From JBBIPZ01 sp037442505 [NCBI: Deltaproteobacteria bacterium] (GTDB lineage Bacteria > CALINM01), in assembly GCA_037442505.1 (NCBI GenBank), contig JBBIPZ010000007.1:24084-88083 (forward strand): a DNA stretch of 64,000 bases, written 5' to 3'. Shown here piece by piece: positions 1 to 64,000 of the stretch. How positions within the stretch are numbered: the stretch's first letter is position 1; each line of letters starts with the position of its first letter. Under the pieces are notes generated by a model that worked only from the letters and a program-made list of their open reading frames with translations, searched no databases and was not told where the DNA came from. A program made the position numbers and the translations under genes.

Positions 1-200
1 GAAATCAAACAGAAATACTTAGAGTTTCTTTGGAAAACTTTAAAGGCAGGGATTATATTGACCTTAGAATTTACTATCTTGACGAAAATGGCAAAGAATG
101 GAAACCAACTAAAAAAGGAGTCACAGTTGCACCTGATAAGCTTGATCAGGTGATTGGCTTTTTTGAAAAAGCCAAGGAAGAACTTGCAAAAAAACAGTAG
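1..200 (+). CDS. PC4/Sub1-like ssDNA-binding protein, 3' end only
   Basis: An open frame (codons in phase with base 3) enters from the left edge and stops with TAG at 198-200, giving about 65 C-terminal residues. It contains LENFKGRDYIDLRIYY, then EWKPTKKGVTV and a helical tail ending in KKQ. This is the arrangement of the PC4 C-terminal domain family (transcriptional coactivator p15): a beta strand pair with the 'RDYIDLRIYY' core, the 'W-KPTKKG' loop and a final helix. Bacterial members are small single-strand nucleic-acid-binding proteins of uncertain role. The start lies outside the window. It is separated from bioB by 152 bp containing a biotin operator, so it is a separate transcription unit. 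Confidence 0.75.
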   Translation, partial: NQTEILRVSLENFKGRDYIDLRIYYLDENGKEWKPTKKGVTVAPDKLDQVIGFFEKAKEELAKKQ

Positions 201-264
201 CACGTATAGAAATTCACTGTCATTACTAAATGTAAGGTTAAACTTTAATTTTTTGTAATAATGA

Positions 265-296
265 TTGTTAACATCTACTTAAATTAAGGTTGACAA
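265..296 (+). promoter_or_regulatory. BirA (biotin repressor) operator
   Basis: TTGTTAACA at 265-273 and GGTTGACAA at 288-296 form an imperfect inverted repeat with a 14-bp spacer. This matches the conserved bacterial BirA signal (TTGTnAACC, 14-16 bp, GGTTnACAA). The right arm contains the TTGACA -35 box of bioB (290-295), so bound BirA should occlude RNA polymerase. Confidence 0.8.
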
Positions 297-317
297 TTCT
301 GTGTGTAATTTATTAAT
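290..317 (+). promoter_or_regulatory. bioB operon promoter
   Basis: TTGACA at 290-295 and TATTAA at 312-317 with a 16-bp spacer (TTAATA at 313-318 gives 17). The predicted start is near 324, followed by an AGGAGG ribosome-binding site at 342-347. The -35 lies inside the BirA operator. Confidence 0.7.
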
Positions 318-352
318 ATGTCTCTTGTTTTAATTAAACACAGGAGGCAGAG

Positions 353-1330
353 ATGTTATCGTATATAGAAAAGTTAAAAAATCAGGTGTTAGAAGGTTAT
401 GAGATAGCTCAATTAGAAGCGCTAAACTTATTTGAAGAGGGAATTAAATCACCATTTTATCTTTTGGCTGCAGCATCAGATATAAGAGAACGATTCAAAG
501 GCAAAAAGATAAATCTCTGTGGCATTGTTAATGCAAAGTCGGGTAGATGTGCGGAAAACTGCAAATTTTGCGCTCAATCATCTTACTATAAAACAGATGC
601 GCCTTCTTATCCATTAATTTCTGCAGATGATATAATCTCACAGGCAAAGGCAGCAAAAGACAACGGAGCGCATATGTTTGGTATCGTTACAAGTGGAACT
701 AAAATTAGTAGTGACGCCGAGTGGGACGAAATTTTTATCGCTGTAAAAGGTATAAAAGAGGCTGGGATTTTACCCTGTGCTTCGCTTGGTATTCTTGACT
801 ATGATAAGGCTCTTGCTTTGAAAGAATCAGGGCTTTTTAGATATCACCATAATTTAGAAACCTCAAAATCTTTTTTCCCAAACATTTGTTCAACACATGA
901 TTATGAAGAAGATGTTAAAACCGTTGAAGCAGCAAAGGCAGCCGGGTTATCCACGTGTTGTGGTGGAATAATAGGTTTAGGCGAGACGATAGAACATCGG
1001 ATAGAATTGGCAATCCTGCTTAGAGAACTTGATGTTGATTCTGTGCCGATAAACATACTCAATCCCATTGTTGGCACACCACTTGAAAATGCAAAAGCTT
1101 TATCTCCTATTGAAATTTTATGTAGTATCGCTATTTTTCGTTTTATTTTGCCCCAAAAAGATATTAAACTATGTGGCGGTAAGGAAAAAAATTTAAGACA
1201 GCTTTTGCCGCTTGGTATTATTGCAGGCTGTAACTCATTAATGACTGGCAACTATCTTACTACTGCAGGGAGGGATACCGCTCTGGATTACGAAATGATT
1301 GCTGACTTAGGGCTTAAGGCTGTTATTTAA
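353..1330 (+). CDS. bioB: Biotin synthase
   Basis: 325 aa, usual length for BioB. This radical SAM enzyme inserts sulfur into dethiobiotin, the last step of biotin synthesis. The radical SAM cysteines are Cys66, Cys70 and Cys73 in GRCAENCKFCAQSS, and the family motif YHHNLETS follows around residues 163-170. The ATG at 353 lies 5 nt after AGGAGG. It is first in the operon bioB-(J/TPR protein)-bioF-bioA-bioD and sits directly behind the BirA operator, so repression by biotinyl-AMP-loaded BirA is expected. No bioC or bioH is seen here, so the pimeloyl source must be encoded elsewhere. Confidence 0.97.
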   Translation: MLSYIEKLKNQVLEGYEIAQLEALNLFEEGIKSPFYLLAAASDIRERFKGKKINLCGIVNAKSGRCAENCKFCAQSSYYKTDAPSYPLISADDIISQAKAAKDNGAHMFGIVTSGTKISSDAEWDEIFIAVKGIKEAGILPCASLGILDYDKALALKESGLFRYHHNLETSKSFFPNICSTHDYEEDVKTVEAAKAAGLSTCCGGIIGLGETIEHRIELAILLRELDVDSVPINILNPIVGTPLENAKALSPIEILCSIAIFRFILPQKDIKLCGGKEKNLRQLLPLGIIAGCNSLMTGNYLTTAGRDTALDYEMIADLGLKAVI

Positions 1331-1342
1331 TGGGGGCAAATT

Positions 1343-3187
1343 ATGATGGCAAAAGGAACGCACAAGATTCTTTATCTTGGTGCAGATGATGTTTTTTTTA
1401 AAGAGCTTCAAGATATTTTTGTAAGTGAACCTGTTTTTTTGGAACATTTTTTAAGAGAGAGTCTTTCTTTTGCTATCCTGCCACAAAAGGATTACTCTGT
1501 CATAATCGTTGACGCAGATTATAAAACCCCACTCACCTTTATAGAAACGCTTAGAGTGATATACAAAGATTTCTTTAAACCTTACATAATGCTTCTTGCT
1601 AAATTGGAACAGGTAAAATCTCTAAAAAATTTGATAAACTTTAAAAACTATCCTGATGATATCTGCCTTAAAAACATCGATAAAAAATGTATTGCAAACC
1701 AGATACTTTTTGGTTGTTCGAGTTCTATATGCACAAAAGATGCTTTATGTAGCGCTGGGGAAATACAAAAAGGCGATTTTAAAGATTTATCTTATGGTAG
1801 TTTGTTGTTCAAGCTTTATAAGGAAAAATTTACTGGGAGACTGATAATAGACAGCTTTTCTGATAGGGCTGTTTTTTCATTTTTAAATGGGGAGCCTGTT
1901 GATATTAAATTCAACAGGATACTATTTACATTGGGAAGGATATTGCTAAGGCGTGGCCTTTTAGATGAAGAGACATATTTAAAATCTATGGAGTATATGA
2001 ATGAAAAAAATATTAGGCATGGCGATGCATTGGTTGAGATGGGTATACTTTCAACATCAACAATAGTTGATATGATTGAAGAGCAGTATAAAGAAAAATT
2101 GATGTTTTTCTTCTCAAAATTTAATGGCAATTTTTTGCTTGTCCAGAGTGATGTTGAGTTTACTATTCACCCGAAAGTGGACGTCTTTAATCTAATTTAT
2201 GCAGGCGTAATGCAGTATTGTTCTGCTAAATATCTTACAGAGAAGTTTTTACTATATAAAAATAAATTCGTTGCATTAACTGAAAACTTTACACTCTTTA
2301 ATAAAAAACTCCCATTTACGGAGAATGAGCATCTACTGTTATCAAGATTAGAGTCTGCACCAGAATTGATAGAAGTTTTTGAAAGCACGTCACTCGATTT
2401 AACTCATATTTTAAAACTTTTCGAGATAATCACAATTTGTGAGATGGCAAAATTTGCTGATACTAAAGCAGATGCATTGGAGATTACTAAATGGACACAG
2501 CCAAAGATGATAGAATTAAAAAATAAGATTAATGCTGATTATATGAGTCTTAAAGAAAAAAACTATTATGAAGTGTTAGGATTAAAACAGGATTGTGATA
2601 ACTCGGAGATAAAAAAACGTTACTTTGAGAAGGTGAAAAATTACCATCCTGATACTTACAATCATTTGGGATTGGACAAGGATTTGATGTCTAAGGTAAA
2701 TGAAATGTTCCAGTTGATACAGATAGCTTATCAAACTCTCTCAAATCAAGAATCAAGAAAAAATTATGATGCTATAATATCTTCAACTTTTGTGAACGAA
2801 GCGATGAAGAAGAGTAGTGACATTATCAATGCAGAGATTGCATTTAAAAAAGGAGAGTTCTTATTTAAGAAAAGAAATTATAAGGATGCAGAAGGCTACT
2901 TTAGAACAGCTGTAAATCTTTATTGGAAAGAACCAGAATATCTAATTAGCCTTGCTGTTACCCTGATGTTTATTGATAATAAAAAAATAGAAAAGCTGGA
3001 AGAAGCGAAATCTCTGCTCGAAAAGGCTATTTATATTAACCCTTATTATGACAAGTCTTATCATTATCTTGGTATTTTTTATAAACTTACCGGAAATACA
3101 GCTGAGGCAAAGGCTTGCTTAAAAAAGGCGGTTGAGCTAAACCCTTCAAACAAAGAAGCGATCATGGAGTTAAAAAGCCTTGAGTAG
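1343..3187 (+). CDS. Receiver-like/DUF4388/J-domain/TPR protein inside the biotin operon
   Basis: 614 aa with no signal peptide. Residues 1-100 resemble a degenerate receiver fold (VIIVDADY at about 53-60). Residues about 145-290 resemble the DUF4388/PATAN module (FTGRLIID, FLNGEPVDIKF, LGRILLRRGLLDEE). Residues about 407-476 are a J-domain with the HPD triad at 435-437, so it can be expected to stimulate a DnaK-type ATPase. Residues about 497-614 are TPR-like helices. It begins 12 nt after bioB, and its end overlaps bioF by 8 bp, so it is co-transcribed with biotin genes although no part looks enzymatic. Its function is unknown; recruitment of DnaK to a client is inference. Two ATGs lie at 1343 and 1346 behind a GGGGG; either could be used. 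Confidence 0.8.
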   Translation: MMAKGTHKILYLGADDVFFKELQDIFVSEPVFLEHFLRESLSFAILPQKDYSVIIVDADYKTPLTFIETLRVIYKDFFKPYIMLLAKLEQVKSLKNLINFKNYPDDICLKNIDKKCIANQILFGCSSSICTKDALCSAGEIQKGDFKDLSYGSLLFKLYKEKFTGRLIIDSFSDRAVFSFLNGEPVDIKFNRILFTLGRILLRRGLLDEETYLKSMEYMNEKNIRHGDALVEMGILSTSTIVDMIEEQYKEKLMFFFSKFNGNFLLVQSDVEFTIHPKVDVFNLIYAGVMQYCSAKYLTEKFLLYKNKFVALTENFTLFNKKLPFTENEHLLLSRLESAPELIEVFESTSLDLTHILKLFEIITICEMAKFADTKADALEITKWTQPKMIELKNKINADYMSLKEKNYYEVLGLKQDCDNSEIKKRYFEKVKNYHPDTYNHLGLDKDLMSKVNEMFQLIQIAYQTLSNQESRKNYDAIISSTFVNEAMKKSSDIINAEIAFKKGEFLFKKRNYKDAEGYFRTAVNLYWKEPEYLISLAVTLMFIDNKKIEKLEEAKSLLEKAIYINPYYDKSYHYLGIFYKLTGNTAEAKACLKKAVELNPSNKEAIMELKSLE

Positions 3188-4349
3188 TTTTGAAATTCAG
3201 ATACGAGAAGAACTTGAAAGTTTATCTGCTGATGGGCTTTTGCGAACTGTTGATAGTATTGAAACAGGGTGTTTTTCTCAAATCACGATTGATGGGCAAA
3301 CATTTCTAAATTTTTGCTCAAATAATTATCTTGCTCTAAATGGACATCCTTATATCGCAAATGCAATGAAAAAAGCAATTGATCTTTGGGGAACATCCTG
3401 TTCTGCATCAAGATTAATTGTTGGCAGTATTAAACTTTTTGAAGAGGCTGAAGAGCGCTTAGCTGGTTTTAAAAGAAAAGAAGCTGCTTTAATCTTCCCT
3501 TCAGGGTATCAAGCCAATGTCTCGGTTATTGCTACCCTGGCATCGTCTGAAGATAACATATTTAGTGATCAGCTAAATCATGCAAGCATTATTGATGGTT
3601 GTAAGTTAAGCAGGGCAAAATTATCTATTTATAGACATAGAGATGTAAACAACTTAGAAGATTTGTTAAAAAATTCAAAATCAAGAAGAAAGATTATCGT
3701 AACAGATGGTGTCTTTAGTATGGATGGTGATATTGCTCCTCTTAAAGAGATAAGCGAGCTTGCAGACAGGTACGATGCAGTAGTTATTGTTGATGATGCT
3801 CATGCAACAGGTGTTTTGGGAAAGGACGGTAAAGGCACATTAGAACTGTTTGACTTACAACAAAAGAAAAACATAATGGTGTTGGGTACAGGAGGGAAGG
3901 CCTTAGGCGTTGGTGGAGCATTTTTTTGTTGTCCTGACTATATAAAGCAGTATCTGATCAATAAATCGAGAGGTTTTATTTACACTACTGCCACTGTTCC
4001 TGCAATTCCCGCCGGGCTTATGGCTTCCTTGGATGTAATAGTTAATGAACCAGATAGACGAAAAAGACTACATGAGCTGTCTAATTATTTTCATCAGAGA
4101 TTAAAGGCAGAAGGATTTATGACTTCCAAAACACCTTCCCATATATTGCCACTAATTATTGGAGACAATCAAAAGGTAATAGATATGGCATTGATTCTAA
4201 GAAAAAACGGCATATATGTTAAACCTATTAGATTTCCTACCGTCCCAAAGGGCACCGAGCGAATAAGATTTAGCCTGACCTCACATCACACAAAAGAAGA
4301 TGTTGATAAGGTTATTGACATAATAAAATCATATATTTTATTGCGTTAA
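3180..4349 (+). CDS. bioF: 8-amino-7-oxononanoate synthase
   Basis: 389 aa PLP enzyme of the alpha-oxoamine synthase family, which condenses pimeloyl-CoA or pimeloyl-ACP with alanine. VDDAHATGVLG holds the PLP-ring Asp and His. The Schiff-base lysine is Lys240 in GTGGKALG. The start is TTG at 3180, which overlaps the preceding stop; GGAG at 3167-3170 is a plausible ribosome-binding site. No better ATG precedes the conserved N-terminal block. It is third in the biotin operon, 11 nt before bioA. Confidence 0.93.
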   Translation: MSSFEIQIREELESLSADGLLRTVDSIETGCFSQITIDGQTFLNFCSNNYLALNGHPYIANAMKKAIDLWGTSCSASRLIVGSIKLFEEAEERLAGFKRKEAALIFPSGYQANVSVIATLASSEDNIFSDQLNHASIIDGCKLSRAKLSIYRHRDVNNLEDLLKNSKSRRKIIVTDGVFSMDGDIAPLKEISELADRYDAVVIVDDAHATGVLGKDGKGTLELFDLQQKKNIMVLGTGGKALGVGGAFFCCPDYIKQYLINKSRGFIYTTATVPAIPAGLMASLDVIVNEPDRRKRLHELSNYFHQRLKAEGFMTSKTPSHILPLIIGDNQKVIDMALILRKNGIYVKPIRFPTVPKGTERIRFSLTSHHTKEDVDKVIDIIKSYILLR

Positions 4350-4360
4350 AAGAGGTTGTT

Positions 4361-5704
4361 ATGAATATTAGAGAGAAAGATAAAGCGTATCTATGGCATC
4401 CATTTACGCAAATGAGAGATTGGTTGAGTGAAGAACCACTTGTTATCGAAAGAGGTGTGGGTAACTATCTTATTGATGATAAAGGAAATAAATATCTCGA
4501 TGGCGTTTCTTCATTATGGGTAACTGTTCATGGACATAATCATCCTAAGATTAATGAGGCGATAAAAAATCAACTTGACAAAATTGCACATTCTACAATG
4601 CTTGGGCTTACCAATCCCAAAGCGGTAGATTTGGCGGAAAAACTTATAAGTATAGTGCCTATGGGATTGAGAAGGGTGTTTTATTCCGACAACGGTTCCA
4701 CATCAGTTGAGATTGCTTTAAAGATGGCTTTTCAGTATTTTCAACACAAAGGTAAGTTGTCCCGTACTAAATTTGCGTATCTAAGTAATGCCTATCATGG
4801 AGATACTATTGGAGCTGTGAGCGTAGGTGGGATAGAACTTTTTCACAGCACATTTAAGCCCTTACTTTTTGAAGGTTTCAAATTGCCATCACCTTATTGT
4901 TACCGTTGTGAGCTTGGTAAAGATAGAGAAAATTGCGGAAAAGACTGTTTGAAGAAAACTAAAGAGATACTTGAGAAAAACAGAGAAAAAATTGCAGCAT
5001 TAATTATGGAGCCTCTTGTGCAGGGTGCTGCTGGAATGATAACACAGCCAGAAGGGTATCTAAGAGAAATAGCGGATATTTGTAAAGAAAACAATATACT
5101 ATTGATACTCGATGAAGTTGCTACAGGCTTTGGTAGAACTGGCAAGATGTTTGCCTGCCAACACGAAGATGTTACGCCCGATTTCCTTTGTGTTTCTAAA
5201 GGTATAACAGGCGGTTATCTGCCACTTGCAGCTACCATAACGACAGAAGATGTCTTCAATGCGTTTTTAGGGGAATATAGCGAGTTTAAGACATTTTTTC
5301 ATGGACATACATATACTGGAAACCCTTTAGCGTGCGCCGCAGCTATAGCAAATTTAGAGTTGTTCAACACTGAACACACTTTAGAAAAAATGCAGGATAA
5401 CATATCGTTTTTTGCGAAAAAGTTGGAGATGTTTAAGTCATATAAATATGTTGGTGAAGTGAGACAGCGCGGATATATGGTTGGCATAGAGATCGTAAAA
5501 GACAAACGAACAAAAGAGATGTTTCCTGTAGAAGACAAAGTTTGTATAAAAATCTCTGCAAAGGCAAGGGATTTTAATATTATCACGCGCCCCTTGGGTA
5601 ATGTTCTTGTAATGATGCCACCGCTTGGTATTACAAAACAGGAGATAGAAATTTTATGCGAAGGTATCTACAATAGTATGCTTATGATTCTGGAGAAAAG
5701 ATGA
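4361..5704 (+). CDS. bioA: Adenosylmethionine-8-amino-7-oxononanoate aminotransferase
   Basis: 447 aa class III aminotransferase that makes 7,8-diaminopelargonate using SAM as amino donor. PLP features are SDNGSTSVEIALK, LDEVATGFGRTGKMF and the Schiff-base Lys280 in SKGITGGYLPLA; HGHTYTGNPLACAAA is typical of BioA. A four-cysteine loop (Cys180, 183, 192, 196) is present, as in many BioA of this type. Its end overlaps bioD by 4 bp (ATGA), indicating translational coupling. Confidence 0.95.
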   Translation: MNIREKDKAYLWHPFTQMRDWLSEEPLVIERGVGNYLIDDKGNKYLDGVSSLWVTVHGHNHPKINEAIKNQLDKIAHSTMLGLTNPKAVDLAEKLISIVPMGLRRVFYSDNGSTSVEIALKMAFQYFQHKGKLSRTKFAYLSNAYHGDTIGAVSVGGIELFHSTFKPLLFEGFKLPSPYCYRCELGKDRENCGKDCLKKTKEILEKNREKIAALIMEPLVQGAAGMITQPEGYLREIADICKENNILLILDEVATGFGRTGKMFACQHEDVTPDFLCVSKGITGGYLPLAATITTEDVFNAFLGEYSEFKTFFHGHTYTGNPLACAAAIANLELFNTEHTLEKMQDNISFFAKKLEMFKSYKYVGEVRQRGYMVGIEIVKDKRTKEMFPVEDKVCIKISAKARDFNIITRPLGNVLVMMPPLGITKQEIEILCEGIYNSMLMILEKR

Positions 5705-6348
5705 GATACTTCGTTACTGGAACTGATACTGGTGTCGGCAAAACGTATGTTTTATCGTTAATTCTCAAATTTTTTATTGCAAACGGTTATTATCCATCTG
5801 TGATGAAACCTATAGAGACAGGATGTAGTACATATAAAGGCGAACTTATTCCAGAAGATGGTTTGCAGCTTTCTGATATTGTTAAAATGAGCAACCAGTT
5901 AGATAAGGTTGTGCCTTATAGATTTGAGACACCAGTAGCACCTTATGTTGCATCACTTTTAGAAAATAAAGAGATAGATTTAAATAACATAAAACAGCTT
6001 TCTGATAATCTCAAAGAGCCTTTATTTGTAGAAGGAGCTGGTGGACTAATGGTACCTATCAAGAGAAATTTTTTTATGATAGACCTTGTAAACTATTTAA
6101 ATCTTGAAGTGATATTTATTTCTCCACTTCGCTTAGGAACAATAAATCAGACGCTGCTGAATATAGAAGCAATGGAAAGGCGTAACCTTAAGATAAAAGG
6201 CATAATTCTAAACGATACAGACGGTATAGTAACACCAGCAACAAGAACAAACCCTGAGGTATTAAAAGAGCTTCAACCTTATCCTGTAATTGCGGTTGTG
6301 CCTTACAAATGTTTAGCTTTACCTGATTTTTCTGCATTGTTGCGGTAA
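5701..6348 (+). CDS. bioD: Dethiobiotin synthetase
   Basis: 215 aa, typical for BioD. It closes the ureido ring of dethiobiotin with CO2 and ATP. The P-loop is GTDTGVGKT at residues 6-14. MKPIETGC and VEGAGGLMVPI are the substrate-binding and catalytic segments. The start ATG overlaps the bioA stop. Last gene of the biotin operon; no convincing terminator hairpin is visible in the 88 bp that follow. Confidence 0.95.
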   Translation: MRYFVTGTDTGVGKTYVLSLILKFFIANGYYPSVMKPIETGCSTYKGELIPEDGLQLSDIVKMSNQLDKVVPYRFETPVAPYVASLLENKEIDLNNIKQLSDNLKEPLFVEGAGGLMVPIKRNFFMIDLVNYLNLEVIFISPLRLGTINQTLLNIEAMERRNLKIKGIILNDTDGIVTPATRTNPEVLKELQPYPVIAVVPYKCLALPDFSALLR

Positions 6349-6401
6349 TAAAAATAATTTCCTTTAAAAAAATATAATTTTCTTGTTGTGAAAATGGCTT
6401 C

Positions 6402-6429
6402 TTGACAATTCATCTTTTTTTGCTATTAA
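6402..6429 (+). promoter_or_regulatory. Promoter of the CO dehydrogenase operon (leaderless type)
   Basis: TTGACA at 6402-6407, 16-bp spacer, extended -10 TGC-TATTAA with the hexamer at 6424-6429. Only 7 nt separate the hexamer from the ATG at 6437, so transcription should start at or next to the start codon. No Shine-Dalgarno fits. Confidence 0.7.
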
Positions 6430-6436
6430 TAACATT

Positions 6437-7645
6437 ATGCATCTGGTAATAATTGGTTTAAGTGCCGCAGGTCTTACTGCTTTGGATACACTTGTAAAAC
6501 ATGCTAAGGACTGTAAAATAACAGTAGTTACAGAAGAACGATATGAACCATATTCACGCTGTCTTCTAACTAACTATCTTGGCACAGAAATTGGACTTGG
6601 TAACCTTTTTATTTCTAACTCATCATTGTATCCTGCTAATGTAAAATGTATTTTTGGTAAAAAAGTAGTTAGTATTGATAAAGATTCTAAAAAGCTGATA
6701 CTGGGCGATGGTAGTTTTATTTTTTACGATAAGTTATTACTTGCTACTGGTGCTGAACCCATTAAACCAGCTTATGCACTTAAAGCTAAAAGAGTGTTTA
6801 CGTTAAGACGCATTCAGGATGTTAGCAAAATTTGCGAAAAACTCAACGATAAGGCGATAGTATTGGGTGGTGGATTTGTAGGGATAAAAACCGCTTATGG
6901 GTTGCTTGAAAGGGATGTTAGGGTAAATCTTGTTATTTCATCTGCATATCCGTTATCAATGATACTTGATGAAGAATTGGGAAAGATTGTCGAAAGAGAG
7001 TTAAAGGATCTTGGAATATCGGTGTTTACAAATAGCGATGTTGTTGAAATTGCAAAAAAGCCCAATGGCATTTATGCTGTTTTATCGTCAAACAAAACAT
7101 TAGAGAGCGATGTGGTCATTGTGGGAAAAGGCGTCACGCCAAGAATAGAACTTGCAGAATCTGCTGGTGTTGCGATTAATAAAGGAATCCTTGTAAACAG
7201 CTTTTTAGAGACATCAGTAAAAGATATCTTTGCTGCAGGGGATTGTGTTGAGGCATATGATATCACAAGGAAAGATAATTTTATTAACGCAATCTGGCCA
7301 AATGCTGTAGAACAGGGCTATTATGCCGCAATGAATATGTTAGGTAACTGCTTGAGTTATTCAGGCAGCATAGGTTGTAACAGTTTAAAGACTAAAACGT
7401 TTCATTTAATTACTGCAGGGATTCTAAAAGGTAAGGATGTAAAGACATATAGACATTATGTGGCATCAAAAAAACAGCTTCGTGAAGTTGCTTTTATTGA
7501 TGACATACCAGTAGGAATGGCATTTTTAAATTCATTTGAAGACGCAGGTGTGCTAGTTAATTTGATTAAAAGGGGAGAGCCTATCAATTGTTTTCCCGAA
7601 CAGTTAGTTAACGGAGAATATAATTTACTGCAAAACTTATTTTAG
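6437..7645 (+). CDS. FAD/NAD(P)-dependent oxidoreductase associated with CO dehydrogenase
   Basis: 402 aa pyridine nucleotide-disulfide oxidoreductase family protein. The FAD-binding motif GLSAAGLTALD begins at residue 7. A second Rossmann motif VLGGGFVGIKTA lies in the middle, followed by the FAD motif IFAAGDCVEAYD. There is no redox-active CxxxxC pair, as in NADH oxidase/rubredoxin reductase relatives. It precedes cooF and cooS. CooS-CooF-flavin oxidoreductase clusters are known, and the flavoprotein is proposed to pass CO-derived electrons from ferredoxin to NAD(P) or to act in oxidant defence. The start is fixed because the dinucleotide fold begins immediately; the mRNA appears leaderless. 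Confidence 0.85.
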   Translation: MHLVIIGLSAAGLTALDTLVKHAKDCKITVVTEERYEPYSRCLLTNYLGTEIGLGNLFISNSSLYPANVKCIFGKKVVSIDKDSKKLILGDGSFIFYDKLLLATGAEPIKPAYALKAKRVFTLRRIQDVSKICEKLNDKAIVLGGGFVGIKTAYGLLERDVRVNLVISSAYPLSMILDEELGKIVERELKDLGISVFTNSDVVEIAKKPNGIYAVLSSNKTLESDVVIVGKGVTPRIELAESAGVAINKGILVNSFLETSVKDIFAAGDCVEAYDITRKDNFINAIWPNAVEQGYYAAMNMLGNCLSYSGSIGCNSLKTKTFHLITAGILKGKDVKTYRHYVASKKQLREVAFIDDIPVGMAFLNSFEDAGVLVNLIKRGEPINCFPEQLVNGEYNLLQNLF

Positions 7646-7656
7646 AGGTGATTTTT

Positions 7657-8256
7657 ATGAAAACAGTTATAGTTAAACCCGAACGTTGTTTAGGTTGTTT
7701 GCAGTGCAGATTTGCATGTGCAGTGGCACATTCAAGGTCGAAGGATAGCTACACAGCTATCCGAGAAACACCTTTATCAAAACCAAGAATTCATATCGGA
7801 CTTTTTAAAAACGCATCTCCCTTCCCAAACAAGTGTCGTCATTGTGATCCGGCACCATGTGAGAGGGCTTGTATAACAAGGGCAATTTATCGTAACGAAG
7901 AGAAAAATATTGTCCTTATAGATCCTACACGCTGTATCAATTGTGGTATGTGTGCAATGGCATGCCCATTTGGTGTTGTGAGGTATCATGTCCAATTTAA
8001 CAACAAGCTTGCTGCGCATAAGTGTGATCAATGTATTTTGAGACAAAGCGAAGGAAATGTGCCAGCTTGTGTAGAATCCTGCAAGGTAGGAGCGCTCGTA
8101 TTTGGTGAAATTAATCATGAAATGGATAAAGAAACTGCTAAAGTTGCAGAACTTGTATGGTTAGGCATCCGTGATAAAACTGAAAAAAGTGATGATGGCT
8201 TTAACACTTTAAAAGATTATAAAGCAAAATTAATTGAGATTGCCAGAAGGAGGTAG
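7657..8256 (+). CDS. cooF: CooF-type 4Fe-4S ferredoxin subunit
   Basis: 199 aa iron-sulfur protein with sixteen cysteines in four ferredoxin-like groups: CLGCLQCRFAC, CRHCDPAPCERAC, CINCGMCAMAC followed by P, and CDQCILRQSEGNVPAC with a final ESC. This is the CooF/HycB/DmsB-like electron-transfer architecture. It accepts electrons from CooS, encoded 5 nt downstream. I use the ATG at 7657, 6 nt after GAGGTG (7645-7650), rather than the upstream in-frame GTG at 7648 that lies inside that ribosome-binding site. Confidence 0.93.
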   Translation: MKTVIVKPERCLGCLQCRFACAVAHSRSKDSYTAIRETPLSKPRIHIGLFKNASPFPNKCRHCDPAPCERACITRAIYRNEEKNIVLIDPTRCINCGMCAMACPFGVVRYHVQFNNKLAAHKCDQCILRQSEGNVPACVESCKVGALVFGEINHEMDKETAKVAELVWLGIRDKTEKSDDGFNTLKDYKAKLIEIARRR

Positions 8257-8261
8257 AGCAC

Positions 8262-10130
8262 ATGAAAGACTATAAAGATTACAGTATATGTAGTGATGCT
8301 CAACTGATGCTTAAAAAGGCAGAAACGGATAATGTAGAAACAGTCTGGGACAGACACAAAAAACAACAACCTCATTGTGGATATTGTGAATTGGGGCTTT
8401 CTTGTAGAATATGTGCTATGGGACCGTGTAGAATTGACCCTTTTGGCGAAGGTCCACAAAAAGGTGTCTGTGGTGCAGATGCTGATATAATGGTTTCAAG
8501 AAACCTTGCGAGGATGATAGCTGCGGGTTCGGCATCTCATTCTGACCATGGAAGAGATCTTGTAGAAGTGTTATATAAAATTGGTGAAGGTAAGACTTCA
8601 GGTTATACAATTAAAGACGCCCAAAAGTTGAAAACGGTAGCTAAAGAGTATGGCATTGACGTGTCTGGTAAAGATGAAAAAAGTATTGCAAAAGAATTGG
8701 CGTTAGCAATGATGGAAGATTATGGGATGAAGAAAGAAGCGATTACTTTTATTTCGAGAGCTCCTGCGAAGAGGGTAGAACTCTGGAGAAAATTACGCGT
8801 TCTTCCGAGGGGAATAGATAGGGAAACATCTGAAATGATGCATCGAACACATATGGGGGTGGATAATGATTATGTGTCTATCCTTTTACAGGCAGTGAGA
8901 AATAGTCTTTCTGATGGATATGGCGGTTCAATGATAGGAACAGAAGTTTCTGATATCATTTTTGGTACTCCCAGACCCGCTTTTTCTTCTGTAAATTTGG
9001 GCGTGCTAAAAGAAGATATGGTTAATATACTTGTCCATGGACATAATCCCGTTGTTTCAGAGATGGTTTTTCTTGCTGTTAACGACCCTGCTATGATTGA
9101 TGAAGCAAAGAAGGTAGGTGCAAATGGTATTAATCTTGCTGGACTTTGTTGTACAGGCAACGAATTAATGATGAGAAAGCAGGTGCCGATGGCTGGTAAT
9201 CATTTGATGACGGAGCTAACAATGGTTACAGGTGTTGTTGAGGCAATAATTGTTGACTATCAATGTATAATGCCAGCACTTGGAGATGTTGCAAAGTGTT
9301 ATCACACAAAGCTCTTTTCTACATCTGATAAAGCTAAATTTCCTTTTATGGAACATATTGAGTTTAATCCTGAAAATGCAAAAGAACAGGCTTATAAAAT
9401 TGTTAGCATTGCTATACAAAACTTTAAAAATAGACGAAAAGATCGCATTAACATACCTGTTAGTCCTGTAAAATCAATGACTGGTTTTTCAGTAGAGTCT
9501 ATCGTAGAGGCTTTGGGTGGTTCTTTAACACCGTTGATAGAAGCAATCAAAGCAGGCAAGATTAAAGGGGCAGTTGGTGTAGTTGGTTGTAACAATCCAA
9601 AAGTGAAACAGGACTATGGGCATGTTGAGCTTATTAAGAAACTGATTGCAAATGATATTCTTGTTTTGACAACTGGTTGTGCAAATGTCGCAGCAGGCAA
9701 GGCAGGATTACAGTTGCCAGAGGCTAAAGAAATAGCTGGATCAGGTTTAAAAGAAATATGTGGTGCACTGGGAATCCCCCCTTCTTTACACGTTGGTTCT
9801 TGTGTAGATAATTCTCGTATTCTTGTTATAGCATGTGCATTGGCAAATGCCTTAGGTGTTGATGTCTCTGATCTGCCGCTTGCTGGTGCTGCTCCAGAGT
9901 GGTATTCAGAGAAGGCTGTGGCGATAGGTTTTTATGTGATGGCTACTGGAATATTTACAGTTTTAGGAGTAATGCCGCCAATACTTGGCAGTAAAAATAT
10001 TACTAATCTTGCTATCAATGGACTAAAGGATGTTTTTGGAGCAGCATTTGCTGTTGAGCCAGACCCATTGAAAGCTGCGGATTTAATTATTGAACATATA
10101 AACCAGAAAAGGAAAAAGTTAGGAATCTAA
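8262..10130 (+). CDS. cooS: Anaerobic carbon monoxide dehydrogenase, catalytic subunit
   Basis: 622 aa, full length for the Ni-Fe CooS/CdhA family, which interconverts CO and CO2. The N-terminal cysteine block [19 protein letters not shown] (Cys39, 42, 48, 51, 56) supplies B/D-cluster ligands. C-cluster segments are recognisable as LCCTGNE, VGCNNPK, TTGCAN and VGSCVDNSR. Co-transcribed with the flavin oxidoreductase and cooF; the maturation genes cooC, cooT and cooJ and acetyl-CoA synthase are not in the window. A role in CO detoxification or in supplying electrons to NAD(P) is more likely here than autotrophic acetyl-CoA synthesis, but that is inference. Confidence 0.95.
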
Positions 10131-10152
10131 AGATATAAATTGGAGGTTATTT

Positions 10153-10764
10153 ATGAAGGTTTTGATACCGTTTTATTCTATGTATGGACATGTGTACAGA
10201 TTGGCAGAAGCAGTGGCAGAAGGTGTTAGAGATGTTGAGGGAGCAGAAGCTATTTTACGACAGGTGCCTGAAACACTTCCTTTTGAAGTGCTTCAAAAAA
10301 TGAACGCAGTCGAAGCAAAAAAGAGATTTGAACATATTCCTGTTTGTACTGTTGAAGAGTTAGCAGAAGCAGACGCAATAATTTTTGGAACTCCTACAAG
10401 ATTTGGGAATATGTGTGGGCAGATGAGACAGTTTTTAGATGCTACAGGACAGTTATGGCAGAAAGGTGCATTGGTTGGAAAAGTAGGAAGCGTTTTTGTC
10501 TCCACTGCGACACAGCATGGTGGACAGGAATCAACCATATTAAGTTTTCACATAACCTTGTTGCATCATGGAATGGTGATTGTTGGTTTGCCGTATGCTT
10601 TTCAAGCACAGATGCGAATAGATGAAGTGATTGGTTGTTCACCTTATGGTGCATCTACAATTGCTGGTGGGATGGGAGAACGTTTGCCAGGTGAAACAGA
10701 ACTTTTAGGAGCTAAGTTTCAGGGAAAACATGTTGCTACAATTGCTAAAAAACTGTTGAAGTAA
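10153..10764 (+). CDS. wrbA: WrbA-type NAD(P)H:quinone oxidoreductase (flavodoxin fold)
   Basis: 203 aa. The FMN phosphate loop is near the N-terminus ([14 protein letters not shown]), followed by [18 protein letters not shown] and [13 protein letters not shown], all characteristic of WrbA. Family members are FMN-dependent two-electron quinone reductases that avoid semiquinones. It lies 22 nt after cooS with its own GGAGG at 10142-10146 and is probably the last gene of the CO dehydrogenase operon. Pairing with CooS suggests handling of electrons or oxidative stress; that link is inference. Confidence 0.88.
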
Positions 10765-10833
10765 AACAAATATTACTTGAAATTATTATACATTTATTTG
10801 ACAATGGATTTATAAAAGTTAGGAGGACTTTTG

Positions 10834-12057
10834 ATGCGATATTTAAAAGTGCTAAGTATTTTCTTTTGTGCTTTTATGGTAGTTGGTTGTGTGAGTTCAG
10901 GCACATATAAGGCTTGTTTATCCGATGTTGATGCCCTAAAAGGTGACAAAGCGAAGTTAGAGGATTTACTAAAAACGAAAGACGCACAGTTGGAAGCATT
11001 GAGGGCTGAAAAGTCAAAATTAGAGGTAGATATTGCCGATAAATATAAGCAGAATAATCTACTTAAAGAAAAGATAACCAATTTAGAAAAAGATATAAAA
11101 AATAAGGAAACTGAAAAAAAGGCTCTCGAAGAAAAAAATGCTAAACTTGAAAAAGATTACAATGAGTTGGTTACAGAAAACTCTGACTTAAGAAAAACGT
11201 TATCTTCAAGCAAAGATGAGCTTACAAAAAATGTGTCGGAGCTTCAAACTAAGCTAAAAGAGAGAGAATCAAGAGTTTCTTTGTTAGAAGAGGATGTGCT
11301 CACTAAGAGCGGACAGATCGCAACGTTAAAGGATGAAATCAGAAAGAATAAAGAACAGATAACCGCATTGGTAGCAAGTATTAAGGAAAAAGAGGAACAA
11401 AAATCTTCTTTAGAAAAACAACTTCTTGAAAAAGACGAGCAGATAAAAAAAATGGAAAAAGATCTGGCTTCAAAAGATATTATGATAAATGACCTAAAAA
11501 ATGAGATAAAAGCCCTTTCAACAGATAGAGCTAAAGTATTGGAGGAAAAAGAAAGGGCAATAGCTGAGCTTAAAAAGACTCACGACAAATTAATTGTAGA
11601 ACTAAGCGAAGAGATTAAAAAAGGTGAAATAGAGGTTACTCAGTTGCGAGACAAACTCACTTTACAGATGGTTGAAAAAATTCTTTTTGATTCTGGCAGC
11701 GCAGAAATAAAAGGTAGTGGCAAAAAGGTGCTTGACCGTGTTGCAGAAATTTTGAAAAAGGTTAACGATAGACAGATCAGGATAGAAGGACACACAGACA
11801 ACAAACCCATTGGCGCTAAGATTGCAAAGAAGTTTCCAACAAACTGGGAGCTTTCTACCGCAAGGGCCACAAATGTGGTGAGATATCTTAAAGAAAAAGG
11901 TGGTATTGATCCCAGATACTTGAGTGCAGCTGGGTATGCGGAGTATAAACCAGTTGATACTAATGATACTGAAGAAGGTAGGGCTAAAAATAGAAGAATA
12001 GAAATCGTTCTGATACCCATTGAGTTAGAGACAACCAAGGTAATGACGACAAAATAG
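10834..12057 (+). CDS. Coiled-coil OmpA-domain lipoprotein
   Basis: 407 aa. Lipoprotein signal peptide with lipobox VVGC near residue 19. Residues about 30-255 are a long charged coiled coil of Lys/Glu/Leu heptads. The C-terminal OmpA-like domain contains FDSGSAEIKGSG, IEGHTDNKPIG, NWELSTARA and KNRRIEI, which binds peptidoglycan in Pal/OmpA proteins. It probably tethers the outer membrane to the cell wall across the periplasm. I use the ATG at 10834, 7 nt after AGGAGG (10821-10826), not the TTG one codon upstream. A TTGACA at 10798-10803 has no matching -10 box, so the promoter is unresolved. It is followed by a terminator. Confidence 0.88.
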   Translation: MRYLKVLSIFFCAFMVVGCVSSGTYKACLSDVDALKGDKAKLEDLLKTKDAQLEALRAEKSKLEVDIADKYKQNNLLKEKITNLEKDIKNKETEKKALEEKNAKLEKDYNELVTENSDLRKTLSSSKDELTKNVSELQTKLKERESRVSLLEEDVLTKSGQIATLKDEIRKNKEQITALVASIKEKEEQKSSLEKQLLEKDEQIKKMEKDLASKDIMINDLKNEIKALSTDRAKVLEEKERAIAELKKTHDKLIVELSEEIKKGEIEVTQLRDKLTLQMVEKILFDSGSAEIKGSGKKVLDRVAEILKKVNDRQIRIEGHTDNKPIGAKIAKKFPTNWELSTARATNVVRYLKEKGGIDPRYLSAAGYAEYKPVDTNDTEEGRAKNRRIEIVLIPIELETTKVMTTK

Positions 12058-12067
12058 CTTTTCTTAA

Positions 12068-12096
12068 AGAGGACGTGAAATATCGTCCTCTCTTTT
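12068..12096 (+). terminator. Rho-independent terminator after the OmpA-type lipoprotein
   Basis: AGAGGACG (12068-12075), 8-nt loop, CGTCCTCT (12084-12091), then CTTTT. The perfect 8-bp stem begins 11 nt after the stop codon. Confidence 0.8.
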
Positions 12097-12112
12097 ACTC
12101 ATTAACTTAAAA

Positions 12113-12988
12113 ATGTCAGAAAAATTATCAAATTTTTTTATTGCAATTATCGTTATAGCGATGGTGATATGGGGAGGCAGTTGGGTTTCTGCAAAGGCTA
12201 TCGCCGGTAGTTATGACGCCAATATATTAACCTTCTTGAGGTTTTTCGTCAGTGCAATTTCGTTTATACCAATCATCGTCTCAATGAGGCTAAATATTTT
12301 GTTAGATAAACACAGTTTAAAGTATGTTGTCATTGGTTCAGTTTCTATGGGGCTTTATTTCTATGTTTTTTTTAAAGGGCTCGAAACTGGGTATGCCAGT
12401 GTAGCAGGTGTTTTTGTAACATCATTAATTCCTATATTTACATTGTTGCTATCAAAAATTTTTTTTAAAAGCAAATTTAGAACAATTGATTATATCGGCA
12501 TTTCATTAGGGTTTATAGGTGGCGCTGTTATTATGAAGTTCTGGCAGTTAAATTTTGTTAATATTGTTAAATCTGGAAACATTTATTTTCTTTTTTGTCC
12601 CGTTTTATGGGCTATAGTTACAATATGTAGCGAAAAGTCTGCTGAAAAAATATCTCCGATAATCTTTAGTTTCTACTGTTATTTAACTTCATCTTTGATA
12701 TTTTTCATTTTATCAATTGATAAGCAGATGATATCCGTTTGTAATGGTGGTTTAAAATTATGGTTAAATATAATCTATCTTTCTATAATATCGAGCACTT
12801 TAGCAACCACTGCATATTTTTATGCTACAAAGAAAATATCTTCTTATCGTGCAAGTTCTTTTGCTTTTATTGTTCCTGTTAGTAGCCTGATACTCAGTAT
12901 ATTGTTTCTTGGAGAAAAGCCTGGTGCAACAACCATATCTGGTGGCTTAATTTCGATTCTGGCAACCTATATTATAAACTCAAAATAA
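12113..12988 (+). CDS. EamA/DMT-family transporter
   Basis: 291 aa integral membrane protein with about ten hydrophobic helices arranged as two EamA repeats. Recognisable family features are the N-terminal VIWGGSWVSAKAIAG segment, and FFKGLETGYASVAGVFVTSLIPIFTLL cut by a short loop; the second repeat ends with ILSILFLGEKPG. DMT-family carriers export or import metabolites such as amino acids or nucleosides; the substrate cannot be told from sequence. No Shine-Dalgarno precedes the ATG at 12113, which lies only 17 nt after the terminator tract, and I could not find a clear promoter. Confidence 0.85.
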   Translation: MSEKLSNFFIAIIVIAMVIWGGSWVSAKAIAGSYDANILTFLRFFVSAISFIPIIVSMRLNILLDKHSLKYVVIGSVSMGLYFYVFFKGLETGYASVAGVFVTSLIPIFTLLLSKIFFKSKFRTIDYIGISLGFIGGAVIMKFWQLNFVNIVKSGNIYFLFCPVLWAIVTICSEKSAEKISPIIFSFYCYLTSSLIFFILSIDKQMISVCNGGLKLWLNIIYLSIISSTLATTAYFYATKKISSYRASSFAFIVPVSSLILSILFLGEKPGATTISGGLISILATYIINSK

Positions 12989-13021
12989 AAAATAGTTTAG
13001 GGTTGTCTTTATTCTCAACAT

Positions 13022-13044
13022 AGAGAGCTTTTAAAAAGTTCTCT
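13022..13044 (+). terminator. Hairpin after the EamA gene, possible terminator
   Basis: AGAGAGCTTTT and AAAAAGTTCTCT pair with one G-U to make a stem 34 nt after the EamA stop codon. No U tract follows, so termination is uncertain. Confidence 0.35.
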
Positions 13045-13096
13045 TAATCTTAAGTTTCTCCACTGGTTACAAAAAAAACAAAACATCATTTTATTG

Positions 13097-13125
13097 TTGA
13101 CAAGATATTTTTTATTATGTATTAT
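13097..13125 (+). promoter_or_regulatory. Sigma-70-type promoter ahead of a terminator hairpin
   Basis: TTGACA at 13097-13102, exactly 17 bp, TATTAT at 13120-13125. The predicted start is near 13132. The only thing downstream before the next gene is a terminator about 20 nt away. Confidence 0.65.
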
Positions 13126-13131
13126 TTAACC

Positions 13132-13180
13132 ATACAATATTTCCCCCCCCAAAGGAAGGCATAGCCTTCCTATTTTTTTT
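13132..13180 (+). ncRNA. Candidate C-rich small RNA of about 50 nt
   Basis: From the predicted start near 13132 the transcript would carry eight consecutive C residues (13143-13150), then the stem AGGAAGGC (13153-13160), loop AUA, GCCUUCCU (13164-13171), then A and eight U. This is a complete promoter-to-terminator unit with no reading frame. The unpaired C run could pair with G-rich ribosome-binding sites, as in known C-rich riboregulators. That role is inference; it could instead be the terminator of an upstream read-through transcript. Confidence 0.45.
13153..13180 (+). terminator. Strong Rho-independent terminator
   Basis: Perfect 8-bp stem AGGAAGGC/GCCTTCCT with a 3-nt loop, followed by ATTTTTTTT. 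Confidence 0.85.
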
Positions 13181-13274
13181 CAAACATTTTTATAAAATCA
13201 TCAGGTTGACAATTTTGCAAAAATGTTGTTTATTTATCATAAAGTAGAAGTAATATATAACAGTGAGGTAAAGT

Positions 13275-13670
13275 ATGGAAAAGATACTTGTAAGAACCAC
13301 CAGAAGATTTGAGATTGTTGATTTAACAAGTCATGTTATGTCTATTGTATCAAAAAGTAGCATAGCTGACGGATTATGTGTTGTGTTTTGTCCGCATACA
13401 ACAGCTGCAGTTGCCGTAAACGAAAATGCAGATCCTACTGTAAAGCAAGATATCATATCAAAATTGGCTGAGTTGGTTCCGCAAAATGGAAACTATAGAC
13501 ATTTAGAAAAAAACTCTGATGCACATATCAAAAACGTTCTTGTTGGTCCTTCTTTAACTTTTATAGTAGAAAACGGTAAGATCGAGTTAGGAACCTGGCA
13601 GGGTATATTTTTTATAGAAAGTGATGGACCAAGAAATCGAGAAGTGTGGGTAAAGGTTGTAGGAAAGTAG
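13275..13670 (+). CDS. YjbQ/UPF0047-family protein
   Basis: 131 aa, typical length for the family. Conserved family motifs are FCPHTTAAVAVNENADP, NYRHLEKNSDAHIK, and GTWQGIFFIESDGPRNREVWV at the C-terminus. E. coli YjbQ has weak thiamine phosphate synthase activity; the true role of the family is unsettled. GAGGTA at 13264-13269 serves as ribosome-binding site. A TTGACA at 13206-13211 may be its -35, but the -10 is poor (TTTATT). It heads the run yjbQ-yqeY-dnaG-rpoD-hpf. Confidence 0.9.
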   Translation: MEKILVRTTRRFEIVDLTSHVMSIVSKSSIADGLCVVFCPHTTAAVAVNENADPTVKQDIISKLAELVPQNGNYRHLEKNSDAHIKNVLVGPSLTFIVENGKIELGTWQGIFFIESDGPRNREVWVKVVGK

Positions 13671-13695
13671 CCAACATCTAAGAAAGGAGAAATTG

Positions 13696-14136
13696 ATGGA
13701 TCTAAAACAACAGCTTGAGCAAGAAATGAAAGAGGCTTTAAAGGCGAGAGATACTTTTAAGCTTAACGTTATACGCTTTCTTTTAGCCCAGATAAAAAAT
13801 AAAGAAATTGATTTGAGAAAACCTCTTAGCAATGAAGATATTTATAAAATAATACAGACACTTGTTAAACAGCGAAAAGAAAGTATCTCATTCTCTGAAA
13901 AGGCTGGCAGGACCGACCTTGTTGAAAAGGAGAAGGCAGAATTGAGTTTATTAGAAGCTTATCTTCCTAAGTCTTTGACAGAAGAAGAGATTAAAACAAT
14001 CATAACAGATGTTATAAAAGAACTAAACGCTACTCAAAAAGATTTTGGTAAAGTGATGAAGGCACTAATGCCTAAAATTGCTGGTAGGGCAGATGGTGCA
14101 AAAGTAAATGAGCTTGTAAAAAAGCTTCTTGCTTAA
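13696..14136 (+). CDS. YqeY-family protein (GatB/YqeY domain)
   Basis: 146 aa, all of it a GatB/YqeY domain: DLKQQLEQEMKEALKARD at the start, NVIRFLLAQIKNKEID, LSLLEAYLPKSLTEEEI, and DFGKVMKALMPKIAGRADG. The domain is the tRNA-binding tail domain of GatB; free-standing YqeY proteins may bind tRNA but have no settled function. ATG at 13696 is preferred to the TTG one codon earlier; GGAG of AAAGGAG lies 7 nt upstream. It takes the place before dnaG that rpsU occupies in the E. coli rpsU-dnaG-rpoD operon. Confidence 0.9.
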   Translation: MDLKQQLEQEMKEALKARDTFKLNVIRFLLAQIKNKEIDLRKPLSNEDIYKIIQTLVKQRKESISFSEKAGRTDLVEKEKAELSLLEAYLPKSLTEEEIKTIITDVIKELNATQKDFGKVMKALMPKIAGRADGAKVNELVKKLLA

Positions 14137-14160
14137 TTATTGTTTTTAAAAACTTCTTAA

Positions 14161-15891
14161 ATGAGATATTCTCGCACTGCTATAAGAGAGCTATTTAACA
14201 TAGTTGATTACGTTTCTCGTTACGTTAATCTTAAAAAAAGGGGTAAGAACTATGTTGGGCTCTGTCCGTTTCATCAAGAAAAGACACCTTCTTTTTCTGT
14301 CAGTGAAGATAAGCAGATATTTCATTGTTTTGGGTGTGGTATAGGGGGTGATTTAGTTCAGTTTCTAACAAGTTATCTGAAGACCGATATATACGATGTG
14401 TTGACCCTTTTAGAGAACGAAAGAGGTGTTAAATTAATCGAAAGAGACAAAGATTATGAAAAACGTCAAAACACTATAAATAAAATTTTAGCAATCAATA
14501 AAAAAGCTCTCGGTTTTTTTGTGAATAATCTTTTTAAAACAATAGATGGAGGAGATGCTCTCAAGTATCTGAATAAAAGGGGTATAAATCTTAATACCGT
14601 TAAAAAGTTCCAGTTAGGTTTTGGTGGAAAAAGATGGGACGCTTTGGCTAACGAACTATTTAGAGCTGGTTTTAAAGAAGAAGAGATAGCAAAATCTGGT
14701 CTGGTAGTTTTTAACCAGACAGGTCGTCGAGATTTTTTTAGAAACAGATTGATTTTTCCAATTATTAATCAAAAAGGTGATATTATAGCATTTGGAGGAA
14801 GGGCGTTAGATGATAGTTTGCCAAAATATATAAATTCACCAGAAAGTGCGGTGTTTTCAAAAAGAAAGAATTTATACGGTATAAATGTTGCTAAAGAAAA
14901 CATAGTGTTAGATAAGACGGTTTTAATTGTTGAAGGTTACATTGATTGCATTTCTATGCATGAAGCAGGTTATGAAAATACTGTTGCAACGTTGGGAACG
15001 GCATTAACTGAGGAGCAGATTAAATACTTAAAAGGTTTTGCTGAACATTTCTATCTGATTTATGATGGAGATGAGGCAGGCAATAAGGCTGCCATTAAAG
15101 CCGTTGAGAGTTTTTTAAATTTAGGAATATCTCCTAATGTGGTAACATTACCAGCTGGCGAAGATCCTGATAGTCTTATTACGAGTGGAAAAATAGATGT
15201 TTTAGATGAAGCTGTTTCTAATTCTAAAAAAGGTATTGACTTTTTGGTGTCATTGTATAAAAATAAATACTCACTCCAGACTTCTGAAGGCTTGAGAAGT
15301 TTTATTTATTCCTTAGGTGCGCACGTGCGAAATATCGAAAATCCAATTGAGAAAGAGATTATTTTGAGAGAAATCTCGGAGATAACAGGTATTAAAGCTG
15401 AAAAAATTTCTCAAGTTTTTATCCCCGGCAATGCTGTAAAACATCTGCAGATAAACAAAGAGACAAATGAAGTTTCCTATGCAGACACAATCGTATCTTT
15501 CCTATTGAATAAACCAGATTACAATGATTATATTGATAATGACGTTTTATCAGAATTACCTGAAGATTATAAAGAAGTAATAAACAAGGTAGTTAAGGCG
15601 GATAGACATGATGAACTTTCAGAAAATGCGAAAAAATTATACTCTAAATTGGCTATATTGAACGTTGATAATCAGCAAGTAAATGAAGATGCATTTTTTG
15701 ACACAATCAGGTTTATCAAACGAAAAAAGATTAAAGAAGAAAAAGAGAAAATAAACGAGCTGATAAAGGCTGAAGAAAGTGGTGCTTCACCGGATTTTAA
15801 GAAAATATTTATGTTGCAAGAAGAGAAAAAGAAACTAACACAGCTTGAACAGAGACTTTTAAAAAGGAGTAATATAGGTTATGAGGTCTAA
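14161..15891 (+). CDS. dnaG: DNA primase
   Basis: 576 aa, close to the 581 aa of E. coli DnaG. It synthesises RNA primers at the replication fork. The N-terminal CHC2 zinc ribbon is [11 protein letters not shown] with IFHCFGCG. The TOPRIM core has VEGYIDCIS and [10 protein letters not shown], and GGRALDD lies before it. The C-terminal helicase-binding region is weakly conserved. No Shine-Dalgarno precedes the ATG, which lies 24 nt after yqeY. Its end overlaps rpoD by 11 bp. Confidence 0.96.
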
Positions 15892-17599
15892 AAAAAGTAT
15901 CAGGGAAGAAGTTGCCGTTGAGGAGATGCTTGCCAAAGGCAAAAAAAAGGGTTTTTTAACTTATGACGAATTAAATGACATGATTCCTGAAGATTTTAAT
16001 ACTGAAAATATCGATGAAGTTATATCAATCTTTGATGAGATGGAAATACCTCTCGTTGATGGTATTCAAAGTGTTCCTTCTACGCGTATTTATGAAGAAG
16101 AGGAACATGAAGAGTTTGACGAGCTCGAAGATGAACTTAAAAAGGTGAGTGATCCAGTAAGGCTTTATCTAAAAGAGATGGGGTCTGTTAATCTGCTTGA
16201 TCGTGAAGGCGAGATCGAGTTAGCTAAAAAAATTGAAGAGGGAAATGACAGTATTATTCGCGCAATAATTTCTTATGTGCCTGTTTTTGAAGAATTTTTA
16301 AGTTATGGCAAAAAGCTGGATGACCCTGAATTTGACATAAGCGAAATTACAAAAGAAGTTGAGGAAGATACTTACGAAGATGAAGAGAGAGAGTTAACAA
16401 TTGTCAGCACCCTAAAAGAATTTTTCGATAATTTGAATAAGAAGTATGCTGAGCTAAGAAAACTCAAATCAAATAAGAACGCCAGAAACGATAAAAAGAT
16501 AAAAAAGGTTGAAGACGAAATTGTTCAGATTATTAAAAGCATTAGTATTAATGAAAGTTTAATTGATAAGTTCAGGACAAAGATGCAATATGATTACGAT
16601 GAAAATTTTGGAAATATAATTAAAAATATTGTTTCAGACGTGCAAGAAAAGCTTGAATTATCATACAAAAAGGCGGAAGAGATCGTTTCATTGCTATTGT
16701 CAAATGAGAATGTGTCTCCTAAAAAAGTTGGTTTAACAAAAGAAAAACTTACTAAGATAGAAAAAATTGTAAAGGCAAAGGCGACTGTATTAGCTAAAAA
16801 TGAAAAAAAATTGGATATATCTGAGAAGAGACTGGCAGAACTGTTAAATCAATTAAAAGAGGGTGATAGGAAAAAGAGAGATGCAAAAAATCAGTTAGTT
16901 AACGCTAACCTTCGCTTGGTGGTGAGTATTGCAAAAAAATATACAAACAGAGGTTTGCAGTTTCTGGATCTGATACAGGAAGGCAATATTGGGTTAATGA
17001 AGGCGGTTGATAAGTTTGAGTACAAAAGGGGATATAAGTTTAGTACCTATGCAACATGGTGGATCAGGCAGGCGATAACAAGGGCAATAGCCGATCAGGC
17101 AAGGACTATAAGAATTCCTGTTCATATGATCGAAACTATCAATAAGCTTATCAGGGAGTCAAGGGCTCTTGTTCAGGAGTTAGGCAGGGAACCAAATGCA
17201 GAAGAGATTGCCGAAAGGACTGAACTGCCCGTTGAAAAGGTAAGAAAGATTTTAAAAATTGCGAAAGAGCCTATCTCTCTTGAAACACCTATTGGAGAAG
17301 AAGAAGACAGTCATTTAGGAGATTTTATTGAAGACAAAAAGACTTTATCGCCTGTAGAAGCCGTAGTACAAAGCAATTTACAAGATGTTGTTGCAAATGT
17401 TTTATCAACATTAACTTCACGTGAGGAAAAGGTTATAAGACTAAGATTTGGTATTGGCGAAAAATATGATCACACTCTTGAAGAAGTAGGTCAGGCTTTT
17501 AACGTCACAAGAGAAAGGATCAGGCAGATAGAAGGTAAGGCTTTGAGGAAATTGCGTCATCCTATCAGAGCGAAGAAACTTAAGAGTTTTGTCGAATAA
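15881..17599 (+). CDS. rpoD: RNA polymerase primary sigma factor RpoD
   Basis: 572 aa housekeeping sigma factor. Region 1.1 is at about 1-60, and region 1.2 contains [18 protein letters not shown] charged non-conserved region separates this from region 2, where [20 protein letters not shown] is followed by [17 protein letters not shown], the -10 recognition and melting segment. Region 3 contains [19 protein letters not shown]. Region 4 ends with [18 protein letters not shown], which reads the -35 box. The frame overlaps dnaG by 11 bp. The many TTGACA-17 bp-TATAAT-like promoters in the window fit its product. Confidence 0.97.
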
Positions 17600-17617
17600 A
17601 ATCAGAGGAGGGTGGTT

Positions 17618-18169
17618 ATGGAAATTTCTGTTTACTACAACAATTTGAATTCAAGTGATGCAATCAAAAGTTATGTTGAAAACAAGATTGGCAAAGTTAA
17701 AAAGTATTTAGATGAGCCTATCAATGCTCAGGTGACACTGTCAGTTGAGAAACTTAATCACATCGTAAAAGTAAATTTGAATGCACATGGTTATGTTATT
17801 CATGTTGAAGAGAAGGATACTAATCTTTATTCTGCAATTGATTTAGTTGCAGACACATTAGAAAGAAAAATCAAAAAGTATTTAGAAAGAATAAAAAAAG
17901 ATAAAAATAATAAGAAAAAATCTGCAGAAAAAACAATTTTAGGAAAGGAAGAGGTGTTTTCTCTTTCAGAAGAAGCCTCCGAAGAGAAGAAAATAATCAA
18001 AGTGAAAAATTATGAAATCAAAATGATGGACACAGAAGAAGCAGCTATGCAAATGGATCTATTAAATAGGGATTTTCTTGTTTACATAAGTAACGAATCA
18101 GATGCAGTAAGCGTAATTTACAAGAGAAAAGATGGTAATTATGGTTTGATAGAGGCTAAGGTAAAGTGA
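17618..18169 (+). CDS. hpf: Long-form ribosome hibernation promoting factor
   Basis: 183 aa from the ATG at 17618, which lies 5 nt after GAGGAGGG (17605-17612); an in-frame GTG at 17612 lies inside that site and is rejected. The N-terminal S30AE domain (residues 1-100, EISVYYNNLNSSDAIKSYV) binds the 30S decoding region. A Lys-rich linker leads to a C-terminal domain (VKNYEIKMMDTEEAAMQMDL, then DFLVYISNESDAVSVIYKRKDG) that dimerises ribosomes into 100S particles in long-form HPF. It lies 18 nt after rpoD and ends the operon at a strong terminator. Confidence 0.94.
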   Translation: MEISVYYNNLNSSDAIKSYVENKIGKVKKYLDEPINAQVTLSVEKLNHIVKVNLNAHGYVIHVEEKDTNLYSAIDLVADTLERKIKKYLERIKKDKNNKKKSAEKTILGKEEVFSLSEEASEEKKIIKVKNYEIKMMDTEEAAMQMDLLNRDFLVYISNESDAVSVIYKRKDGNYGLIEAKVK

Positions 18170-18205
18170 TAAAAATACAAAAAAACGTTTTTAAATTTTA
18201 CGAAG

Positions 18206-18234
18206 ATACCCCCTCCACAAGAGGGGGTATTTTA
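18206..18234 (+). terminator. Rho-independent terminator after hpf
   Basis: Perfect 10-bp stem ATACCCCCTC (18206-18215) and GAGGGGGTAT (18221-18230) with loop CACAA, followed by TTTAT. It ends only 11 nt before the rapZ start codon. Confidence 0.9.
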
Positions 18235-18245
18235 TATTAAGGTCT

Positions 18246-19097
18246 ATGGATTTTTTTCTGATATCTGGAGTTTCTGGCTCTGGCAAGACAGTCTTTCTAA
18301 AGGCACTCGAAGATTCAGGTTTTTTTTGCGTGGATAACCTGCCTATTCCTTTATTAATTGATTTTCTTGAAGTAATGCGTTCATCAGAAGAATTAACAAA
18401 AGTGGCGGTTGTAATAGATATTAGAGAAAAAAGTTTTTTAAAACAAACAACAAATCTGATAGAAAAGATTCAAAGCTTACCTTATGTTAATCTAAAAATT
18501 GTTTTTCTTGATGCAAGGGATGAGATTCTGGAAAGAAGGTATAATGAGACACGAAGAAAACATCCCATCGATATCTACAATTTAGAGCAAAGCTTTGAAG
18601 AAGAGCGCAAGCAACTAAATGTATTTAAGGAAAAGGCAGACTTTATTATCGATACAAGTAGCTACAATAACTATGATTTAAGAAAGAAAGCGCTAGAAAT
18701 TGCCTCAGGCAAAATACGAAAATCCAGAGTATCTATAAAAATTACCAGTTTTGGATACAAGTTTGGGGTCCCAAGTGATGTAGATATAATGTTTGATATG
18801 AGGTTTATAGCCAATCCTTATTATATACCAAGTTTAAAAGATAAAACGGGCAAGGATTTTGAAGTAAAAAAATTTATAAAATCGGACCGCGTTTCTGTTG
18901 AGTTTATAAAAATGGCGAGGAAACTGCTTTTATTCATAATAGAAAATTTTGAAAAACAGGGAAAAAACTTTATATCAATTGCATTTGGATGTACTGGTGG
19001 CAGACACCGTTCTGTTTATATGGCAGAGGTGTTTTATAAAATAATCCGCAATAAATTTCCTGACACACATATCTTACACAGAGATATAGGAAGGTAA
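18246..19097 (+). CDS. rapZ: RapZ/YvcJ-family RNase adapter, nucleotide-binding
   Basis: 283 aa. P-loop GVSGSGKT near residue 8, FCVDNLPIPLL, and the hallmark C-terminal GCTGGRHRSVYMAE. E. coli RapZ directs RNase E to the GlmZ small RNA and controls amino-sugar synthesis; B. subtilis YvcJ binds GTP. The usual neighbours hpf and rapZ are kept, though separated here by a terminator. The start region is unusual: the ATG lies 11 nt past the terminator, with only AAGG at 18239-18242 as a possible ribosome-binding site. Confidence 0.93.
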   Translation: MDFFLISGVSGSGKTVFLKALEDSGFFCVDNLPIPLLIDFLEVMRSSEELTKVAVVIDIREKSFLKQTTNLIEKIQSLPYVNLKIVFLDARDEILERRYNETRRKHPIDIYNLEQSFEEERKQLNVFKEKADFIIDTSSYNNYDLRKKALEIASGKIRKSRVSIKITSFGYKFGVPSDVDIMFDMRFIANPYYIPSLKDKTGKDFEVKKFIKSDRVSVEFIKMARKLLLFIIENFEKQGKNFISIAFGCTGGRHRSVYMAEVFYKIIRNKFPDTHILHRDIGR

Positions 19098-19148
19098 CAA
19101 TTTAACGTTCCCCTTTTTTTTGTTTTACTTGTTAAAACAAAATATGGG

Positions 19149-19177
19149 TTACAAACTGAGTCTATTTTTGCTATAAT
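19149..19177 (+). promoter_or_regulatory. gyrA promoter with extended -10
   Basis: TTACAA at 19149-19154, 17 bp, and TATAAT at 19172-19177 preceded by TGC (extended -10). A ribosome-binding site AAGGAGG precedes the TTG start. Confidence 0.75.
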
Positions 19178-19207
19178 GATAATTTGAATTTTTCAAGGAG
19201 GAGTTAA

Positions 19208-21679
19208 TTGGATAAGCTTAGTTTCGCACAAAACGAGATAAAAGTTAATATCGAAGACGAAGTTAAACAATCGTACTTAGATTATGCGATGAGTGTTATA
19301 GTGGGTAGAGCATTACCTGATGCGCGTGATGGTCTAAAACCTGTACATAGAAGGATTTTGTATGCAATGTACGACATGGGCAACGAGTGGAATAAACCTT
19401 ACAAAAAATCAGCCCGAATAGTTGGAGATGTTATAGGTAAGTATCACCCACATGGCGATGCTGCTGTATATGATGCAATTGTCAGGATGGCACAAGATTT
19501 TTCTTTGAGAATGCCATTGGTGGACGGGCAGGGAAACTTTGGTTCTATTGACGGCGATCCACCAGCAGCAATGCGTTATACTGAAATTAGAATGAAGCAG
19601 CTTGCTGGTGAACTTTTAGCAGATATAGATAAAGATACGGTTGATTTTATTCCAAACTATGATGGTTCTTTATCCGAACCAGTTGTTTTGCCAGCAAAGT
19701 TGCCTAACCTGCTAATAAATGGTTCTTCAGGTATTGCAGTAGGTATGGCGACAAACATTCCGACTCACAATTTAAGAGAATGCATAAATGCTGTCATTTA
19801 TATGATAGACAATCCCGATTGTGAAATTGAAGATATTATTAGAATTATACCGGGTCCAGATTTTCCAACCGGTGCATATATTCACGGAAGGGACGAGATT
19901 GTCAAGGCTTATAAGACGGGAAAAGGCATAATTAGGATACGAGGCAAGGCAGAAGAAGAGTTGTTAAAGGGTGATAAGCACGCAATTGTAATCACTGAAA
20001 TACCTTATATGGTAAACAAAGCGGAAATGATAAAGAATATAGCTGAGCTTGTCAGGGATAAAAAATTAGAAGGTATTTCAGAAATAAGAGATGAATCTGA
20101 TAAAGATGGAATAAGGGTTGTAATAGAGTTAAAAAGGGATGCAAATGGACAGGTGTTACTTAACAATTTGTATAAATTAACAAGGTTAGAGGAATCTTTT
20201 GCTATAAACATGGTGGCGATAGTAAAAGGTCAGCCTCGCTTGCTTAACTTAAAAGAAATTCTGGAAATATTCATTTCACATAGAAAAGAAGTGGTCATAC
20301 GTAGAACAAAATTTGAACTTGCGGATGCGAGAAAAAGGGCACATATTTTAGAAGGACTTAAGAAGGCGATTGATAACTTAGACCTCACAATTAAACTAAT
20401 TAGAGAGTCAAAGTCACCAAAAGAGGCTAAAGAGTCTTTGATCCTTAACCTTGATATAACTGACGTACAGGCACAAGCTATTATAGATATGAAGCTGGCA
20501 AGACTTACAGGGCTTGAGAGAGAAAAGATAGTCGAAGAGTTTATAAATATTATGAAGCTTATAGATGAATTGGAGTCTATTTTAAGAGAAGAAAGAAAGG
20601 TTTTTGATATTATCAAGAAAGAGTTAGAAGAGATAAAAAATAAGTATGGCGATGAAAGAAGAACAGAAATCGTTTCTTCTGGTGTAGATATTAACAAGGA
20701 AGACCTTATCGAAAGAGAAGACGTTGTAATCACACTTACTCATAAGGGCTTTATAAAAAGAACCCCGGTAACCGAATACAGCACACAGAAAAGAGGTGGT
20801 AAAGGTAAAACAGCAATAAATTTAAGAGAAAAAGATTTTATAATAGATCTCTTTATTTCTTCAACTCACGATTATGTTCTGGCATTTACTTCTTTAGGCC
20901 GTATGTATTCTATAAAGGCTTATGAGTTTCCGGAGGCTGGCAGGAATGCCTATGGAAAAATTATTACTAACTTTTTCCAGTTGAAAGAAAACGAAAAAGT
21001 TACAAACTTAATAGCTGTCAGTGATTTTGACGTTGATAAAGACCTGTTTTTTGCAACTGAAAAGGGTGTTGTAAAAAGAACACAGTTGAGTTTTTTTAAG
21101 AACATCAGAAAAACGGGTATCAACGCTATTAACCTGCCAGAAGATGATTTTCTCATATCTGCAAATATCGTTGATAGTGAAGACCATGTGATACTTTCTT
21201 CACGAAAAGGCAAAAGTATAAGATTTCCTATTAGTGATGTTAGAAGGGTAGGAAGGGCAGCGTATGGTGTTACAGGAATGAGTTTAGAGAAGGACGATAA
21301 GGTGGTGGCAATGGATGTGATTAAAGAAAAAACGGGAAGTTTATTAACAGTTACTACCTTGGGTTATGGCAAACAAACAGAAATTAGCGAGTATCGTTTA
21401 CAAAGTAGAGGCGGCAAAGGTATATTTACCATTAAGCTTAGCCAGAAAATTGGGGAAGTGCTGGGTGTCTTAAAAACCAATCCAGATGATGAAGTGCTTT
21501 TGATTTCAAGTTCGGGCAATATGATAAGGCTAGCCGTAAAAAATATTCCTGAATATTCGAGACAGAGTCAGGGTGTAAGGCTAATTAATCTTGCAGAAGG
21601 TGAGCAGATTGTAGCAGTTGCAAAATTTGTAGAAAAGGAGAATGGAGATGAACAAGAGCCAGAAAGTACAATACTATAA
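19208..21679 (+). CDS. gyrA: DNA gyrase subunit A
   Basis: 823 aa type IIA topoisomerase A subunit that, with GyrB, introduces negative supercoils. The catalytic tyrosine is Tyr124 in [10 protein letters not shown]. The C-terminal beta-pinwheel carries the GyrA box QKRGGKG, which separates gyrase from ParC. In the quinolone region [10 protein letters not shown], Ala85 stands where E. coli has Ser83, while the Asp87 equivalent is kept (Asp89). The start is TTG at 19208 behind AAGGAGG, with its own promoter. Its end overlaps the next gene by 32 bp. Confidence 0.97.
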
Positions 21680-22607
21680 GTATCTTTTAATCGTTTTTTC
21701 GATATTATTGTTGTTTGGATGTGCGGAGAGAAAAGCAAAATCAAATTACAAGGTGGCTGAGGAGTTGTTCAAAGGTGGTAGCTATAAGGATGCTGCAACA
21801 AAGTATATAGAGGTTATCAAATATGAAAAAGATATTCCGGAAGTTGAGGATTCTTATTACAAGTTAGGAATTATCTATTCAAAGTATCTCGATGATCCAG
21901 CTTCTGCAATCTTTTATTTAGAAGAACTGATTAAGCGATTTCCAAAGGCTAATAAGATGGCTCAAGCAAGGAAGGAGATTGGTTATAGTTATCTTTATAA
22001 ATTAAATAAGCCGGACAAGGCAGTTATCGAGTTTGAAACAATCGAAAAAAACTTTCCATCTGTTAGCTTTCTTGACGAGGTAGTTTATTTAAAAGGACAA
22101 GCATATCTTGCTCAGAAAAAGTTTGACCTGGCTGAAAAAACTTACGGTAACTTTACTGTAGTATTTAAAAACTCAAAATATTCAGAAGAAGTGGAATATA
22201 AATTAGGCTTGATAAAATTAAATCTCGGCAAAGATAAAGAGGCGAATGATCTTTTAAGACAGTTTATAGAAAAATATCCTCAATCTTCTTATATACTACT
22301 TGCTAAGTTTGACTTAGGCAATTCATACGAAAATTTGGGAGATTTAAAAAAGGCTTTAGAAGTATACAAGAGTATCGGTGGTGATTATCCAAATCAAGAA
22401 GCTTTACATACCAAGATTTCGAAGTTAGAAGAAAGATTAAAGAAAAAATCTAAGGCAGCTATTACAAGGACACCAGCATCTATTAAAAAGGCGAGAACCA
22501 ATGCAGCTACCAGGAAGGTTCAGCCTAAAAAGAGTGCAGAGAAAAATAATACAAAAAAGCGTGCAAAGAAGAATAATACAAAAAAGACGTCAAAAAAGAA
22601 AAAGTGA
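21648..22607 (+). CDS. BamD/YbgF-like TPR lipoprotein with a lysine-rich tail
   Basis: 319 aa. Signal peptide ending in the lipobox LLFGC, so likely anchored in the outer membrane. Residues about 30-255 are six or so TPR-like helical pairs ([50 protein letters not shown]) as in BamD and CpoB/YbgF. The last 55 residues are extremely basic (runs of KK, RK and NNTKK), unlike those families. I use the ATG at 21648, 7 nt after AAGGAG, rather than the ATG at 21642. Function in outer-membrane assembly is plausible but unproven. Confidence 0.82.
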
Positions 22608-23020
22608 AAATTACAGTCATTACTTGTGGACGAGAAAAAGAAAAAGATTTTAAAGAGTATGAAGAAGATCTGAAAAAGAGAATTTCACCTTTTGCAAAAC
22701 TTTTTTTGATATACGTCACGAAGGAAGCAGATTTTCAAAAATATATACCAATAGATAGTAATTTTTTCTATCTACTTGATGCTAAAGGTAAAGAAGTTGA
22801 TTCAAACGAGTTTTCAAAGCTTTTGGATAAAAGTGAAATAACTTTTCTTATTGGACCTCCGGATGGCTTTAGCCAGACATTTAAAGAAAAATTTAAAGAT
22901 AGTGCATTGCCATTATCACTTTCTCGTCTAACCTTTCCTCATCGTCTTTGCAAGCTAATATTGTTAGAGCAGATATATAGAGGATTTTGTATCCAGAAAA
23001 ATCTTCCTTATGCAAAATAA
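22604..23020 (+). CDS. rlmH: 23S rRNA pseudouridine1915 N3-methyltransferase
   Basis: 138 aa SPOUT-fold enzyme that methylates the pseudouridine of helix 69 of 23S rRNA with SAM. Recognised by ITCGREKEKDFKEYEEDLKK at the N-terminus, the SAM-binding knot FLIGPPDGF, and SLSRLTFPHRLCKLILLEQIYR with a final NLPYAK (canonical PYHK). It starts at GTG 22604, overlapping the preceding stop by 4 bp. Confidence 0.93.
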   Translation: MKITVITCGREKEKDFKEYEEDLKKRISPFAKLFLIYVTKEADFQKYIPIDSNFFYLLDAKGKEVDSNEFSKLLDKSEITFLIGPPDGFSQTFKEKFKDSALPLSLSRLTFPHRLCKLILLEQIYRGFCIQKNLPYAK

Positions 23021-23153
23021 AATTATTGGAAATGATTTAAAATTTTCTATCAGTTTAATAACTTACCGCTATGTTGCCATGGATGTATTCCAGAGTAAGA
23101 TACCTTTTAGAAAAATATCAAGCTGGAGAAGTTTAATCGTTGTTTTTTATCTT

Positions 23154-23954
23154 TTATAAATTTTGTTTTATTGCAATCCCAAGTAAAACTCGCATTTTCT
23201 TTTCATTAAGTATAGATAAAGCATTGTTGAAAATCTTGGCTGCGTCTCTATTTTTAAAAATTGGGTTCAAAAATGCCTTTGTTTGAAGTAGTTTATTATA
23301 AAAGTTTATTGAATTTTCTGAATCATCTTCTAAATGGGTAACCTTAAAGTTAAAGCTATTCAGTATCTTGACAAAAGTAGCAAAACTACACAACTGGCTT
23401 TCCATCTCATTATCACCCCATGGCAAGGGTAGAGAGATTTTAAAAGTTTCATCTGATAAAAACCATTCGTGGAACACAATTTTCCCGTTATCTTTTAACA
23501 CCCTTGATATCTCTGATATCAAACTGTTTTTATCTAAAATATTCATATTTACATGCTGGAGCCACACTATCTCGAACGTGTTGCTTTTTAAAGGGCATAA
23601 AATTGCGTCTCCGTTTACAAAAAAAAGCCTGGTTTTATCAATCTTGCAAAGTTGAGATAATTTTTTCCCTGTCAAGCTGTATTCATGAGATAGGTCAAGA
23701 TTAACCACCGCAACATTAAATTTGTTGACAAGGAAACGAGCAACCCCTCCAATACCACCACCTAATTCTAATACGTGTTCATAACCTGTGAAAGCTGCCA
23801 TACGTGAAAGTTTTTCAGTTGCTTTGAGTCCGCCTGCATGAATCTGGTCAAATCTATTTAAGATTTCCGTTGTAATATTTTCAATTTTTTGTGATTTTAG
23901 TAACTTTTGATAATCTTCAAACAGCGTTGAATTGTTAGACCGGATATTTACCAT
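23154..23954 (-). CDS. SAM-dependent methyltransferase
   Basis: 266 aa from the ATG at 23954. Class I methyltransferase: motif I VLELGGGIGG, the acidic strand-2 residue in VNLDLS, and VNGDAILCPLKSNTFEIVW. The lead-in DQIHAGGLKATEKLSRMA resembles glycine/sarcosine and phosphoethanolamine N-methyltransferases; the substrate is unknown. I reject the upstream in-frame ATG at 23990 because a TTGACT-17 bp-TATTAT promoter (23990-23962) runs through those 12 codons and ends 7 nt before the internal ATG, implying a leaderless mRNA. Confidence 0.82.
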   Translation of the reverse strand: MVNIRSNNSTLFEDYQKLLKSQKIENITTEILNRFDQIHAGGLKATEKLSRMAAFTGYEHVLELGGGIGGVARFLVNKFNVAVVNLDLSHEYSLTGKKLSQLCKIDKTRLFFVNGDAILCPLKSNTFEIVWLQHVNMNILDKNSLISEISRVLKDNGKIVFHEWFLSDETFKISLPLPWGDNEMESQLCSFATFVKILNSFNFKVTHLEDDSENSINFYNKLLQTKAFLNPIFKNRDAAKIFNNALSILNEKKMRVLLGIAIKQNL

Positions 23955-23961
23955 TTGCTTA

Positions 23962-23990
23962 ATAATAAAAAAATCAGAATATAAAGTCAA
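23962..23990 (-). promoter_or_regulatory. Leaderless-type promoter of the methyltransferase
   Basis: Reading the minus strand: TTGACT at 23990-23985, 17 bp, TATTAT at 23967-23962, then 7 nt to ATG 23954. Confidence 0.7.
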
Positions 23991-24020
23991 AGAAAAGAAT
24001 TCTTAGAACTTTTTTAGATT

Positions 24021-24048
24021 TTGACACATCCTTTTTTTATGCTAATTT
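24021..24048 (+). promoter_or_regulatory. Promoter remaining upstream of a pseudogene
   Basis: TTGACA at 24021-24026, 16 bp, extended -10 TGC-TAATTT (hexamer 24043-24048). It is divergent from the methyltransferase promoter and precedes the broken spermidine-synthase-like frame. Confidence 0.55.
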
Positions 24049-24063
24049 TACCTTAGATTAAAA

Positions 24064-25774
24064 ATGCTTCACCAAACTCTTGTGTATGTTTTGTTTTTTT
24101 CTCAGGCTTCTCCGGACTTATTTATGAGTTGCTCTGGACTAATTATCTAAAGATGTTCCTTGGGCATTCTGCTTATGCTCAGTCTTTAGTTTTATGTATT
24201 TTTATGTGAGGAAATGGCTTTAGGCTCATATCTGGCTGTTTTTTTTCTAAAAAAATCAAAAAACCACTTTTAATATATGGAATAATAGAGTTCGTAATTG
24301 GAGCTTTTGCTCTTGTTTTTCACCTAATTTTCAAGACAATGTTAGATTTTTCATATGATATTGCAATTCCGTCAATCGATAACAGTTTTTGGATTGTAGT
24401 TTATAAAATAACCATGTCATCGTTAATAATTTTTCTACAAACAGTGTTTTTGGGAATGAAGTTTCCACTATTGAGTTGTATTATCTACACAAAAGGTTAT
24501 GGAGAAAGGGCAGTGGGTTTCACCTATGCTGCAAATACTATTGGGGCTATTTTAGGCGTAATCTTTGCTGTTCATATAGGTTTTACTTTTCTTGGCCTAA
24601 AAAATTTGTTGTTTCTTGGTATTATACTTGACATATCTTTAGGGGTAATTCTTTTTTTCAATATACAGCGAGAAAAGAAGCCAGTTTTTTCACCCAAATT
24701 AATTTCAGTTTCAAGTTGTTCTTTAATTATTATCAGCTTTACGTTTTTAAATCTTGATAAATATAAACTTGCATCTGGTGTTTGCAGAGAAGGTGTGATA
24801 TTTACCACAAAGGATTACCATTTAAATTACTATAAAGATGGTAAGATAGCGAGTATCAGTGTTGTTGGAGATGGACAATATGTTAGTATAAGGACGAATG
24901 GTAAATCTGATTCTGCGATTGCATTGAGTGAGGCAATTTTTCCTTCTGCTGATGAATTTACATCATCTTTAGCTGCATTGATCCCATACTTTTACAAACA
25001 AGATGCAAAAAATGTAGCAGTTATTGGCTTGGGAACTGGTCTAACATCACATGTTGCCTTACTTAATCCTAAAGTATCAAAAGTTGATAGCGATTTTCAT
25101 CCAATTATTGAAAGAAATGGTCCTAAGTTAAGATTTTATGGAGCAGTGGCAAGGGAGATTTTAGAACTAAATACGGGCAGTTTGCCAATTCTGGAACTGT
25201 TATTTAATGATAGCGAAAGTATTGTTAATGATATAACTCATACTCCATATTATCAGAAATCTTTCCAAGTTTCGTTAGCCACCAAGGCAAGAGACTTTAT
25301 TTTAAAAGGTAACCCCCCTTCGATTTGCCAGCAAAACTGTTTACAGATATACAAAAAATAGTTAATTTTATCGAAAATAAAGAACTGATGAGTGGTCATT
25401 TCGGGTTATGTTTAATCTTTTTTCTATCTTAATTCCAAATTTACCAGAGCAAGATGTTATGTTTATTTTAGATAAAATTGAAAAAAGTAAGAACTATCAA
25501 GAACTAAATTTTTTAGAAAAATTATGGTTAAAACTTTATAGGGCTATTAAGCAACGTGATTATAAGTCTATGACGGTTATAGTAATGCAACTGCTGGAAA
25601 AAGATAAAGCCATGCCGCCTATAGATATAGAGTACCTGATGGCAGTATATATACTGGGAAACATTGTCTTATAACGAAAAGCGGAAGTAAAAAATTATTT
25701 GCAAGCCTCAGGCCGGATTATTTCTTTAACTGAAAATAATATCATTTTTAAATATCTCAAAAGCTATTGCGAGT
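24064..25774 (+). pseudogene. Decayed membrane-bound spermidine-synthase-like gene
   Basis: Pieces of one protein lie in shifting frames. An N-terminal membrane segment (SGFSGLIYELLWTNYL, then SAYAQSLVLCIFM) follows a frame change at the T-run near 24094-24100 and meets a TGA. The frame then shifts to EMALGSYLAVFFLKK, which stops, and shifts again to LLIYGIIEFVIGAFALVFH, opening a 341-codon stretch from about 24339 to 25361. That stretch keeps GERAVGFTYAANTIGAILG and VAVIGLGTGLTSHVALLNP, the SAM/putrescine-type fold of spermidine synthase relatives. Another shift near 25318 and an in-frame TAA at 25672-25674 break the helical C-terminus. At least five lesions make function unlikely. Confidence 0.8.
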
Positions 25775-25816
25775 GATACCAATACGAGATCCTTGAAAAG
25801 ACAAAATCTTAAACTG

Positions 25817-25845
25817 TTGATTTTTAGTTTTAGAAGTATTAATTT
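25817..25845 (+). promoter_or_regulatory. Leaderless-type promoter of the ABC operon
   Basis: TTGATT at 25817-25822, 17 bp, TAATTT at 25840-25845, 9 nt before the ATG at 25855. No Shine-Dalgarno lies upstream of that ATG. Confidence 0.5.
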
Positions 25846-25854
25846 AAATATGGT

Positions 25855-26598
25855 ATGTCACAAATACTTCTGTTTGAAAGTGTTTCAAAAACATACAATT
25901 TAGGCATTGGGAAGAAAAGGCTCCCTGTGCTTTTTGATGTCTCTTTTTCTGTTAATAAAGGCGAAGTTTTTGGATTTGTTGGTCCTAATGGCGCTGGAAA
26001 ATCGACAACCATAAAACTCATTTTAAATCTAATCTTTCCCGATAAAGGCAGGATTGAGCTATTTGGGAAACATCCGGGCAATGTGGAAATAAAAAGAAAG
26101 ATTGGTTATCTACCAGAAATACCCTATTACTATGACTATCTTACTCCTTATGAACTTGCCTGGTTTTCTGGAAAAGTGGCTGGATTGGATGATGTAAATA
26201 TAAAAAAGAAGGCAGAACATCTTTTTGGCTATTTTCTCTTTGAGCCTCATACAACAAAAAAGATTAAAGAACTGTCTAAAGGAAATGCTCAAAAAGCCGG
26301 TATCATTGCAACACTCATACACGATCCAGAATTTTTAATTCTCGATGAGCCAATGACGGGTTTGGATCCTATTGGCAGGAAGCTTGTAGGAGATATGATT
26401 TTAAAATTTAAGAATGAGGGAAAAACGATTTTTCTGACATCTCATATACTATCTGATGTGGAGCGTTTTTGTGACACTATTGCGATAATCTTTGAAGGTA
26501 AAATAAAGCTTTTAGAGTCAAAAGAAGCACTTCTGAAAACAGGTAACAGTCTTGAAGATATATTTTGTGATGTAATTGGACTTAAAGAGGTTAAATGA
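25855..26598 (+). CDS. ABC transporter ATP-binding protein (ABC-2 type exporter)
   Basis: 247 aa nucleotide-binding domain: Walker A GPNGAGKST, signature LSKGNAQK (a variant of LSGGQ), Walker B LILDEPMTGLDP and switch histidine in TSHIL. CcmA/NatA-like exporters have this form. It is the first gene of a three-gene unit with a permease, whose ATG overlaps its stop, and a TPR-like membrane protein. Substrate unknown. An ATG at 25850 is out of frame with this protein. Confidence 0.93.
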   Translation: MSQILLFESVSKTYNLGIGKKRLPVLFDVSFSVNKGEVFGFVGPNGAGKSTTIKLILNLIFPDKGRIELFGKHPGNVEIKRKIGYLPEIPYYYDYLTPYELAWFSGKVAGLDDVNIKKKAEHLFGYFLFEPHTTKKIKELSKGNAQKAGIIATLIHDPEFLILDEPMTGLDPIGRKLVGDMILKFKNEGKTIFLTSHILSDVERFCDTIAIIFEGKIKLLESKEALLKTGNSLEDIFCDVIGLKEVK

Positions 26599-27410
26599 TG
26601 CTAAGTAGAGTTTATCCTTTCATTAAGATTACTGTTCTTGATGGGATAAGAAATAGGATTGTTATAGGTGTCATTGCTTTATCAATTATATCTTGTTTGG
26701 CAAATATAGTGATAACAAATCTCGCGGCACAGGATGTGGGAAAGGTTGCAATAGATTTTGAATTGTCTACTTTTTCAATTATGGGGCTTTTTGTAATACT
26801 ATTTGCCTGTGGCAATAGCCTCTATCGGGATATTGATAAAAAAACTGTCTCTTTAGCCATCAGCAGGGCAATTTCGAGAAAAGAGTATATTTTAGGTAGA
26901 TTTGTTGGTTATCTGGTAACCTTAATTTTTGTTTCTTTCATATCTACCATCATAGGATTGATTACGCTTTATTTAATAAAATTTCTTCACCCTAAACATT
27001 TCGAACAGACTTTTGGAACTGTAATTTTGGCTCATCTGTTTGCATTTATTGGTTTTTCTATGCTTTTAACTGTTTTGATACTATTTTCTTCCTTAACTAC
27101 AAGTTCTTATACGGCAATATTATTAACGATAATGATCTATTTTATTGGCAATTCTATTGGTGAGTTGAGAGATTTTGCAGAGTCTTTAGCTTCTGTTGTT
27201 GCGGGATTCCCGGAGTCATTTAAGGTGATGTTAAGGATTGTTCATTTCATTGTGCCAGATTTAGGAAAATTTGATCTAAAAGTGTTTGCAGCAAATGTCT
27301 TGCCTGTAGATATCAGTTTTATTGTATTTTCGATAGCTTATGCAGTTGTTTACTGTATGATTTTACTGCTACTTTCGATGAAAGCCTTTGAAAAGCGAGA
27401 GTTTATTTAA
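26595..27410 (+). CDS. ABC-2 type permease
   Basis: 271 aa with about six membrane helices. The layout is that of NatB/ABC-2 permeases: an N-terminal helix after a short cytoplasmic segment, then FACGNSLYRDIDKKTVSLAI, and ISRKEYILGRFVGYL on the coupling helix. It is translationally coupled to the ATPase through an ATGATG overlap (26595 or 26598 could be the start). It forms the membrane half of the exporter; substrate unknown. Confidence 0.85.
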   Translation: MMLSRVYPFIKITVLDGIRNRIVIGVIALSIISCLANIVITNLAAQDVGKVAIDFELSTFSIMGLFVILFACGNSLYRDIDKKTVSLAISRAISRKEYILGRFVGYLVTLIFVSFISTIIGLITLYLIKFLHPKHFEQTFGTVILAHLFAFIGFSMLLTVLILFSSLTTSSYTAILLTIMIYFIGNSIGELRDFAESLASVVAGFPESFKVMLRIVHFIVPDLGKFDLKVFAANVLPVDISFIVFSIAYAVVYCMILLLLSMKAFEKREFI

Positions 27411-27414
27411 TGCT

Positions 27415-28266
27415 ATGTTAAAATTGAGAGAAAAGTTAATCTGGCTTTTAATCATCATATTATTGCCTTTGAACTTTTTTTTTCTTGAAACATCAAGGAT
27501 AAACAAACCACATTTAAAAGAAGAGAAACTGTTTTTGCCTGAGCCTTTTCTTAAAATTTTTGCAGGTGAGTTTAATGGGATTATTGCAGACTTTTTAATA
27601 ATAAATCTTTCGTCCTATTATGGCGGTATAATAATGGAAAAAAATGAAGCGGTAGAAAGGGAGTTTGATTATATGTATAAAGTGTTGAAGGCTGCATCTA
27701 CACTGGATCCTTATTATTTTGATACCTATTACTTCACACAAACAATAATAGGCTGGGATGCAAGAAAGCCAGAAATGGCAATAGAACTCTTAAAAATCGG
27801 GACAGAGAAAAGGGCAAAGGATTGGCTGTTACCATACTGGATAGGTTTTGATTATTACTATTTCTTAAAAAACAAAAAATTAGCAGCCCACTACTTTAAA
27901 GAAGCAGCAAGTAGACCCGGCGCAACAGATTTATTGGTTTCAATGACTGCTATAGCTGGCTATGAAGGCGGAGAGACAGAGATGGCTATACTTTTCCTCG
28001 AAGATGCGATAACAAGGGCTGATGATGAATTTAAAAGGAGAAAATTTTTAACAAGACTTGATGCTTTAAAGAAGATATTGTTTTTAGAAAAAGCTGTAAA
28101 GGCTTATGAAGCTAAATACAGAAAAAAGCCAGAACATTTACAGGAACTTGTTATAAAAAATATAATAACTAAAATCCCTCGAGATCCCTATGGTGGTGAG
28201 TTTTATATTGACAACGATGGGAAAATTAAAACCACAAGTAACTTACGTTTTGTAAGAAAAAAGTAA
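27415..28266 (+). CDS. TPR-like protein with N-terminal membrane anchor, ABC-linked
   Basis: 283 aa from the ATG at 27415; a TTG at 27388 in the same frame would add 9 residues inside the permease gene. One hydrophobic helix (LIWLLIIILLPLNFFF) is followed by a helical solenoid (LDPYYFDTYYFTQTIIGWDA, KKLAAHYFKEAASRPGATD) and the small globular end KIPRDPYGGEFYIDNDGKI, a type II pseudopilin-like C-terminal strand motif. It is probably periplasmic and part of the exporter unit. No enzyme motif is seen; function unknown. Confidence 0.75.
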   Translation: MLKLREKLIWLLIIILLPLNFFFLETSRINKPHLKEEKLFLPEPFLKIFAGEFNGIIADFLIINLSSYYGGIIMEKNEAVEREFDYMYKVLKAASTLDPYYFDTYYFTQTIIGWDARKPEMAIELLKIGTEKRAKDWLLPYWIGFDYYYFLKNKKLAAHYFKEAASRPGATDLLVSMTAIAGYEGGETEMAILFLEDAITRADDEFKRRKFLTRLDALKKILFLEKAVKAYEAKYRKKPEHLQELVIKNIITKIPRDPYGGEFYIDNDGKIKTTSNLRFVRKK

Positions 28267-28348
28267 TTTTCCTTAATCATATTAGCATATAAAAGGACAA
28301 AATATTTATCTTTTACTTTTGCCAAAGGAATTAAAAAACTAAATAAGT

Positions 28349-28686
28349 TTATTTTTTAGTTGCAATAACTAACATTGCCTGTCCGGTAAAGCCTTTAATT
28401 TTTCCTATCAGAAATACTATGAATCCTAAGGGTAAAAGTAATCCCATTAATATCGGTTTTATTATTTTTTGTTTCTATAAAATTTTTCATTGATAGAATT
28501 ATTTTTGTTTTTAATAAACAGACCTTGAATATAAGTCCCTATGCTTTCTGTGCATTTAATTATGGAAAGTGGTTCAAATTTGACATCCAACACTTTAAAT
28601 TCTTCTGAATTTAATAAATAATTAATGCTTTTTTCGTTCCATCTTGTTAGATGATGAGGTGGGTAATCCCAAGGACAGATTTGCAT
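28349..28686 (-). pseudogene. 5'-truncated, frameshifted methyltransferase remnant
   Basis: On the minus strand a frame opens with MQICPWDYPPHHLTRWNEKS and continues with FKVLDVKFEPLS, which is the C-terminal third of a class I methyltransferase (the DYPPHHLTRW block follows the SAM-binding half in that family). It stops at 28462. The expected C-terminal tail (KPILMGLLLPLGFIVFLIGK, then GFTGQAMLVIATKK) continues in another frame to a stop at 28349. The SAM-binding N-terminal half is missing. A promoter-like TTGCCC-19 bp-TATAAT with extended TGC (28739-28709) lies just upstream, so an internal deletion is likely. The rest of 28267-28855 holds only this and the next promoter. Confidence 0.7.
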
Positions 28687-28796
28687 TTATATACCGAATT
28701 TTTAGGCTATTATAGCACAATATTGCATAGCAGGGGCAATTTTTTTATACAAAAACAACGTCAATATAGCTTTACAAAAATTTACAGCTATTAATA

Positions 28797-28824
28797 TTGA
28801 AAAAAATTTAGTGTGTGCTAATAT
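28797..28824 (+). promoter_or_regulatory. Promoter of the octaheme nitrite reductase
   Basis: TTGAAA at 28797-28802, 16 bp, extended -10 TGC-TAATAT (hexamer 28819-28824). A ribosome-binding site GGGAGG at 28844-28849 follows. Confidence 0.65.
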
Positions 28825-28855
28825 TTAAATTAAAAAAAATTATGGGAGGCAAAAA

Positions 28856-30436
28856 ATGAAAAGGTTATTTTTAATGTTGGTTCTTATACTTTTATTCTTT
28901 ACCAACCATACCTCAGCAGCTAAGAAAATAGAAAAGGGAACTGCAGACAGCAAAGCTTGTTATCAGTGTCACGATGAGATTAAGGCACTCAAAGAAGGTT
29001 CTAAACACGCGAAATTGGATTGTGGTCAATGTCACGGAAACTTATCTGAACACTTAGGGAATCCTGATACAAAACCTTCAACAAATCTGGGACTTGATAA
29101 CTGCGGCAGATGTCACAAAGACCAGTACGATTCATACTTTCAGGTAAATTATCATAAAAGAGCTAAGAAGGAAAAGGCAATCCCTGATGGTAGAGCACCA
29201 CTGCTTGATAAGCTTCTTGCCGGTCATGGTTTTACAAAGGAGCATGCAGAGCCCAGAAGCCATCCCTTTATGTTAATTGACCATATCATTGTTGATAGAG
29301 CTTATGGTGGTAGATTCCAGTACAAAAACTGGGCTGATATAACAAAAACTGGTAAACCCTGGGATATCCTGATTGATACAAACAAGACAATTCCAGAATC
29401 TGCAAAAGCAGCAAATCCAACCTGCATTCAGTGCAAAACTTCTGATTTTGTAATGAAATGGGCATATTTAGGTGATAAAAATCCAAAAGCAAAATGGGAT
29501 AGAACATCAAATGTATTTGAAGTAATAAAGGATGCACAAAATCCAGTTGGTTGCATCCATTGTCATGATCCCCATGCGGCAAAGGGAAGGGTAATAAGAG
29601 ATGCCTTAATACGGGCGGTGCAAACATATGGAGATAGACCTTATAGTAAGAAAAATGACAAAAATGCTCTTGATGTAAAAGAGTTCAGAGGCTATAGAAA
29701 GATTGGATTACTTAAGAAAAATGATTCAGTACTTATGTGTGCCCAGTGTCATGTGGAGTATGCCTGCAATCCTGGATTTGAGAAAGATGATTTTAACAAA
29801 AAGATAGGTTTTAATGACCAGAGAACCAATATATTCCCATGGAAGAATGTCTTTGATGTGCTTAAATTTTACGATGAGATTAACTTTAGAGATTACAGAC
29901 ATCCAGTAACAGAGGCAAATCTGATTAAATTCCAACATCCTGAAACAGAGACGTTTTTTGACAGCAAACATGAAAGGGCAGGTGTAACCTGTGCTGATTG
30001 CCATATGGCAAAAACAAAAAATAAAGCTGGTAAAACTTATACATCACACTTTGTTGTAAGCCCGAGGGAAAATATAAAAGGAACATGCCTCAAATGCCAT
30101 AAAGACTGGACAGAGAAACAGGCAATATACACAATAGATAGCGTAAAAAACTATATAAAAGGAAAAATCAGAAAATCTGAATACTGGTTGTCTCAGTTTA
30201 TTGACAAGTTTGAAAAGGCAAAGAAGAAAGGTGTAAGCAAAGATGTGTTAAAAGAGGCAAGAAAACAGCATGACATAGCCCATGCTCACTGGGAATGGTG
30301 GACTGCAGAAAACTCCGATGGATTCCATAACCCTGACCAGGCAAGACAATCATTAGCAACATCTATCGAAGCTTCCAGGAAAGGAATAGAGATACTCGAC
30401 AAGGCAATAAAGGAAAAGGTTATCACAGCCAAATAG
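28856..30436 (+). CDS. Octaheme cytochrome c nitrite reductase (ONR/TvNiR type)
   Basis: 526 aa with a cleavable signal peptide (about residues 1-21), so periplasmic. Eight heme-binding motifs: CYQCH (35), CGQCH (56), CGRCH (83), CIQCK (190), CIHCH (233), CAQCH (295), CADCH (379) and CLKCH (411). The fourth is CxxCK, the lysine-ligated catalytic heme. This order, three N-terminal hemes before a NrfA-like pentaheme core, and the length match octaheme nitrite reductases that reduce nitrite (and sulfite in vitro) to ammonia. VEYACNPGF keeps the Tyr-x-Cys pair (Tyr302, Cys304) that is cross-linked in TvNiR, and KFQHPE keeps the catalytic Gln-His (Gln360, His361). It stands alone with its own promoter and terminator; no nrfH-type quinol dehydrogenase is adjacent. 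Confidence 0.92.
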   Translation: MKRLFLMLVLILLFFTNHTSAAKKIEKGTADSKACYQCHDEIKALKEGSKHAKLDCGQCHGNLSEHLGNPDTKPSTNLGLDNCGRCHKDQYDSYFQVNYHKRAKKEKAIPDGRAPLLDKLLAGHGFTKEHAEPRSHPFMLIDHIIVDRAYGGRFQYKNWADITKTGKPWDILIDTNKTIPESAKAANPTCIQCKTSDFVMKWAYLGDKNPKAKWDRTSNVFEVIKDAQNPVGCIHCHDPHAAKGRVIRDALIRAVQTYGDRPYSKKNDKNALDVKEFRGYRKIGLLKKNDSVLMCAQCHVEYACNPGFEKDDFNKKIGFNDQRTNIFPWKNVFDVLKFYDEINFRDYRHPVTEANLIKFQHPETETFFDSKHERAGVTCADCHMAKTKNKAGKTYTSHFVVSPRENIKGTCLKCHKDWTEKQAIYTIDSVKNYIKGKIRKSEYWLSQFIDKFEKAKKKGVSKDVLKEARKQHDIAHAHWEWWTAENSDGFHNPDQARQSLATSIEASRKGIEILDKAIKEKVITAK

Positions 30437-30448
30437 GCCATTAACTAA

Positions 30449-30479
30449 ATCTTGGGGGTGGTTAACCCATCCCCAAGAT
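30449..30479 (+). terminator. Hairpin between convergent genes
   Basis: ATCTTGGGG (30449-30457) pairs with CCCCAAGAT (30471-30479), and four further pairs (one G-U) extend the stem to 13 bp. It lies 13 nt after the nitrite reductase stop. There is no strong U tract. The rest of 30480-30637 holds nothing I recognise. Confidence 0.6.
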
Positions 30480-30637
30480 CAAAATCGAAGCAAAAATACT
30501 TAACTAAAGAACGTGTGTTTGTACCGAACGAAACCGAGTGAAAGTGCAATAAATAACTTCTACTATCGAATCAAAGACTACAAAAGAAAATCAACAATGT
30601 AATTTATAGGTGTTGGGGAGCGAAATTGGATTTCAAG

Positions 30638-32170
30638 CTAATTTCTACAAACATCGTATTTTATCTGATTCATAGCTTTTGTTTTAGCCATTGAATGTTT
30701 ATCAAAAATCTTCCTGAAATGATAGCCATAAATAGCAAAAGTAACTGCTAAAGATAGAAATTTTGGCTTTTTTATAACAGACCAAGTAAGCAATTTCCAA
30801 TAACTTAAGCTCCCCTTTTTTAAGATACCGAGAAGCAAAAGAGATTTAATAAAAGCAGTAAAAGATTCAAAACTATAGTGAAACAGCTTAGGTTGTAATG
30901 GTTTATACTCGCTCAGAAACCTTTTGATGCGGTTGTATAAATATTTTGGATTGTATATTGTTTTTACAATTTTTTCATACCCATCAACTAACTTACTCAT
31001 CTCCATCTTTGTTAAAATATTTGTTGAAAAATCAGTATTATCACCCGACATATATTTTAAAATTCGGTTCTCTTCTTTCATTTTTTTAAATAACTTTGTT
31101 CTAACAGGGGCGTTTAGTATCCCCACCATAGCAGTTACAATGCTTGATTTCTCAATAAAGTTTATCACTCTATCAAAGATATCGAGTGGATCATTATCAA
31201 ATCCAACGATAAATCCAGCCATAACATCAAATCCGTAACTTTGTATCTTCCTGACACTTAAGAGCAAATCTCTATTTTTATTCTGATTTTTGCTGCATTC
31301 TTCAAGACTTTCGTAATGAGGAGATTCTATGCCAACAAAAAGGTTTAAAAAATTGGCGGTAGCCATAAGCTTCATCAACTCTTCATCATCAGCAAGGTTT
31401 ATTGAAACCTGAGTTATAAAAGAAAAGGGGTATTTATTATTTTTTTGCCATTCGATAATTGCTGGTAGTATCTGATCTTTTAATATTTTTTTATTGCTGA
31501 TAAAGTTGTCATCTACAAAAAAAACACCACCTTGCCATCCTAAGTTATACAGTATGTCAAGTTCTTTTAATATCTGGCTACAACTTTTTGTTCTTGGTTT
31601 TCTACCAAAAAGTGCAGTTATATCACAAAAATCACATTCAAATGGACAGCCACGCGAAAACTGCACACACATAGATGCATAGTCATTGAGATTAATCAGG
31701 TTATAAGATGGGATAGGACTTTTAGTTAAATCTGCCCAATCATCAGTAGAGTATAACGCTTTAGGCTCACCATTAGATAAATCACTGATAAACATTGGAA
31801 TTGTAATTTCACCTTCATTTAAAACAAAATGGTCAACACCTTCAAAATCAGTGTAACGTGACGTAAATAAAGGCCCACCAGCAACAATTTTTTTATTGAA
31901 AGACTTTACCTTTTTAATAACTTCTCTAACTGATTTTTCCTGAACTGACATAGCACTTATAAATACATAATCTGCCCATTTTATCTGTTCATCACTTAGT
32001 TTAGTTACATTTAAATCAACCAATCTTTTCTCCCATTCATTTGGGAGTAACGATGCAACTGTAAGCAGTCCAAGAGGTGGAAAGCTTGCTTTCTTATTTA
32101 CAAACTGAAGGGCGTATTTAAAGCTCCAGAAAGTTTCTGGATATTGTGGATAGACTAATAAAACTTTCAT
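30638..32170 (-). CDS. B12-binding-domain radical SAM protein
   Basis: 510 aa. N-terminal Rossmann-type cobalamin-binding domain (KVLLVYPQYPE, FPPLGLLTVASLLP, VAGGPLFTSR; no DxHxxG histidine). The radical SAM core carries CPFECDFC in FSRGCPFECDFCDI, and a C-terminal DUF4070-like helical region follows. Relatives include hopanoid methylases and many uncharacterised methyl- or cyclising enzymes acting on lipids or cofactors. The substrate is not evident. A TTGACA-17 bp-TTTAAT promoter ends 12 nt before the ATG, and no Shine-Dalgarno is seen. It is divergent from the photolyase gene. Confidence 0.85.
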   Translation of the reverse strand: MKVLLVYPQYPETFWSFKYALQFVNKKASFPPLGLLTVASLLPNEWEKRLVDLNVTKLSDEQIKWADYVFISAMSVQEKSVREVIKKVKSFNKKIVAGGPLFTSRYTDFEGVDHFVLNEGEITIPMFISDLSNGEPKALYSTDDWADLTKSPIPSYNLINLNDYASMCVQFSRGCPFECDFCDITALFGRKPRTKSCSQILKELDILYNLGWQGGVFFVDDNFISNKKILKDQILPAIIEWQKNNKYPFSFITQVSINLADDEELMKLMATANFLNLFVGIESPHYESLEECSKNQNKNRDLLLSVRKIQSYGFDVMAGFIVGFDNDPLDIFDRVINFIEKSSIVTAMVGILNAPVRTKLFKKMKEENRILKYMSGDNTDFSTNILTKMEMSKLVDGYEKIVKTIYNPKYLYNRIKRFLSEYKPLQPKLFHYSFESFTAFIKSLLLLGILKKGSLSYWKLLTWSVIKKPKFLSLAVTFAIYGYHFRKIFDKHSMAKTKAMNQIKYDVCRN

Positions 32171-32182
32171 AAACTAAATATT

Positions 32183-32211
32183 ATTAAAACAACGTTCTAA
32201 AATAATGTCAA
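32183..32211 (-). promoter_or_regulatory. Promoter of the radical SAM gene
   Basis: Minus strand TTGACA at 32211-32206, 17 bp, TTTAAT at 32188-32183; ATG follows 12 nt later, giving a leader of only about 5 nt. Confidence 0.55.
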
Positions 32212-32253
32212 CTAAAAATATCTTTGATTTTATGATATGTTGCCAGTTTGAAT

Positions 32254-32275
32254 CCCCCTCTTTGCGAAAAGGGGC
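32254..32275. repeat. Small CCCC...GGGG hairpin between divergent genes
   Basis: CCCCCTCTTTGCGAAAAGGGG folds on a GCG loop with one internal mismatch. It resembles intergenic REP-like hairpins, but only one copy is seen here. Confidence 0.3.
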
Positions 32276-32358
32276 TGCGTGAGATTTCAAAAAAGTCATT
32301 CTAAGCCTCAGCTGATCAATCTGTCCATGTCTGTCTGAGTTTATATTAACAGTTTGCA

Positions 32359-32387
32359 TTGAATTAAATTAGGGTTTGTAATATTCT
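32359..32387 (+). promoter_or_regulatory. Leaderless-type promoter of the photolyase
   Basis: TTGAAT at 32359-32364, 17 bp, TATTCT at 32382-32387, 9 nt before ATG 32397; no Shine-Dalgarno. Confidence 0.55.
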
Positions 32388-32396
32388 ACAAGAAAT

Positions 32397-33752
32397 ATGT
32401 TTAGTAAAATTAATAAAAATAGAATTTTTGTAATAAAATCTGGAGCTTTACAACCCCGTCCTGTTGTTTACTGGATGAGTAGGGAACAAAGAGTAAGCGA
32501 TAATTGGGCGCTGATATATGCGCAGAATATTGCATTAACTCTAAAAGTTCCATTATTTGTTGTATTTTGCCTTGTTTCTGATTTTCTGGGTGCAACTATC
32601 AGACATTACGGTTTTATATTGAGAGGGTTACAACAGGTAAAAGAAAAACTTAAATTAAAAAATATTCCTTTTTTCTTGTTGAACGGTGACCCATCTATAA
32701 AAATCCCCGAGTTTTTGTCTGAAGTCAAAGCTGGGCTTCTTGTTACAGACTTTGACCCTTTGAAGATTAAGAGAACATGGAAAAATGAAATATCTAAAAA
32801 AATTAAAATTCCGTTTCACGAAGTGGATGCTCATAATATTGTTCCTGTCAGATTTGTTTCAAATAAACAGGAGTATGGTGCATATACAATCAGACCTAAA
32901 ATTATGAGGTTACTCGGGGATTTTTTAACCGAGTTCCCTCAAATTGTCAGGCATCCAGAAACTGCAAAGGCTGGTAATAACTCAGTAGAACCGGTTGAAA
33001 TGATATCTTTACTTAAAGTTGATAGAAGCGTGCCTGAAATTAGCTGGTTAAAACCGGGAGAGGATGAGGCACAAAAGATTTTAAATGACTTTGTTAAAAA
33101 TCGACTTAATGATTATGCGTTTAAAAGAAATAATCCAGTGTTAAACGGACAGTCCAATTTATCTCCGTATTTACATTTTGGACAGATTTCAGCTCAGAGG
33201 GTTGGATTGACAGTTATGTCAGCGGATATAAGAGAGGATTCTAAAATGGCTTTTCTTGAAGAATTAATTGTAAGAAAAGAGCTTTCTGATAATTTCTGTT
33301 ATTACAATGAGGATTATGACAAAATTTTAGGTTTTCCTGAATGGGCAAGAAAGATTCTTGAAAAACATAAAAAAGATAAAAGAGATTACATCTACTCATT
33401 AGAGGCGTTTGAATATGCTAAAACACATGATCCTTTATGGAATGCGGCTCAGATAGAAATGGTAAAAAATGGTAAGATGCATGGATATATGCGCATGTAT
33501 TGGGCAAAAAAGATACTTGAATGGTCACCTACTCCTGAAGATGCTTTTGCAATAGCTATTTATTTAAATGATAGATACGAGCTTGATGGAAGGGATCCCA
33601 ATGGTTACACTGGCATTGCCTGGTCTATAGGTGGCGTTCATGATAGAGCATGGGCGGAGCGGAAAGTTTTTGGAAAAATAAGATATATGAGCTTTAAAGG
33701 TTGTCAGAGCAAATTTGATGTTCAAGGTTATATTAATAAAATGACAGAGTAA
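32397..33752 (+). CDS. Class II deoxyribodipyrimidine photolyase
   Basis: 451 aa, usual for class II CPD photolyases, which repair cyclobutane pyrimidine dimers with light and FADH-. Class II signatures: PVVYWMSREQRVSDNWAL at the N-terminal alpha/beta domain, LSPYLHFGQISAQRV, FLEELIVRKELSDNFCYY, and HGYMRMYWAKKILEWSPTPE with NDRYELDGRDPNGY. The FAD-binding and Trp-rich C-terminal region appears intact. Presence of a light-dependent repair enzyme implies that the organism meets sunlight, or recent acquisition. The mRNA appears leaderless. Confidence 0.93.
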   Translation: MFSKINKNRIFVIKSGALQPRPVVYWMSREQRVSDNWALIYAQNIALTLKVPLFVVFCLVSDFLGATIRHYGFILRGLQQVKEKLKLKNIPFFLLNGDPSIKIPEFLSEVKAGLLVTDFDPLKIKRTWKNEISKKIKIPFHEVDAHNIVPVRFVSNKQEYGAYTIRPKIMRLLGDFLTEFPQIVRHPETAKAGNNSVEPVEMISLLKVDRSVPEISWLKPGEDEAQKILNDFVKNRLNDYAFKRNNPVLNGQSNLSPYLHFGQISAQRVGLTVMSADIREDSKMAFLEELIVRKELSDNFCYYNEDYDKILGFPEWARKILEKHKKDKRDYIYSLEAFEYAKTHDPLWNAAQIEMVKNGKMHGYMRMYWAKKILEWSPTPEDAFAIAIYLNDRYELDGRDPNGYTGIAWSIGGVHDRAWAERKVFGKIRYMSFKGCQSKFDVQGYINKMTE

Positions 33753-33757
33753 AACTT

Positions 33758-33786
33758 TTGCAAAAATATATATATTATAATATAAT
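33758..33786 (+). promoter_or_regulatory. Promoter of the copper ATPase-cyclase operon
   Basis: TTGCAA at 33758-33763, 17 bp, perfect TATAAT at 33781-33786; GGAGG at 33796-33800 lies 4 nt before the GTG start. No copper-responsive inverted repeat was recognised. Confidence 0.75.
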
Positions 33787-33804
33787 GAAAGGTGTGGAGG
33801 AGTT

Positions 33805-36207
33805 GTGAAAAAAGAAGTTTTTAAGATAGAGGGCATTCACTGTGCTTCTTGTATTTCCCGTATAGAAAATGCGCTTCTTAAACTTAATGGTGTAAAGAGT
33901 GTAAATGTTAGTTTGGCAAATGGAGTGACTACAGTAGTTTATGACGATGCTTTGCTTACACCATTGGTTTTTAAGTCTGAAGTTGAAGCTTTAGGTTATA
34001 AATTTCTTATAAAAAAAGAAAAAAAACTTATCATCAATGTCACTGGTTTACATTGTGCCTCTTGTGTTAGCAGGTTACAAGATCGTTTGAAAGAACAAAT
34101 AGGTGTAATTGATGCAACTGTAAATCTTGCTACATCTAAGGCTTTTATCGTATTTTTCCCAAGCGAAATAAGTATTGATAAAATAAAGAGTGTCATTATA
34201 GCTACTGGATATAGTGTTGCTGAACTTGAAGAAATTGATCCTTCAATTGAAGATATTAGGACATATAAAAAGAATTTTAGTTATGCCGCTTTGTTTTCAC
34301 TTCCTTTGTTTATCATAACGATGGCAGAACATTTTTACTCTTACAAAATTATTACAAACGATATACTGTATTCTATTTTTCAATTTCTTTTGGCAACACC
34401 TGTTATTTATTTTGGCAGAAATTTTTATATTAATGGTATCAAATCTGTTTTAAAGGCTAAAACCGCAACTATGGATACACTGGTAGCCTTAGGGACAGGG
34501 GCAGCCTATGTTTATAGCGTTTATGTGACGATTATGATTTTATTAAATAACAGTAATTTTAGTTCTATGCACCTTTATTATGAAACATCTGCTGTGCTTA
34601 TATCGTTTATCTTGTTGGGCAGGTTTTTAGAGGCAAAGGCAAAAGGGAAAACTGGAGAAGCAATAAAAAGGCTAATGGGATTGACGCCAAAAACTGCTAC
34701 TGTAATAAGAGATACTACTGAACTTATTGTTCCGATAGATGAGGTATTGAAGGAAGACATAGTTTTAATTAAACCAGGCGATAGAATTCCGGTGGATGGA
34801 GAAGTCATAGATGGCTATTCTTATATAGATGAATCAATGATTACTGGCGAAAGTGTTCCCGTAGAAAAGAAGGTTGGAGATAAGGTGATAGCAGGTACGA
34901 TTAACGGAAATAAGATATTGAAGATAAAGGCTGTTTCTGTAGGCGCAGAAACATTGCTTTCTCAGATAATAAGACTTGTTGAGGAATCGCAAGCCTCTAA
35001 AGCGCAAATTCAAAAGATTGCTGATAAGGTTAGTTCTGTATTTGTGCCAGTAGTTTTTATTATAGCTTTAGTCAGTTTTTTTACATGGATTGTCTTGGAT
35101 TATGATACTGAATTTGCCTTTAGTTCGTTTATTTCTGTCTTAATTATTGCATGTCCATGCTCACTTGGTTTAGCTACGCCTACGGCTATTATTGTTGGAA
35201 CTGGAATGGGAGCTGAGAGAGGTATATTATTTAAAAATGCAGAGGCGTTAGAAAAACTGGCAAAAGTAGAAATGTTGCTTATGGATAAAACTGGGACTCT
35301 AACATATGGTAAACCGGAAGTTGTTGATATAGTTAGTTATGGTATCAGTAGTGATGAATTGCTTAAAATTGCTGCTTCAATTGAAAAGGTTGCAACGCAC
35401 CCTCTTGCAGATGCAGTAGTTAGAAAGTATTCTAACTCAGATTTCTATGAAATTTCTAATTTTGACACATTGCCTGGAATGGGCGTCCTGGCTACGATAA
35501 ATAATGAAAAATTTTATTTAGGCTCAATAAATTTAATGAAAGAAATAGGCATAAAAATTGAAAATATTGTAAATGATGTTTATTCTACAATTTATATTGC
35601 AAATGAGCAAAGTAGCGGAAAAAAGGATTTATTAGGTTATATTTCTGTATTTGACAAAATCAAAGAAGATGCTGAAGAGTTTGTCAAAAAAATGACTCAA
35701 TTAGGAGTTAAGCTTTTTATATTAACAGGCGATAATGAAAAAGTTGCAGAGTATGTAGCCAAAACACTTGGAATTGAGTATTATAAGGCAAACGTTTTAC
35801 CTCACGAAAAACAACAAGTAGTTCTTGCCGAAAAAGAGAGATATAAATTTGTTGGTATGGTTGGTGATGGAATAAATGATTCTCCTGCCCTTGCAGCATC
35901 TGATGTCGGTATAGCATTTGGGTCTGGCACGGATATCGCTACGGAAACAAGCGACATTGTTTTGGTGAAACCTAATTTGATGGGAATATATAAATTGTTA
36001 CTGTTAAGTAAATTTACAATTAGCAAAATTAAACAAAACCTTTTTTGGGCTTTTATTTATAATTCAATTGGCATACCTTTGGCAGCTGGGTTACTTTACC
36101 CTTTTTTTGGTATTCAATTGAATCCAATGTTTGCAGGAGTTGCTATGGCTATGAGTTCTGTCTCAGTTGTCACAAATTCGTTGTTAATGAAGAGGAAACA
36201 TATATGA
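33805..36207 (+). CDS. copA: P1B-type copper-transporting ATPase
   Basis: 800 aa. Two N-terminal metal-binding domains carry CASC motifs (GIHCASCISR at about 10-19 and GLHCASCVSR at about 77-86). Eight membrane helices include the CPC metal site IACPCSLGLATP. The phosphorylation site is DKTGTLTYG, the SEHPL-type histidine is in THPLADAV, the actuator TGES motif is in MITGESVP, and the hinge is GDGINDSPAL. This set is that of Cu+-exporting CopA/CopB ATPases. It starts at GTG, and its stop overlaps the following diguanylate cyclase by 4 bp. Confidence 0.93.
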   Translation: MKKEVFKIEGIHCASCISRIENALLKLNGVKSVNVSLANGVTTVVYDDALLTPLVFKSEVEALGYKFLIKKEKKLIINVTGLHCASCVSRLQDRLKEQIGVIDATVNLATSKAFIVFFPSEISIDKIKSVIIATGYSVAELEEIDPSIEDIRTYKKNFSYAALFSLPLFIITMAEHFYSYKIITNDILYSIFQFLLATPVIYFGRNFYINGIKSVLKAKTATMDTLVALGTGAAYVYSVYVTIMILLNNSNFSSMHLYYETSAVLISFILLGRFLEAKAKGKTGEAIKRLMGLTPKTATVIRDTTELIVPIDEVLKEDIVLIKPGDRIPVDGEVIDGYSYIDESMITGESVPVEKKVGDKVIAGTINGNKILKIKAVSVGAETLLSQIIRLVEESQASKAQIQKIADKVSSVFVPVVFIIALVSFFTWIVLDYDTEFAFSSFISVLIIACPCSLGLATPTAIIVGTGMGAERGILFKNAEALEKLAKVEMLLMDKTGTLTYGKPEVVDIVSYGISSDELLKIAASIEKVATHPLADAVVRKYSNSDFYEISNFDTLPGMGVLATINNEKFYLGSINLMKEIGIKIENIVNDVYSTIYIANEQSSGKKDLLGYISVFDKIKEDAEEFVKKMTQLGVKLFILTGDNEKVAEYVAKTLGIEYYKANVLPHEKQQVVLAEKERYKFVGMVGDGINDSPALAASDVGIAFGSGTDIATETSDIVLVKPNLMGIYKLLLLSKFTISKIKQNLFWAFIYNSIGIPLAAGLLYPFFGIQLNPMFAGVAMAMSSVSVVTNSLLMKRKHI

Positions 36208-37574
36208 GCTCTGTTCAACCAATAATTACGGACATTATCGAAAAGGACGAGTTAATGGAGCTTACATCTGATTTTTCTAAAAAGTTTGGTTTTTGTGCCT
36301 TTATTCTTGATTCCAAAGGAAAAATGATTGTCGAAAAACAGTTTATACCAGAGTACTGCGAACGTATTTTGAGTGTTAAGGAAAATGCTACTAAGTGTTA
36401 TAAAGATACCATTTCAAAGATAATGTTAAACAAAGTGCTTTATGATGAATGTTGGGCTGGCCACCGTAAAATTATTGTTCCTATTAAGTTCATGAACAAT
36501 GTTATAGCTTACTGGATTACCTGTGGTATAGCATCAGATGTAAATGAGAAGTTTGTGCAAGCCTTAGCAAACATGATTGACAGCTTTATAAACAAGTTTT
36601 TAAAATCTTACGAAAAGTGGTTTAATGAAAGAGAGTTTGCTACAAAGATTTTAAATAACCTTATTTCTCAGCAAGATTATGATCAGGTACTCGAAAAAAT
36701 TGTATCTTCTGCTACAAAGATACTAAAAACGGATAGGACAACACTTTTTATATACGATGGGGGAAAGTTGGTAAGTAGAATTGCAGAAGGGCTCGAGCAG
36801 GAGATTGCATTAAATTTAGGGGAAGGAATAGCAGGAACCTGTGCGTTAAATAGAGAAATAATTGCTATTGATGAAGTTAAACCTGAAATTGGCATAAAAT
36901 CGATTATAAAAGAGTATGAAGTTAAAAATCTAATTTGTGCACCAATAATATTCAAAAAAAAGTTGTTGGGTGTAATAGAGTCTTTTAATAAAGGAACTTC
37001 TTTCACGATGAAAGATAGAAAACATATATCATATTTGGCAGATGCAGCTGCAATTGCACTTAATAATGCTCAAACATTTGTTGCATTGCAAAGAATGTCA
37101 ATATTGGACCCACTTACCCAACTTTACAACAGAAACTATTTTATTAGATGTCTCGAAAAGGAAACTACGAGACTGAACAGGTACTCTGGAGAGTTATCCC
37201 TTATGTTTATTGATCTTGATGACTTTAAAAAGTTTAATGACTTGTATGGTCATACTGTAGGAGATATTGTTCTTAAAGAGTTTTCAAACCTTATAAAAAA
37301 CAACCTAAGAGACGCTGATATTGCTGCAAGGTTTGGTGGAGAAGAGTTTGTTGTAATGTTACCAAATACTGATAGAGAGGGAGCTTATAAAACAGCAGAA
37401 AGATTACAACAATCAATTAGAAATACTGAAATTGCGGGACATAAAGTTAGTGCGAGCATTGGTATCGCCTGTTATCGGTTAGGGCTTACTGCTAAAATGC
37501 TAATTGATAGGGCTGACAAAGCTATGTATCATGTTAAGAGAACACAAAAGGGTACTATAAGCTTCTGGGATTAG
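36204..37574 (+). CDS. Diguanylate cyclase with PocR-like and GAF sensor domains
   Basis: 456 aa, soluble. Residues about 10-130 contain a cysteine-rich PocR-like domain (FGFCAFILDSKGK, CERILS, TKCYKDT, YDECWAGHRKIIVPI). A GAF domain follows (about 150-295, LKTDRTTLFIYDGGKLVSR). The GGDEF domain (about 300-456) has an intact active site RFGGEEF, and the inhibitory I-site RDAD five residues before GGEEF, so it should make c-di-GMP with product feedback. It is coupled by ATGA overlap to the copper ATPase. The Cys-rich sensor could report metal or redox state; this is inference. Its 3' end overlaps holA on the other strand. Confidence 0.88.
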   Translation: MSSVQPIITDIIEKDELMELTSDFSKKFGFCAFILDSKGKMIVEKQFIPEYCERILSVKENATKCYKDTISKIMLNKVLYDECWAGHRKIIVPIKFMNNVIAYWITCGIASDVNEKFVQALANMIDSFINKFLKSYEKWFNEREFATKILNNLISQQDYDQVLEKIVSSATKILKTDRTTLFIYDGGKLVSRIAEGLEQEIALNLGEGIAGTCALNREIIAIDEVKPEIGIKSIIKEYEVKNLICAPIIFKKKLLGVIESFNKGTSFTMKDRKHISYLADAAAIALNNAQTFVALQRMSILDPLTQLYNRNYFIRCLEKETTRLNRYSGELSLMFIDLDDFKKFNDLYGHTVGDIVLKEFSNLIKNNLRDADIAARFGGEEFVVMLPNTDREGAYKTAERLQQSIRNTEIAGHKVSASIGIACYRLGLTAKMLIDRADKAMYHVKRTQKGTISFWD

Positions 37575-38796
37575 ACAGAAGAAATGTAAAGAAGTCTGTA
37601 AAAAGATCGACAGGATTTTGTTGAGAAGCTTTTAGAGCTTTCTCTAAGTCAAATAGTTTAGTATAAGCTGCAAGTAATGTTTGTAGTGAAAATGGTAAAA
37701 AAGTCTGGTAACACTGAAAAAGATAGTAAGGATGTTGCTTTTTATACGCTGAGTTTTTTCTGTAAAAATTCATTTCAAAATCTCTATATTCTTTAAAGTC
37801 GTGTGGATGGGCATCTTCTTTCACCTTTATAGCGGTTTTAAGGAGGCTTTTTACAAGCCCTGCAAGCTTTATGTAGTCGTTTTTAGCGTTTTTCGTATTT
37901 GAGATAATTTTAAAAATATTCAAAAAGTCACCTTTCCTAATAAAATCTGCAATTTTAAGTGCATCAGGCACGTAGTCATCGTCAAATGCCTGTTCGATAT
38001 CCTCTTTGGTTATTTCTTTTTTTTCAAAAACAAGCAAGTCAAGCTTATTAAGTGTTGCAGAAAGTTGGTCGCAAAGTAGAGCCCTTTCTTTTAAATAAAA
38101 GTAATCCTCTTTCGATAATTGTTTGTTAGATCTCTTAATAAAGTCTTCCAAGATTTTTTCTTTTAGGGCCGCGATTTCCCGCTCACTCAATTTTTTTTCA
38201 ACCATTTCGTAAATAGTTGAGTGTTTTTCAAAGATTTTATAATTTTTTGTCCTTTTATCAGCCTTTTCAGTTGTAATAACAAGATAATGCCCGCTGGGGA
38301 TTTCATCTATAACTGATTGAAAATCAAAACTTTCTACAACAGGTAGCGTTTTGGGTAGAGGTGCATGGTTGAGTATCTTTGTAATAAAATCAAAGTTTTC
38401 CAAATATTCTTCGAGATAAACTTTGATTTGACTTTTGTCATTAAGAATATCGCTATAATCTTCTTCAGACAGTTCTAAAGCCGATAAAATCTGTATTAGA
38501 CAACCATATGCCTTTTCGAGATTATTCTCTAAGACAAGTTCTTGGCACTTTTCTATGAGCTTTTTAACATCTTCCTCTTGCTTGAAAATTGTCGAATTTT
38601 GTATGACAAAAAATTTGGGTGTTCCAAAAAGAGAGTATGTTTTTAAAGAAGTTTTTATTGATTGCCAGTCACTGTTGTTAGGGTCAAAATACTCGATATT
38701 TTCAGGATTAACTTTGTATTCTTCAAGTAGCTCTTTTAGCTTTTGCTTTTGAAAAAACTCATTGCCGATAATTATAAAGATATTATCTTTTTTCAT
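37555..38796 (-). CDS. holA: DNA polymerase III delta subunit
   Basis: 413 aa. The clamp-loader delta fold is recognisable in IIIGNEFFQKQKLKELLEEY, YSLFGTPKFFVIQN, HYLVITTEKADKRTKNYKIF and DFIRKGDFLNIFKII. It is about 70 residues longer than E. coli HolA (343 aa) because of an insertion between the 'FVIQN' strand and 'HYLVITT' (roughly residues 75-165). It opens the sliding clamp in the replicative holoenzyme. Its last 20 bp overlap the end of the cyclase gene tail to tail. No Shine-Dalgarno is visible before the ATG. Confidence 0.82.
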   Translation of the reverse strand: MKKDNIFIIIGNEFFQKQKLKELLEEYKVNPENIEYFDPNNSDWQSIKTSLKTYSLFGTPKFFVIQNSTIFKQEEDVKKLIEKCQELVLENNLEKAYGCLIQILSALELSEEDYSDILNDKSQIKVYLEEYLENFDFITKILNHAPLPKTLPVVESFDFQSVIDEIPSGHYLVITTEKADKRTKNYKIFEKHSTIYEMVEKKLSEREIAALKEKILEDFIKRSNKQLSKEDYFYLKERALLCDQLSATLNKLDLLVFEKKEITKEDIEQAFDDDYVPDALKIADFIRKGDFLNIFKIISNTKNAKNDYIKLAGLVKSLLKTAIKVKEDAHPHDFKEYRDFEMNFYRKNSAYKKQHPYYLFQCYQTFLPFSLQTLLAAYTKLFDLEKALKASQQNPVDLFTDFFTFLLSNPRSL

Positions 38797-38806
38797 AATT
38801 GTTCAG

Positions 38807-38826
38807 GGGGGAGAAGAATCTCCCCC
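38807..38826. other. GC hairpin between the dehydrogenase gene and holA
   Basis: GGGGGAGA (38807-38814), loop AGAA, TCTCCCCC (38819-38826). On the minus strand it lies 9 nt after the dehydrogenase stop and 10 nt before the holA ATG, with no U tract in that direction. It may be an mRNA-processing or attenuation structure rather than a classical terminator. Confidence 0.5.
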
Positions 38827-38835
38827 TTTATAACA

Positions 38836-39897
38836 TTAAAGATGCTCAACAACTAAGTTGCCAACTTCTTCAGTTGTGTAGCCCATTTTACCGGCTGCCA
38901 AACTTTTAAGTTTTTCAGTGATAACTTTTACCACGGCATTTTCAACTTTGTTCGCAGCGGATTCCTCTCCTAAATATCTAAGTAACATCTCGCCTGCAAG
39001 AATGCAAGCAATTGGGTTTATAACGTTCATACCGGTATATTTTGGCGCAGAGCCTCCTATTGGTTCAAACATCGAAACGCCTTCTGGATTGATATTGCCA
39101 CCAGCAGCAACGCCCATTCCGCCCTGAATCATAGCACCCAAATCAGTAATAATATCTCCAAACATATTGTCTGTAACAATCACGTCGAACCATTCTGGAT
39201 TTTTTACCATCCACATACAGCAAGCATCAACATGAACGTAATCAGTTTGGATATCAGGGTACTCTTTTGCAACTTCGTTAAACGTTCTTTCCCACAAATC
39301 AAAAGCAAAGGTAAGTACATTTGTTTTACCACAGAGTGTCAATTTTTTTCTTTTGTTGCGTTTTCTTGTATATTCGAATGCAAAACGGATACATCTTTCA
39401 ACACCTTTACGGGTATTAATAGATTCCTGAATTGCAACCTCATCCTTAGTTCCTTTCTTTAATACGCCACCCGCCCCTGCGTATAAACCTTCGGTATTTT
39501 CCCTGATTACGACAAAATCAATGTGCTCAGGTCCTTTATCTTTTAAAGGGCAGTCAACATTAGGATAAAGTTTGATAGGTCTTAAGTTAATGTATTGATC
39601 AAGTTCAAATCTTAGCTTTAATAGAATACCCTTCTCTAAAATACCGGGTTTGACATTCGGGTGTCCAATCGCTCCTAAATAGATTGCATCAAATTTTTTT
39701 AGTTCTGTTGTCGCATCTTCTGGTAAAATGACTCCTGTTTTTAAATAGTTGTCTCCACCATAATTAAAATAAGTAAAATCAAAGTTAAAACCTGTTTTTT
39801 CAGAAACAGCTTTTAAAACTTTAACTCCTTCTCTTATAACTTCTGGTCCAGTACCATCCCCTGGTATTACAGCAATTTTGTAAGTTTTCTTTGACAT
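38836..39897 (-). CDS. Isopropylmalate dehydrogenase-like beta-decarboxylating dehydrogenase
   Basis: 353 aa of the isocitrate/isopropylmalate/malate dehydrogenase family. IPGDGTGPEV at the N-terminus, the substrate-binding Arg in LLKLRFELDQYINLRP, RENTEGLYAG, catalytic Lys/Tyr region, DNMFGDIITDLGA metal ligands and GGSAPKYTG. The helix preceding YINLRP fits LeuB or D-malate dehydrogenase better than isocitrate dehydrogenase. LeuB would oxidise 3-isopropylmalate in leucine synthesis, but leuC and leuD are not nearby. AGGAGG lies 7 nt before the ATG. tRNA-Phe lies upstream on the same strand. Confidence 0.8.
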   Translation of the reverse strand: MSKKTYKIAVIPGDGTGPEVIREGVKVLKAVSEKTGFNFDFTYFNYGGDNYLKTGVILPEDATTELKKFDAIYLGAIGHPNVKPGILEKGILLKLRFELDQYINLRPIKLYPNVDCPLKDKGPEHIDFVVIRENTEGLYAGAGGVLKKGTKDEVAIQESINTRKGVERCIRFAFEYTRKRNKRKKLTLCGKTNVLTFAFDLWERTFNEVAKEYPDIQTDYVHVDACCMWMVKNPEWFDVIVTDNMFGDIITDLGAMIQGGMGVAAGGNINPEGVSMFEPIGGSAPKYTGMNVINPIACILAGEMLLRYLGEESAANKVENAVVKVITEKLKSLAAGKMGYTTEEVGNLVVEHL

Positions 39898-39920
39898 AAC
39901 TTAAACCTCCTGCCAGCGAT

Positions 39921-39950
39921 TAATTTACCTCAAAAATTTGAAGTAAATTA
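39921..39950. repeat. 30-bp palindrome between tRNA-Phe and the dehydrogenase gene
   Basis: TAATTTACCTCAA (39921-39933) and TTGAAGTAAATTA (39938-39950) are inverted 13-bp arms with one mismatch around AAAT. No U tract follows on either strand. It could be a protein-binding operator or an RNA-processing hairpin. Confidence 0.5.
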
Positions 39951-39972
39951 CTTTGGAATTGTAAAAAAGAAG

Positions 39973-40045
<73 letters not shown>

Positions 40046-40085
40046 ACTGTGTGAAATACTAATCTTAACCAAGTTGCGAGTAAAA

Positions 40086-40115
40086 ATTATAATCGTTTTG
40101 TAATATTTGTGTCAA
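40086..40115 (-). promoter_or_regulatory. tRNA-Phe promoter
   Basis: Minus strand TTGACA at 40115-40110, 18 bp, perfect TATAAT at 40091-40086; the tRNA begins about 34 nt after the predicted start. Confidence 0.75.
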
Positions 40116-40157
40116 TAAAAAAAAGACTATTTTAGACAAACAATCGTTTTATTATTC

Positions 40158-40186
40158 TTGACTTGTGATATTTAATAAATTAATCT
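40158..40186 (+). promoter_or_regulatory. Leaderless-type promoter of the roadblock-aroQ-efp operon
   Basis: TTGACT at 40158-40163, 17 bp, TAATCT at 40181-40186, 9 nt before ATG 40196; no Shine-Dalgarno. It is divergent from the tRNA-Phe promoter. Confidence 0.6.
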
Positions 40187-40195
40187 TTTATAGTA

Positions 40196-40558
40196 ATGTT
40201 AACGCTAAATTCTACCATAAAGGAAATTTTAGTTAGAGAGAACTCAGTAGAAGCTGCAATAATCCTTGATAAAGATGGTATTGTTGTTGCAGAAGAGTCT
40301 AAATCTGGAGATAAAAAAGCTCAAGAGCTTGCTATAGAGTATGCCTCTGTTATGAAACAGATACTTAAGGTAACAGACTACTTAAACATAGGGGCATTGG
40401 AAGAGATCCTTGTATATACTGAAAAAAGTATTATCGTAATAAGATTAATAACGAGAGAGTACTACCTGATTTTAATAACCAACACTGATGGTAATATTGG
40501 TAAAGCAAAATATCTGGCAAAATTGACAGGTGAAAGGTTAGAAAAGGAGTTTAAGTGA
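40196..40558 (+). CDS. Roadblock/LC7-domain protein
   Basis: 120 aa, a single Roadblock/LC7 domain: helix 1 INSTIKE-like start, EAAIILDKDGIVVAEES on strands 1-2, long central helix, EEILVYTEKSIIVIRLI and YYLILITNTDGNIGKAKYL. MglB-type members regulate small Ras-like GTPases in polarity and motility; others have unknown partners. No mglA is adjacent. It heads the operon with aroQ, whose GTG overlaps its stop by 4 bp. Function inferred only from fold. Confidence 0.8.
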   Translation: MLTLNSTIKEILVRENSVEAAIILDKDGIVVAEESKSGDKKAQELAIEYASVMKQILKVTDYLNIGALEEILVYTEKSIIVIRLITREYYLILITNTDGNIGKAKYLAKLTGERLEKEFK

Positions 40559-40995
40559 AGATACTCGTGATAAATGGACCAAACTTGAATATGTTAGGTA
40601 AACGTGAGAAAGAGTTTTATGGAGATATAAATCTTGATACGATAAACTCAAATCTTACTAAAATTGCCGAATCCTTATCTGTTAGTGTAGATTTTTTTCA
40701 GAGTAATAGCGAAGGTTCTATAATTGATAGGATACATCAAGCTACAGATGTTGATGGGATGGTAATTAATTTAGGTGCATATACTCATACAAGCATCGCA
40801 ATCAGGGATGCATTATTGTTATCTAAAAAGCCTTTTGTTGAAGTGCACCTTTCAAATATCTATAGTAGAGAAATATTCAGACAAAAATCTTTAATTAGCG
40901 ATATTGCTATAGGGGTTATAGCAGGCTTTAAAGAAGAAAGTTATTATCTTGCACTTAACGCACTTGTTAAGTATTTAAAATCTAATAAATTTTAA
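40555..40995 (+). CDS. aroQ: Type II 3-dehydroquinate dehydratase
   Basis: 146 aa, usual length. Third step of the shikimate pathway. Motifs: INGPNLNMLGKREKEFYG with the catalytic Tyr, FFQSNSEGSIIDRIH, INLGAYTHTSIAIRDAL and VEVHLSNIYSREIFR with the catalytic His. Starts at GTG 40555, overlapping the previous stop. The next gene starts one base after its stop codon. Confidence 0.95.
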   Translation: MKILVINGPNLNMLGKREKEFYGDINLDTINSNLTKIAESLSVSVDFFQSNSEGSIIDRIHQATDVDGMVINLGAYTHTSIAIRDALLLSKKPFVEVHLSNIYSREIFRQKSLISDIAIGVIAGFKEESYYLALNALVKYLKSNKF

Positions 40996-40996
40996 A

Positions 40997-42037
40997 ATGG
41001 ACTTTGAGAAAAGAATTTATAACGTTCAGAATGATATTTTGAGCAAAAAAAATAATGGTTTGCTTATTTTAGACGTAGAAAATATCTTTTATTTAACTGG
41101 CTTCAGAGGGTCTTTTGCGGCGTTAGTTATAGTAAGGGATAAGGCTTATTTGCTTGTTGATGGTAGGTATTACGAAAAGGCAAAAATGGTTAGTAAGCAT
41201 TGTAGAGTCGTATTATTTGAAAATTTATTCTTAGAAATAAATAAAATTTTGACTTCTGAGAAAATTAATGATTTATATTTTGATGAGGAGGACATTAGAG
41301 TAGCGTTTCTTTCTCGAATAAAAAGGGAATTGAAAGAAGGCGTTAATGTAATCCCGACAAAAGATTGTTATATTAGAAAGCTTCGTATGGTAAAGGATGA
41401 TTGTGAGCTTGAAATTATCAGAAAGGCTGTTAAAAAATCTAAAAAGATAATTGATAAATTTATAAAAAATTATTTAAAAACAGGAATTTCTGAGAAAGCA
41501 TTGGCAGCTCAGCTTGAGTATATGATGAAAACAGAAGCAGATGGTATAAGTTTTGATACTATCGTTGCAAGTGGCCAAAATTCGTCTTTGCCACATGCCA
41601 CACCTACGGAAAGAAAACTTTCATCACGAGATGTAGTGTTGATCGATTATGGGTTGAAGTGGAAAGGTTACTGTACAGATCATACAAGAACTGTATTTTT
41701 AGGTGCGAACAGTTTAGAAAAATATTATAATATAGTACAAAAAGCAGTTGAAATAGGTCTGAGTTTTATTAAACCAGATAATCCAATTAAACTTGTAGAT
41801 GAGAGTATCAGGAGTTTTTTTGAAAAACAGGGTTTGCTTAAACATTTTTTACATTCTTCGGGACATGGAGTGGGAATTAATGTACACGAACCCCCTACTC
41901 TAAGTTATAAGACAGAAGGGGTTTTTAAAGAGGGAATGGTGTTAACCATTGAACCGGGGCTTTACTTTGAGAAGATAGGCGGAATAAGATTAGAAGAAAT
42001 GTTTGTGGTTACAAAAACTGGCTATGAAATATTATAA
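40997..42037 (+). CDS. M24-family aminopeptidase (Xaa-Pro type)
   Basis: 346 aa. N-terminal creatinase-like domain (ENIFYLTGFRGSFAALVI) followed by the pita-bread metallopeptidase domain. The five dinuclear metal ligands are present: Asp in LIDYGLKWKGYCTDHTR (two), His in SSGHGVGINVHEPP, Glu in TIEPGLYF and Glu in IRLEEMFVV. Such enzymes remove N-terminal residues before proline. The aroQ-pepP-efp order is common in bacteria. Only one base separates it from aroQ. Confidence 0.92.
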   Translation: MDFEKRIYNVQNDILSKKNNGLLILDVENIFYLTGFRGSFAALVIVRDKAYLLVDGRYYEKAKMVSKHCRVVLFENLFLEINKILTSEKINDLYFDEEDIRVAFLSRIKRELKEGVNVIPTKDCYIRKLRMVKDDCELEIIRKAVKKSKKIIDKFIKNYLKTGISEKALAAQLEYMMKTEADGISFDTIVASGQNSSLPHATPTERKLSSRDVVLIDYGLKWKGYCTDHTRTVFLGANSLEKYYNIVQKAVEIGLSFIKPDNPIKLVDESIRSFFEKQGLLKHFLHSSGHGVGINVHEPPTLSYKTEGVFKEGMVLTIEPGLYFEKIGGIRLEEMFVVTKTGYEIL

Positions 42038-42051
42038 AAAATGGAGGTTAT

Positions 42052-42612
42052 ATGTATTCAACAGCAGATTTTAGAAAAGGCTTAAAGATAGTGTTTAATA
42101 ATGAGCCTTACGAAATTATTGATTTTCAACATGTTAAGATGGGGAGGGGTGGCGCCATCGTAAGAACAAAAATGAAAAGCTTGAAAACGGGATACGTTAT
42201 TGAAAATACTTTTAGGTCGGGTGAAAAGGTTGAAAAACCCGAACTTGAGGAACGTCCCATGCAGTATTTATATAAAACTGACGGAGGGCTTGTTTTTATG
42301 GACAACGAATCATTTGAACAGATTACAATTTCGGAAGATATGATTGGTGATGGTATAAATTATCTTGTAGAGAATATGAATGTAGATGTTAATTTTTATC
42401 ATGGAAAACCAATAGGTGTTGAAATACCAATGTTTGTTGAATTGAAAGTTGTGGAAACTGTTCCGGGAATTAAAGGGGATACTGCAAGTGGTGGCTCTAA
42501 GCCTGCAAAACTTGAGACAGGAGCAGTTATTCAGGTACCACTTTTCGTTAATGAAGGTGAAGTAATAAAAATCGACACAAGGACAGGCACATATCTTGAA
42601 AGAGTAAGATAA
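42052..42612 (+). CDS. efp: Elongation factor P with Arg at the modification site
   Basis: 186 aa, three-domain EF-P that rescues ribosomes stalled at proline runs. Domain I begins YSTADFRKGLKIVFNNEPYE; the last domain ends with the family signature FVNEGEVIKIDTRTGTYLERV. The tip loop that enters the peptidyl-transferase centre reads HVKMGRGGAIV: Arg32 stands where E. coli has the beta-lysylated Lys34, and Met replaces the usual Pro of the PGKG loop. Arg at this position is otherwise known from EF-P rhamnosylated by EarP. AAAAATGGAGG precedes the ATG. Confidence 0.95.
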   Translation: MYSTADFRKGLKIVFNNEPYEIIDFQHVKMGRGGAIVRTKMKSLKTGYVIENTFRSGEKVEKPELEERPMQYLYKTDGGLVFMDNESFEQITISEDMIGDGINYLVENMNVDVNFYHGKPIGVEIPMFVELKVVETVPGIKGDTASGGSKPAKLETGAVIQVPLFVNEGEVIKIDTRTGTYLERVR

Positions 42613-42624
42613 AAAGGGGGGGTA

Positions 42625-42999
42625 ATGGCTTTTGCCGATATTAAATATTCAAATAACCATATGTGGGTTAAATTCAAAAGGGATAGAGCCGTAATTGGTG
42701 TTACAGAAAATCTGTTAGAAGGTGTAAACGAAATTGTTCTTGTGTCACTTCCAAAAGCTGGAGAAGAGATTACTAAAGACGATCTATTTGGCACCCTTGA
42801 AACGGGTTCAGATATCATAGATTTAGTTGCTCCTTTAAGTGGTGAGGTTGTAAGGGTAAACAACCTTGTCCAAGAAGATCCAGAAGTGTTGCTTGAAGAT
42901 CCTTATGGTGATGGCTGGATACTGGAGATTGAATATTCTGACGAGGAAGAGGCCGAAAATCTTTTAGATCTTGAAGATTACGAGGCGATGACAGAGTGA
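42625..42999 (+). CDS. Glycine cleavage H-protein homologue lacking the lipoyl lysine
   Basis: 124 aa, the length of GcvH. The H-protein fold is unmistakable: KYSNNHMWVKFKRDRAVIGV, LVSLPKAGEEITKDDLFGTL, LVAPLSGEVVRVNN and EDPYGDGWILEIE. However, the lipoylation motif ESVK is ETGS here (Glu59-Ser62), so the lysine that carries the lipoyl arm is Ser62. It cannot work as a normal H protein. It lies 12 nt after efp, where many bacteria have the biotin carrier gene accB, and 3 nt before a large TPR gene. No gcvT or gcvP is in the window. Likely a structural or regulatory H-like protein; function unknown. Confidence 0.88.
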   Translation: MAFADIKYSNNHMWVKFKRDRAVIGVTENLLEGVNEIVLVSLPKAGEEITKDDLFGTLETGSDIIDLVAPLSGEVVRVNNLVQEDPEVLLEDPYGDGWILEIEYSDEEEAENLLDLEDYEAMTE

Positions 43000-43002
43000 A
43001 AA

Positions 43003-45399
43003 ATGGCGTTTAACAAAGCAAAAGTTCTTGAAGACATACAAAAGTATGTACAGAGAGGCCAGATCGACAAGGCTATTGAAGAGTATGAACGAGTACTTAA
43101 AATAGATCCTCGTGATTATAAACTTCGTCAGAAGTTGGGCGACCTTTATCTTAGAAAGGGCAAGAACGCAGAAGCAGTAAATCAATACATCCAGGTTGCA
43201 GAATATTATATAAAAGATGGATTTTATCTTAAGGCGATTGCTTTATACAGTCAAATCTTAAGAACAGATCCGTCCAAACTTTCTATATATGAAAAACTTG
43301 CTGAGTTGTATAAGAAGCAGGGCTTGATAGGCGAAGCTGTAGCAAGATTAAGAATTCTTGCTGAGATATACGAAAAACAACGAAACCTTTCTGATGCAAT
43401 GCAATCATGGGAAAAGATTATCAATCTGGACCCCGATAATGTCATTTACAGGGGCAAGTTAGTCGAATTTTATTTAAAGCAAGGGCTGGCTACAAGAGCT
43501 GAAGAAAAACTGAGGCAGGCTGTTGACTATTTTAAGAGCAAAGGTAGGTATGACGAAGTAGAAAAATTGATGTCACATTTTCCCGGTGTGCTTGAGGAAG
43601 ACAAGACTGTTGTTCTAAACTTAGCACGGACTCTTTTTTCGGAAGGTAAATATATTGAAGCGTTAGAAAAATTAGACCAGTATATAAAGGCTAATATTAA
43701 GGATTCTGAAGCATATTTTTTAAAAGCTTCCTGTTATTTGAATATTAATCAGTTTAATTTAGCAAAACATTCTTTTGAGATGTGTTTAAAGATCGCCCCT
43801 TTATCCACAGATGCAAGGAAGGGGCTTCTTAAAATTTATGCTAAGGAAAAAAATTGGTCTCAACTGATTTTGCTTATAGAAGAACTATTTAAGATATATT
43901 CTAATAACAAGGCGTATGATGATTTCAAGGCTATTATTGACAATTATTATCCTTATCTGCCTGAGGAGAAGCGTCTTTTGTCAATTTATATAGAACTTTT
44001 TAGGATTACAGGAGACCTAAAGCCACTAAAAGAAAAATTAAAAAAGTTAGCCAATGTTTACCTTAACGAAGGCAACAAAGATGAGGCAACTAAACTATAC
44101 AAGGAAGTTTTGTCTTTGGACCCTAAGGATGATGATGCTGTTTCATTTTTTAAACTATCGGAACCAGAAATCGTTAAAGATGAAAAAATAGAACCAGCAA
44201 AAAAAGAAGTTACTAAAAAAAGTGAATTAATTATTGTAGAGGATTTAACAACTATTTCTACAGAAGAATCTTCCTTAGATAAAGAATTATATGAAGTATC
44301 AAACTTATTAAAGTTTGGGTTACTATCAAAGGCTAAAGAAAAGTTGGAGGAACTTTCTACAAGATTTCCTGACACGCTTTCCGTAAAAGAGATGTGGCTT
44401 GAATATTTCGACATTACAAAAGACAAAGAAGCTTACATAATTGTTTTGAAAGAAATTATAAATATTTGCAAGAAATATGAAAATGCAGAAAAGCTGGTTT
44501 ATTATGAACGTCTTTTAAATGAGGAAATCATCGAAAAAGCACATTCTAAAGCGGCTGTTAATAAAACGGCTACAATTGAAGAAGCTGATATCATTGAAGA
44601 TATAGAAGAGGCAGAAATTGCCACGCCAAATATTGACGATTTGCTCATTGAAGCTGATTTTTATTATAAAAATGAGATGCTTAAAGAGGCTCAGCAGTTT
44701 TATGAGAAAGTCTTAGAAGTTGATCCTGAGAACGTTGTTGCAAAACAAAGATTGCAAAGTATAAATAAAGTTAATGTTACAACTATAGAAACGAAGCCTG
44801 TCATTGTTACCGAAAAGAAACCGAAAGAAGCAGCTGAAACAGATTTTTACGACCTTTCTGGCGAGATAATGAAAGAATTGGAAAAAGAATCTTTGTTTGA
44901 GGCTACGTTTAAATCTGAAACAGAAAGAATTTCTTTTGAAGAACTGTTGAAAGAGTTTAAAAATAAGATTTCTCAGGAGATCGAAGAAGGGGATGTAGAG
45001 ACACATTATAATTTAGGTATAGCATACAAAGAGATGGGATTGTACGATGATGCGATACAGGAGTTTATTTTAACCTCGCGCTTTCCTCAAAAAACCTATG
45101 ATTCTTATATAATGGTTGCAACCTGTTTATCAGAGAAGAAGGATTATGAAAAGGCGGCTCAATTTTTTAAAAGAGCACTTTCGCTACCAGATGTAGAGAA
45201 GGAAAAAAAGGCTGGTATATATCTGGAGTTGGGTAATATTTATGAAAATCTGGAGATGTTTGAAAAGGCGATCATCTCTTTTAATAAGGCTGCTTCAATT
45301 GATAATACACTTAGAATTGCAAAAGAGAAGATTAATAATATTTTGTTAGAAAAACCTGAGCTTGCCAACCTGCTTAGTAAAGATGACTTAGATATATAG
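43003..45399 (+). CDS. Large tetratricopeptide-repeat protein
   Basis: 798 aa, soluble, no signal peptide. TPR units fill about residues 5-400 (DKAIEEYERVLKIDPRDYKL, KAIALYSQILRTDPS, DAMQSWEKIINLDPDN, EALEKLDQYIKANIKDSEAY). An acidic low-complexity linker covers about 390-430 and 525-545. Further TPR units follow to the end, including AQQFYEKVLEVDPENVVA and KAAQFFKRALSLPD. It probably acts as a scaffold. It starts 3 nt after the H-like gene and is co-transcribed with it, so the two may function together; that is inference. Confidence 0.85.
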   Translation: MAFNKAKVLEDIQKYVQRGQIDKAIEEYERVLKIDPRDYKLRQKLGDLYLRKGKNAEAVNQYIQVAEYYIKDGFYLKAIALYSQILRTDPSKLSIYEKLAELYKKQGLIGEAVARLRILAEIYEKQRNLSDAMQSWEKIINLDPDNVIYRGKLVEFYLKQGLATRAEEKLRQAVDYFKSKGRYDEVEKLMSHFPGVLEEDKTVVLNLARTLFSEGKYIEALEKLDQYIKANIKDSEAYFLKASCYLNINQFNLAKHSFEMCLKIAPLSTDARKGLLKIYAKEKNWSQLILLIEELFKIYSNNKAYDDFKAIIDNYYPYLPEEKRLLSIYIELFRITGDLKPLKEKLKKLANVYLNEGNKDEATKLYKEVLSLDPKDDDAVSFFKLSEPEIVKDEKIEPAKKEVTKKSELIIVEDLTTISTEESSLDKELYEVSNLLKFGLLSKAKEKLEELSTRFPDTLSVKEMWLEYFDITKDKEAYIIVLKEIINICKKYENAEKLVYYERLLNEEIIEKAHSKAAVNKTATIEEADIIEDIEEAEIATPNIDDLLIEADFYYKNEMLKEAQQFYEKVLEVDPENVVAKQRLQSINKVNVTTIETKPVIVTEKKPKEAAETDFYDLSGEIMKELEKESLFEATFKSETERISFEELLKEFKNKISQEIEEGDVETHYNLGIAYKEMGLYDDAIQEFILTSRFPQKTYDSYIMVATCLSEKKDYEKAAQFFKRALSLPDVEKEKKAGIYLELGNIYENLEMFEKAIISFNKAASIDNTLRIAKEKINNILLEKPELANLLSKDDLDI

Positions 45400-45410
45400 T
45401 GTGTTTTCTG

Positions 45411-46841
45411 ATGACAACTTCATTTACATCTAAGATTAATCAATTTATTCAAACTTCTTGCCCAGTTTTAAAAAACCTGTTATCGATGGAAAACACCTAT
45501 CTGGTAGGTGGTGTTGTAAGAGATTTACTGTTTAAGGAAAGTGGCGTTAAAGATATTGATATTGTTACAGGAGATCCAATCAAATTTATAAAGAAAAATT
45601 CAAAATTGATTAAAACTGTTGTCTTACTTGATGAGGAGTTTGAGGTTTATAGAATATTTTTAAGAAATGAACAAGATTTTTATCTGGATACCACCAGGCT
45701 TCAAGGTAACAATATCATAGAAGATTTATCGAGACGTGATTTTTCAATTAACGCTATAGCGGTTAGTTTTTGTAATGATATTGTAGAAATAATAGACCCC
45801 TTTGGTGGCATAGACGATGTAAAAAATGGTTTAATTCGCAAGTTAAATAAGGCTAACCTATTAGCCGATCCTTTAAGGATGCTCAGGGCTTTCAGGTTTA
45901 AAGCTGAACTTGGTTTTGAGATTGAAGAAGCAACCTTGCGGGATATTAAAGAACTTTTTTCTAATATAAATAAAGTTGCAAAAGAACGCATTAAAGGGGA
46001 AATTTTTAAAATACTTAGCTCACCAATCGCAACAAAGACGTTTTACGAGTTATATCAAAACAATGGGTTGAAATTTATTTTCCCATTTATATCTGAATAT
46101 GAAGATTATTTCTCAGGGAAAAGACATAAATATGACCTATTACACCATAGTTTTAAGGTGATGGAAACTATAGAAAATTTTATTAACGAAAACAGTTTTC
46201 CAATAAGTTTCGACAATGATATTCTCGTTTTAGAGACTGAAAACGAAGCTACATTGGCAGGTTTATTAAAACTCTCCGCCATTTTCCATGATGTTGGTAA
46301 GCTTTTTACAAAAAACGAAATTGACGGAAAGATAACGTATTATGAACATGAAAAAGTAGGCGCAGAGTTTATTAAAGATTTTTTACAAAAAGAAAAGTTT
46401 GCTTCAGATACAATTAATTTTATTGCTAAAATGATTAGATATCATATGTATCCATTTCATATCTTGTTTTTTGGCGAAAAAGAGGCTTCGCTATCTCCCC
46501 GTAGTTACCTTAAGATTAAAGGTATCTTAGAAAACAAGGCAGAGCTGTTATTTAATTTTGCAATAGCAGATACGATTGCAACCACCGATGGTCTCTATAC
46601 AAAAAAGATGATTGATTTGATAAAAAAACTGTATAATCTATATTTAGATTATGAGAAAAAAGATAAAAAAACTAACATAATGAATGGAATTGAGGTGATG
46701 CAGTTATTGGGGATTAGCCAAGGTCCTATCGTTGGAAAATTGCTAAGGAGCTTAAAGGAGATGTTTTTGGCAGGAGAAATTAATACTAAAGAGGAAGCGA
46801 AAGAATTTTTGAAAAAATATTATGAAGAAAACGTTGGATAA
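45411..46841 (+). CDS. cca: CCA tRNA nucleotidyltransferase / poly(A) polymerase family with HD domain
   Basis: 476 aa from the ATG at 45411 (an in-frame GTG at 45399 would add 4 residues; neither has a clear ribosome-binding site). Class II nucleotidyltransferase head: YLVGGVVRDLL, catalytic DID in VKDIDIVTG, RRDFSINAIAV, and the neck LADPLRMLRAFRFKAELGFE. An HD domain follows (HHSFKVMETIENF, IFHDVGKLF, YYEHEKVGAEF). It adds CCA (or part of it) to tRNA 3' ends. Both tRNA genes in this window lack an encoded CCA. Its end overlaps pgpH by 20 bp. Confidence 0.88.
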   Translation: MTTSFTSKINQFIQTSCPVLKNLLSMENTYLVGGVVRDLLFKESGVKDIDIVTGDPIKFIKKNSKLIKTVVLLDEEFEVYRIFLRNEQDFYLDTTRLQGNNIIEDLSRRDFSINAIAVSFCNDIVEIIDPFGGIDDVKNGLIRKLNKANLLADPLRMLRAFRFKAELGFEIEEATLRDIKELFSNINKVAKERIKGEIFKILSSPIATKTFYELYQNNGLKFIFPFISEYEDYFSGKRHKYDLLHHSFKVMETIENFINENSFPISFDNDILVLETENEATLAGLLKLSAIFHDVGKLFTKNEIDGKITYYEHEKVGAEFIKDFLQKEKFASDTINFIAKMIRYHMYPFHILFFGEKEASLSPRSYLKIKGILENKAELLFNFAIADTIATTDGLYTKKMIDLIKKLYNLYLDYEKKDKKTNIMNGIEVMQLLGISQGPIVGKLLRSLKEMFLAGEINTKEEAKEFLKKYYEENVG

Positions 46842-49089
46842 ACTTATTTTCTCACGCTACAACAACGAAATTAAGCGAGAGAAACTAACATCGGTTGTAC
46901 TTTTAATTGGTTTTTCTTTATTATTAACAGCATTATTTGTGCCGTCTGGCGTTATTTTTTATTATAGTAATCTAAAAACAGGCTATAAATCTGACAAAAA
47001 TATAGTGTCGTTAAAGGATTATTATACTGTTGACTTGGTTACCTATGAGAAAAGAAAAGCAAAAGTGCTTAAAGGAACGCCTATTGTAGTTGATGTAAAG
47101 ACCGATGTTCTTGAGGAGGAATTAGAGAAACTTGATGAAGCATTTAAAAATTTAATGAACTGGAGTAGTGCTTTTTCTTACGATAATTATGCTGTGCATG
47201 TAGAAAGGGCGCAGGAAGGTTACGAAATTTTTTCTAAATCATTTAATTTGAGAGGCAATGCCTATGATGCGTTTTTAGCCTTATGGTCAACTAATTTTTC
47301 TCCATCAATTAAGAACGAGTTGGCAGACATTATAAAAAATATCCTTGAGAAAGGATACTTAGAGACACAAATTGGTAGAGATAAAAAAATTATAAAAAGG
47401 GTTATTCCGGAATATACAGAAAACTTTACTGACACGTCATCTTTGATCAATGGTATAGATGAACTTAAAGTATTTGTAACTGCATGGATACATAAGAAAG
47501 GTTCAGATTTTTTAAAAAAACATTCAAAAGTTATTGCAAATTTCATCTTAAACTATCTGACAGCAAATAGTTTTATCAATAATCTTGAGACTTCAAAACG
47601 AGAAACTGAAACTCTATCAAAGATTGCACCCAGCTACGTTGTAATTAAAAGGGGAGATATTATTGTTAGAAAAGGCGAAATTGTGCAGCAATCTGCTATG
47701 GAAAAGTTAGAGGTGATTAAAAATGAAGAGTTGAAGAAGTTAAAACCGATGAAATTATTAACGATATTTGCCATATTTCTTTTTCTTTCTTCCATTTTTT
47801 ATGTAGTTGCCTCAGCATCAGTAAAAAAATTTATAAAAGATACAAGAACACTTATTTTTATTGTTACGATAGTAGTTTTAACTTTTTTACTTGTACAACT
47901 ATTTTACATCATTGGATTAAATATAAGTTTTGATTATAACTTTTACCCTTACATAATGCTTTATATTTTCCCGTATGCTTTAGCAGGTATGCTTTTAAGG
48001 CTTTTTCTTAATACTGAAACTGCAATAATAGTTGTCTTCTTTATGTCTATTTTGTTGGGGATTTTTTTTCCGAATGATTACTATCTGATTATATATATCT
48101 TTTCTTCTGCCTTTTTAGGATTACATTTTATTGGCCATTTTTACACACGTAATGATCTACTTAAAGCAGGATTGAAAACGGGTTTAGTTAATTTAATTTT
48201 GATATTGTTAATAACACTTTTTGACAATAAAAACGAAAACCTGTCTTATGCTGAACAGACATTTTTACTGTGTGGGGTGTTTTTAAGTGGTTTTTTTGCA
48301 TCAATTTTTCTTTTGATTTTAACACCAGTTTTTGAATACATATTTAAATATACTACCAATATAACTCTTTTTGAGTTAAGCAATCTTGATAATCCGTTGC
48401 TAAAGGAACTGATGTTGAAAGCTCCCGGGACTTATAACCACAGTATCCTGATAGGTAGTCTTGCCGAGTCTGCTGCAAGGGCGATAAAGGTTAACCCTCT
48501 ACTTGCAAGGGTTTCCGCATACTACCATGATATTGGAAAGATTAAGAAACCAGAGTTTTTTATCGAAAATCAGATGGGCGGATATAACAAACACGAGGAT
48601 TTGACTCCCTATATGAGTTTTCTGGTTGTTTTGTCGCATGTTAAAGATGGAGTGGAGCTTGCTAAGGAACATGGTTTAGGACAGCCAATTATTGATGCGA
48701 TAACACAGCATCATGGGACCCGCCTGGTAACTTATTTTTATGCAAAAGCCATAAAGTTAGACCCGACCGTTAAGGAAGAAAACTTTAGATATTTAGGCCC
48801 CAAACCAAAAACAAGGGAGGTAGGATTGATAATGATGGCGGATGCAGTAGAAGCTGCTTGCAGGGTTTTAGATGATCCATCACCATCTCGAATAAAAAAT
48901 TTGGTGAAAAAAATTATTCAAGACATCTTTTTAGATGGTCAGTTAGATGAATGTGAATTGACACTGAAAGACTTGAATCTTGTGATAGAAAGTTTTACAA
49001 GGACTTTGTTAGGGATATATCATCACAGGGTAGATTATCCAGAAATAAAAACGGGAAGGGAATATGGTAACAGTAAAAAATCTCAGTAA
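46822..49089 (+). CDS. 7TM-HD (PgpH-family) cyclic-dinucleotide phosphodiesterase
   Basis: 755 aa. One N-terminal helix, an extracytoplasmic 7TMR-HDED domain (about 50-300), seven membrane helices (about 305-520), then a cytoplasmic HD domain: PGTYNHSILIGSLAESAA, SAYYHDIGKIKKPEFF, VLSHVKDGVELAKEHGL and ITQHHGTRLV supply the metal ligands. Listeria PgpH hydrolyses c-di-AMP, and pgpH-ybeY-dgkA order is widely conserved, as here. Its 3' end overlaps ybeY by 26 bp. Activity against c-di-AMP in this organism is inference. Confidence 0.9.
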   Translation: MKKTLDKLIFSRYNNEIKREKLTSVVLLIGFSLLLTALFVPSGVIFYYSNLKTGYKSDKNIVSLKDYYTVDLVTYEKRKAKVLKGTPIVVDVKTDVLEEELEKLDEAFKNLMNWSSAFSYDNYAVHVERAQEGYEIFSKSFNLRGNAYDAFLALWSTNFSPSIKNELADIIKNILEKGYLETQIGRDKKIIKRVIPEYTENFTDTSSLINGIDELKVFVTAWIHKKGSDFLKKHSKVIANFILNYLTANSFINNLETSKRETETLSKIAPSYVVIKRGDIIVRKGEIVQQSAMEKLEVIKNEELKKLKPMKLLTIFAIFLFLSSIFYVVASASVKKFIKDTRTLIFIVTIVVLTFLLVQLFYIIGLNISFDYNFYPYIMLYIFPYALAGMLLRLFLNTETAIIVVFFMSILLGIFFPNDYYLIIYIFSSAFLGLHFIGHFYTRNDLLKAGLKTGLVNLILILLITLFDNKNENLSYAEQTFLLCGVFLSGFFASIFLLILTPVFEYIFKYTTNITLFELSNLDNPLLKELMLKAPGTYNHSILIGSLAESAARAIKVNPLLARVSAYYHDIGKIKKPEFFIENQMGGYNKHEDLTPYMSFLVVLSHVKDGVELAKEHGLGQPIIDAITQHHGTRLVTYFYAKAIKLDPTVKEENFRYLGPKPKTREVGLIMMADAVEAACRVLDDPSPSRIKNLVKKIIQDIFLDGQLDECELTLKDLNLVIESFTRTLLGIYHHRVDYPEIKTGREYGNSKKSQ

Positions 49090-49486
49090 CAGGGAATTGA
49101 GTTTAGAAGAGATAAAAAACAATGTGGAAAAAGTTGTAAATGCAAAGAATATAAGAAAACGAGTTTTTCTATATTTTGTTGATAATAACGAGATTCAAAG
49201 ATTAAATAAAGAGTTTTTAGGAAAGAATAAGCCAACCAATGTCATCTCTTTTCCGTCTGATGAAACTAAAGTATTGGGAGAGATATTTATATCTGTGCCT
49301 TATTGTGAGAGCGAGCAAGAAGAGACAAATCTTGAATTAAATGAATTGATAAGCTTTTACTTTATTCATGGTTTGCTACACCTGTTGGGTTACGAACATA
49401 TCTATGGCGGGGAAGATGAAGTGATAATGCAAAAGGAACAGCAAAGGCTTTTTAATATCTTATATCCTGAGATTGAATTGGAATAA
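49064..49486 (+). CDS. ybeY: Endoribonuclease YbeY
   Basis: 140 aa. The metal motif H-x3-H-x5-H is in HGLLHLLGYEH, preceded by TNVISFPSD and VLGEIFIS, both family hallmarks. YbeY acts in 16S rRNA 3' maturation and ribosome quality control. GGAAGGG at 49053-49059 is the ribosome-binding site inside pgpH. The gene overlaps pgpH by 26 bp and dgkA by 1 bp. Confidence 0.94.
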   Translation: MVTVKNLSNRELSLEEIKNNVEKVVNAKNIRKRVFLYFVDNNEIQRLNKEFLGKNKPTNVISFPSDETKVLGEIFISVPYCESEQEETNLELNELISFYFIHGLLHLLGYEHIYGGEDEVIMQKEQQRLFNILYPEIELE

Positions 49487-50175
49487 TGAGACCAAAAAAT
49501 TTTTTAGAATCGCTCAACTGTGCTGCTGAAGGGGTTATACATGCGTTAAAAACTCAAACTCATCTAAAAATACACTTTATCTTTTTTATTCTTCTTATAA
49601 TTTTATCACTTGCCTTGAATATTTCTATTTATGATTTTGTCATTTTAATGTTGTTATCGGCTATAGTGATTGTTTCAGAACTGTTTAACACCGCTATTGA
49701 ATATATGATGGATATTTTTACAAAAGATTTTCATATCACTGTTAAGTATGTCAAAGATATTTCTGCTGGGGCTGTGCTGTTTGTTTCATTGATTTCTATG
49801 CTTCTTGGTATGCAAATATTATCTAAATATTTCATATTTCAAAGTCCTAATGTTGCTGAAAATATGTTTTTTATTTCGATTTCTGCAGTGTTTCTATCAG
49901 TCATTACGGTAGTTTTTCTGAAAGCGGTGAATAGAACTGGCAGACCATTCTTGGGCGGAATGCCATCCGGACATGCTGCTGTTTCATTTTCGCTATTTGT
50001 TTCAATTTACCTAGCTACCGATAGTTTAATATTAATAATAATTGCTTTTCTGGTAGCTATCATTGTTAGCTTTAGCAGATTTTATCGAGGTATTCACAAG
50101 AGGGCAGAGGTGCTTTATGGTGCCTTTTTGGGAACTATAATTACACTTTTGTTGCACAAACTTTTTTATAGGTAG
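49486..50175 (+). CDS. DgkA-PAP2 fusion: lipid kinase plus lipid phosphatase
   Basis: 229 aa membrane protein with two enzymatic modules. Residues 1-110 are a DgkA-type diacylglycerol/undecaprenol kinase: metal-binding Glu65 and Glu72 in SELFNTAIEYMMD, and VKDISAGAVL. Residues 120-229 are a PAP2 phosphatase: K-x6-RP in KAVNRTGRP (Lys146, Arg153), PSGH at 160-163, and SR-x5-H in SRFYRGIH (Ser197, Arg198, His204). One half phosphorylates and the other dephosphorylates lipids, most likely undecaprenol and its (di)phosphate; the substrate is inference. It lies in the conserved pgpH-ybeY-dgkA order and is followed 2 nt later by lnt. Confidence 0.88.
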   Translation: MRPKNFLESLNCAAEGVIHALKTQTHLKIHFIFFILLIILSLALNISIYDFVILMLLSAIVIVSELFNTAIEYMMDIFTKDFHITVKYVKDISAGAVLFVSLISMLLGMQILSKYFIFQSPNVAENMFFISISAVFLSVITVVFLKAVNRTGRPFLGGMPSGHAAVSFSLFVSIYLATDSLILIIIAFLVAIIVSFSRFYRGIHKRAEVLYGAFLGTIITLLLHKLFYR

Positions 50176-50177
50176 TT

Positions 50178-51608
50178 ATGAAAAGTATTTTTTCAGGAAT
50201 TTTCACATTAAGTATCAATGAGTTATTGGCATTAATTATTGGTGCCGTAACTTTATTTTTAGCAACACCTCCTTTTGATATCTTCTTTTTGAGTTATCTT
50301 TCGTTGTTTATTGGAATGTTATCGCTAAAAAAACAAAGTGATGCGTTCTTTAAGGGCTTTTTGTTTGGTTTTATATACAACATTTTAAGTATGTACTGGA
50401 TTGCTTATGTTCTTAAGCAGTATGGTAACTTACCTTTGGTTGTGTCGTTTTTTTTGTTGATGCTTTTAGTTTGCTATTTATCCTTATATGTAGCCATTTT
50501 TTTTAAAATTTATTCGTTATTTGATAAAAAAGTGCCCAGTTATTTATCTCCTTTATTTTTTGGAATGGTTTGGAGCCTGCTCGAGATAGCGAGGGCAAAG
50601 CTGCTTACTGGTTTTCCATGGATGCTAATAGGTTATACTCAACACAGCTTTTTGCCAATACTCCAGAATTCTAAATATATAACCGTATATGGCATAAGCT
50701 TTGTAATAGTTTTTGTTAACATTTCTTTATTGAAACTTTTTACAGAAAAGAGCTGGAAAAGATTTGTTCCTGTAATAATTTCTTTGGTAATGATGGTAGT
50801 TTTAATTTATTATGGAAACAGAAAAATCATTAATTTAAAAAATGATTTTAGTAACGCAAAGAAAATCACAATAACCGGTGTTCAGGGAAATATTGACCAG
50901 TCTATTAAATGGGACAAGAAATTACAGTACGAAATAATACACAAATATATCAATTTAACGGGAAATGCAAAAAGTGATATTGTCATCTGGCCAGAGACGG
51001 CATTACCATTTGTTTATGGTGCTGACAGTGAATTTACAGAGTATTTTAAAAATCAAATTATAAGCAAAGATTTTGCTCTTATTACTGGTTTTGTTGGTAT
51101 TGGTTATAATGAAGAAGGAAAAACTGGCCTCACAAACAGTGCTGGAATTTTTTATAAAGGTGAGCTTTTAGCAAGGTATGACAAAATACATCTTGTCCCA
51201 TTTGGTGAGTATGTTCCTCTAAAAAAAATACTTTTTTTTGTAGATAAATTGGTTGAGGCTGCTGGAGATTTTTTGAATGGTAAAGACGTGAGTTTACTTA
51301 ACTATAATGGGATTAAGATAGGTGTTCTAATTTGTTATGAGGCTATTTTCCCCGAAATATCAAAAAGTTACAAAGATAAGGGCGTTAATCTTTTGGTTAA
51401 TATTACAAACGATGCATGGTTTGGCATGTCACCAGCACCATATCAACATTTAGCTATGGCTCGTTTTAGGGCGGTTGAAAATGGTGTTTACCTTATTAGA
51501 ATTGCTAATACAGGAATCAGTTGTTTTATTACGCCGTGGGGTGAAATTTCGTCAAAAACACCATTATTTAAAGATGCAGTTATACAAAGTGTAGTTTATT
51601 ATGATTAA
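50178..51608 (+). CDS. lnt: Apolipoprotein N-acyltransferase
   Basis: 476 aa. About six N-terminal membrane helices, with FPWMLIGYTQH typical of Lnt, then a periplasmic nitrilase-type domain. The catalytic triad is visible: Glu in WPETALPF, Lys in RYDKIHLVPFGEYVPL, Cys in LICYEAIFPE. It adds the third acyl chain to lipoproteins in Gram-negative inner membranes; the lipoproteins at 10.8, 21.6 and 63.3 kb are likely substrates. Last gene of the long + strand run. Confidence 0.95.
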   Translation: MKSIFSGIFTLSINELLALIIGAVTLFLATPPFDIFFLSYLSLFIGMLSLKKQSDAFFKGFLFGFIYNILSMYWIAYVLKQYGNLPLVVSFFLLMLLVCYLSLYVAIFFKIYSLFDKKVPSYLSPLFFGMVWSLLEIARAKLLTGFPWMLIGYTQHSFLPILQNSKYITVYGISFVIVFVNISLLKLFTEKSWKRFVPVIISLVMMVVLIYYGNRKIINLKNDFSNAKKITITGVQGNIDQSIKWDKKLQYEIIHKYINLTGNAKSDIVIWPETALPFVYGADSEFTEYFKNQIISKDFALITGFVGIGYNEEGKTGLTNSAGIFYKGELLARYDKIHLVPFGEYVPLKKILFFVDKLVEAAGDFLNGKDVSLLNYNGIKIGVLICYEAIFPEISKSYKDKGVNLLVNITNDAWFGMSPAPYQHLAMARFRAVENGVYLIRIANTGISCFITPWGEISSKTPLFKDAVIQSVVYYD

Positions 51609-51623
51609 ATCAGCTAACTTTTC

Positions 51624-51652
51624 TTGACAGAATTCAGAAAATAAAATATATT
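51624..51652 (+). promoter_or_regulatory. pil operon promoter
   Basis: TTGACA at 51624-51629, 17 bp, TATATT at 51647-51652, 21 nt before the pilB ATG; purine-rich GAGAGAACGG serves as weak ribosome-binding site. Confidence 0.75.
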
Positions 51653-51673
51653 CTACTAAGAGAGAACGGAAAA

Positions 51674-53428
51674 ATGGAAAAAATTGGCGAGTTACTGCTT
51701 AAAGAAAAAATAATAACTCCAGAACAGTTGAGGAAAGCCATTGAAGAACAAAAAATAATGGGTGGTAGGCTTGGCTCAACGATGGTTAATCTGGGTTTTA
51801 TCAAAGAACAGGAATTAATCAACTTCCTGAGTAAGCAGTATGGTGTTCCTGCTGTTAATTTACATGAATTTGAAATAGACCCTAAGGTTTCAAGACTTGT
51901 TCCGTTCGAAATCTGTGAAAAGTACAACGCAATTCCTATAAACAGGGCAGGATCAACATTAATCGTTGCTATGGCCGATCCTTCAAATATTTTTGCTATT
52001 GATGACATCAAATTTTTGACGGGTTATAACGTCGAAGTAGTAGTGGCCTCAGAGGCTGCTATAAAGGATGCAATAGAGCGGGAATTTAAAAGAAAGGTTT
52101 CAAAAGATGAACAGGAGCAGGAGACTGTTCCAGCAATCGAAGAAGCATCTATCGAGGAGCCCTCATTAGAAGAGGCAGTTTCTCTACTTGAAGAGGTTGA
52201 AGATTTAGAAGTTGTTCAGGAAGAGGAAGAGGTAAATGTCAACGAACTTCAAAGAGCCACTGAAGATGCTCCGGTTGTAAAGCTTGTAAACGCAATTTTG
52301 CATGAAGCTATTAAACGGCGTGCAAGCGATATCCATGTGGAACCATACGAAAAAGAGTTTCGTGTTCGTTTCAGAATAGACGGAGTTCTTTATGAAATAA
52401 TGAAACCGCCAATTAAATTAAAAAATGCGATAGTTTCACGTTTGAAAATACTTTCCAATCTTGATATTGCGGAAAGACGTCTCCCACAGGATGGTAGAAT
52501 TAAACTCAAGATTTCTGGCGGAGAGATGGATTTCAGGGTAAACACTCTGCCTACACTTTTCGGTGAAAAGGTCTGTTTAAGATTACTGGACAAATCCAAT
52601 CTTCAGCTTGATATGACAAAATTGGGTTTTGACGAAGAACAGCTTAAACTTTTTAAGGAGGCTATACACAGACCTTATGGGATGGTGCTTGTAACAGGTC
52701 CTACAGGTTCTGGAAAAACGACAACTCTTTATTCAGCATTATCAGAACTTAACAAAGTAACAGAAAATATATCTACTGCGGAAGACCCTGTCGAATATAA
52801 TTTGAAAGGTATTAATCAGGTGCAGATGAATGAAGCCATAGGACTAAATTTTGCAAATGTTTTGAGGGCTTTTCTAAGACAGGATCCGGATATCATAATG
52901 GTTGGAGAGATAAGAGATTTTGAAACTGCGGAAATAGCAATTAAAGCAGCTCTGACCGGGCACTTGGTCTTATCAACACTTCATACTAATGATGCGCCGA
53001 GTACAATCGCAAGATTGCTCAACATGGGTGTTGAGCCTTTTTTAGTAGCATCCGCAACTAACCTTGTACTTGCTCAGAGGCTTGCAAGGAAAATCTGTCT
53101 CAACTGTAAAGAGCCTGTAAGTATTCCAGTTAAATCACTTATAGATTTGGGGCTTACCGAAGAAGAAGCAAAAAATATTACTTGTTATAGAGGAAAGGGT
53201 TGTGAAACCTGTGGTAATACTGGTTATAAAGGCAGAATAGCCCTCTATGAAGTGATGATGCTTTATGATGAACTGAAAGAGCTTATTTTGGCAGGTGCTC
53301 CAGCCAGTGAATTGAAAAGGGCTGCAATAAGTTTGGGATTTAGGACTCTGCGTATGAGCGGTTTAGATAAATTAAAAGCAGGAATTACCACTGTAGAAGA
53401 AGTTGTTAGGTGTTCTGTAAAAGATTAA
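51674..53428 (+). CDS. pilB: Type IV pilus extension ATPase
   Basis: 584 aa. N-terminal MshEN/T2SSE-N domain (LLKEKIITPEQLRKAIEEQK, residues 6-25), an acidic linker (about 148-190), and the secretion ATPase core: Walker A GPTGSGKTTTL, Asp box AEDPVEY, Walker B DPDIIMVGEIRD and His box HLVLSTLHTND. The C-terminal CxxC pairs (CLNC, CETC) bind zinc in PilB. It powers pilus assembly at the inner membrane. First gene of pilB-pilT-pilC-pilS-pilR. Confidence 0.95.
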   Translation: MEKIGELLLKEKIITPEQLRKAIEEQKIMGGRLGSTMVNLGFIKEQELINFLSKQYGVPAVNLHEFEIDPKVSRLVPFEICEKYNAIPINRAGSTLIVAMADPSNIFAIDDIKFLTGYNVEVVVASEAAIKDAIEREFKRKVSKDEQEQETVPAIEEASIEEPSLEEAVSLLEEVEDLEVVQEEEEVNVNELQRATEDAPVVKLVNAILHEAIKRRASDIHVEPYEKEFRVRFRIDGVLYEIMKPPIKLKNAIVSRLKILSNLDIAERRLPQDGRIKLKISGGEMDFRVNTLPTLFGEKVCLRLLDKSNLQLDMTKLGFDEEQLKLFKEAIHRPYGMVLVTGPTGSGKTTTLYSALSELNKVTENISTAEDPVEYNLKGINQVQMNEAIGLNFANVLRAFLRQDPDIIMVGEIRDFETAEIAIKAALTGHLVLSTLHTNDAPSTIARLLNMGVEPFLVASATNLVLAQRLARKICLNCKEPVSIPVKSLIDLGLTEEEAKNITCYRGKGCETCGNTGYKGRIALYEVMMLYDELKELILAGAPASELKRAAISLGFRTLRMSGLDKLKAGITTVEEVVRCSVKD

Positions 53429-53440
53429 GAAGGATTGTAT

Positions 53441-54571
53441 ATGGCAGATGAATTAAGGTCTCAAAATGTTTTAAACATGCACCAGCTATTAAGTATCATG
53501 GTCAATAGTAGTGGCTCAGACCTTCACGTAACTATTGGCTCAAAGCCACAGATAAGAGTTGATGGTAATTTAACTCCACTTGAAGAGTTTCCAGTCTTGA
53601 CATCTACAGATACCAAGATGCTTTGTTACAGCATTTTGACAGAGTCTCAAAAACAGAAGTTTGAGGAACAGAATGAATTAGATTTTTCTTTTGGTATAAA
53701 AGGTCTATCAAGGTTTAGGGGCAATCTGTTTGTCCAAAGAGGGTCTGTAGCTGGCGTATTTAGGACTATCCCTTATAGAATCATGTCATTTGAGGAATTG
53801 GGCTTGCCTCCAGTGGTGGCAGAACTGGCGGATAAAGCAAAAGGACTTATACTCGTTACAGGTGCAACAGGTTCAGGTAAATCCACAACGTTAGCTACTA
53901 TCATAGATAAAATCAATAGAGAAAGGCATGAACATATAATTACAGTGGAAGATCCTATAGAATTTTTGCACCCACACAAAAACTGCCTTGTTAATCAAAG
54001 AGAGATTGGCTCAGACACAAAAGATTTTCAATGTGCGTTAAAACATATTTTGAGACAGGATCCAGATGTTGTACTGATCGGAGAATTAAGGGACAAGGAA
54101 ACTATTGAAGCTGCTCTTACCATAGCAGAAACGGGACATCTATGTTTGGCGACTCTTCATACTAACAGTGCTGTTCAAACTATAAACAGAATCATAGATG
54201 TGTTTCCTCCTCATCAACAGCCGCAGATTCGTGCGCAGCTATCTTTTGTGTTAGAAGGCATTTTGTGTCAGCAACTCCTACCAAAGATAGGTGGAAAGGG
54301 TAGAGTTATGGCAATGGAAATTTTAGTGCCTAATCCTGCTATAAGGAATCTCATTAGAGAAGACAAGCTTCATCAGGTTTATTCTCAGATGCAGATGGGG
54401 CAGACAAAATCTGGTATGCAAACAATGAACCAATCACTTGCTGCTCTTGTTCAAAGGAGATTGGTAAAATTAGAAGATGCTTATATATACAGTCCAGACC
54501 CTGATGAACTTAAACAGTTGATTGCAGGCGGATTATCTTTCAAACCCGGTCAACCGCCAATCAGGAGATAA
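53441..54571 (+). CDS. pilT: Type IV pilus retraction ATPase
   Basis: 376 aa from the ATG at 53441, 7 nt after AAGGA; the in-frame TTG at 53435 is too close to that site. Walker A GATGSGKSTT, Asp box VEDPIEFLH, Walker B DPDVVLIGELRD, His box HLCLATLHTN, and the PilT-specific AIRNLIRE helix needed for retraction. It depolymerises pili and so drives twitching. 12 nt after pilB and 6 nt before pilC. Confidence 0.96.
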   Translation: MADELRSQNVLNMHQLLSIMVNSSGSDLHVTIGSKPQIRVDGNLTPLEEFPVLTSTDTKMLCYSILTESQKQKFEEQNELDFSFGIKGLSRFRGNLFVQRGSVAGVFRTIPYRIMSFEELGLPPVVAELADKAKGLILVTGATGSGKSTTLATIIDKINRERHEHIITVEDPIEFLHPHKNCLVNQREIGSDTKDFQCALKHILRQDPDVVLIGELRDKETIEAALTIAETGHLCLATLHTNSAVQTINRIIDVFPPHQQPQIRAQLSFVLEGILCQQLLPKIGGKGRVMAMEILVPNPAIRNLIREDKLHQVYSQMQMGQTKSGMQTMNQSLAALVQRRLVKLEDAYIYSPDPDELKQLIAGGLSFKPGQPPIRR

Positions 54572-54577
54572 TATAAC

Positions 54578-55771
54578 ATGCCTACATATAGTTGGGAAGG
54601 TAAGAATCGTAGTGGCAGGGTGGTAAAAGGTAAAACGCAGGCTAATAGTATCGATGCGGTGTATGCTCAGCTTAATTCTCAGCTAATTACACCAATAAAA
54701 GTTGTTGAAACAAAAGAAAAAAAATCAAAAGGTAGTGTCCCTACTAAGGACAAAGTTGTATTCACGAGGCAGTTTTCAACGATGATTGATGCTGGATTGC
54801 CTCTTGTTCAGAGTCTGGAAATATTAGCCTCTCAGCAACCTAATAAATTCTTTAAAGAGGTACTGTATCAGATTAAAAGCGATGTAGAACAGGGAAGCAC
54901 GCTTTCGGAAGCACTTAAAAAACATCCTAAGGTTTTTGATGACTTATACGTTAGTCTTGTTGCGGCTGGCGAAATGGGGGGTATGCTTGACCAGATTTTA
55001 AACAGGTTGGCTTCTTATATGGAAAAATCAGAGAAGCTTGTTAAAAGAGTTAAAGGAGCGATGACATACCCAGCGGTTGTTATAGGAATCGCTATTGTTG
55101 TTGTTGCAGTAATTTTGATTTTTGTTATACCTGTTTTCCAGAAGATGTTTGCTGATTTTGGTGGGGAGCTTCCTGCGCCTACACAATTTGTTATAAATCT
55201 AAGTAATGCGCTAAAAAAGTATGGAATATTTATTGCAATGGGCATCTTTGCTTTAGTTACAATGATTAAAAAATACTACGGAACACCGGGTGGGCGTTTA
55301 AAAATAGACGCTTTACTTCTTAAGGCACCAGTAATTTCTGAACTCATTAGAAAAAGCGCAGTAGCTCGTTTTACACGCACGTTAGGTACAATGATTTCAA
55401 GTGGAGTCCAAATTTTAGATGGACTTGAAATTGTTTCAAAAACTGCGGGAAACAAGGTTATAGAAAATGCTATTATGGAGGCACGCGTAAGCATCTCACA
55501 AGGTAAAACAGTTGCCGAGCCTATTGGACAGAGCGGGGTTTTTCCACCTATGGTAGTTCAGATGATAGCGGTTGGTGAAGCTACAGGTGCAATGGATAAT
55601 ATGTTAAACAAAATTGCGGATTTCTATGAAGAAGAAGTGGATGCCGCAGTTGACGCACTTACAGCAATGATTGAGCCCCTACTTATGGTGTTTTTAGGCA
55701 CAGCCTTAGGTGGTTTGATTATCTCAATGTATCTTCCTATCTTCAAGCTTGCTGGAGCTGCCGGCGGCTAA
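54578..55771 (+). CDS. pilC: Type IV pilus inner-membrane platform protein
   Basis: 397 aa with two GspF domains (about 65-190 and 265-390): FTRQFSTMIDAGLPLVQSLE in the first and FTRTLGTMISSGVQILDGLE in the second. Three to four membrane helices. It couples the PilB and PilT motors to pilin. The preceding and following genes fit the standard pilBTCSR order. Confidence 0.95.
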   Translation: MPTYSWEGKNRSGRVVKGKTQANSIDAVYAQLNSQLITPIKVVETKEKKSKGSVPTKDKVVFTRQFSTMIDAGLPLVQSLEILASQQPNKFFKEVLYQIKSDVEQGSTLSEALKKHPKVFDDLYVSLVAAGEMGGMLDQILNRLASYMEKSEKLVKRVKGAMTYPAVVIGIAIVVVAVILIFVIPVFQKMFADFGGELPAPTQFVINLSNALKKYGIFIAMGIFALVTMIKKYYGTPGGRLKIDALLLKAPVISELIRKSAVARFTRTLGTMISSGVQILDGLEIVSKTAGNKVIENAIMEARVSISQGKTVAEPIGQSGVFPPMVVQMIAVGEATGAMDNMLNKIADFYEEEVDAAVDALTAMIEPLLMVFLGTALGGLIISMYLPIFKLAGAAGG

Positions 55772-55778
55772 GTCTATC

Positions 55779-57392
55779 ATGGAAGATAAAGCACACCTTC
55801 TACTTAATCGTTTAAAATGGGTTTCATTTTATAGAGTTGTTATAGCTTTCATTTCACTCATTTTGCTTATATACTGGAAATCTAAGCTCGATATTATTCC
55901 AGAAAGTTTATACTTTATCGCAACGCTTATATTCATTTTCTCTGTATCAATAGTTTACGGCTTTGTAATTAGTAGAATCAAAACTCCATTTATTTTAATT
56001 ATAGTCCAGCTTGTTATTGATATATTGGTTATTTCGTTTGTGGTAATTTCTACTGGTGGGGTTGAAAGTCCCTTTATCTTTTTTTATGTGTTTGTGATAT
56101 TAGAAGGAGGCATCTTTTTCTCAAAGAAAGGCGCATATTTAGCCTCTTTTGTTAATATTTTAGTAGTTGGCACAATATTTCTTTTGCAATATTATTCGGT
56201 TTATCCAATCAATAAGCTTTTAATTAGCAGAATTATTTATTCAGCTTATGACCTGTTTTATAGTTTCTCGATTTTAACGCTTGAGTTCCTTGTGTTGGGA
56301 CTATTGGTTGGTTTTTTAACTTCTGAAACAAAGAAAATCCTTGAAAATCTGGAAGAGAGCGAAGCCCGTGTTTATGACCTTGAATATCTAAAAACTGCTA
56401 TTCTTACTAGTATTAATGATGGCTTGATTGTTTTTGGTGAAGATAGCATCTCTTACATAAACGAACCTGCTAAAAATGTTTTTAGTAAGATTGGTAATAC
56501 AAACAATGTCGATACTTTTAGCAGAATTTTTAAAGATGAAGTGCAAATAATAAAAAAAGAACAGAAAACTTTAAGATTTGAAAGGGCGATTCCAGTAGAT
56601 ACAGGCGAAGTTTTGTGGCTTAATTGTGCGCTTTCCCCATTAATGAGTCATGAAAACAAAATGATAGGTGTTCTTCTTTCTTTTCAAGATCTAACTCAGG
56701 TTAAAATGATGGAAGAATGCTTAAGAATTAACGATAAGTTTGCATTTATTGGCAAACTTTCCACCGTTATAGCACATGAGATAAGAAATCCTCTGGCTTC
56801 ATTAAAAGGAAGTATTGAGTTTTTAAGAGAAAATATGGTTATAGACGATGAAAATAGAAAGGTCTTTGAAATAGTTACGAGAGAGATTGATAGACTAAAT
56901 AAATTTATTACTGATTTTCTTTCTTATTCTCGCAACATCGAACTCAATATATCTAAAATTTATTTAAAGAATTTACTTCAAGAAATATGGTATGAGCTTA
57001 TGTTTTCTTTTGAAAATAAGGAAATGTTTATTTTTAATTACGAGGGAGATGATGCTGTTGTTATAAATGGAGATCCAAATCAAATCAGGCAGGTTTTTTT
57101 AAATCTTTTTATCAATTCTGTTCAGGTAATCCAATCAAAGAAGGGTAGTGGTTCAATAAATGTTGTTGCAAAAGAGACTTCAGATAGTGTTACAATAACT
57201 TTTGAAGATGATGGTGGTGGGATAGAAGAACAGTATATAAATAAGGTATTTGATCCATTTTTTACGACAAAAAATGGTGGAACTGGCTTAGGGCTTGCCA
57301 TTGTTTATAAAATAATGCAGGAACATGGCGGGAAGATAATTGTTACCAATGGTGAAAAAGGGGCAAAATTTATTTTAAGGTTTTTTAAATGA
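55779..57392 (+). CDS. pilS: PilS-type sensor histidine kinase
   Basis: 537 aa from the ATG at 55779; an in-frame TTG at 55749 inside pilC would add 10 residues. Six membrane helices (about 15-180), a PAS-like domain (about 205-320), HisKA with phospho-acceptor His in IAHEIRNPLASLKGSIEFL, and HATPase motifs (GDPNQIRQVFLNLFINSVQ, GGTGLGLAIV). PilS responds to pilin level in the membrane and phosphorylates PilR. Its stop overlaps pilR by 4 bp. Confidence 0.9.
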   Translation: MEDKAHLLLNRLKWVSFYRVVIAFISLILLIYWKSKLDIIPESLYFIATLIFIFSVSIVYGFVISRIKTPFILIIVQLVIDILVISFVVISTGGVESPFIFFYVFVILEGGIFFSKKGAYLASFVNILVVGTIFLLQYYSVYPINKLLISRIIYSAYDLFYSFSILTLEFLVLGLLVGFLTSETKKILENLEESEARVYDLEYLKTAILTSINDGLIVFGEDSISYINEPAKNVFSKIGNTNNVDTFSRIFKDEVQIIKKEQKTLRFERAIPVDTGEVLWLNCALSPLMSHENKMIGVLLSFQDLTQVKMMEECLRINDKFAFIGKLSTVIAHEIRNPLASLKGSIEFLRENMVIDDENRKVFEIVTREIDRLNKFITDFLSYSRNIELNISKIYLKNLLQEIWYELMFSFENKEMFIFNYEGDDAVVINGDPNQIRQVFLNLFINSVQVIQSKKGSGSINVVAKETSDSVTITFEDDGGGIEEQYINKVFDPFFTTKNGGTGLGLAIVYKIMQEHGGKIIVTNGEKGAKFILRFFK

Positions 57393-58780
57393 GTAAAAAC
57401 GTTGTTATCGTCGATGATGATTTAAGCTTACGTGAATTATTGGAGATTGTATTAAAGAAAGAAGGTTACACTGTGTTTTCTTTTGCTGATGGTACTGATG
57501 CGCTATCAAACATTTCTAATAATATCAAAGATATAGATGTTATTTTGAGTGATATCATCATGCCCAGAATGGACGGAATAACATTTTTAGAACATGTAAA
57601 AAAACTTGATGCAAACATTCCAGTGATAATGATTACTGCTAACACAAGATTGGATTATGCAGTTCAAGCTTTGAAACAAGGTGCTTACGACTATATAACC
57701 AAGCCATTCAAGAATGATGAGCTTAAGATTATCGTCAAAAATGCCATCGAAAAAAGAAATTTATTTCGCGAAAACGTCCAATTAAAAGAACGGTTAAAAG
57801 GTGAAGAGAGAAATATTATTTTTGTAAGCAAAATAATGGAAGATATCTACCTTAAAGCACTGGCGGTTGCTGCAACAGATGCCTCTGTTTTAATTACAGG
57901 AGAAAGTGGTTCTGGAAAGGAGCTTTTTGCTCGATTAATTCACGAAAAAAGTAATCGAAAACAAGGTCCATTTTTTGCTGTAAACTGTGCTGCAATTCCC
58001 GAAACACTTGTGGAAAGTGAATTTTTTGGATACGAAAAAGGTTCTTTTACAGGTGCAAATTACTCAAAACCTGGTTTTTTTGAATTAGCTAACAAGGGAA
58101 CACTTTTTCTTGATGAAATAGGCGAATTACCTCTCTCGTTGCAGGTGAAATTATTAAGAGCCATTGAAGAAAGAGAGGTACTTCGCTTGGGTAGTAAAGA
58201 GCCAATTCCAGTTGACATAAGAATTATTGCAGCTACAAATAAAAATTTAAGCGAAGAAGTACAAAATGGCAGGTTTAGAGAAGATCTGTTTTATCGGCTA
58301 AATGTTGTAACTCTCCAAATTCCACCTTTAAGAGAAAGGAAGGAAGATATTTTTACACTTGCAATGCATTTTTTAAAGAAATGTTGCTTAAAAAATTCAA
58401 AAGATATTAAAGGTTTTACTAAAGATGCAGTAAAACTCTTAGAAAGCTATCACTGGCAAGGTAATGTTAGGGAACTCCAGAATGTTATTGAGCGAGCATG
58501 TGTGTTTGAAACGGGAGATATTATTGGATTAGGCAGTCTTCCTGTTGAGCTTATCAACGTATCAGATGTCAATAGTGAGAAAGTTGTTAATAAATCAAAT
58601 TTTGAAAATTTTGAGTTCAAAAATTTTAACTTAGACGATTATCTTAAAAAACAGGAACAAATGCTAATAGAAGCCGCCATCAGAAAGGCAGGTGGGAACA
58701 AAAAGGTTGCTGCCGAGCTTTTGGGTATATCTTTGTGGGCGCTTTATCATCGTTTAGATAAGAAAGCTTCTACTGATTAA
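57389..58780 (+). CDS. pilR: PilR-type sigma-54-dependent response regulator
   Basis: 463 aa. Receiver domain with phospho-acceptor Asp in VILSDIIMPRMDG, AAA+ domain with Walker A GESGSGKE, sigma-54 contact loop GSFTGA, Walker B LFLDEIGELP, and a Fis-type helix-turn-helix (KKVAAELLGISLWALYHRL). It activates pilA in other bacteria. No pilA lies next to it here, so its target is elsewhere. Its end overlaps nadE on the opposite strand by 4 bp. Confidence 0.92.
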   Translation: MSKNVVIVDDDLSLRELLEIVLKKEGYTVFSFADGTDALSNISNNIKDIDVILSDIIMPRMDGITFLEHVKKLDANIPVIMITANTRLDYAVQALKQGAYDYITKPFKNDELKIIVKNAIEKRNLFRENVQLKERLKGEERNIIFVSKIMEDIYLKALAVAATDASVLITGESGSGKELFARLIHEKSNRKQGPFFAVNCAAIPETLVESEFFGYEKGSFTGANYSKPGFFELANKGTLFLDEIGELPLSLQVKLLRAIEEREVLRLGSKEPIPVDIRIIAATNKNLSEEVQNGRFREDLFYRLNVVTLQIPPLRERKEDIFTLAMHFLKKCCLKNSKDIKGFTKDAVKLLESYHWQGNVRELQNVIERACVFETGDIIGLGSLPVELINVSDVNSEKVVNKSNFENFEFKNFNLDDYLKKQEQMLIEAAIRKAGGNKKVAAELLGISLWALYHRLDKKASTD

Positions 58781-60516
58781 TATTCCCGAAAATGGTTTGT
58801 AATGGGTATTCTTCTATCTTTACCAAAAGCCCTTGGAGTAATTTTTACACCGGGTGGTGCTTGTCTCCTCTTGTACTCATTAACATCAATCATTTTAAGC
58901 GTCTTTCTAACAATCTCTTCATCAAACCCTAATTTTAAAATATCTTGATAAGAAAGATCGTCTTCTACATAAGCCTTAATAATAATATCAAGTGTTTCGT
59001 AAGGTGGCAGCGTGTCCTGATCCTTTTGATCAGGTTTCAACTCTGCGGTAGGCGCCTTTTCAAGAACAGACCTGGGAATGATATTCTTTCCCTTCATTTT
59101 GTTATAGTATTGGGAAAGTCTGTAAACCATTGTTTTGGGAACATCTTTTAGTATTGCAAAGCCTCCCGCCATATCACCATAGAGTGTTGCATATCCCGTG
59201 CTCATTTCGCTTTTATTACCGGTAGTGACAACAAGCCAACCAAATTTATTAGAAAGTGCCATTAGAATATTACCACGGATTCTTGCCTGAATATTTTCCT
59301 CGGTAGTATTTAAAGTCAATCCTTTAAAAACAGGGTTAAGTTCTTTCAGATACACATCGAAAATATTTGTTATAGGGATCTTTGTTATTTCTATATTTAA
59401 ATTTCGTGCAAGTAAGTATGCATCTTTTTCACTTTGTTTTGAAGTATAAGGAGATGGCATAAAAACTCCAGTAACATTATCGTTTCCCAATGCTTCAACA
59501 GCAACAACAGCAGCCAATGACGAATCAATTCCCCCACTAAGACCTATTACAGTTTTTTTAAAGTTATTTTTAAAACAGTAATCTCGCAAACCAGTTACAA
59601 GTGCTTTAAAAACTTCTTCCTCTACCGTTGGAGGCTTGTAGCTAACTAACTTCTTCAAAGGTTGTTTTTTAGAAAAACTATAGTTTGATTTAATATGTGT
59701 CGTTTCAAAGATTGGGACAAAGTTATCTTTCTTTTTCCATCTCGGGTCGTGAAGTTTTTTTGTTTTGATACAGTTAATATTCAAATCTTGAACAACCAGA
59801 TCCTCTTCGAAACATTTACCTCTTGCAACTGTATCGCCATTTTGATCTACAATTAAACTATGTCCATCAAAAACAATCTCATCTTGTCCACCTACAAGAT
59901 TGCAGTAGGCTATAGCTGTATTATAGTCCTGTGCTCTAATCGAAATGAGTTTTTCCCTTAATTGCCATTTTTTATAGTGGAAAGGGGATGCGTTTATATT
60001 TATAATCACGTCTGCACCTGCAAGAGCAGATTGGAAACCAGGTCCTTCAGGATACCATATGTCTTCGCATATACTTACGCTTAAACTCACATTGTCATTA
60101 ATAGTAAAAACAAGTGCATTTTTCCCTTTGCTAAAGTAACGCTCTTCATCAAACACACCGTAGTTAGGTAAAAAAATCTTATTATAAATTCCTATAATTT
60201 TGCAATCACAGATAACCGCTGCTGAATTGTAAATATCAGTATCTGAATGTATGAAACCTACTATTGATATGATGTTTTTCGAGGCAGATGCGATTTTTCT
60301 TATATAAAATTCGTTTAACGATATAAACTGGTTTTTAAAAACTAAATCTTCTGGAGGGTATCCGCAAAGAGTGAGTTCTGGAAAGGCTACAACATCGCAT
60401 CCAGCAGCCTGAGCTCTTTTTATATATTTAACGATTTTTTTATAGTTATATTCAAAATCACCAACAATAGTGTTAATCTGTGCCAAACCAATTCTTAACA
60501 AAGAACTTCCACTCAT
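58777..60516 (-). CDS. nadE: Glutamine-dependent NAD+ synthetase
   Basis: 579 aa two-domain enzyme. The N-terminal nitrilase-like glutaminase has catalytic Glu in AFPELTLCGYPPEDLVF and Cys in VSICEDIWYPEGP. The C-terminal synthetase has the PP-loop GLSGGIDSSLAAVV, then TGNKSEMSTGYATLYGD and PTAELKPDQKDQD. It makes NAD+ from deamido-NAD+ and glutamine. Third in the minus-strand unit NtrC-type regulator-holC-nadE, 3 nt after holC. Confidence 0.96.
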   Translation of the reverse strand: MSGSSLLRIGLAQINTIVGDFEYNYKKIVKYIKRAQAAGCDVVAFPELTLCGYPPEDLVFKNQFISLNEFYIRKIASASKNIISIVGFIHSDTDIYNSAAVICDCKIIGIYNKIFLPNYGVFDEERYFSKGKNALVFTINDNVSLSVSICEDIWYPEGPGFQSALAGADVIININASPFHYKKWQLREKLISIRAQDYNTAIAYCNLVGGQDEIVFDGHSLIVDQNGDTVARGKCFEEDLVVQDLNINCIKTKKLHDPRWKKKDNFVPIFETTHIKSNYSFSKKQPLKKLVSYKPPTVEEEVFKALVTGLRDYCFKNNFKKTVIGLSGGIDSSLAAVVAVEALGNDNVTGVFMPSPYTSKQSEKDAYLLARNLNIEITKIPITNIFDVYLKELNPVFKGLTLNTTEENIQARIRGNILMALSNKFGWLVVTTGNKSEMSTGYATLYGDMAGGFAILKDVPKTMVYRLSQYYNKMKGKNIIPRSVLEKAPTAELKPDQKDQDTLPPYETLDIIIKAYVEDDLSYQDILKLGFDEEIVRKTLKMIDVNEYKRRQAPPGVKITPRAFGKDRRIPITNHFREY

Positions 60517-60519
60517 AAT

Positions 60520-60948
60520 TTACCCCTTATAATCTTTTTCATAATTCATACTGAATCCTGCATTTCTGAATTGTTTAAATCTTTCTCTACTCTCTTTTAA
60601 TGTTTTTGCTGAGGTACTGTCGACGAAATCATAGATTTCATAAAACTGCTTTGCAAAGTTAAGTGAGCAAGGCATATCGAGAATAATCTTTTTTGCATTG
60701 ATAGGATTTATCTCCTCAAAAACAATGGCTATATTTTCCATCGCATCATGTTCTACATACTTAAAAATTTTATGAGGAATAAAAGTTTCCTGTTTGTAAA
60801 TCCACAAAAAGCGATCTAAATAATCGGCGCGTTCTTCATTATTGGTGTATAAAATAATTTTGTGGTTTTCGTTATACTGATTAAGAACAATCTCGAAGAT
60901 CATCTTGTCTTTGTCATTTGTATCAAGAAAATTACATAATCTATTCAT
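60520..60948 (-). CDS. holC: DNA polymerase III chi subunit
   Basis: 142 aa. The HolC fold is recognised from IILYTNNEERADYLDRFLW followed by FIPHKIF (canonical LLYTxdeerAexLDrlLW...SFiPH) and AIVFEEINPINAKKIILDMP. The chi subunit links the clamp loader to SSB. It overlaps the upstream regulator gene by 4 bp. With holA at 37.6 kb, two clamp-loader genes lie in this window. Confidence 0.85.
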   Translation of the reverse strand: MNRLCNFLDTNDKDKMIFEIVLNQYNENHKIILYTNNEERADYLDRFLWIYKQETFIPHKIFKYVEHDAMENIAIVFEEINPINAKKIILDMPCSLNFAKQFYEIYDFVDSTSAKTLKESRERFKQFRNAGFSMNYEKDYKG

Positions 60949-62339
60949 ACATTTTCTTCTATATCAACTACTTTATCAATTAAACCATATTTTTCCAGCT
61001 TGTAACGTAAAGTTGTCCTTTTAATTCCAAGATTTTCGGCTGTTCGTGTTTGTGAATAGGCGTTTTTTTTCAAAGCTTTTAGGATAAGATTTTTTTCTAT
61101 CCTTTCCAAAGCCTCATCAAGGGTCTCGCTTTCAAAAATATGTGCAATATTAGATGTTTCGCCAGTTTGAACTAAATCTTCTGGCAATTCACGTGGTGTT
61201 ATGATATTGCCAGTACACAAAACAACAGCTCTTTCAATGACGTTTTGTAGTTCACGAATATTGCCAGGCCAGCTATAGTTTTTTAATATCTTAATTGCTT
61301 CAGGTGAAAAGTCTTTAATGTTTTTATTTAAATTCTTGCTGAATTTTTCCAGAAAATGTTTTGAAAGTTCAGTAATATCCTCTTTCCTTTCTCGCAAAGG
61401 AGGAAGTGCAATTTTGAAAACATTTAATCTGAAGAAGAGGTCTTCTCTAAATTTGCCATCTTTAACTTCTTTCTGGAGGTTTTTATTTGTTGCAGCTATT
61501 ATTCTTACATCAACTTTGATTGTAAAGTTGCCGCCTACACGTTCAAACTCTTTTTCTTGCAAAACTCTTAACAATCTTGTTTGGGCAGATAGACTCATCT
61601 CTCCAATTTCATCAATAAAAAGAGTTCCTTTATGTGCTATCTCAAACTTTCCCTTTCGTTGTGTGAATGCACCTGAAAAAGAGCCTCTTTCGTGTCCAAA
61701 AAGTTCGCTTTCCAGTATACCTTCAGATAAAGCTCCGCAATTAAGCACTACAAAAGGATAGTCTTTTCGATTGCTATTTTCATGTATAGCCTTTGCAACA
61801 AGCTCTTTTCCAGTTCCACTTTCTCCTTCAATCAAAACAAGAGAATCAGTAGGGGAAACAGCTTTTATTAAATCTAAGACTCTTTGCATCTTCTCAGATT
61901 TACCAATAACGCCGGGGAAATATAAAGCTTCTTCAAGCTCAGATTTTAAATACGTATTTTGCGAAATTAAACACAACCTCTCAAACGCCTTTTTCACGGT
62001 TAACTTAACCTGTTCGATATTAAAAGGCTTAATCAAGTAATCGTAAGCCCCCAATTTTAACGCTTCAATTGCAGATTCCATTGATGCGTATGCTGTTATG
62101 ATAATGATGGTTAGCGAAGGATCAAACGCCTTTGCATGTTTAATCATTTCTATTCCGTTCATGACAGGCATGTCAAGATCAGCGATAACAATATCTATAG
62201 ATTGATTTTTTATTACATCAAGTCCTTCTTCCCCATCCTGTGCAACAAAAACTTGATAACCTTCTTTTTTTAACACCTTACTAAGAAGGTCACGCATTCC
62301 TTTTTCGTCATCAACGACAAGAATTTTACCTGTTTCCAT
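60945..62339 (-). CDS. NtrC-family sigma-54-dependent response regulator
   Basis: 464 aa. Receiver Asp in DIVIADLDMPVMNGIEM, Walker A GESGTGKE, sigma-54 contact loop GSFSGA (a relaxed form of GAFTGA), Walker B LFIDEIGEMS, and a Fis-type helix-turn-helix (YSQTRTAENLGIKRTTLRYK). No histidine kinase is adjacent, so the partner is unknown. A TTGCCA-17 bp-TAAAAT promoter ends 8 nt before the ATG with no Shine-Dalgarno, so the mRNA appears leaderless. Confidence 0.9.
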   Translation of the reverse strand: METGKILVVDDEKGMRDLLSKVLKKEGYQVFVAQDGEEGLDVIKNQSIDIVIADLDMPVMNGIEMIKHAKAFDPSLTIIIITAYASMESAIEALKLGAYDYLIKPFNIEQVKLTVKKAFERLCLISQNTYLKSELEEALYFPGVIGKSEKMQRVLDLIKAVSPTDSLVLIEGESGTGKELVAKAIHENSNRKDYPFVVLNCGALSEGILESELFGHERGSFSGAFTQRKGKFEIAHKGTLFIDEIGEMSLSAQTRLLRVLQEKEFERVGGNFTIKVDVRIIAATNKNLQKEVKDGKFREDLFFRLNVFKIALPPLRERKEDITELSKHFLEKFSKNLNKNIKDFSPEAIKILKNYSWPGNIRELQNVIERAVVLCTGNIITPRELPEDLVQTGETSNIAHIFESETLDEALERIEKNLILKALKKNAYSQTRTAENLGIKRTTLRYKLEKYGLIDKVVDIEENV

Positions 62340-62347
62340 ATAAATTT

Positions 62348-62376
62348 ATTTTACAGCTTTTTATAGCTTTTGGCAA
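62348..62376 (-). promoter_or_regulatory. Leaderless-type promoter of the NtrC-family regulator
   Basis: Minus strand TTGCCA at 62376-62371, 17 bp, TAAAAT at 62353-62348, 8 nt before ATG 62339. Its -35 overlaps the -35 of the divergent promoter. Confidence 0.65.
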
Positions 62377-62398
62377 AATAAGAATTGCGTGGTATAAT
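62370..62398 (+). promoter_or_regulatory. Promoter of the Fe-S/DUF3786 gene
   Basis: TTGGCA at 62370-62375, 17 bp, perfect TATAAT at 62393-62398; GGAGGG at 62411-62416 precedes ATG 62420. It shares TTGGCAA with the opposing promoter. Confidence 0.75.
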
Positions 62399-62419
62399 TA
62401 ATAAAATCATGGAGGGAGT

Positions 62420-63226
62420 ATGAAACCTAATCCATTTCAGATACTTAAAATGTTACCACAAACTAACTGTAAAGAATGTGGTTTTGAAACTTGTTTAGCA
62501 TTAGCAACTTATCTCTATGCTTATGGACCCGAAGCAATAAAAAAGTGTCCACATATAACAGAAGAAGTAAAGAACAAAATTTTTAGTCTTTTTTCAAGTG
62601 CATCTAAAGATAAAGTGGGATCCATGATTGCAATGTGGGAAGATTTTAGGTCTAAACTCAAAAACTTAACTTTCGAAGCATTATCGCAGCTTCCTGGTTT
62701 TAAAAAATTGGGAGACAAAAAGATAGCTTTAACTCTTTTATCAGACGAAATTATCGTTACAGAAGATGAAATATACAAAACTAATGGTGAACTATGCGAA
62801 CATGATAAAATCCTGATTTTTTACTATCTTTGCTGTGCGGAAAAACTTTCTGGTAGCTTTGAATTTTGCGACTACAGGAGTTTTTACTCTAAGTTAAAGG
62901 TTAGAGATGTAAAACAGGAAAGTTTTGAAATAAAATTACAGGATGCTTTTGGTAGCGATATTGACACATTGAAAAAAGTAATTTTTAAATTAGGTGGAGT
63001 TGAAACCGAATATTACAAAGATTTATATGACATTTCTATGATGTTGATGATTTTTCCCAATGTTCCTGTTTTGATACTCTATAGCAAAGGTGAGGAAGAG
63101 TTTGCACCTTATTGTAAATTTATGTTTGACAAAGGATGTGGCATCTGTTTTGACTCTGAAGGGCTGGAATATCTTGCAGATTATACCGTGGAGAAAATTT
63201 TAAAAGAAAAAACCAAGGGGGCATAA
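62420..63226 (+). CDS. 4Fe-4S domain and DUF3786 protein
   Basis: 268 aa. The N-terminal 50 residues form a 4Fe-4S domain of the type found in the corrinoid Fe-S protein of CO dehydrogenase/acetyl-CoA synthase (PQTNCKECGFETCLALA, then a fourth Cys in IKKCP). The rest (about 80-268) is DUF3786-like: LGDKKIALTLLSDEIIV, KILIFYYLCCAEKLSG and VPVLILYSKGEEEFAPYC. Anaerobes carry such proteins but their role is unknown; corrinoid or redox chemistry is a guess from the domain. It is monocistronic with a good promoter, and its stop codon lies inside the following hairpin. Confidence 0.8.
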   Translation: MKPNPFQILKMLPQTNCKECGFETCLALATYLYAYGPEAIKKCPHITEEVKNKIFSLFSSASKDKVGSMIAMWEDFRSKLKNLTFEALSQLPGFKKLGDKKIALTLLSDEIIVTEDEIYKTNGELCEHDKILIFYYLCCAEKLSGSFEFCDYRSFYSKLKVRDVKQESFEIKLQDAFGSDIDTLKKVIFKLGGVETEYYKDLYDISMMLMIFPNVPVLILYSKGEEEFAPYCKFMFDKGCGICFDSEGLEYLADYTVEKILKEKTKGA

Positions 63227-63237
63227 TTTTAGCCCCC
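63217..63237 (-). terminator. Hairpin between convergent genes, terminator for the DUF2155 gene
   Basis: GGGGGC (63217-63222) and GCCCCC (63232-63237) form a 6-bp stem with a 9-nt loop. On the minus strand it is followed by TTGGTTTTTTC, so it best serves the minus-strand gene. It overlaps the stop codon of the + strand gene. Confidence 0.65.
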
Positions 63238-63250
63238 AAAATAGGCAAAT

Positions 63251-63751
63251 TTATTTCTTTTCGTAACCAGCAAGCGAAAGTGTGTATTTTGGATGATTAA
63301 ACGGATGAACTGTTGGATACAACTCAAAGAGCCAACCTTTAAAAATCTCCTGACCATTTTCCGTTACGACAACTTTAGCAGCTGGATTAGTTGTCTGATC
63401 AGAGCTTGTAGATGTGATTTGTCCACCATCCATCTTAAAAGCAGGCAAAAATGCCTCGACAAACACTTTAAGATTTGTTCCTGGTAAAGTCGATTCTTTA
63501 CCAATCTCAACGCTTACTAAAGTCGACTTATTTGTAGCCTTGTCTGTAAGATTGAGCTTAATGGCTTTCCATTTTTTCTTAACATCGTCAGGGACAACCA
63601 AAATAGTTTCAATTTTCTGCGGCACACCCATTTGTTGCCCTTGCTGTTGTGGAGCCATTTCCTGCTGTGGCTGCTTTTTCTTACAGCCAGAAACCATCAA
63701 AGAACTTACGATTAGTGCTGTGACTAACCCCCCAAAAACTACTTTTCTCAT
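63251..63751 (-). CDS. DUF2155-family lipoprotein
   Basis: 166 aa. Signal peptide with lipobox MVSGC (Cys23), then a Gln/Pro-rich spacer (KKKQPQQEMAPQQQGQQ). The globular part fits DUF2155: VPDDVKKKWKAIKLNLTDKA, FVEAFLPAFKMDGG, and EIFKGWLFELYPTVHPFNHP at the C-terminus. Family function is unknown. GGAGG precedes the ATG. It lies 37 nt after tRNA-Ser on the same strand, so the two may share a transcript. Confidence 0.82.
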   Translation of the reverse strand: MRKVVFGGLVTALIVSSLMVSGCKKKQPQQEMAPQQQGQQMGVPQKIETILVVPDDVKKKWKAIKLNLTDKATNKSTLVSVEIGKESTLPGTNLKVFVEAFLPAFKMDGGQITSTSSDQTTNPAAKVVVTENGQEIFKGWLFELYPTVHPFNHPKYTLSLAGYEKK

Positions 63752-63788
63752 GTTTTATCCTCCATTTTATATGAGATTGCAAAGCAAA

Positions 63789-63879
63789 CGGAGAGAGAGG
63801 GATTTGAACCCTCGGTGCCCTTTTAAGGGGCACACACGCTTAGCAGGCGTGCGCCTTAGACCAGCTCGGCCATCTCTCC
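63789..63879 (-). tRNA. tRNA-Ser(GCT)
   Basis: 91 nt on the minus strand with the long variable arm of class II tRNAs. Acceptor GGAGAGA/TCTCTCC, discriminator G as expected for Ser; anticodon stem CACGC/GCGTG with loop CTGCTAA (anticodon GCT); variable-arm helix GTGCCCC.../...GGGCAC; T-arm GGTTCAAATCC. CCA is not encoded. Confidence 0.96.
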
Positions 63880-63898
63880 AAAACTGCTAAACTATTTC

Positions 63899-63927
63899 AT
63901 TATGCTCAAAAAAATAATTTTTTGCAA
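63899..63927 (-). promoter_or_regulatory. tRNA-Ser promoter
   Basis: Minus strand TTGCAA at 63927-63922, 17 bp, CATAAT at 63904-63899; the tRNA begins about 20 nt downstream. The stretch 63928-64000 holds a C-rich tract (CCTCCCCCTCCCC) and no gene that I can support. Confidence 0.6.
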
Positions 63928-64000
63928 CAAAAATCCTCCCCCTCCCCACCCCTCTACTATAGGGGACAGGTCCATAATCCATTTTTCTCTTGCCTTTTTC

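What the first reader, a model, noticed from the sequence alone, without database searches (positions are those of the whole stretch)
42625..45399. H-protein homologue with the lipoyl lysine replaced by Ser, paired with a large TPR protein
All the GcvH framework is present, but ESVK is ETGS. It follows efp, where the biotin carrier accB is common, and is fused by a 3-nt gap to a 798-aa TPR scaffold, in an operon headed by a roadblock-domain protein. A carrier fold recruited to a structural or regulatory role, with the TPR protein as partner, would be a new use of the H-protein fold.
Basis: partly seen in the sequence, partly recalled or inferred. Interest (0 to 1): 0.65.

Follow-up and report, generated by a model that had tools for sequence, protein, structure and literature searches.

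The report
De-lipoylated H-protein beside SgmX-like pilus regulator
A metabolic carrier protein that has lost the lysine that bears its cofactor sits, in a small group of bacteria, between genes that resemble the known switch for surface-moving pili, which suggests that it was reused as a regulatory part.

Summary
ORF 42625-42999 is a full GcvH fold (Pfam GCV_H 1e-30; AlphaFold pLDDT 91, TM 0.92 to bovine H-protein) with Ser62 where 75 of 80 fetched relatives have Lys. It is no recent mutation: its two nearest orthologues carry Glu62 in the same gene order, and all three also lack five other near-invariant sites (A30, Q31, L34, G35, N90) while keeping the structural core. Of the three held genomes of the nearest relative's phylum, none has lipoyl synthase or GcvP over cut-off; the two with an H-family gene have only this one. 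The TPR protein is SgmX-like (N- and C-terminal regions colinear with a true SgmX), the roadblock protein's best PDB match is MglC, and pilB-pilT-pilC follow downstream. In G031 the locus reads mglC-efp-accB-accC-sgmX, and Archangium is alike; here the H-like gene holds the accB-accC slot. Best reading: a pseudo-carrier recruited as a protein-interaction part of an MglA/SgmX-type pilus control module. Fold and loss of the lipoyl site are well supported; binding to the TPR protein is inferred. Against it: a probable relative in G017 is not next to a TPR gene.

The parts
42625..42999 (+). H-like protein, 124 aa: GcvH fold without the lipoyl lysine (Ser62, codon TCA at 42808-42810)
   Evidence: Pfam GCV_H 1.1e-30; site compared in 80 loci; AlphaFold2 pLDDT 90.7; Foldseek best match 3klr, TM 0.92
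43003..45399 (+). SgmX-like TPR protein, 798 aa; solenoids at about 5-385, 422-519 and 544-790 separated by low-confidence linkers
   Evidence: NCBIfam SgmX model 235.3 bits, cut-off 1800; residues 3-250 and 550-771 align to a SgmX over cut-off in L096; AlphaFold2 pLDDT 74.8, pTM 0.41, two-row alignment
40196..40558 (+). MglC-like roadblock/LC7 protein, 120 aa, first gene of the run
   Evidence: Pfam Robl_LC7 1.2e-8; best PDB match MglC 7ct3, 5.1e-13
40555..40995 (+). aroQ-like (3-dehydroquinate dehydratase), named by eye
   Evidence: ORF; matches in the G001, G002, G060 and G065 loci; name not tested against a library
40997..42037 (+). pepQ-like (Xaa-Pro peptidase), named by eye
   Evidence: ORF; matches in the G001 and G002 loci
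42052..42612 (+). efp (elongation factor P), named by eye
   Evidence: ORF; 79-80% identical in G001 and G002, 53-64% in five other TPR loci
45399..46841 (+). tRNA nucleotidyltransferase / polyA polymerase family (cca-like)
   Evidence: Pfam PolyA_pol 3.7e-18 and HD 2e-7; also follows the TPR gene in G001, G002 and G003
51674..53428 (+). pilB, type IV-A pilus assembly ATPase
   Evidence: TIGR02538 797.1 bits, cut-off 675.65
53435..54571 (+). pilT, pilus retraction ATPase
   Evidence: TIGR01420 491.6 bits, cut-off 319.1
54578..55771 (+). pilC, pilus inner-membrane platform
   Evidence: NF052606 (type IV pilus PilC) 563.8 bits, under its cut-off of 700
55749..57392 (+). histidine kinase in the pilS position
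   Evidence: kinase models, best 5.3e-70, those shown under cut-off; pilS by position only
57389..58780 (+). sigma-54 response regulator in the pilR position
   Evidence: NtrC/AtoC-type models, best 2.1e-142, those shown under cut-off; pilR by position only

Best explanation
The gene encodes a pseudo-carrier: an H-protein fold that can no longer be lipoylated at the usual site, kept under selection as a small protein-interaction module. It is encoded next to an MglC-like roadblock protein and a SgmX-like TPR effector of the MglA polarity switch. By analogy with FrzS, a pseudo-receiver protein that docks on the middle TPRs of SgmX, it most likely binds the SgmX-like protein through its remodelled face (the former lipoyl hairpin, now acidic, plus residues 30-35 and 90) and tunes recruitment of PilB and so pilus extension. 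Shown by computation: fold, loss of the lysine and of further near-invariant sites, conservation, gene order, families of the partners, no lipoyl synthase or GcvP over cut-off in the phylum's three held genomes. Inferred: co-expression, binding to the TPR protein, the face used, and the effect on pili.
For: Fold intact. Lys absent in both orthologues (E, E), clade support 99/90; a G017 protein with Glu62 joins them at 98/95. Six sites near-invariant in 102 Lys-bearing H rows are lost in all four (A30, Q31, L34, G35, K62, N90), while core sites (W14, G25, P43, G46, P70, G73, N79, P86, D92, P93, G97, W98, Y119) are kept in all four. No lysine is invariant among the four. Codon positions 1 and 2 differ at 26%, position 3 at 65%, against the G001 orthologue; dS saturated, dN 0.35: purifying selection. 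Only H-family protein in G001 and in G002; no lipoyl synthase and no GcvP over cut-off in 3 of 3 genomes. Order roadblock-aroQ-pepQ-efp-H-like-TPR-cca in the window, G001 and G002. TPR protein SgmX-like at both ends; in the Archangium genome the sgmX-locus TPR is its best match (9.4e-46), the next gene 6.6e-14. Roadblock closest to MglC. MglB-MglA pair in G002 and a near-identical pair in G003 (193 of 197 and 158 of 162 positions, stops included). pilB, pilT, pilC downstream. FrzS precedent and SgmX three-region layout: PMC11580455 (passages).
Against: The probable relative in G017 stands alone, not next to its SgmX-like gene, so the pairing is not universal; its own place in the clade is less sure than the support says (long branch; 128 bits to the three-row profile, below a Lys-bearing protein of G030 at 135). 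The run also holds housekeeping genes (aroQ, pepQ, efp, cca), so adjacency is weak evidence of a shared task. In M. xanthus sgmX heads a putative operon of its own with its own 5' UTR (MXAN_5766-63; PMC7668184, passages), so even there neighbouring genes need not be functional partners. The window TPR protein scores far below the SgmX cut-off (235 against 1800), and TPRs match promiscuously. No interaction was modelled: the tool folds single chains. In G001 the PF00025 search gave no frame of MglA size (361, 884 and 335 aa); that may be an assembly gap. Genome completeness is not told, so absence of lipA and gcvP is not proof. The window's own genome could not be searched.
Confidence: 0.4

Rival explanations
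1. The H-like protein is a conserved pseudo-carrier, but its task is unrelated to the TPR or pilus proteins; it merely lies in a crowded run of housekeeping genes.
For: In G017 the probable homologue lies apart from any TPR gene. The run holds aroQ, pepQ, efp, cca. accB and accC sit in the same slot in relatives and are not pilus proteins. In M. xanthus sgmX is described as the head of its own putative operon (PMC7668184, passages).
Against: The pair H-like/TPR is kept in 3 of 3 readable loci of the lineage with gaps of 3, 3 and 6 bases; the flanking MglC-like, SgmX-like and pil genes form a coherent set.
Confidence: 0.35
2. A regulator of biotin- or acyl-carrier metabolism: a dead carrier that competes with or plugs a carboxylase or ligase, as plant BADC proteins (biotin carrier homologues without biotin) do for acetyl-CoA carboxylase. 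BADC is recalled.
For: It sits in the accB-accC slot of four related loci. A biotin carrier with an AMKM motif exists elsewhere in G002 and G003, beside a biotin-carboxylase-like gene.
Against: It belongs to the H-protein family, not to the biotinyl family, and that carboxylases bind H-proteins is not known to me. The neighbours kept in all three loci include no carboxylase or ligase that I recognise.
Confidence: 0.1
3. It still carries a cofactor on another residue, or works as an electron or acyl carrier by a different chemistry.
For: The fold and the hairpin strands are kept, and hydroxyl or acidic residues replace Lys. K7 and K44 are invariant in the three members of the lineage.
Against: K7 and K44 lie outside the hairpin and G017 lacks both. 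No lipoyl synthase over cut-off in 3 of 3 genomes. Other sites tied to the lysine (A30 in 75 of 75 Lys loci; Q31, N90) are lost too. Lipoate ligases were not searched.
Confidence: 0.06
4. A decaying relic of GcvH after loss of glycine cleavage.
For: No GcvP over cut-off in 3 of 3 genomes.
Against: Open frames in three separate genomes, core sites retained, third-position changes in large excess.
Confidence: 0.04

Closest known systems
GcvH, H-protein of the glycine cleavage system (PF01597, TIGR00527)
   Same: Same fold and length, 36-38% identity to E. coli and Thermotoga H structures, structural core residues kept
   Different: No lipoyl lysine, five further near-invariant sites lost, no GcvP or lipoyl synthase over cut-off in the lineage's three held genomes, under the TIGR00527 cut-off
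mglC-efp-accB-accC-sgmX gene order (G031, L096; Archangium lansinium, L114)
   Same: Roadblock gene first, efp, then a carrier-fold gene, then the SgmX-like TPR gene
   Different: The carrier is a dead H-protein, not the biotin carrier; accC is absent; aroQ and pepQ are inserted; cca instead of an AAA ATPase follows the TPR gene; pilB-T-C lie downstream
FrzS, pseudo-receiver protein that binds SgmX in Myxococcus xanthus (PMC11580455, passages)
   Same: A fold that lost its modification site, working as a docking partner of the TPR effector, is the mechanism proposed here
   Different: Unrelated fold; FrzS also has a large coiled coil for polar localization; binding is shown for FrzS and not for the H-like protein
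LbpA, the lipoate-binding H-like proteins of sulfur oxidation (PMC6067878, search listing), and GcvH-L of Streptococcus pyogenes (5a35)
   Same: H-fold proteins used outside glycine cleavage
   Different: Those are carriers with the lysine (recalled), whereas this one has none at the site
TIGR03077 'not_gcvH' and NF045810 'GcvH_rel_desulf' (NCBIfam)
   Same: H-related families set apart from GcvH
   Different: Weak matches only: 51.3 of 144.05 and 44 of 150 bits

Membership tests
GcvH (functional H-protein) | H-protein fold over the whole length | tested here: met
GcvH (functional H-protein) | Lysine at the tip of the lipoyl hairpin | tested here: not met
   Ser62; Glu in orthologues
GcvH (functional H-protein) | Score over the TIGR00527 equivalog cut-off | tested here: not met
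   109.9 against 115.85 bits
GcvH (functional H-protein) | GcvP, GcvT and lipoate supply in the genome | tested here: inconclusive
   No GcvP or LipA over cut-off in 3 relatives of untold completeness; GcvT and lipoate ligases not searched; the window's genome is not held
SgmX (TPR protein 43003-45399) | N-terminal and C-terminal TPR regions colinear with SgmX | tested here: met
   residues 3-250 (34% identity) and 550-771 (28%) against L096 SgmX
SgmX (TPR protein 43003-45399) | Score over the NF052243 cut-off | tested here: not met
   235.3 against 1800 bits; hence called SgmX-like only
SgmX (TPR protein 43003-45399) | Binds MglA-GTP and is needed for pili | not testable with these tools
   bench test needed
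MglC (roadblock protein 40196-40558) | Closer to MglC than to other roadblock proteins of known structure | tested here: met
   7ct3 MglC 5.1e-13, next 0.012
MglC (roadblock protein 40196-40558) | Interaction with MglB | not testable with these tools
   recalled property of MglC, no test here
BADC-like dead carriers | Biotinyl (BCCP) family without the biotinyl lysine | tested here: not met
   The protein is in GCV_H; no Biotin_lipoyl match at E 0.001

The most novel reading that the evidence does not exclude
A glycine-cleavage H-protein was stripped of its cofactor site and turned into a dedicated co-regulator of a SgmX-type effector: after the lineage lost glycine cleavage and lipoate synthesis, the orphan H-protein settled in the slot of accB-accC inside the mglC-sgmX locus, where it now docks on the TPR protein to set how many type IV pili are made. 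This would be the first H-fold pseudo-carrier in bacterial polarity or motility control that I know of.
Probability: 0.32. Interest if true: 0.8.

Novelty: new variant of a known kind. Interest (0 to 1): 0.6.

Why it matters
Pseudoenzymes are well known, but to my knowledge dead cofactor-carrier domains are hardly described in bacteria. Here a carrier survives where no cofactor pathway was found in the held genomes of its kin, beside homologues of the best-studied bacterial polarity module. If the link is real it shows how a core metabolic part can be captured for motility control, gives a testable new partner for SgmX-type proteins, and warns annotators that a GcvH label does not mean glycine cleavage.

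Tried and rejected
Recent point mutation or sequencing error: rejected, the orthologues in G001 and G002 also lack Lys. Lysine shifted to a neighbouring site: disfavoured, no lysine is invariant in four members, though K7 and K44 are in the three of the lineage. A second, canonical GcvH in the lineage: looked for and not found in G001, G002 or G003. TPR protein as an arbitrary scaffold: replaced by SgmX-like after the colinearity test. Wider search for the clade: the three-row profile A1 over 386 relatives of G001 gave G001 and G002 (217 and 216 bits, both members of the profile), then a Lys-bearing protein of G030 (135) and the Glu62 protein of G017 (128). The four-row profile A3 over 386 relatives of G017, largely the same genomes, gave its own members G001 (203) and G017 (191), then G030 (141). 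Neither found it in G003. Residue 62 was read only for the 30 loci that each search laid out, so other Lys-less H-proteins may lie lower in the lists.

Other Lys-less H-proteins (L016, L022, L024, L073; L174 as L178; L192 as L196 and L193 as L195) were looked at and set aside: none has a match to the window TPR protein in the stretch fetched (L196 is near a contig end). On the tree the Lys-less label needs 5 changes, of which well-supported branches force 2; L192 and L193 were fetched after the tree. Rows dropped before the site counts: L184_D, L184b_E, L183_S, L145_K, L144_K, L146_K (very long branches); two of these, L184b_E and L183_S, keep A30 although they lack Lys. Tree caveats: 117 rows on 120 columns, bootstrap not settled, L150 (G017) on a long branch.

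Literature: terms for GcvH without the lysine and 'type IV pili' + GcvH + TPR (no paper) listed no such protein in the open-licence library; I judged by titles and abstract starts; most subscription papers are not held.
Full report
What is there. The window carries a same-strand run from 40196: a roadblock gene, aroQ-like, pepQ-like, efp, the 124-aa H-like gene (42625-42999), a 798-aa TPR gene (43003-45399), a cca-like gene and further genes down to pilB, pilT, pilC, a histidine kinase and a sigma-54 regulator ending at 58780. The H-like protein is a complete H-protein by sequence (Pfam GCV_H 1.1e-30; 14 distinct PDB sequences at E up to 0.001, all named H-protein) and by model (pLDDT 90.7; 22 PDB matches at E up to 0.001, all H-proteins or H-protein chains of complexes). 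The lipoyl-lysine position is Ser62.

Is it more than a point mutation? In the genome scan, the best 80 of 512 relatives were kept; at position 62 they have Lys in 75, Thr in 3, Arg in 1 and Glu in 1. The one with Glu is the nearest relative, L001 (56% identity), in G001. A second orthologue in G002 also has Glu. The phylum of G001 has only three held genomes. A maximum-likelihood tree of 117 H rows joins window, G001 and G002 (99/90) and then a protein of G017 with Glu62 (98/95); the tree has few columns and an unsettled bootstrap, and G017's protein sits on a long branch and scores no better to the lineage's profile than some Lys-bearing proteins, so its kinship rests on the tree and on shared lost sites. 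Comparing these four with 102 Lys-bearing rows (six long-branch rows dropped), 24 alignable sites are at least 95% constant; all four lose A30, Q31, L34, G35, K62 and N90, each loses at most two more, and the rest are kept, whereas Lys-bearing rows lose 0.37 on average and 3 at most (the mean also counts three gap columns at the N-terminus). The hairpin (56-70) has charge -3 to -5 in the four against a mean of -1.2 and a minimum of -2 in the others. That these sites line the lipoyl arm in H-protein structures is recalled, not measured here. A30 goes with the lysine: in the 80 loci, 75 of 75 with Lys62 have Ala30 and 5 of 5 without it do not; of the dropped long-branch rows two break this rule. 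Selection is purifying: dN 0.35 with saturated dS against G001, 26% change at codon positions 1 and 2 and 65% at position 3.

The metabolic background. G001 and G002 each hold one GCV_H protein, the H-like one; G003 none, but its TPR contig (4297 bases) ends inside the TPR gene at residue 50, just before the expected place. Lipoyl synthase reaches no more than 22 bits (cut-off 310) in the three genomes, while the search rings in 12 of 14 control genomes, 10 of them over cut-off; GcvP reaches no more than 21.1 bits (cut-off 26), ringing in 10 of 14 controls. Completeness of the three genomes is not told. Biotinyl domains exist elsewhere: in G002 and G003 a 158-160-aa biotin carrier with AMKM follows a carboxylase-like gene. 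The window's own genome is not held.

Who are the neighbours? The TPR protein matches the NCBIfam SgmX model with 235 bits, far under its cut-off of 1800. G031's TPR protein passes that cut-off (1985 bits), and the window protein aligns to it at both ends: residues 3-250 with 1-248 (34%) and 550-771 with 743-978 (28%), the latter including a stretch before the last repeats. In the named genome of Archangium lansinium the protein at the sgmX-type locus is the best match (9.4e-46; next gene 6.6e-14); that Archangium protein itself scores 1413.6 bits, under the cut-off. The AlphaFold model shows three solenoid blocks (about 5-385, 422-519, 544-790, shallow two-row alignment, pTM 0.41). SgmX is described with three TPR regions: eight N-terminal TPRs for pilus activation, three middle ones binding FrzS, three C-terminal ones binding MglA (PMC11580455, passages). 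The roadblock protein's best PDB match is MglC (5.1e-13; next 0.012); the roadblock gene in G031's sgmX locus is an MglC (3.3e-65); PMC11112851 (passage) gives the second entry of that sequence, 7CY1, as MXAN_5770. Archangium's roadblock protein was not compared with the PDB. G002 carries an MglB-MglA pair, its MglA matching PDB entries named MglA at 8.6e-103 (MglB 91 bits to NF052242, cut-off 200); G003 has a near-identical pair. pilB and pilT pass their curated cut-offs; pilC is under its cut-off.

The locus elsewhere. L096 (G031) and L114 (Archangium): roadblock-efp-accB-accC-TPR-AAA ATPase. L115 (bin47): roadblock-aroQ-efp-accB-accC-TPR-AAA. L099 (G036): roadblock-accB-accC-TPR. L098 and L101: efp-TPR-AAA. 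L100: roadblock-aroQ-TPR at a contig end (accB and accC tested by Pfam in L096 and L099, by similarity to these in L114 and L115). The TPR loci L097, L102, L103, L104 and L116 show no efp or roadblock match in the stretch fetched; L104 has a Lys-bearing H gene 3.9 kb upstream of a 600-aa TPR protein. So roadblock, efp and TPR go together in several lineages, and the H-like gene stands where accB-accC stand in four loci. The window, G001 and G002 share roadblock-aroQ-pepQ-efp-H-like-TPR-cca, with H-like to TPR gaps of 3, 3 and 6 bases, all in the same reading frame. In M. xanthus, however, sgmX is described as the first gene of a putative operon of its own, MXAN_5766-63 (PMC7668184, passages).

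How it most likely works. Shown: a conserved H-fold protein without its cofactor lysine, in a lineage where no lipoate synthesis was found, encoded between MglC-like and SgmX-like genes and upstream of pil genes. Inferred: it binds the SgmX-like protein or the MglC-like protein and adjusts pilus extension. A precedent for the logic is FrzS, whose pseudo-receiver domain, without phosphorylation residues, binds SgmX and stimulates its polar recruitment (PMC11580455, passages). [quoted passage not shown] xanthus SgmX (PMC11025332, passages), so the effector family is known to vary.

What speaks against. The G017 protein is solitary, although G017 has a SgmX-like gene elsewhere (L103); so either the partner acts in trans there, or the pairing is a feature of one lineage, or the G017 protein is a separate loss. 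Adjacency in a run with housekeeping genes is weak evidence. Nothing physical was tested.

Novelty. Searches of the open-licence library for GcvH proteins without the lysine and for GcvH with pili listed no such protein by title or abstract start; recalled knowledge agrees, but most subscription papers are not held. H-fold proteins outside glycine cleavage are known (LbpA, GcvH-L), and dead carriers are known in plants (BADC, recalled). I therefore rate it a new variant of a known kind, with a bolder reading left open.

Noticed in passing
L195 6179-6562 (G315:C37): Another Lys-less H-protein (Glu62) lies between a dihydrolipoamide-dehydrogenase-like gene and ferredoxin-NADP reductase / glutamate-synthase-like genes (named by eye); it keeps Q31, L34 and G35, so the loss looks separate.
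   Followed up: partly
L016, L022, L024 (8001-8357) and L140-L142: Three MAGs carry H-proteins with Thr at the lipoyl site and Gly at A30, single genes beside an alanine-dehydrogenase-like gene (by eye); G063 and G064 also hold further H-family proteins with Lys at the aligned site, G062 has only this one.
   Followed up: partly
L073 8001-8339 (bin47, G065); L174 (G040); L192 (G193): H-proteins with Arg at the lipoyl site; in G065 it is the only GCV_H match.
   Followed up: partly
L001-L080, the 80 loci: Ala30 and Lys62 go together without exception in the 80 loci (75 of 75 with, 5 of 5 without), a possible marker for dead H-proteins.
   Followed up: partly
L096, L097, L098, L101, L102, L103, L114, L115: Directly after the SgmX-like gene in eight loci stands an AAA-type ATPase, in seven of them with a similar start by eye (L098 diverges); Pfam AAA_22 passed its cut-off in two of three tested (L097, L114; L098 under it). 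The window lineage has cca there instead. A possible unexplored SgmX partner.
   Followed up: no
window 42997-43005; L001 5462-5470; L094 12332-12343: The H-like and TPR genes are in the same frame in all three loci, one or two codons between stop and start, so stop readthrough would give one chain.
   Followed up: no
window 51674-53428: PilB carries an N-terminal MshE-type c-di-GMP-binding motif (NF053729, 68.7 bits, cut-off 38), and a diguanylate cyclase lies at 36204-37574.
   Followed up: no
window 353-6348 and 6437-10130: By eye only: a bioB-bioF-bioA-bioD-like biotin cluster, then a CO-dehydrogenase-like cluster with a ferredoxin-like and a flavoprotein gene.
   Followed up: no
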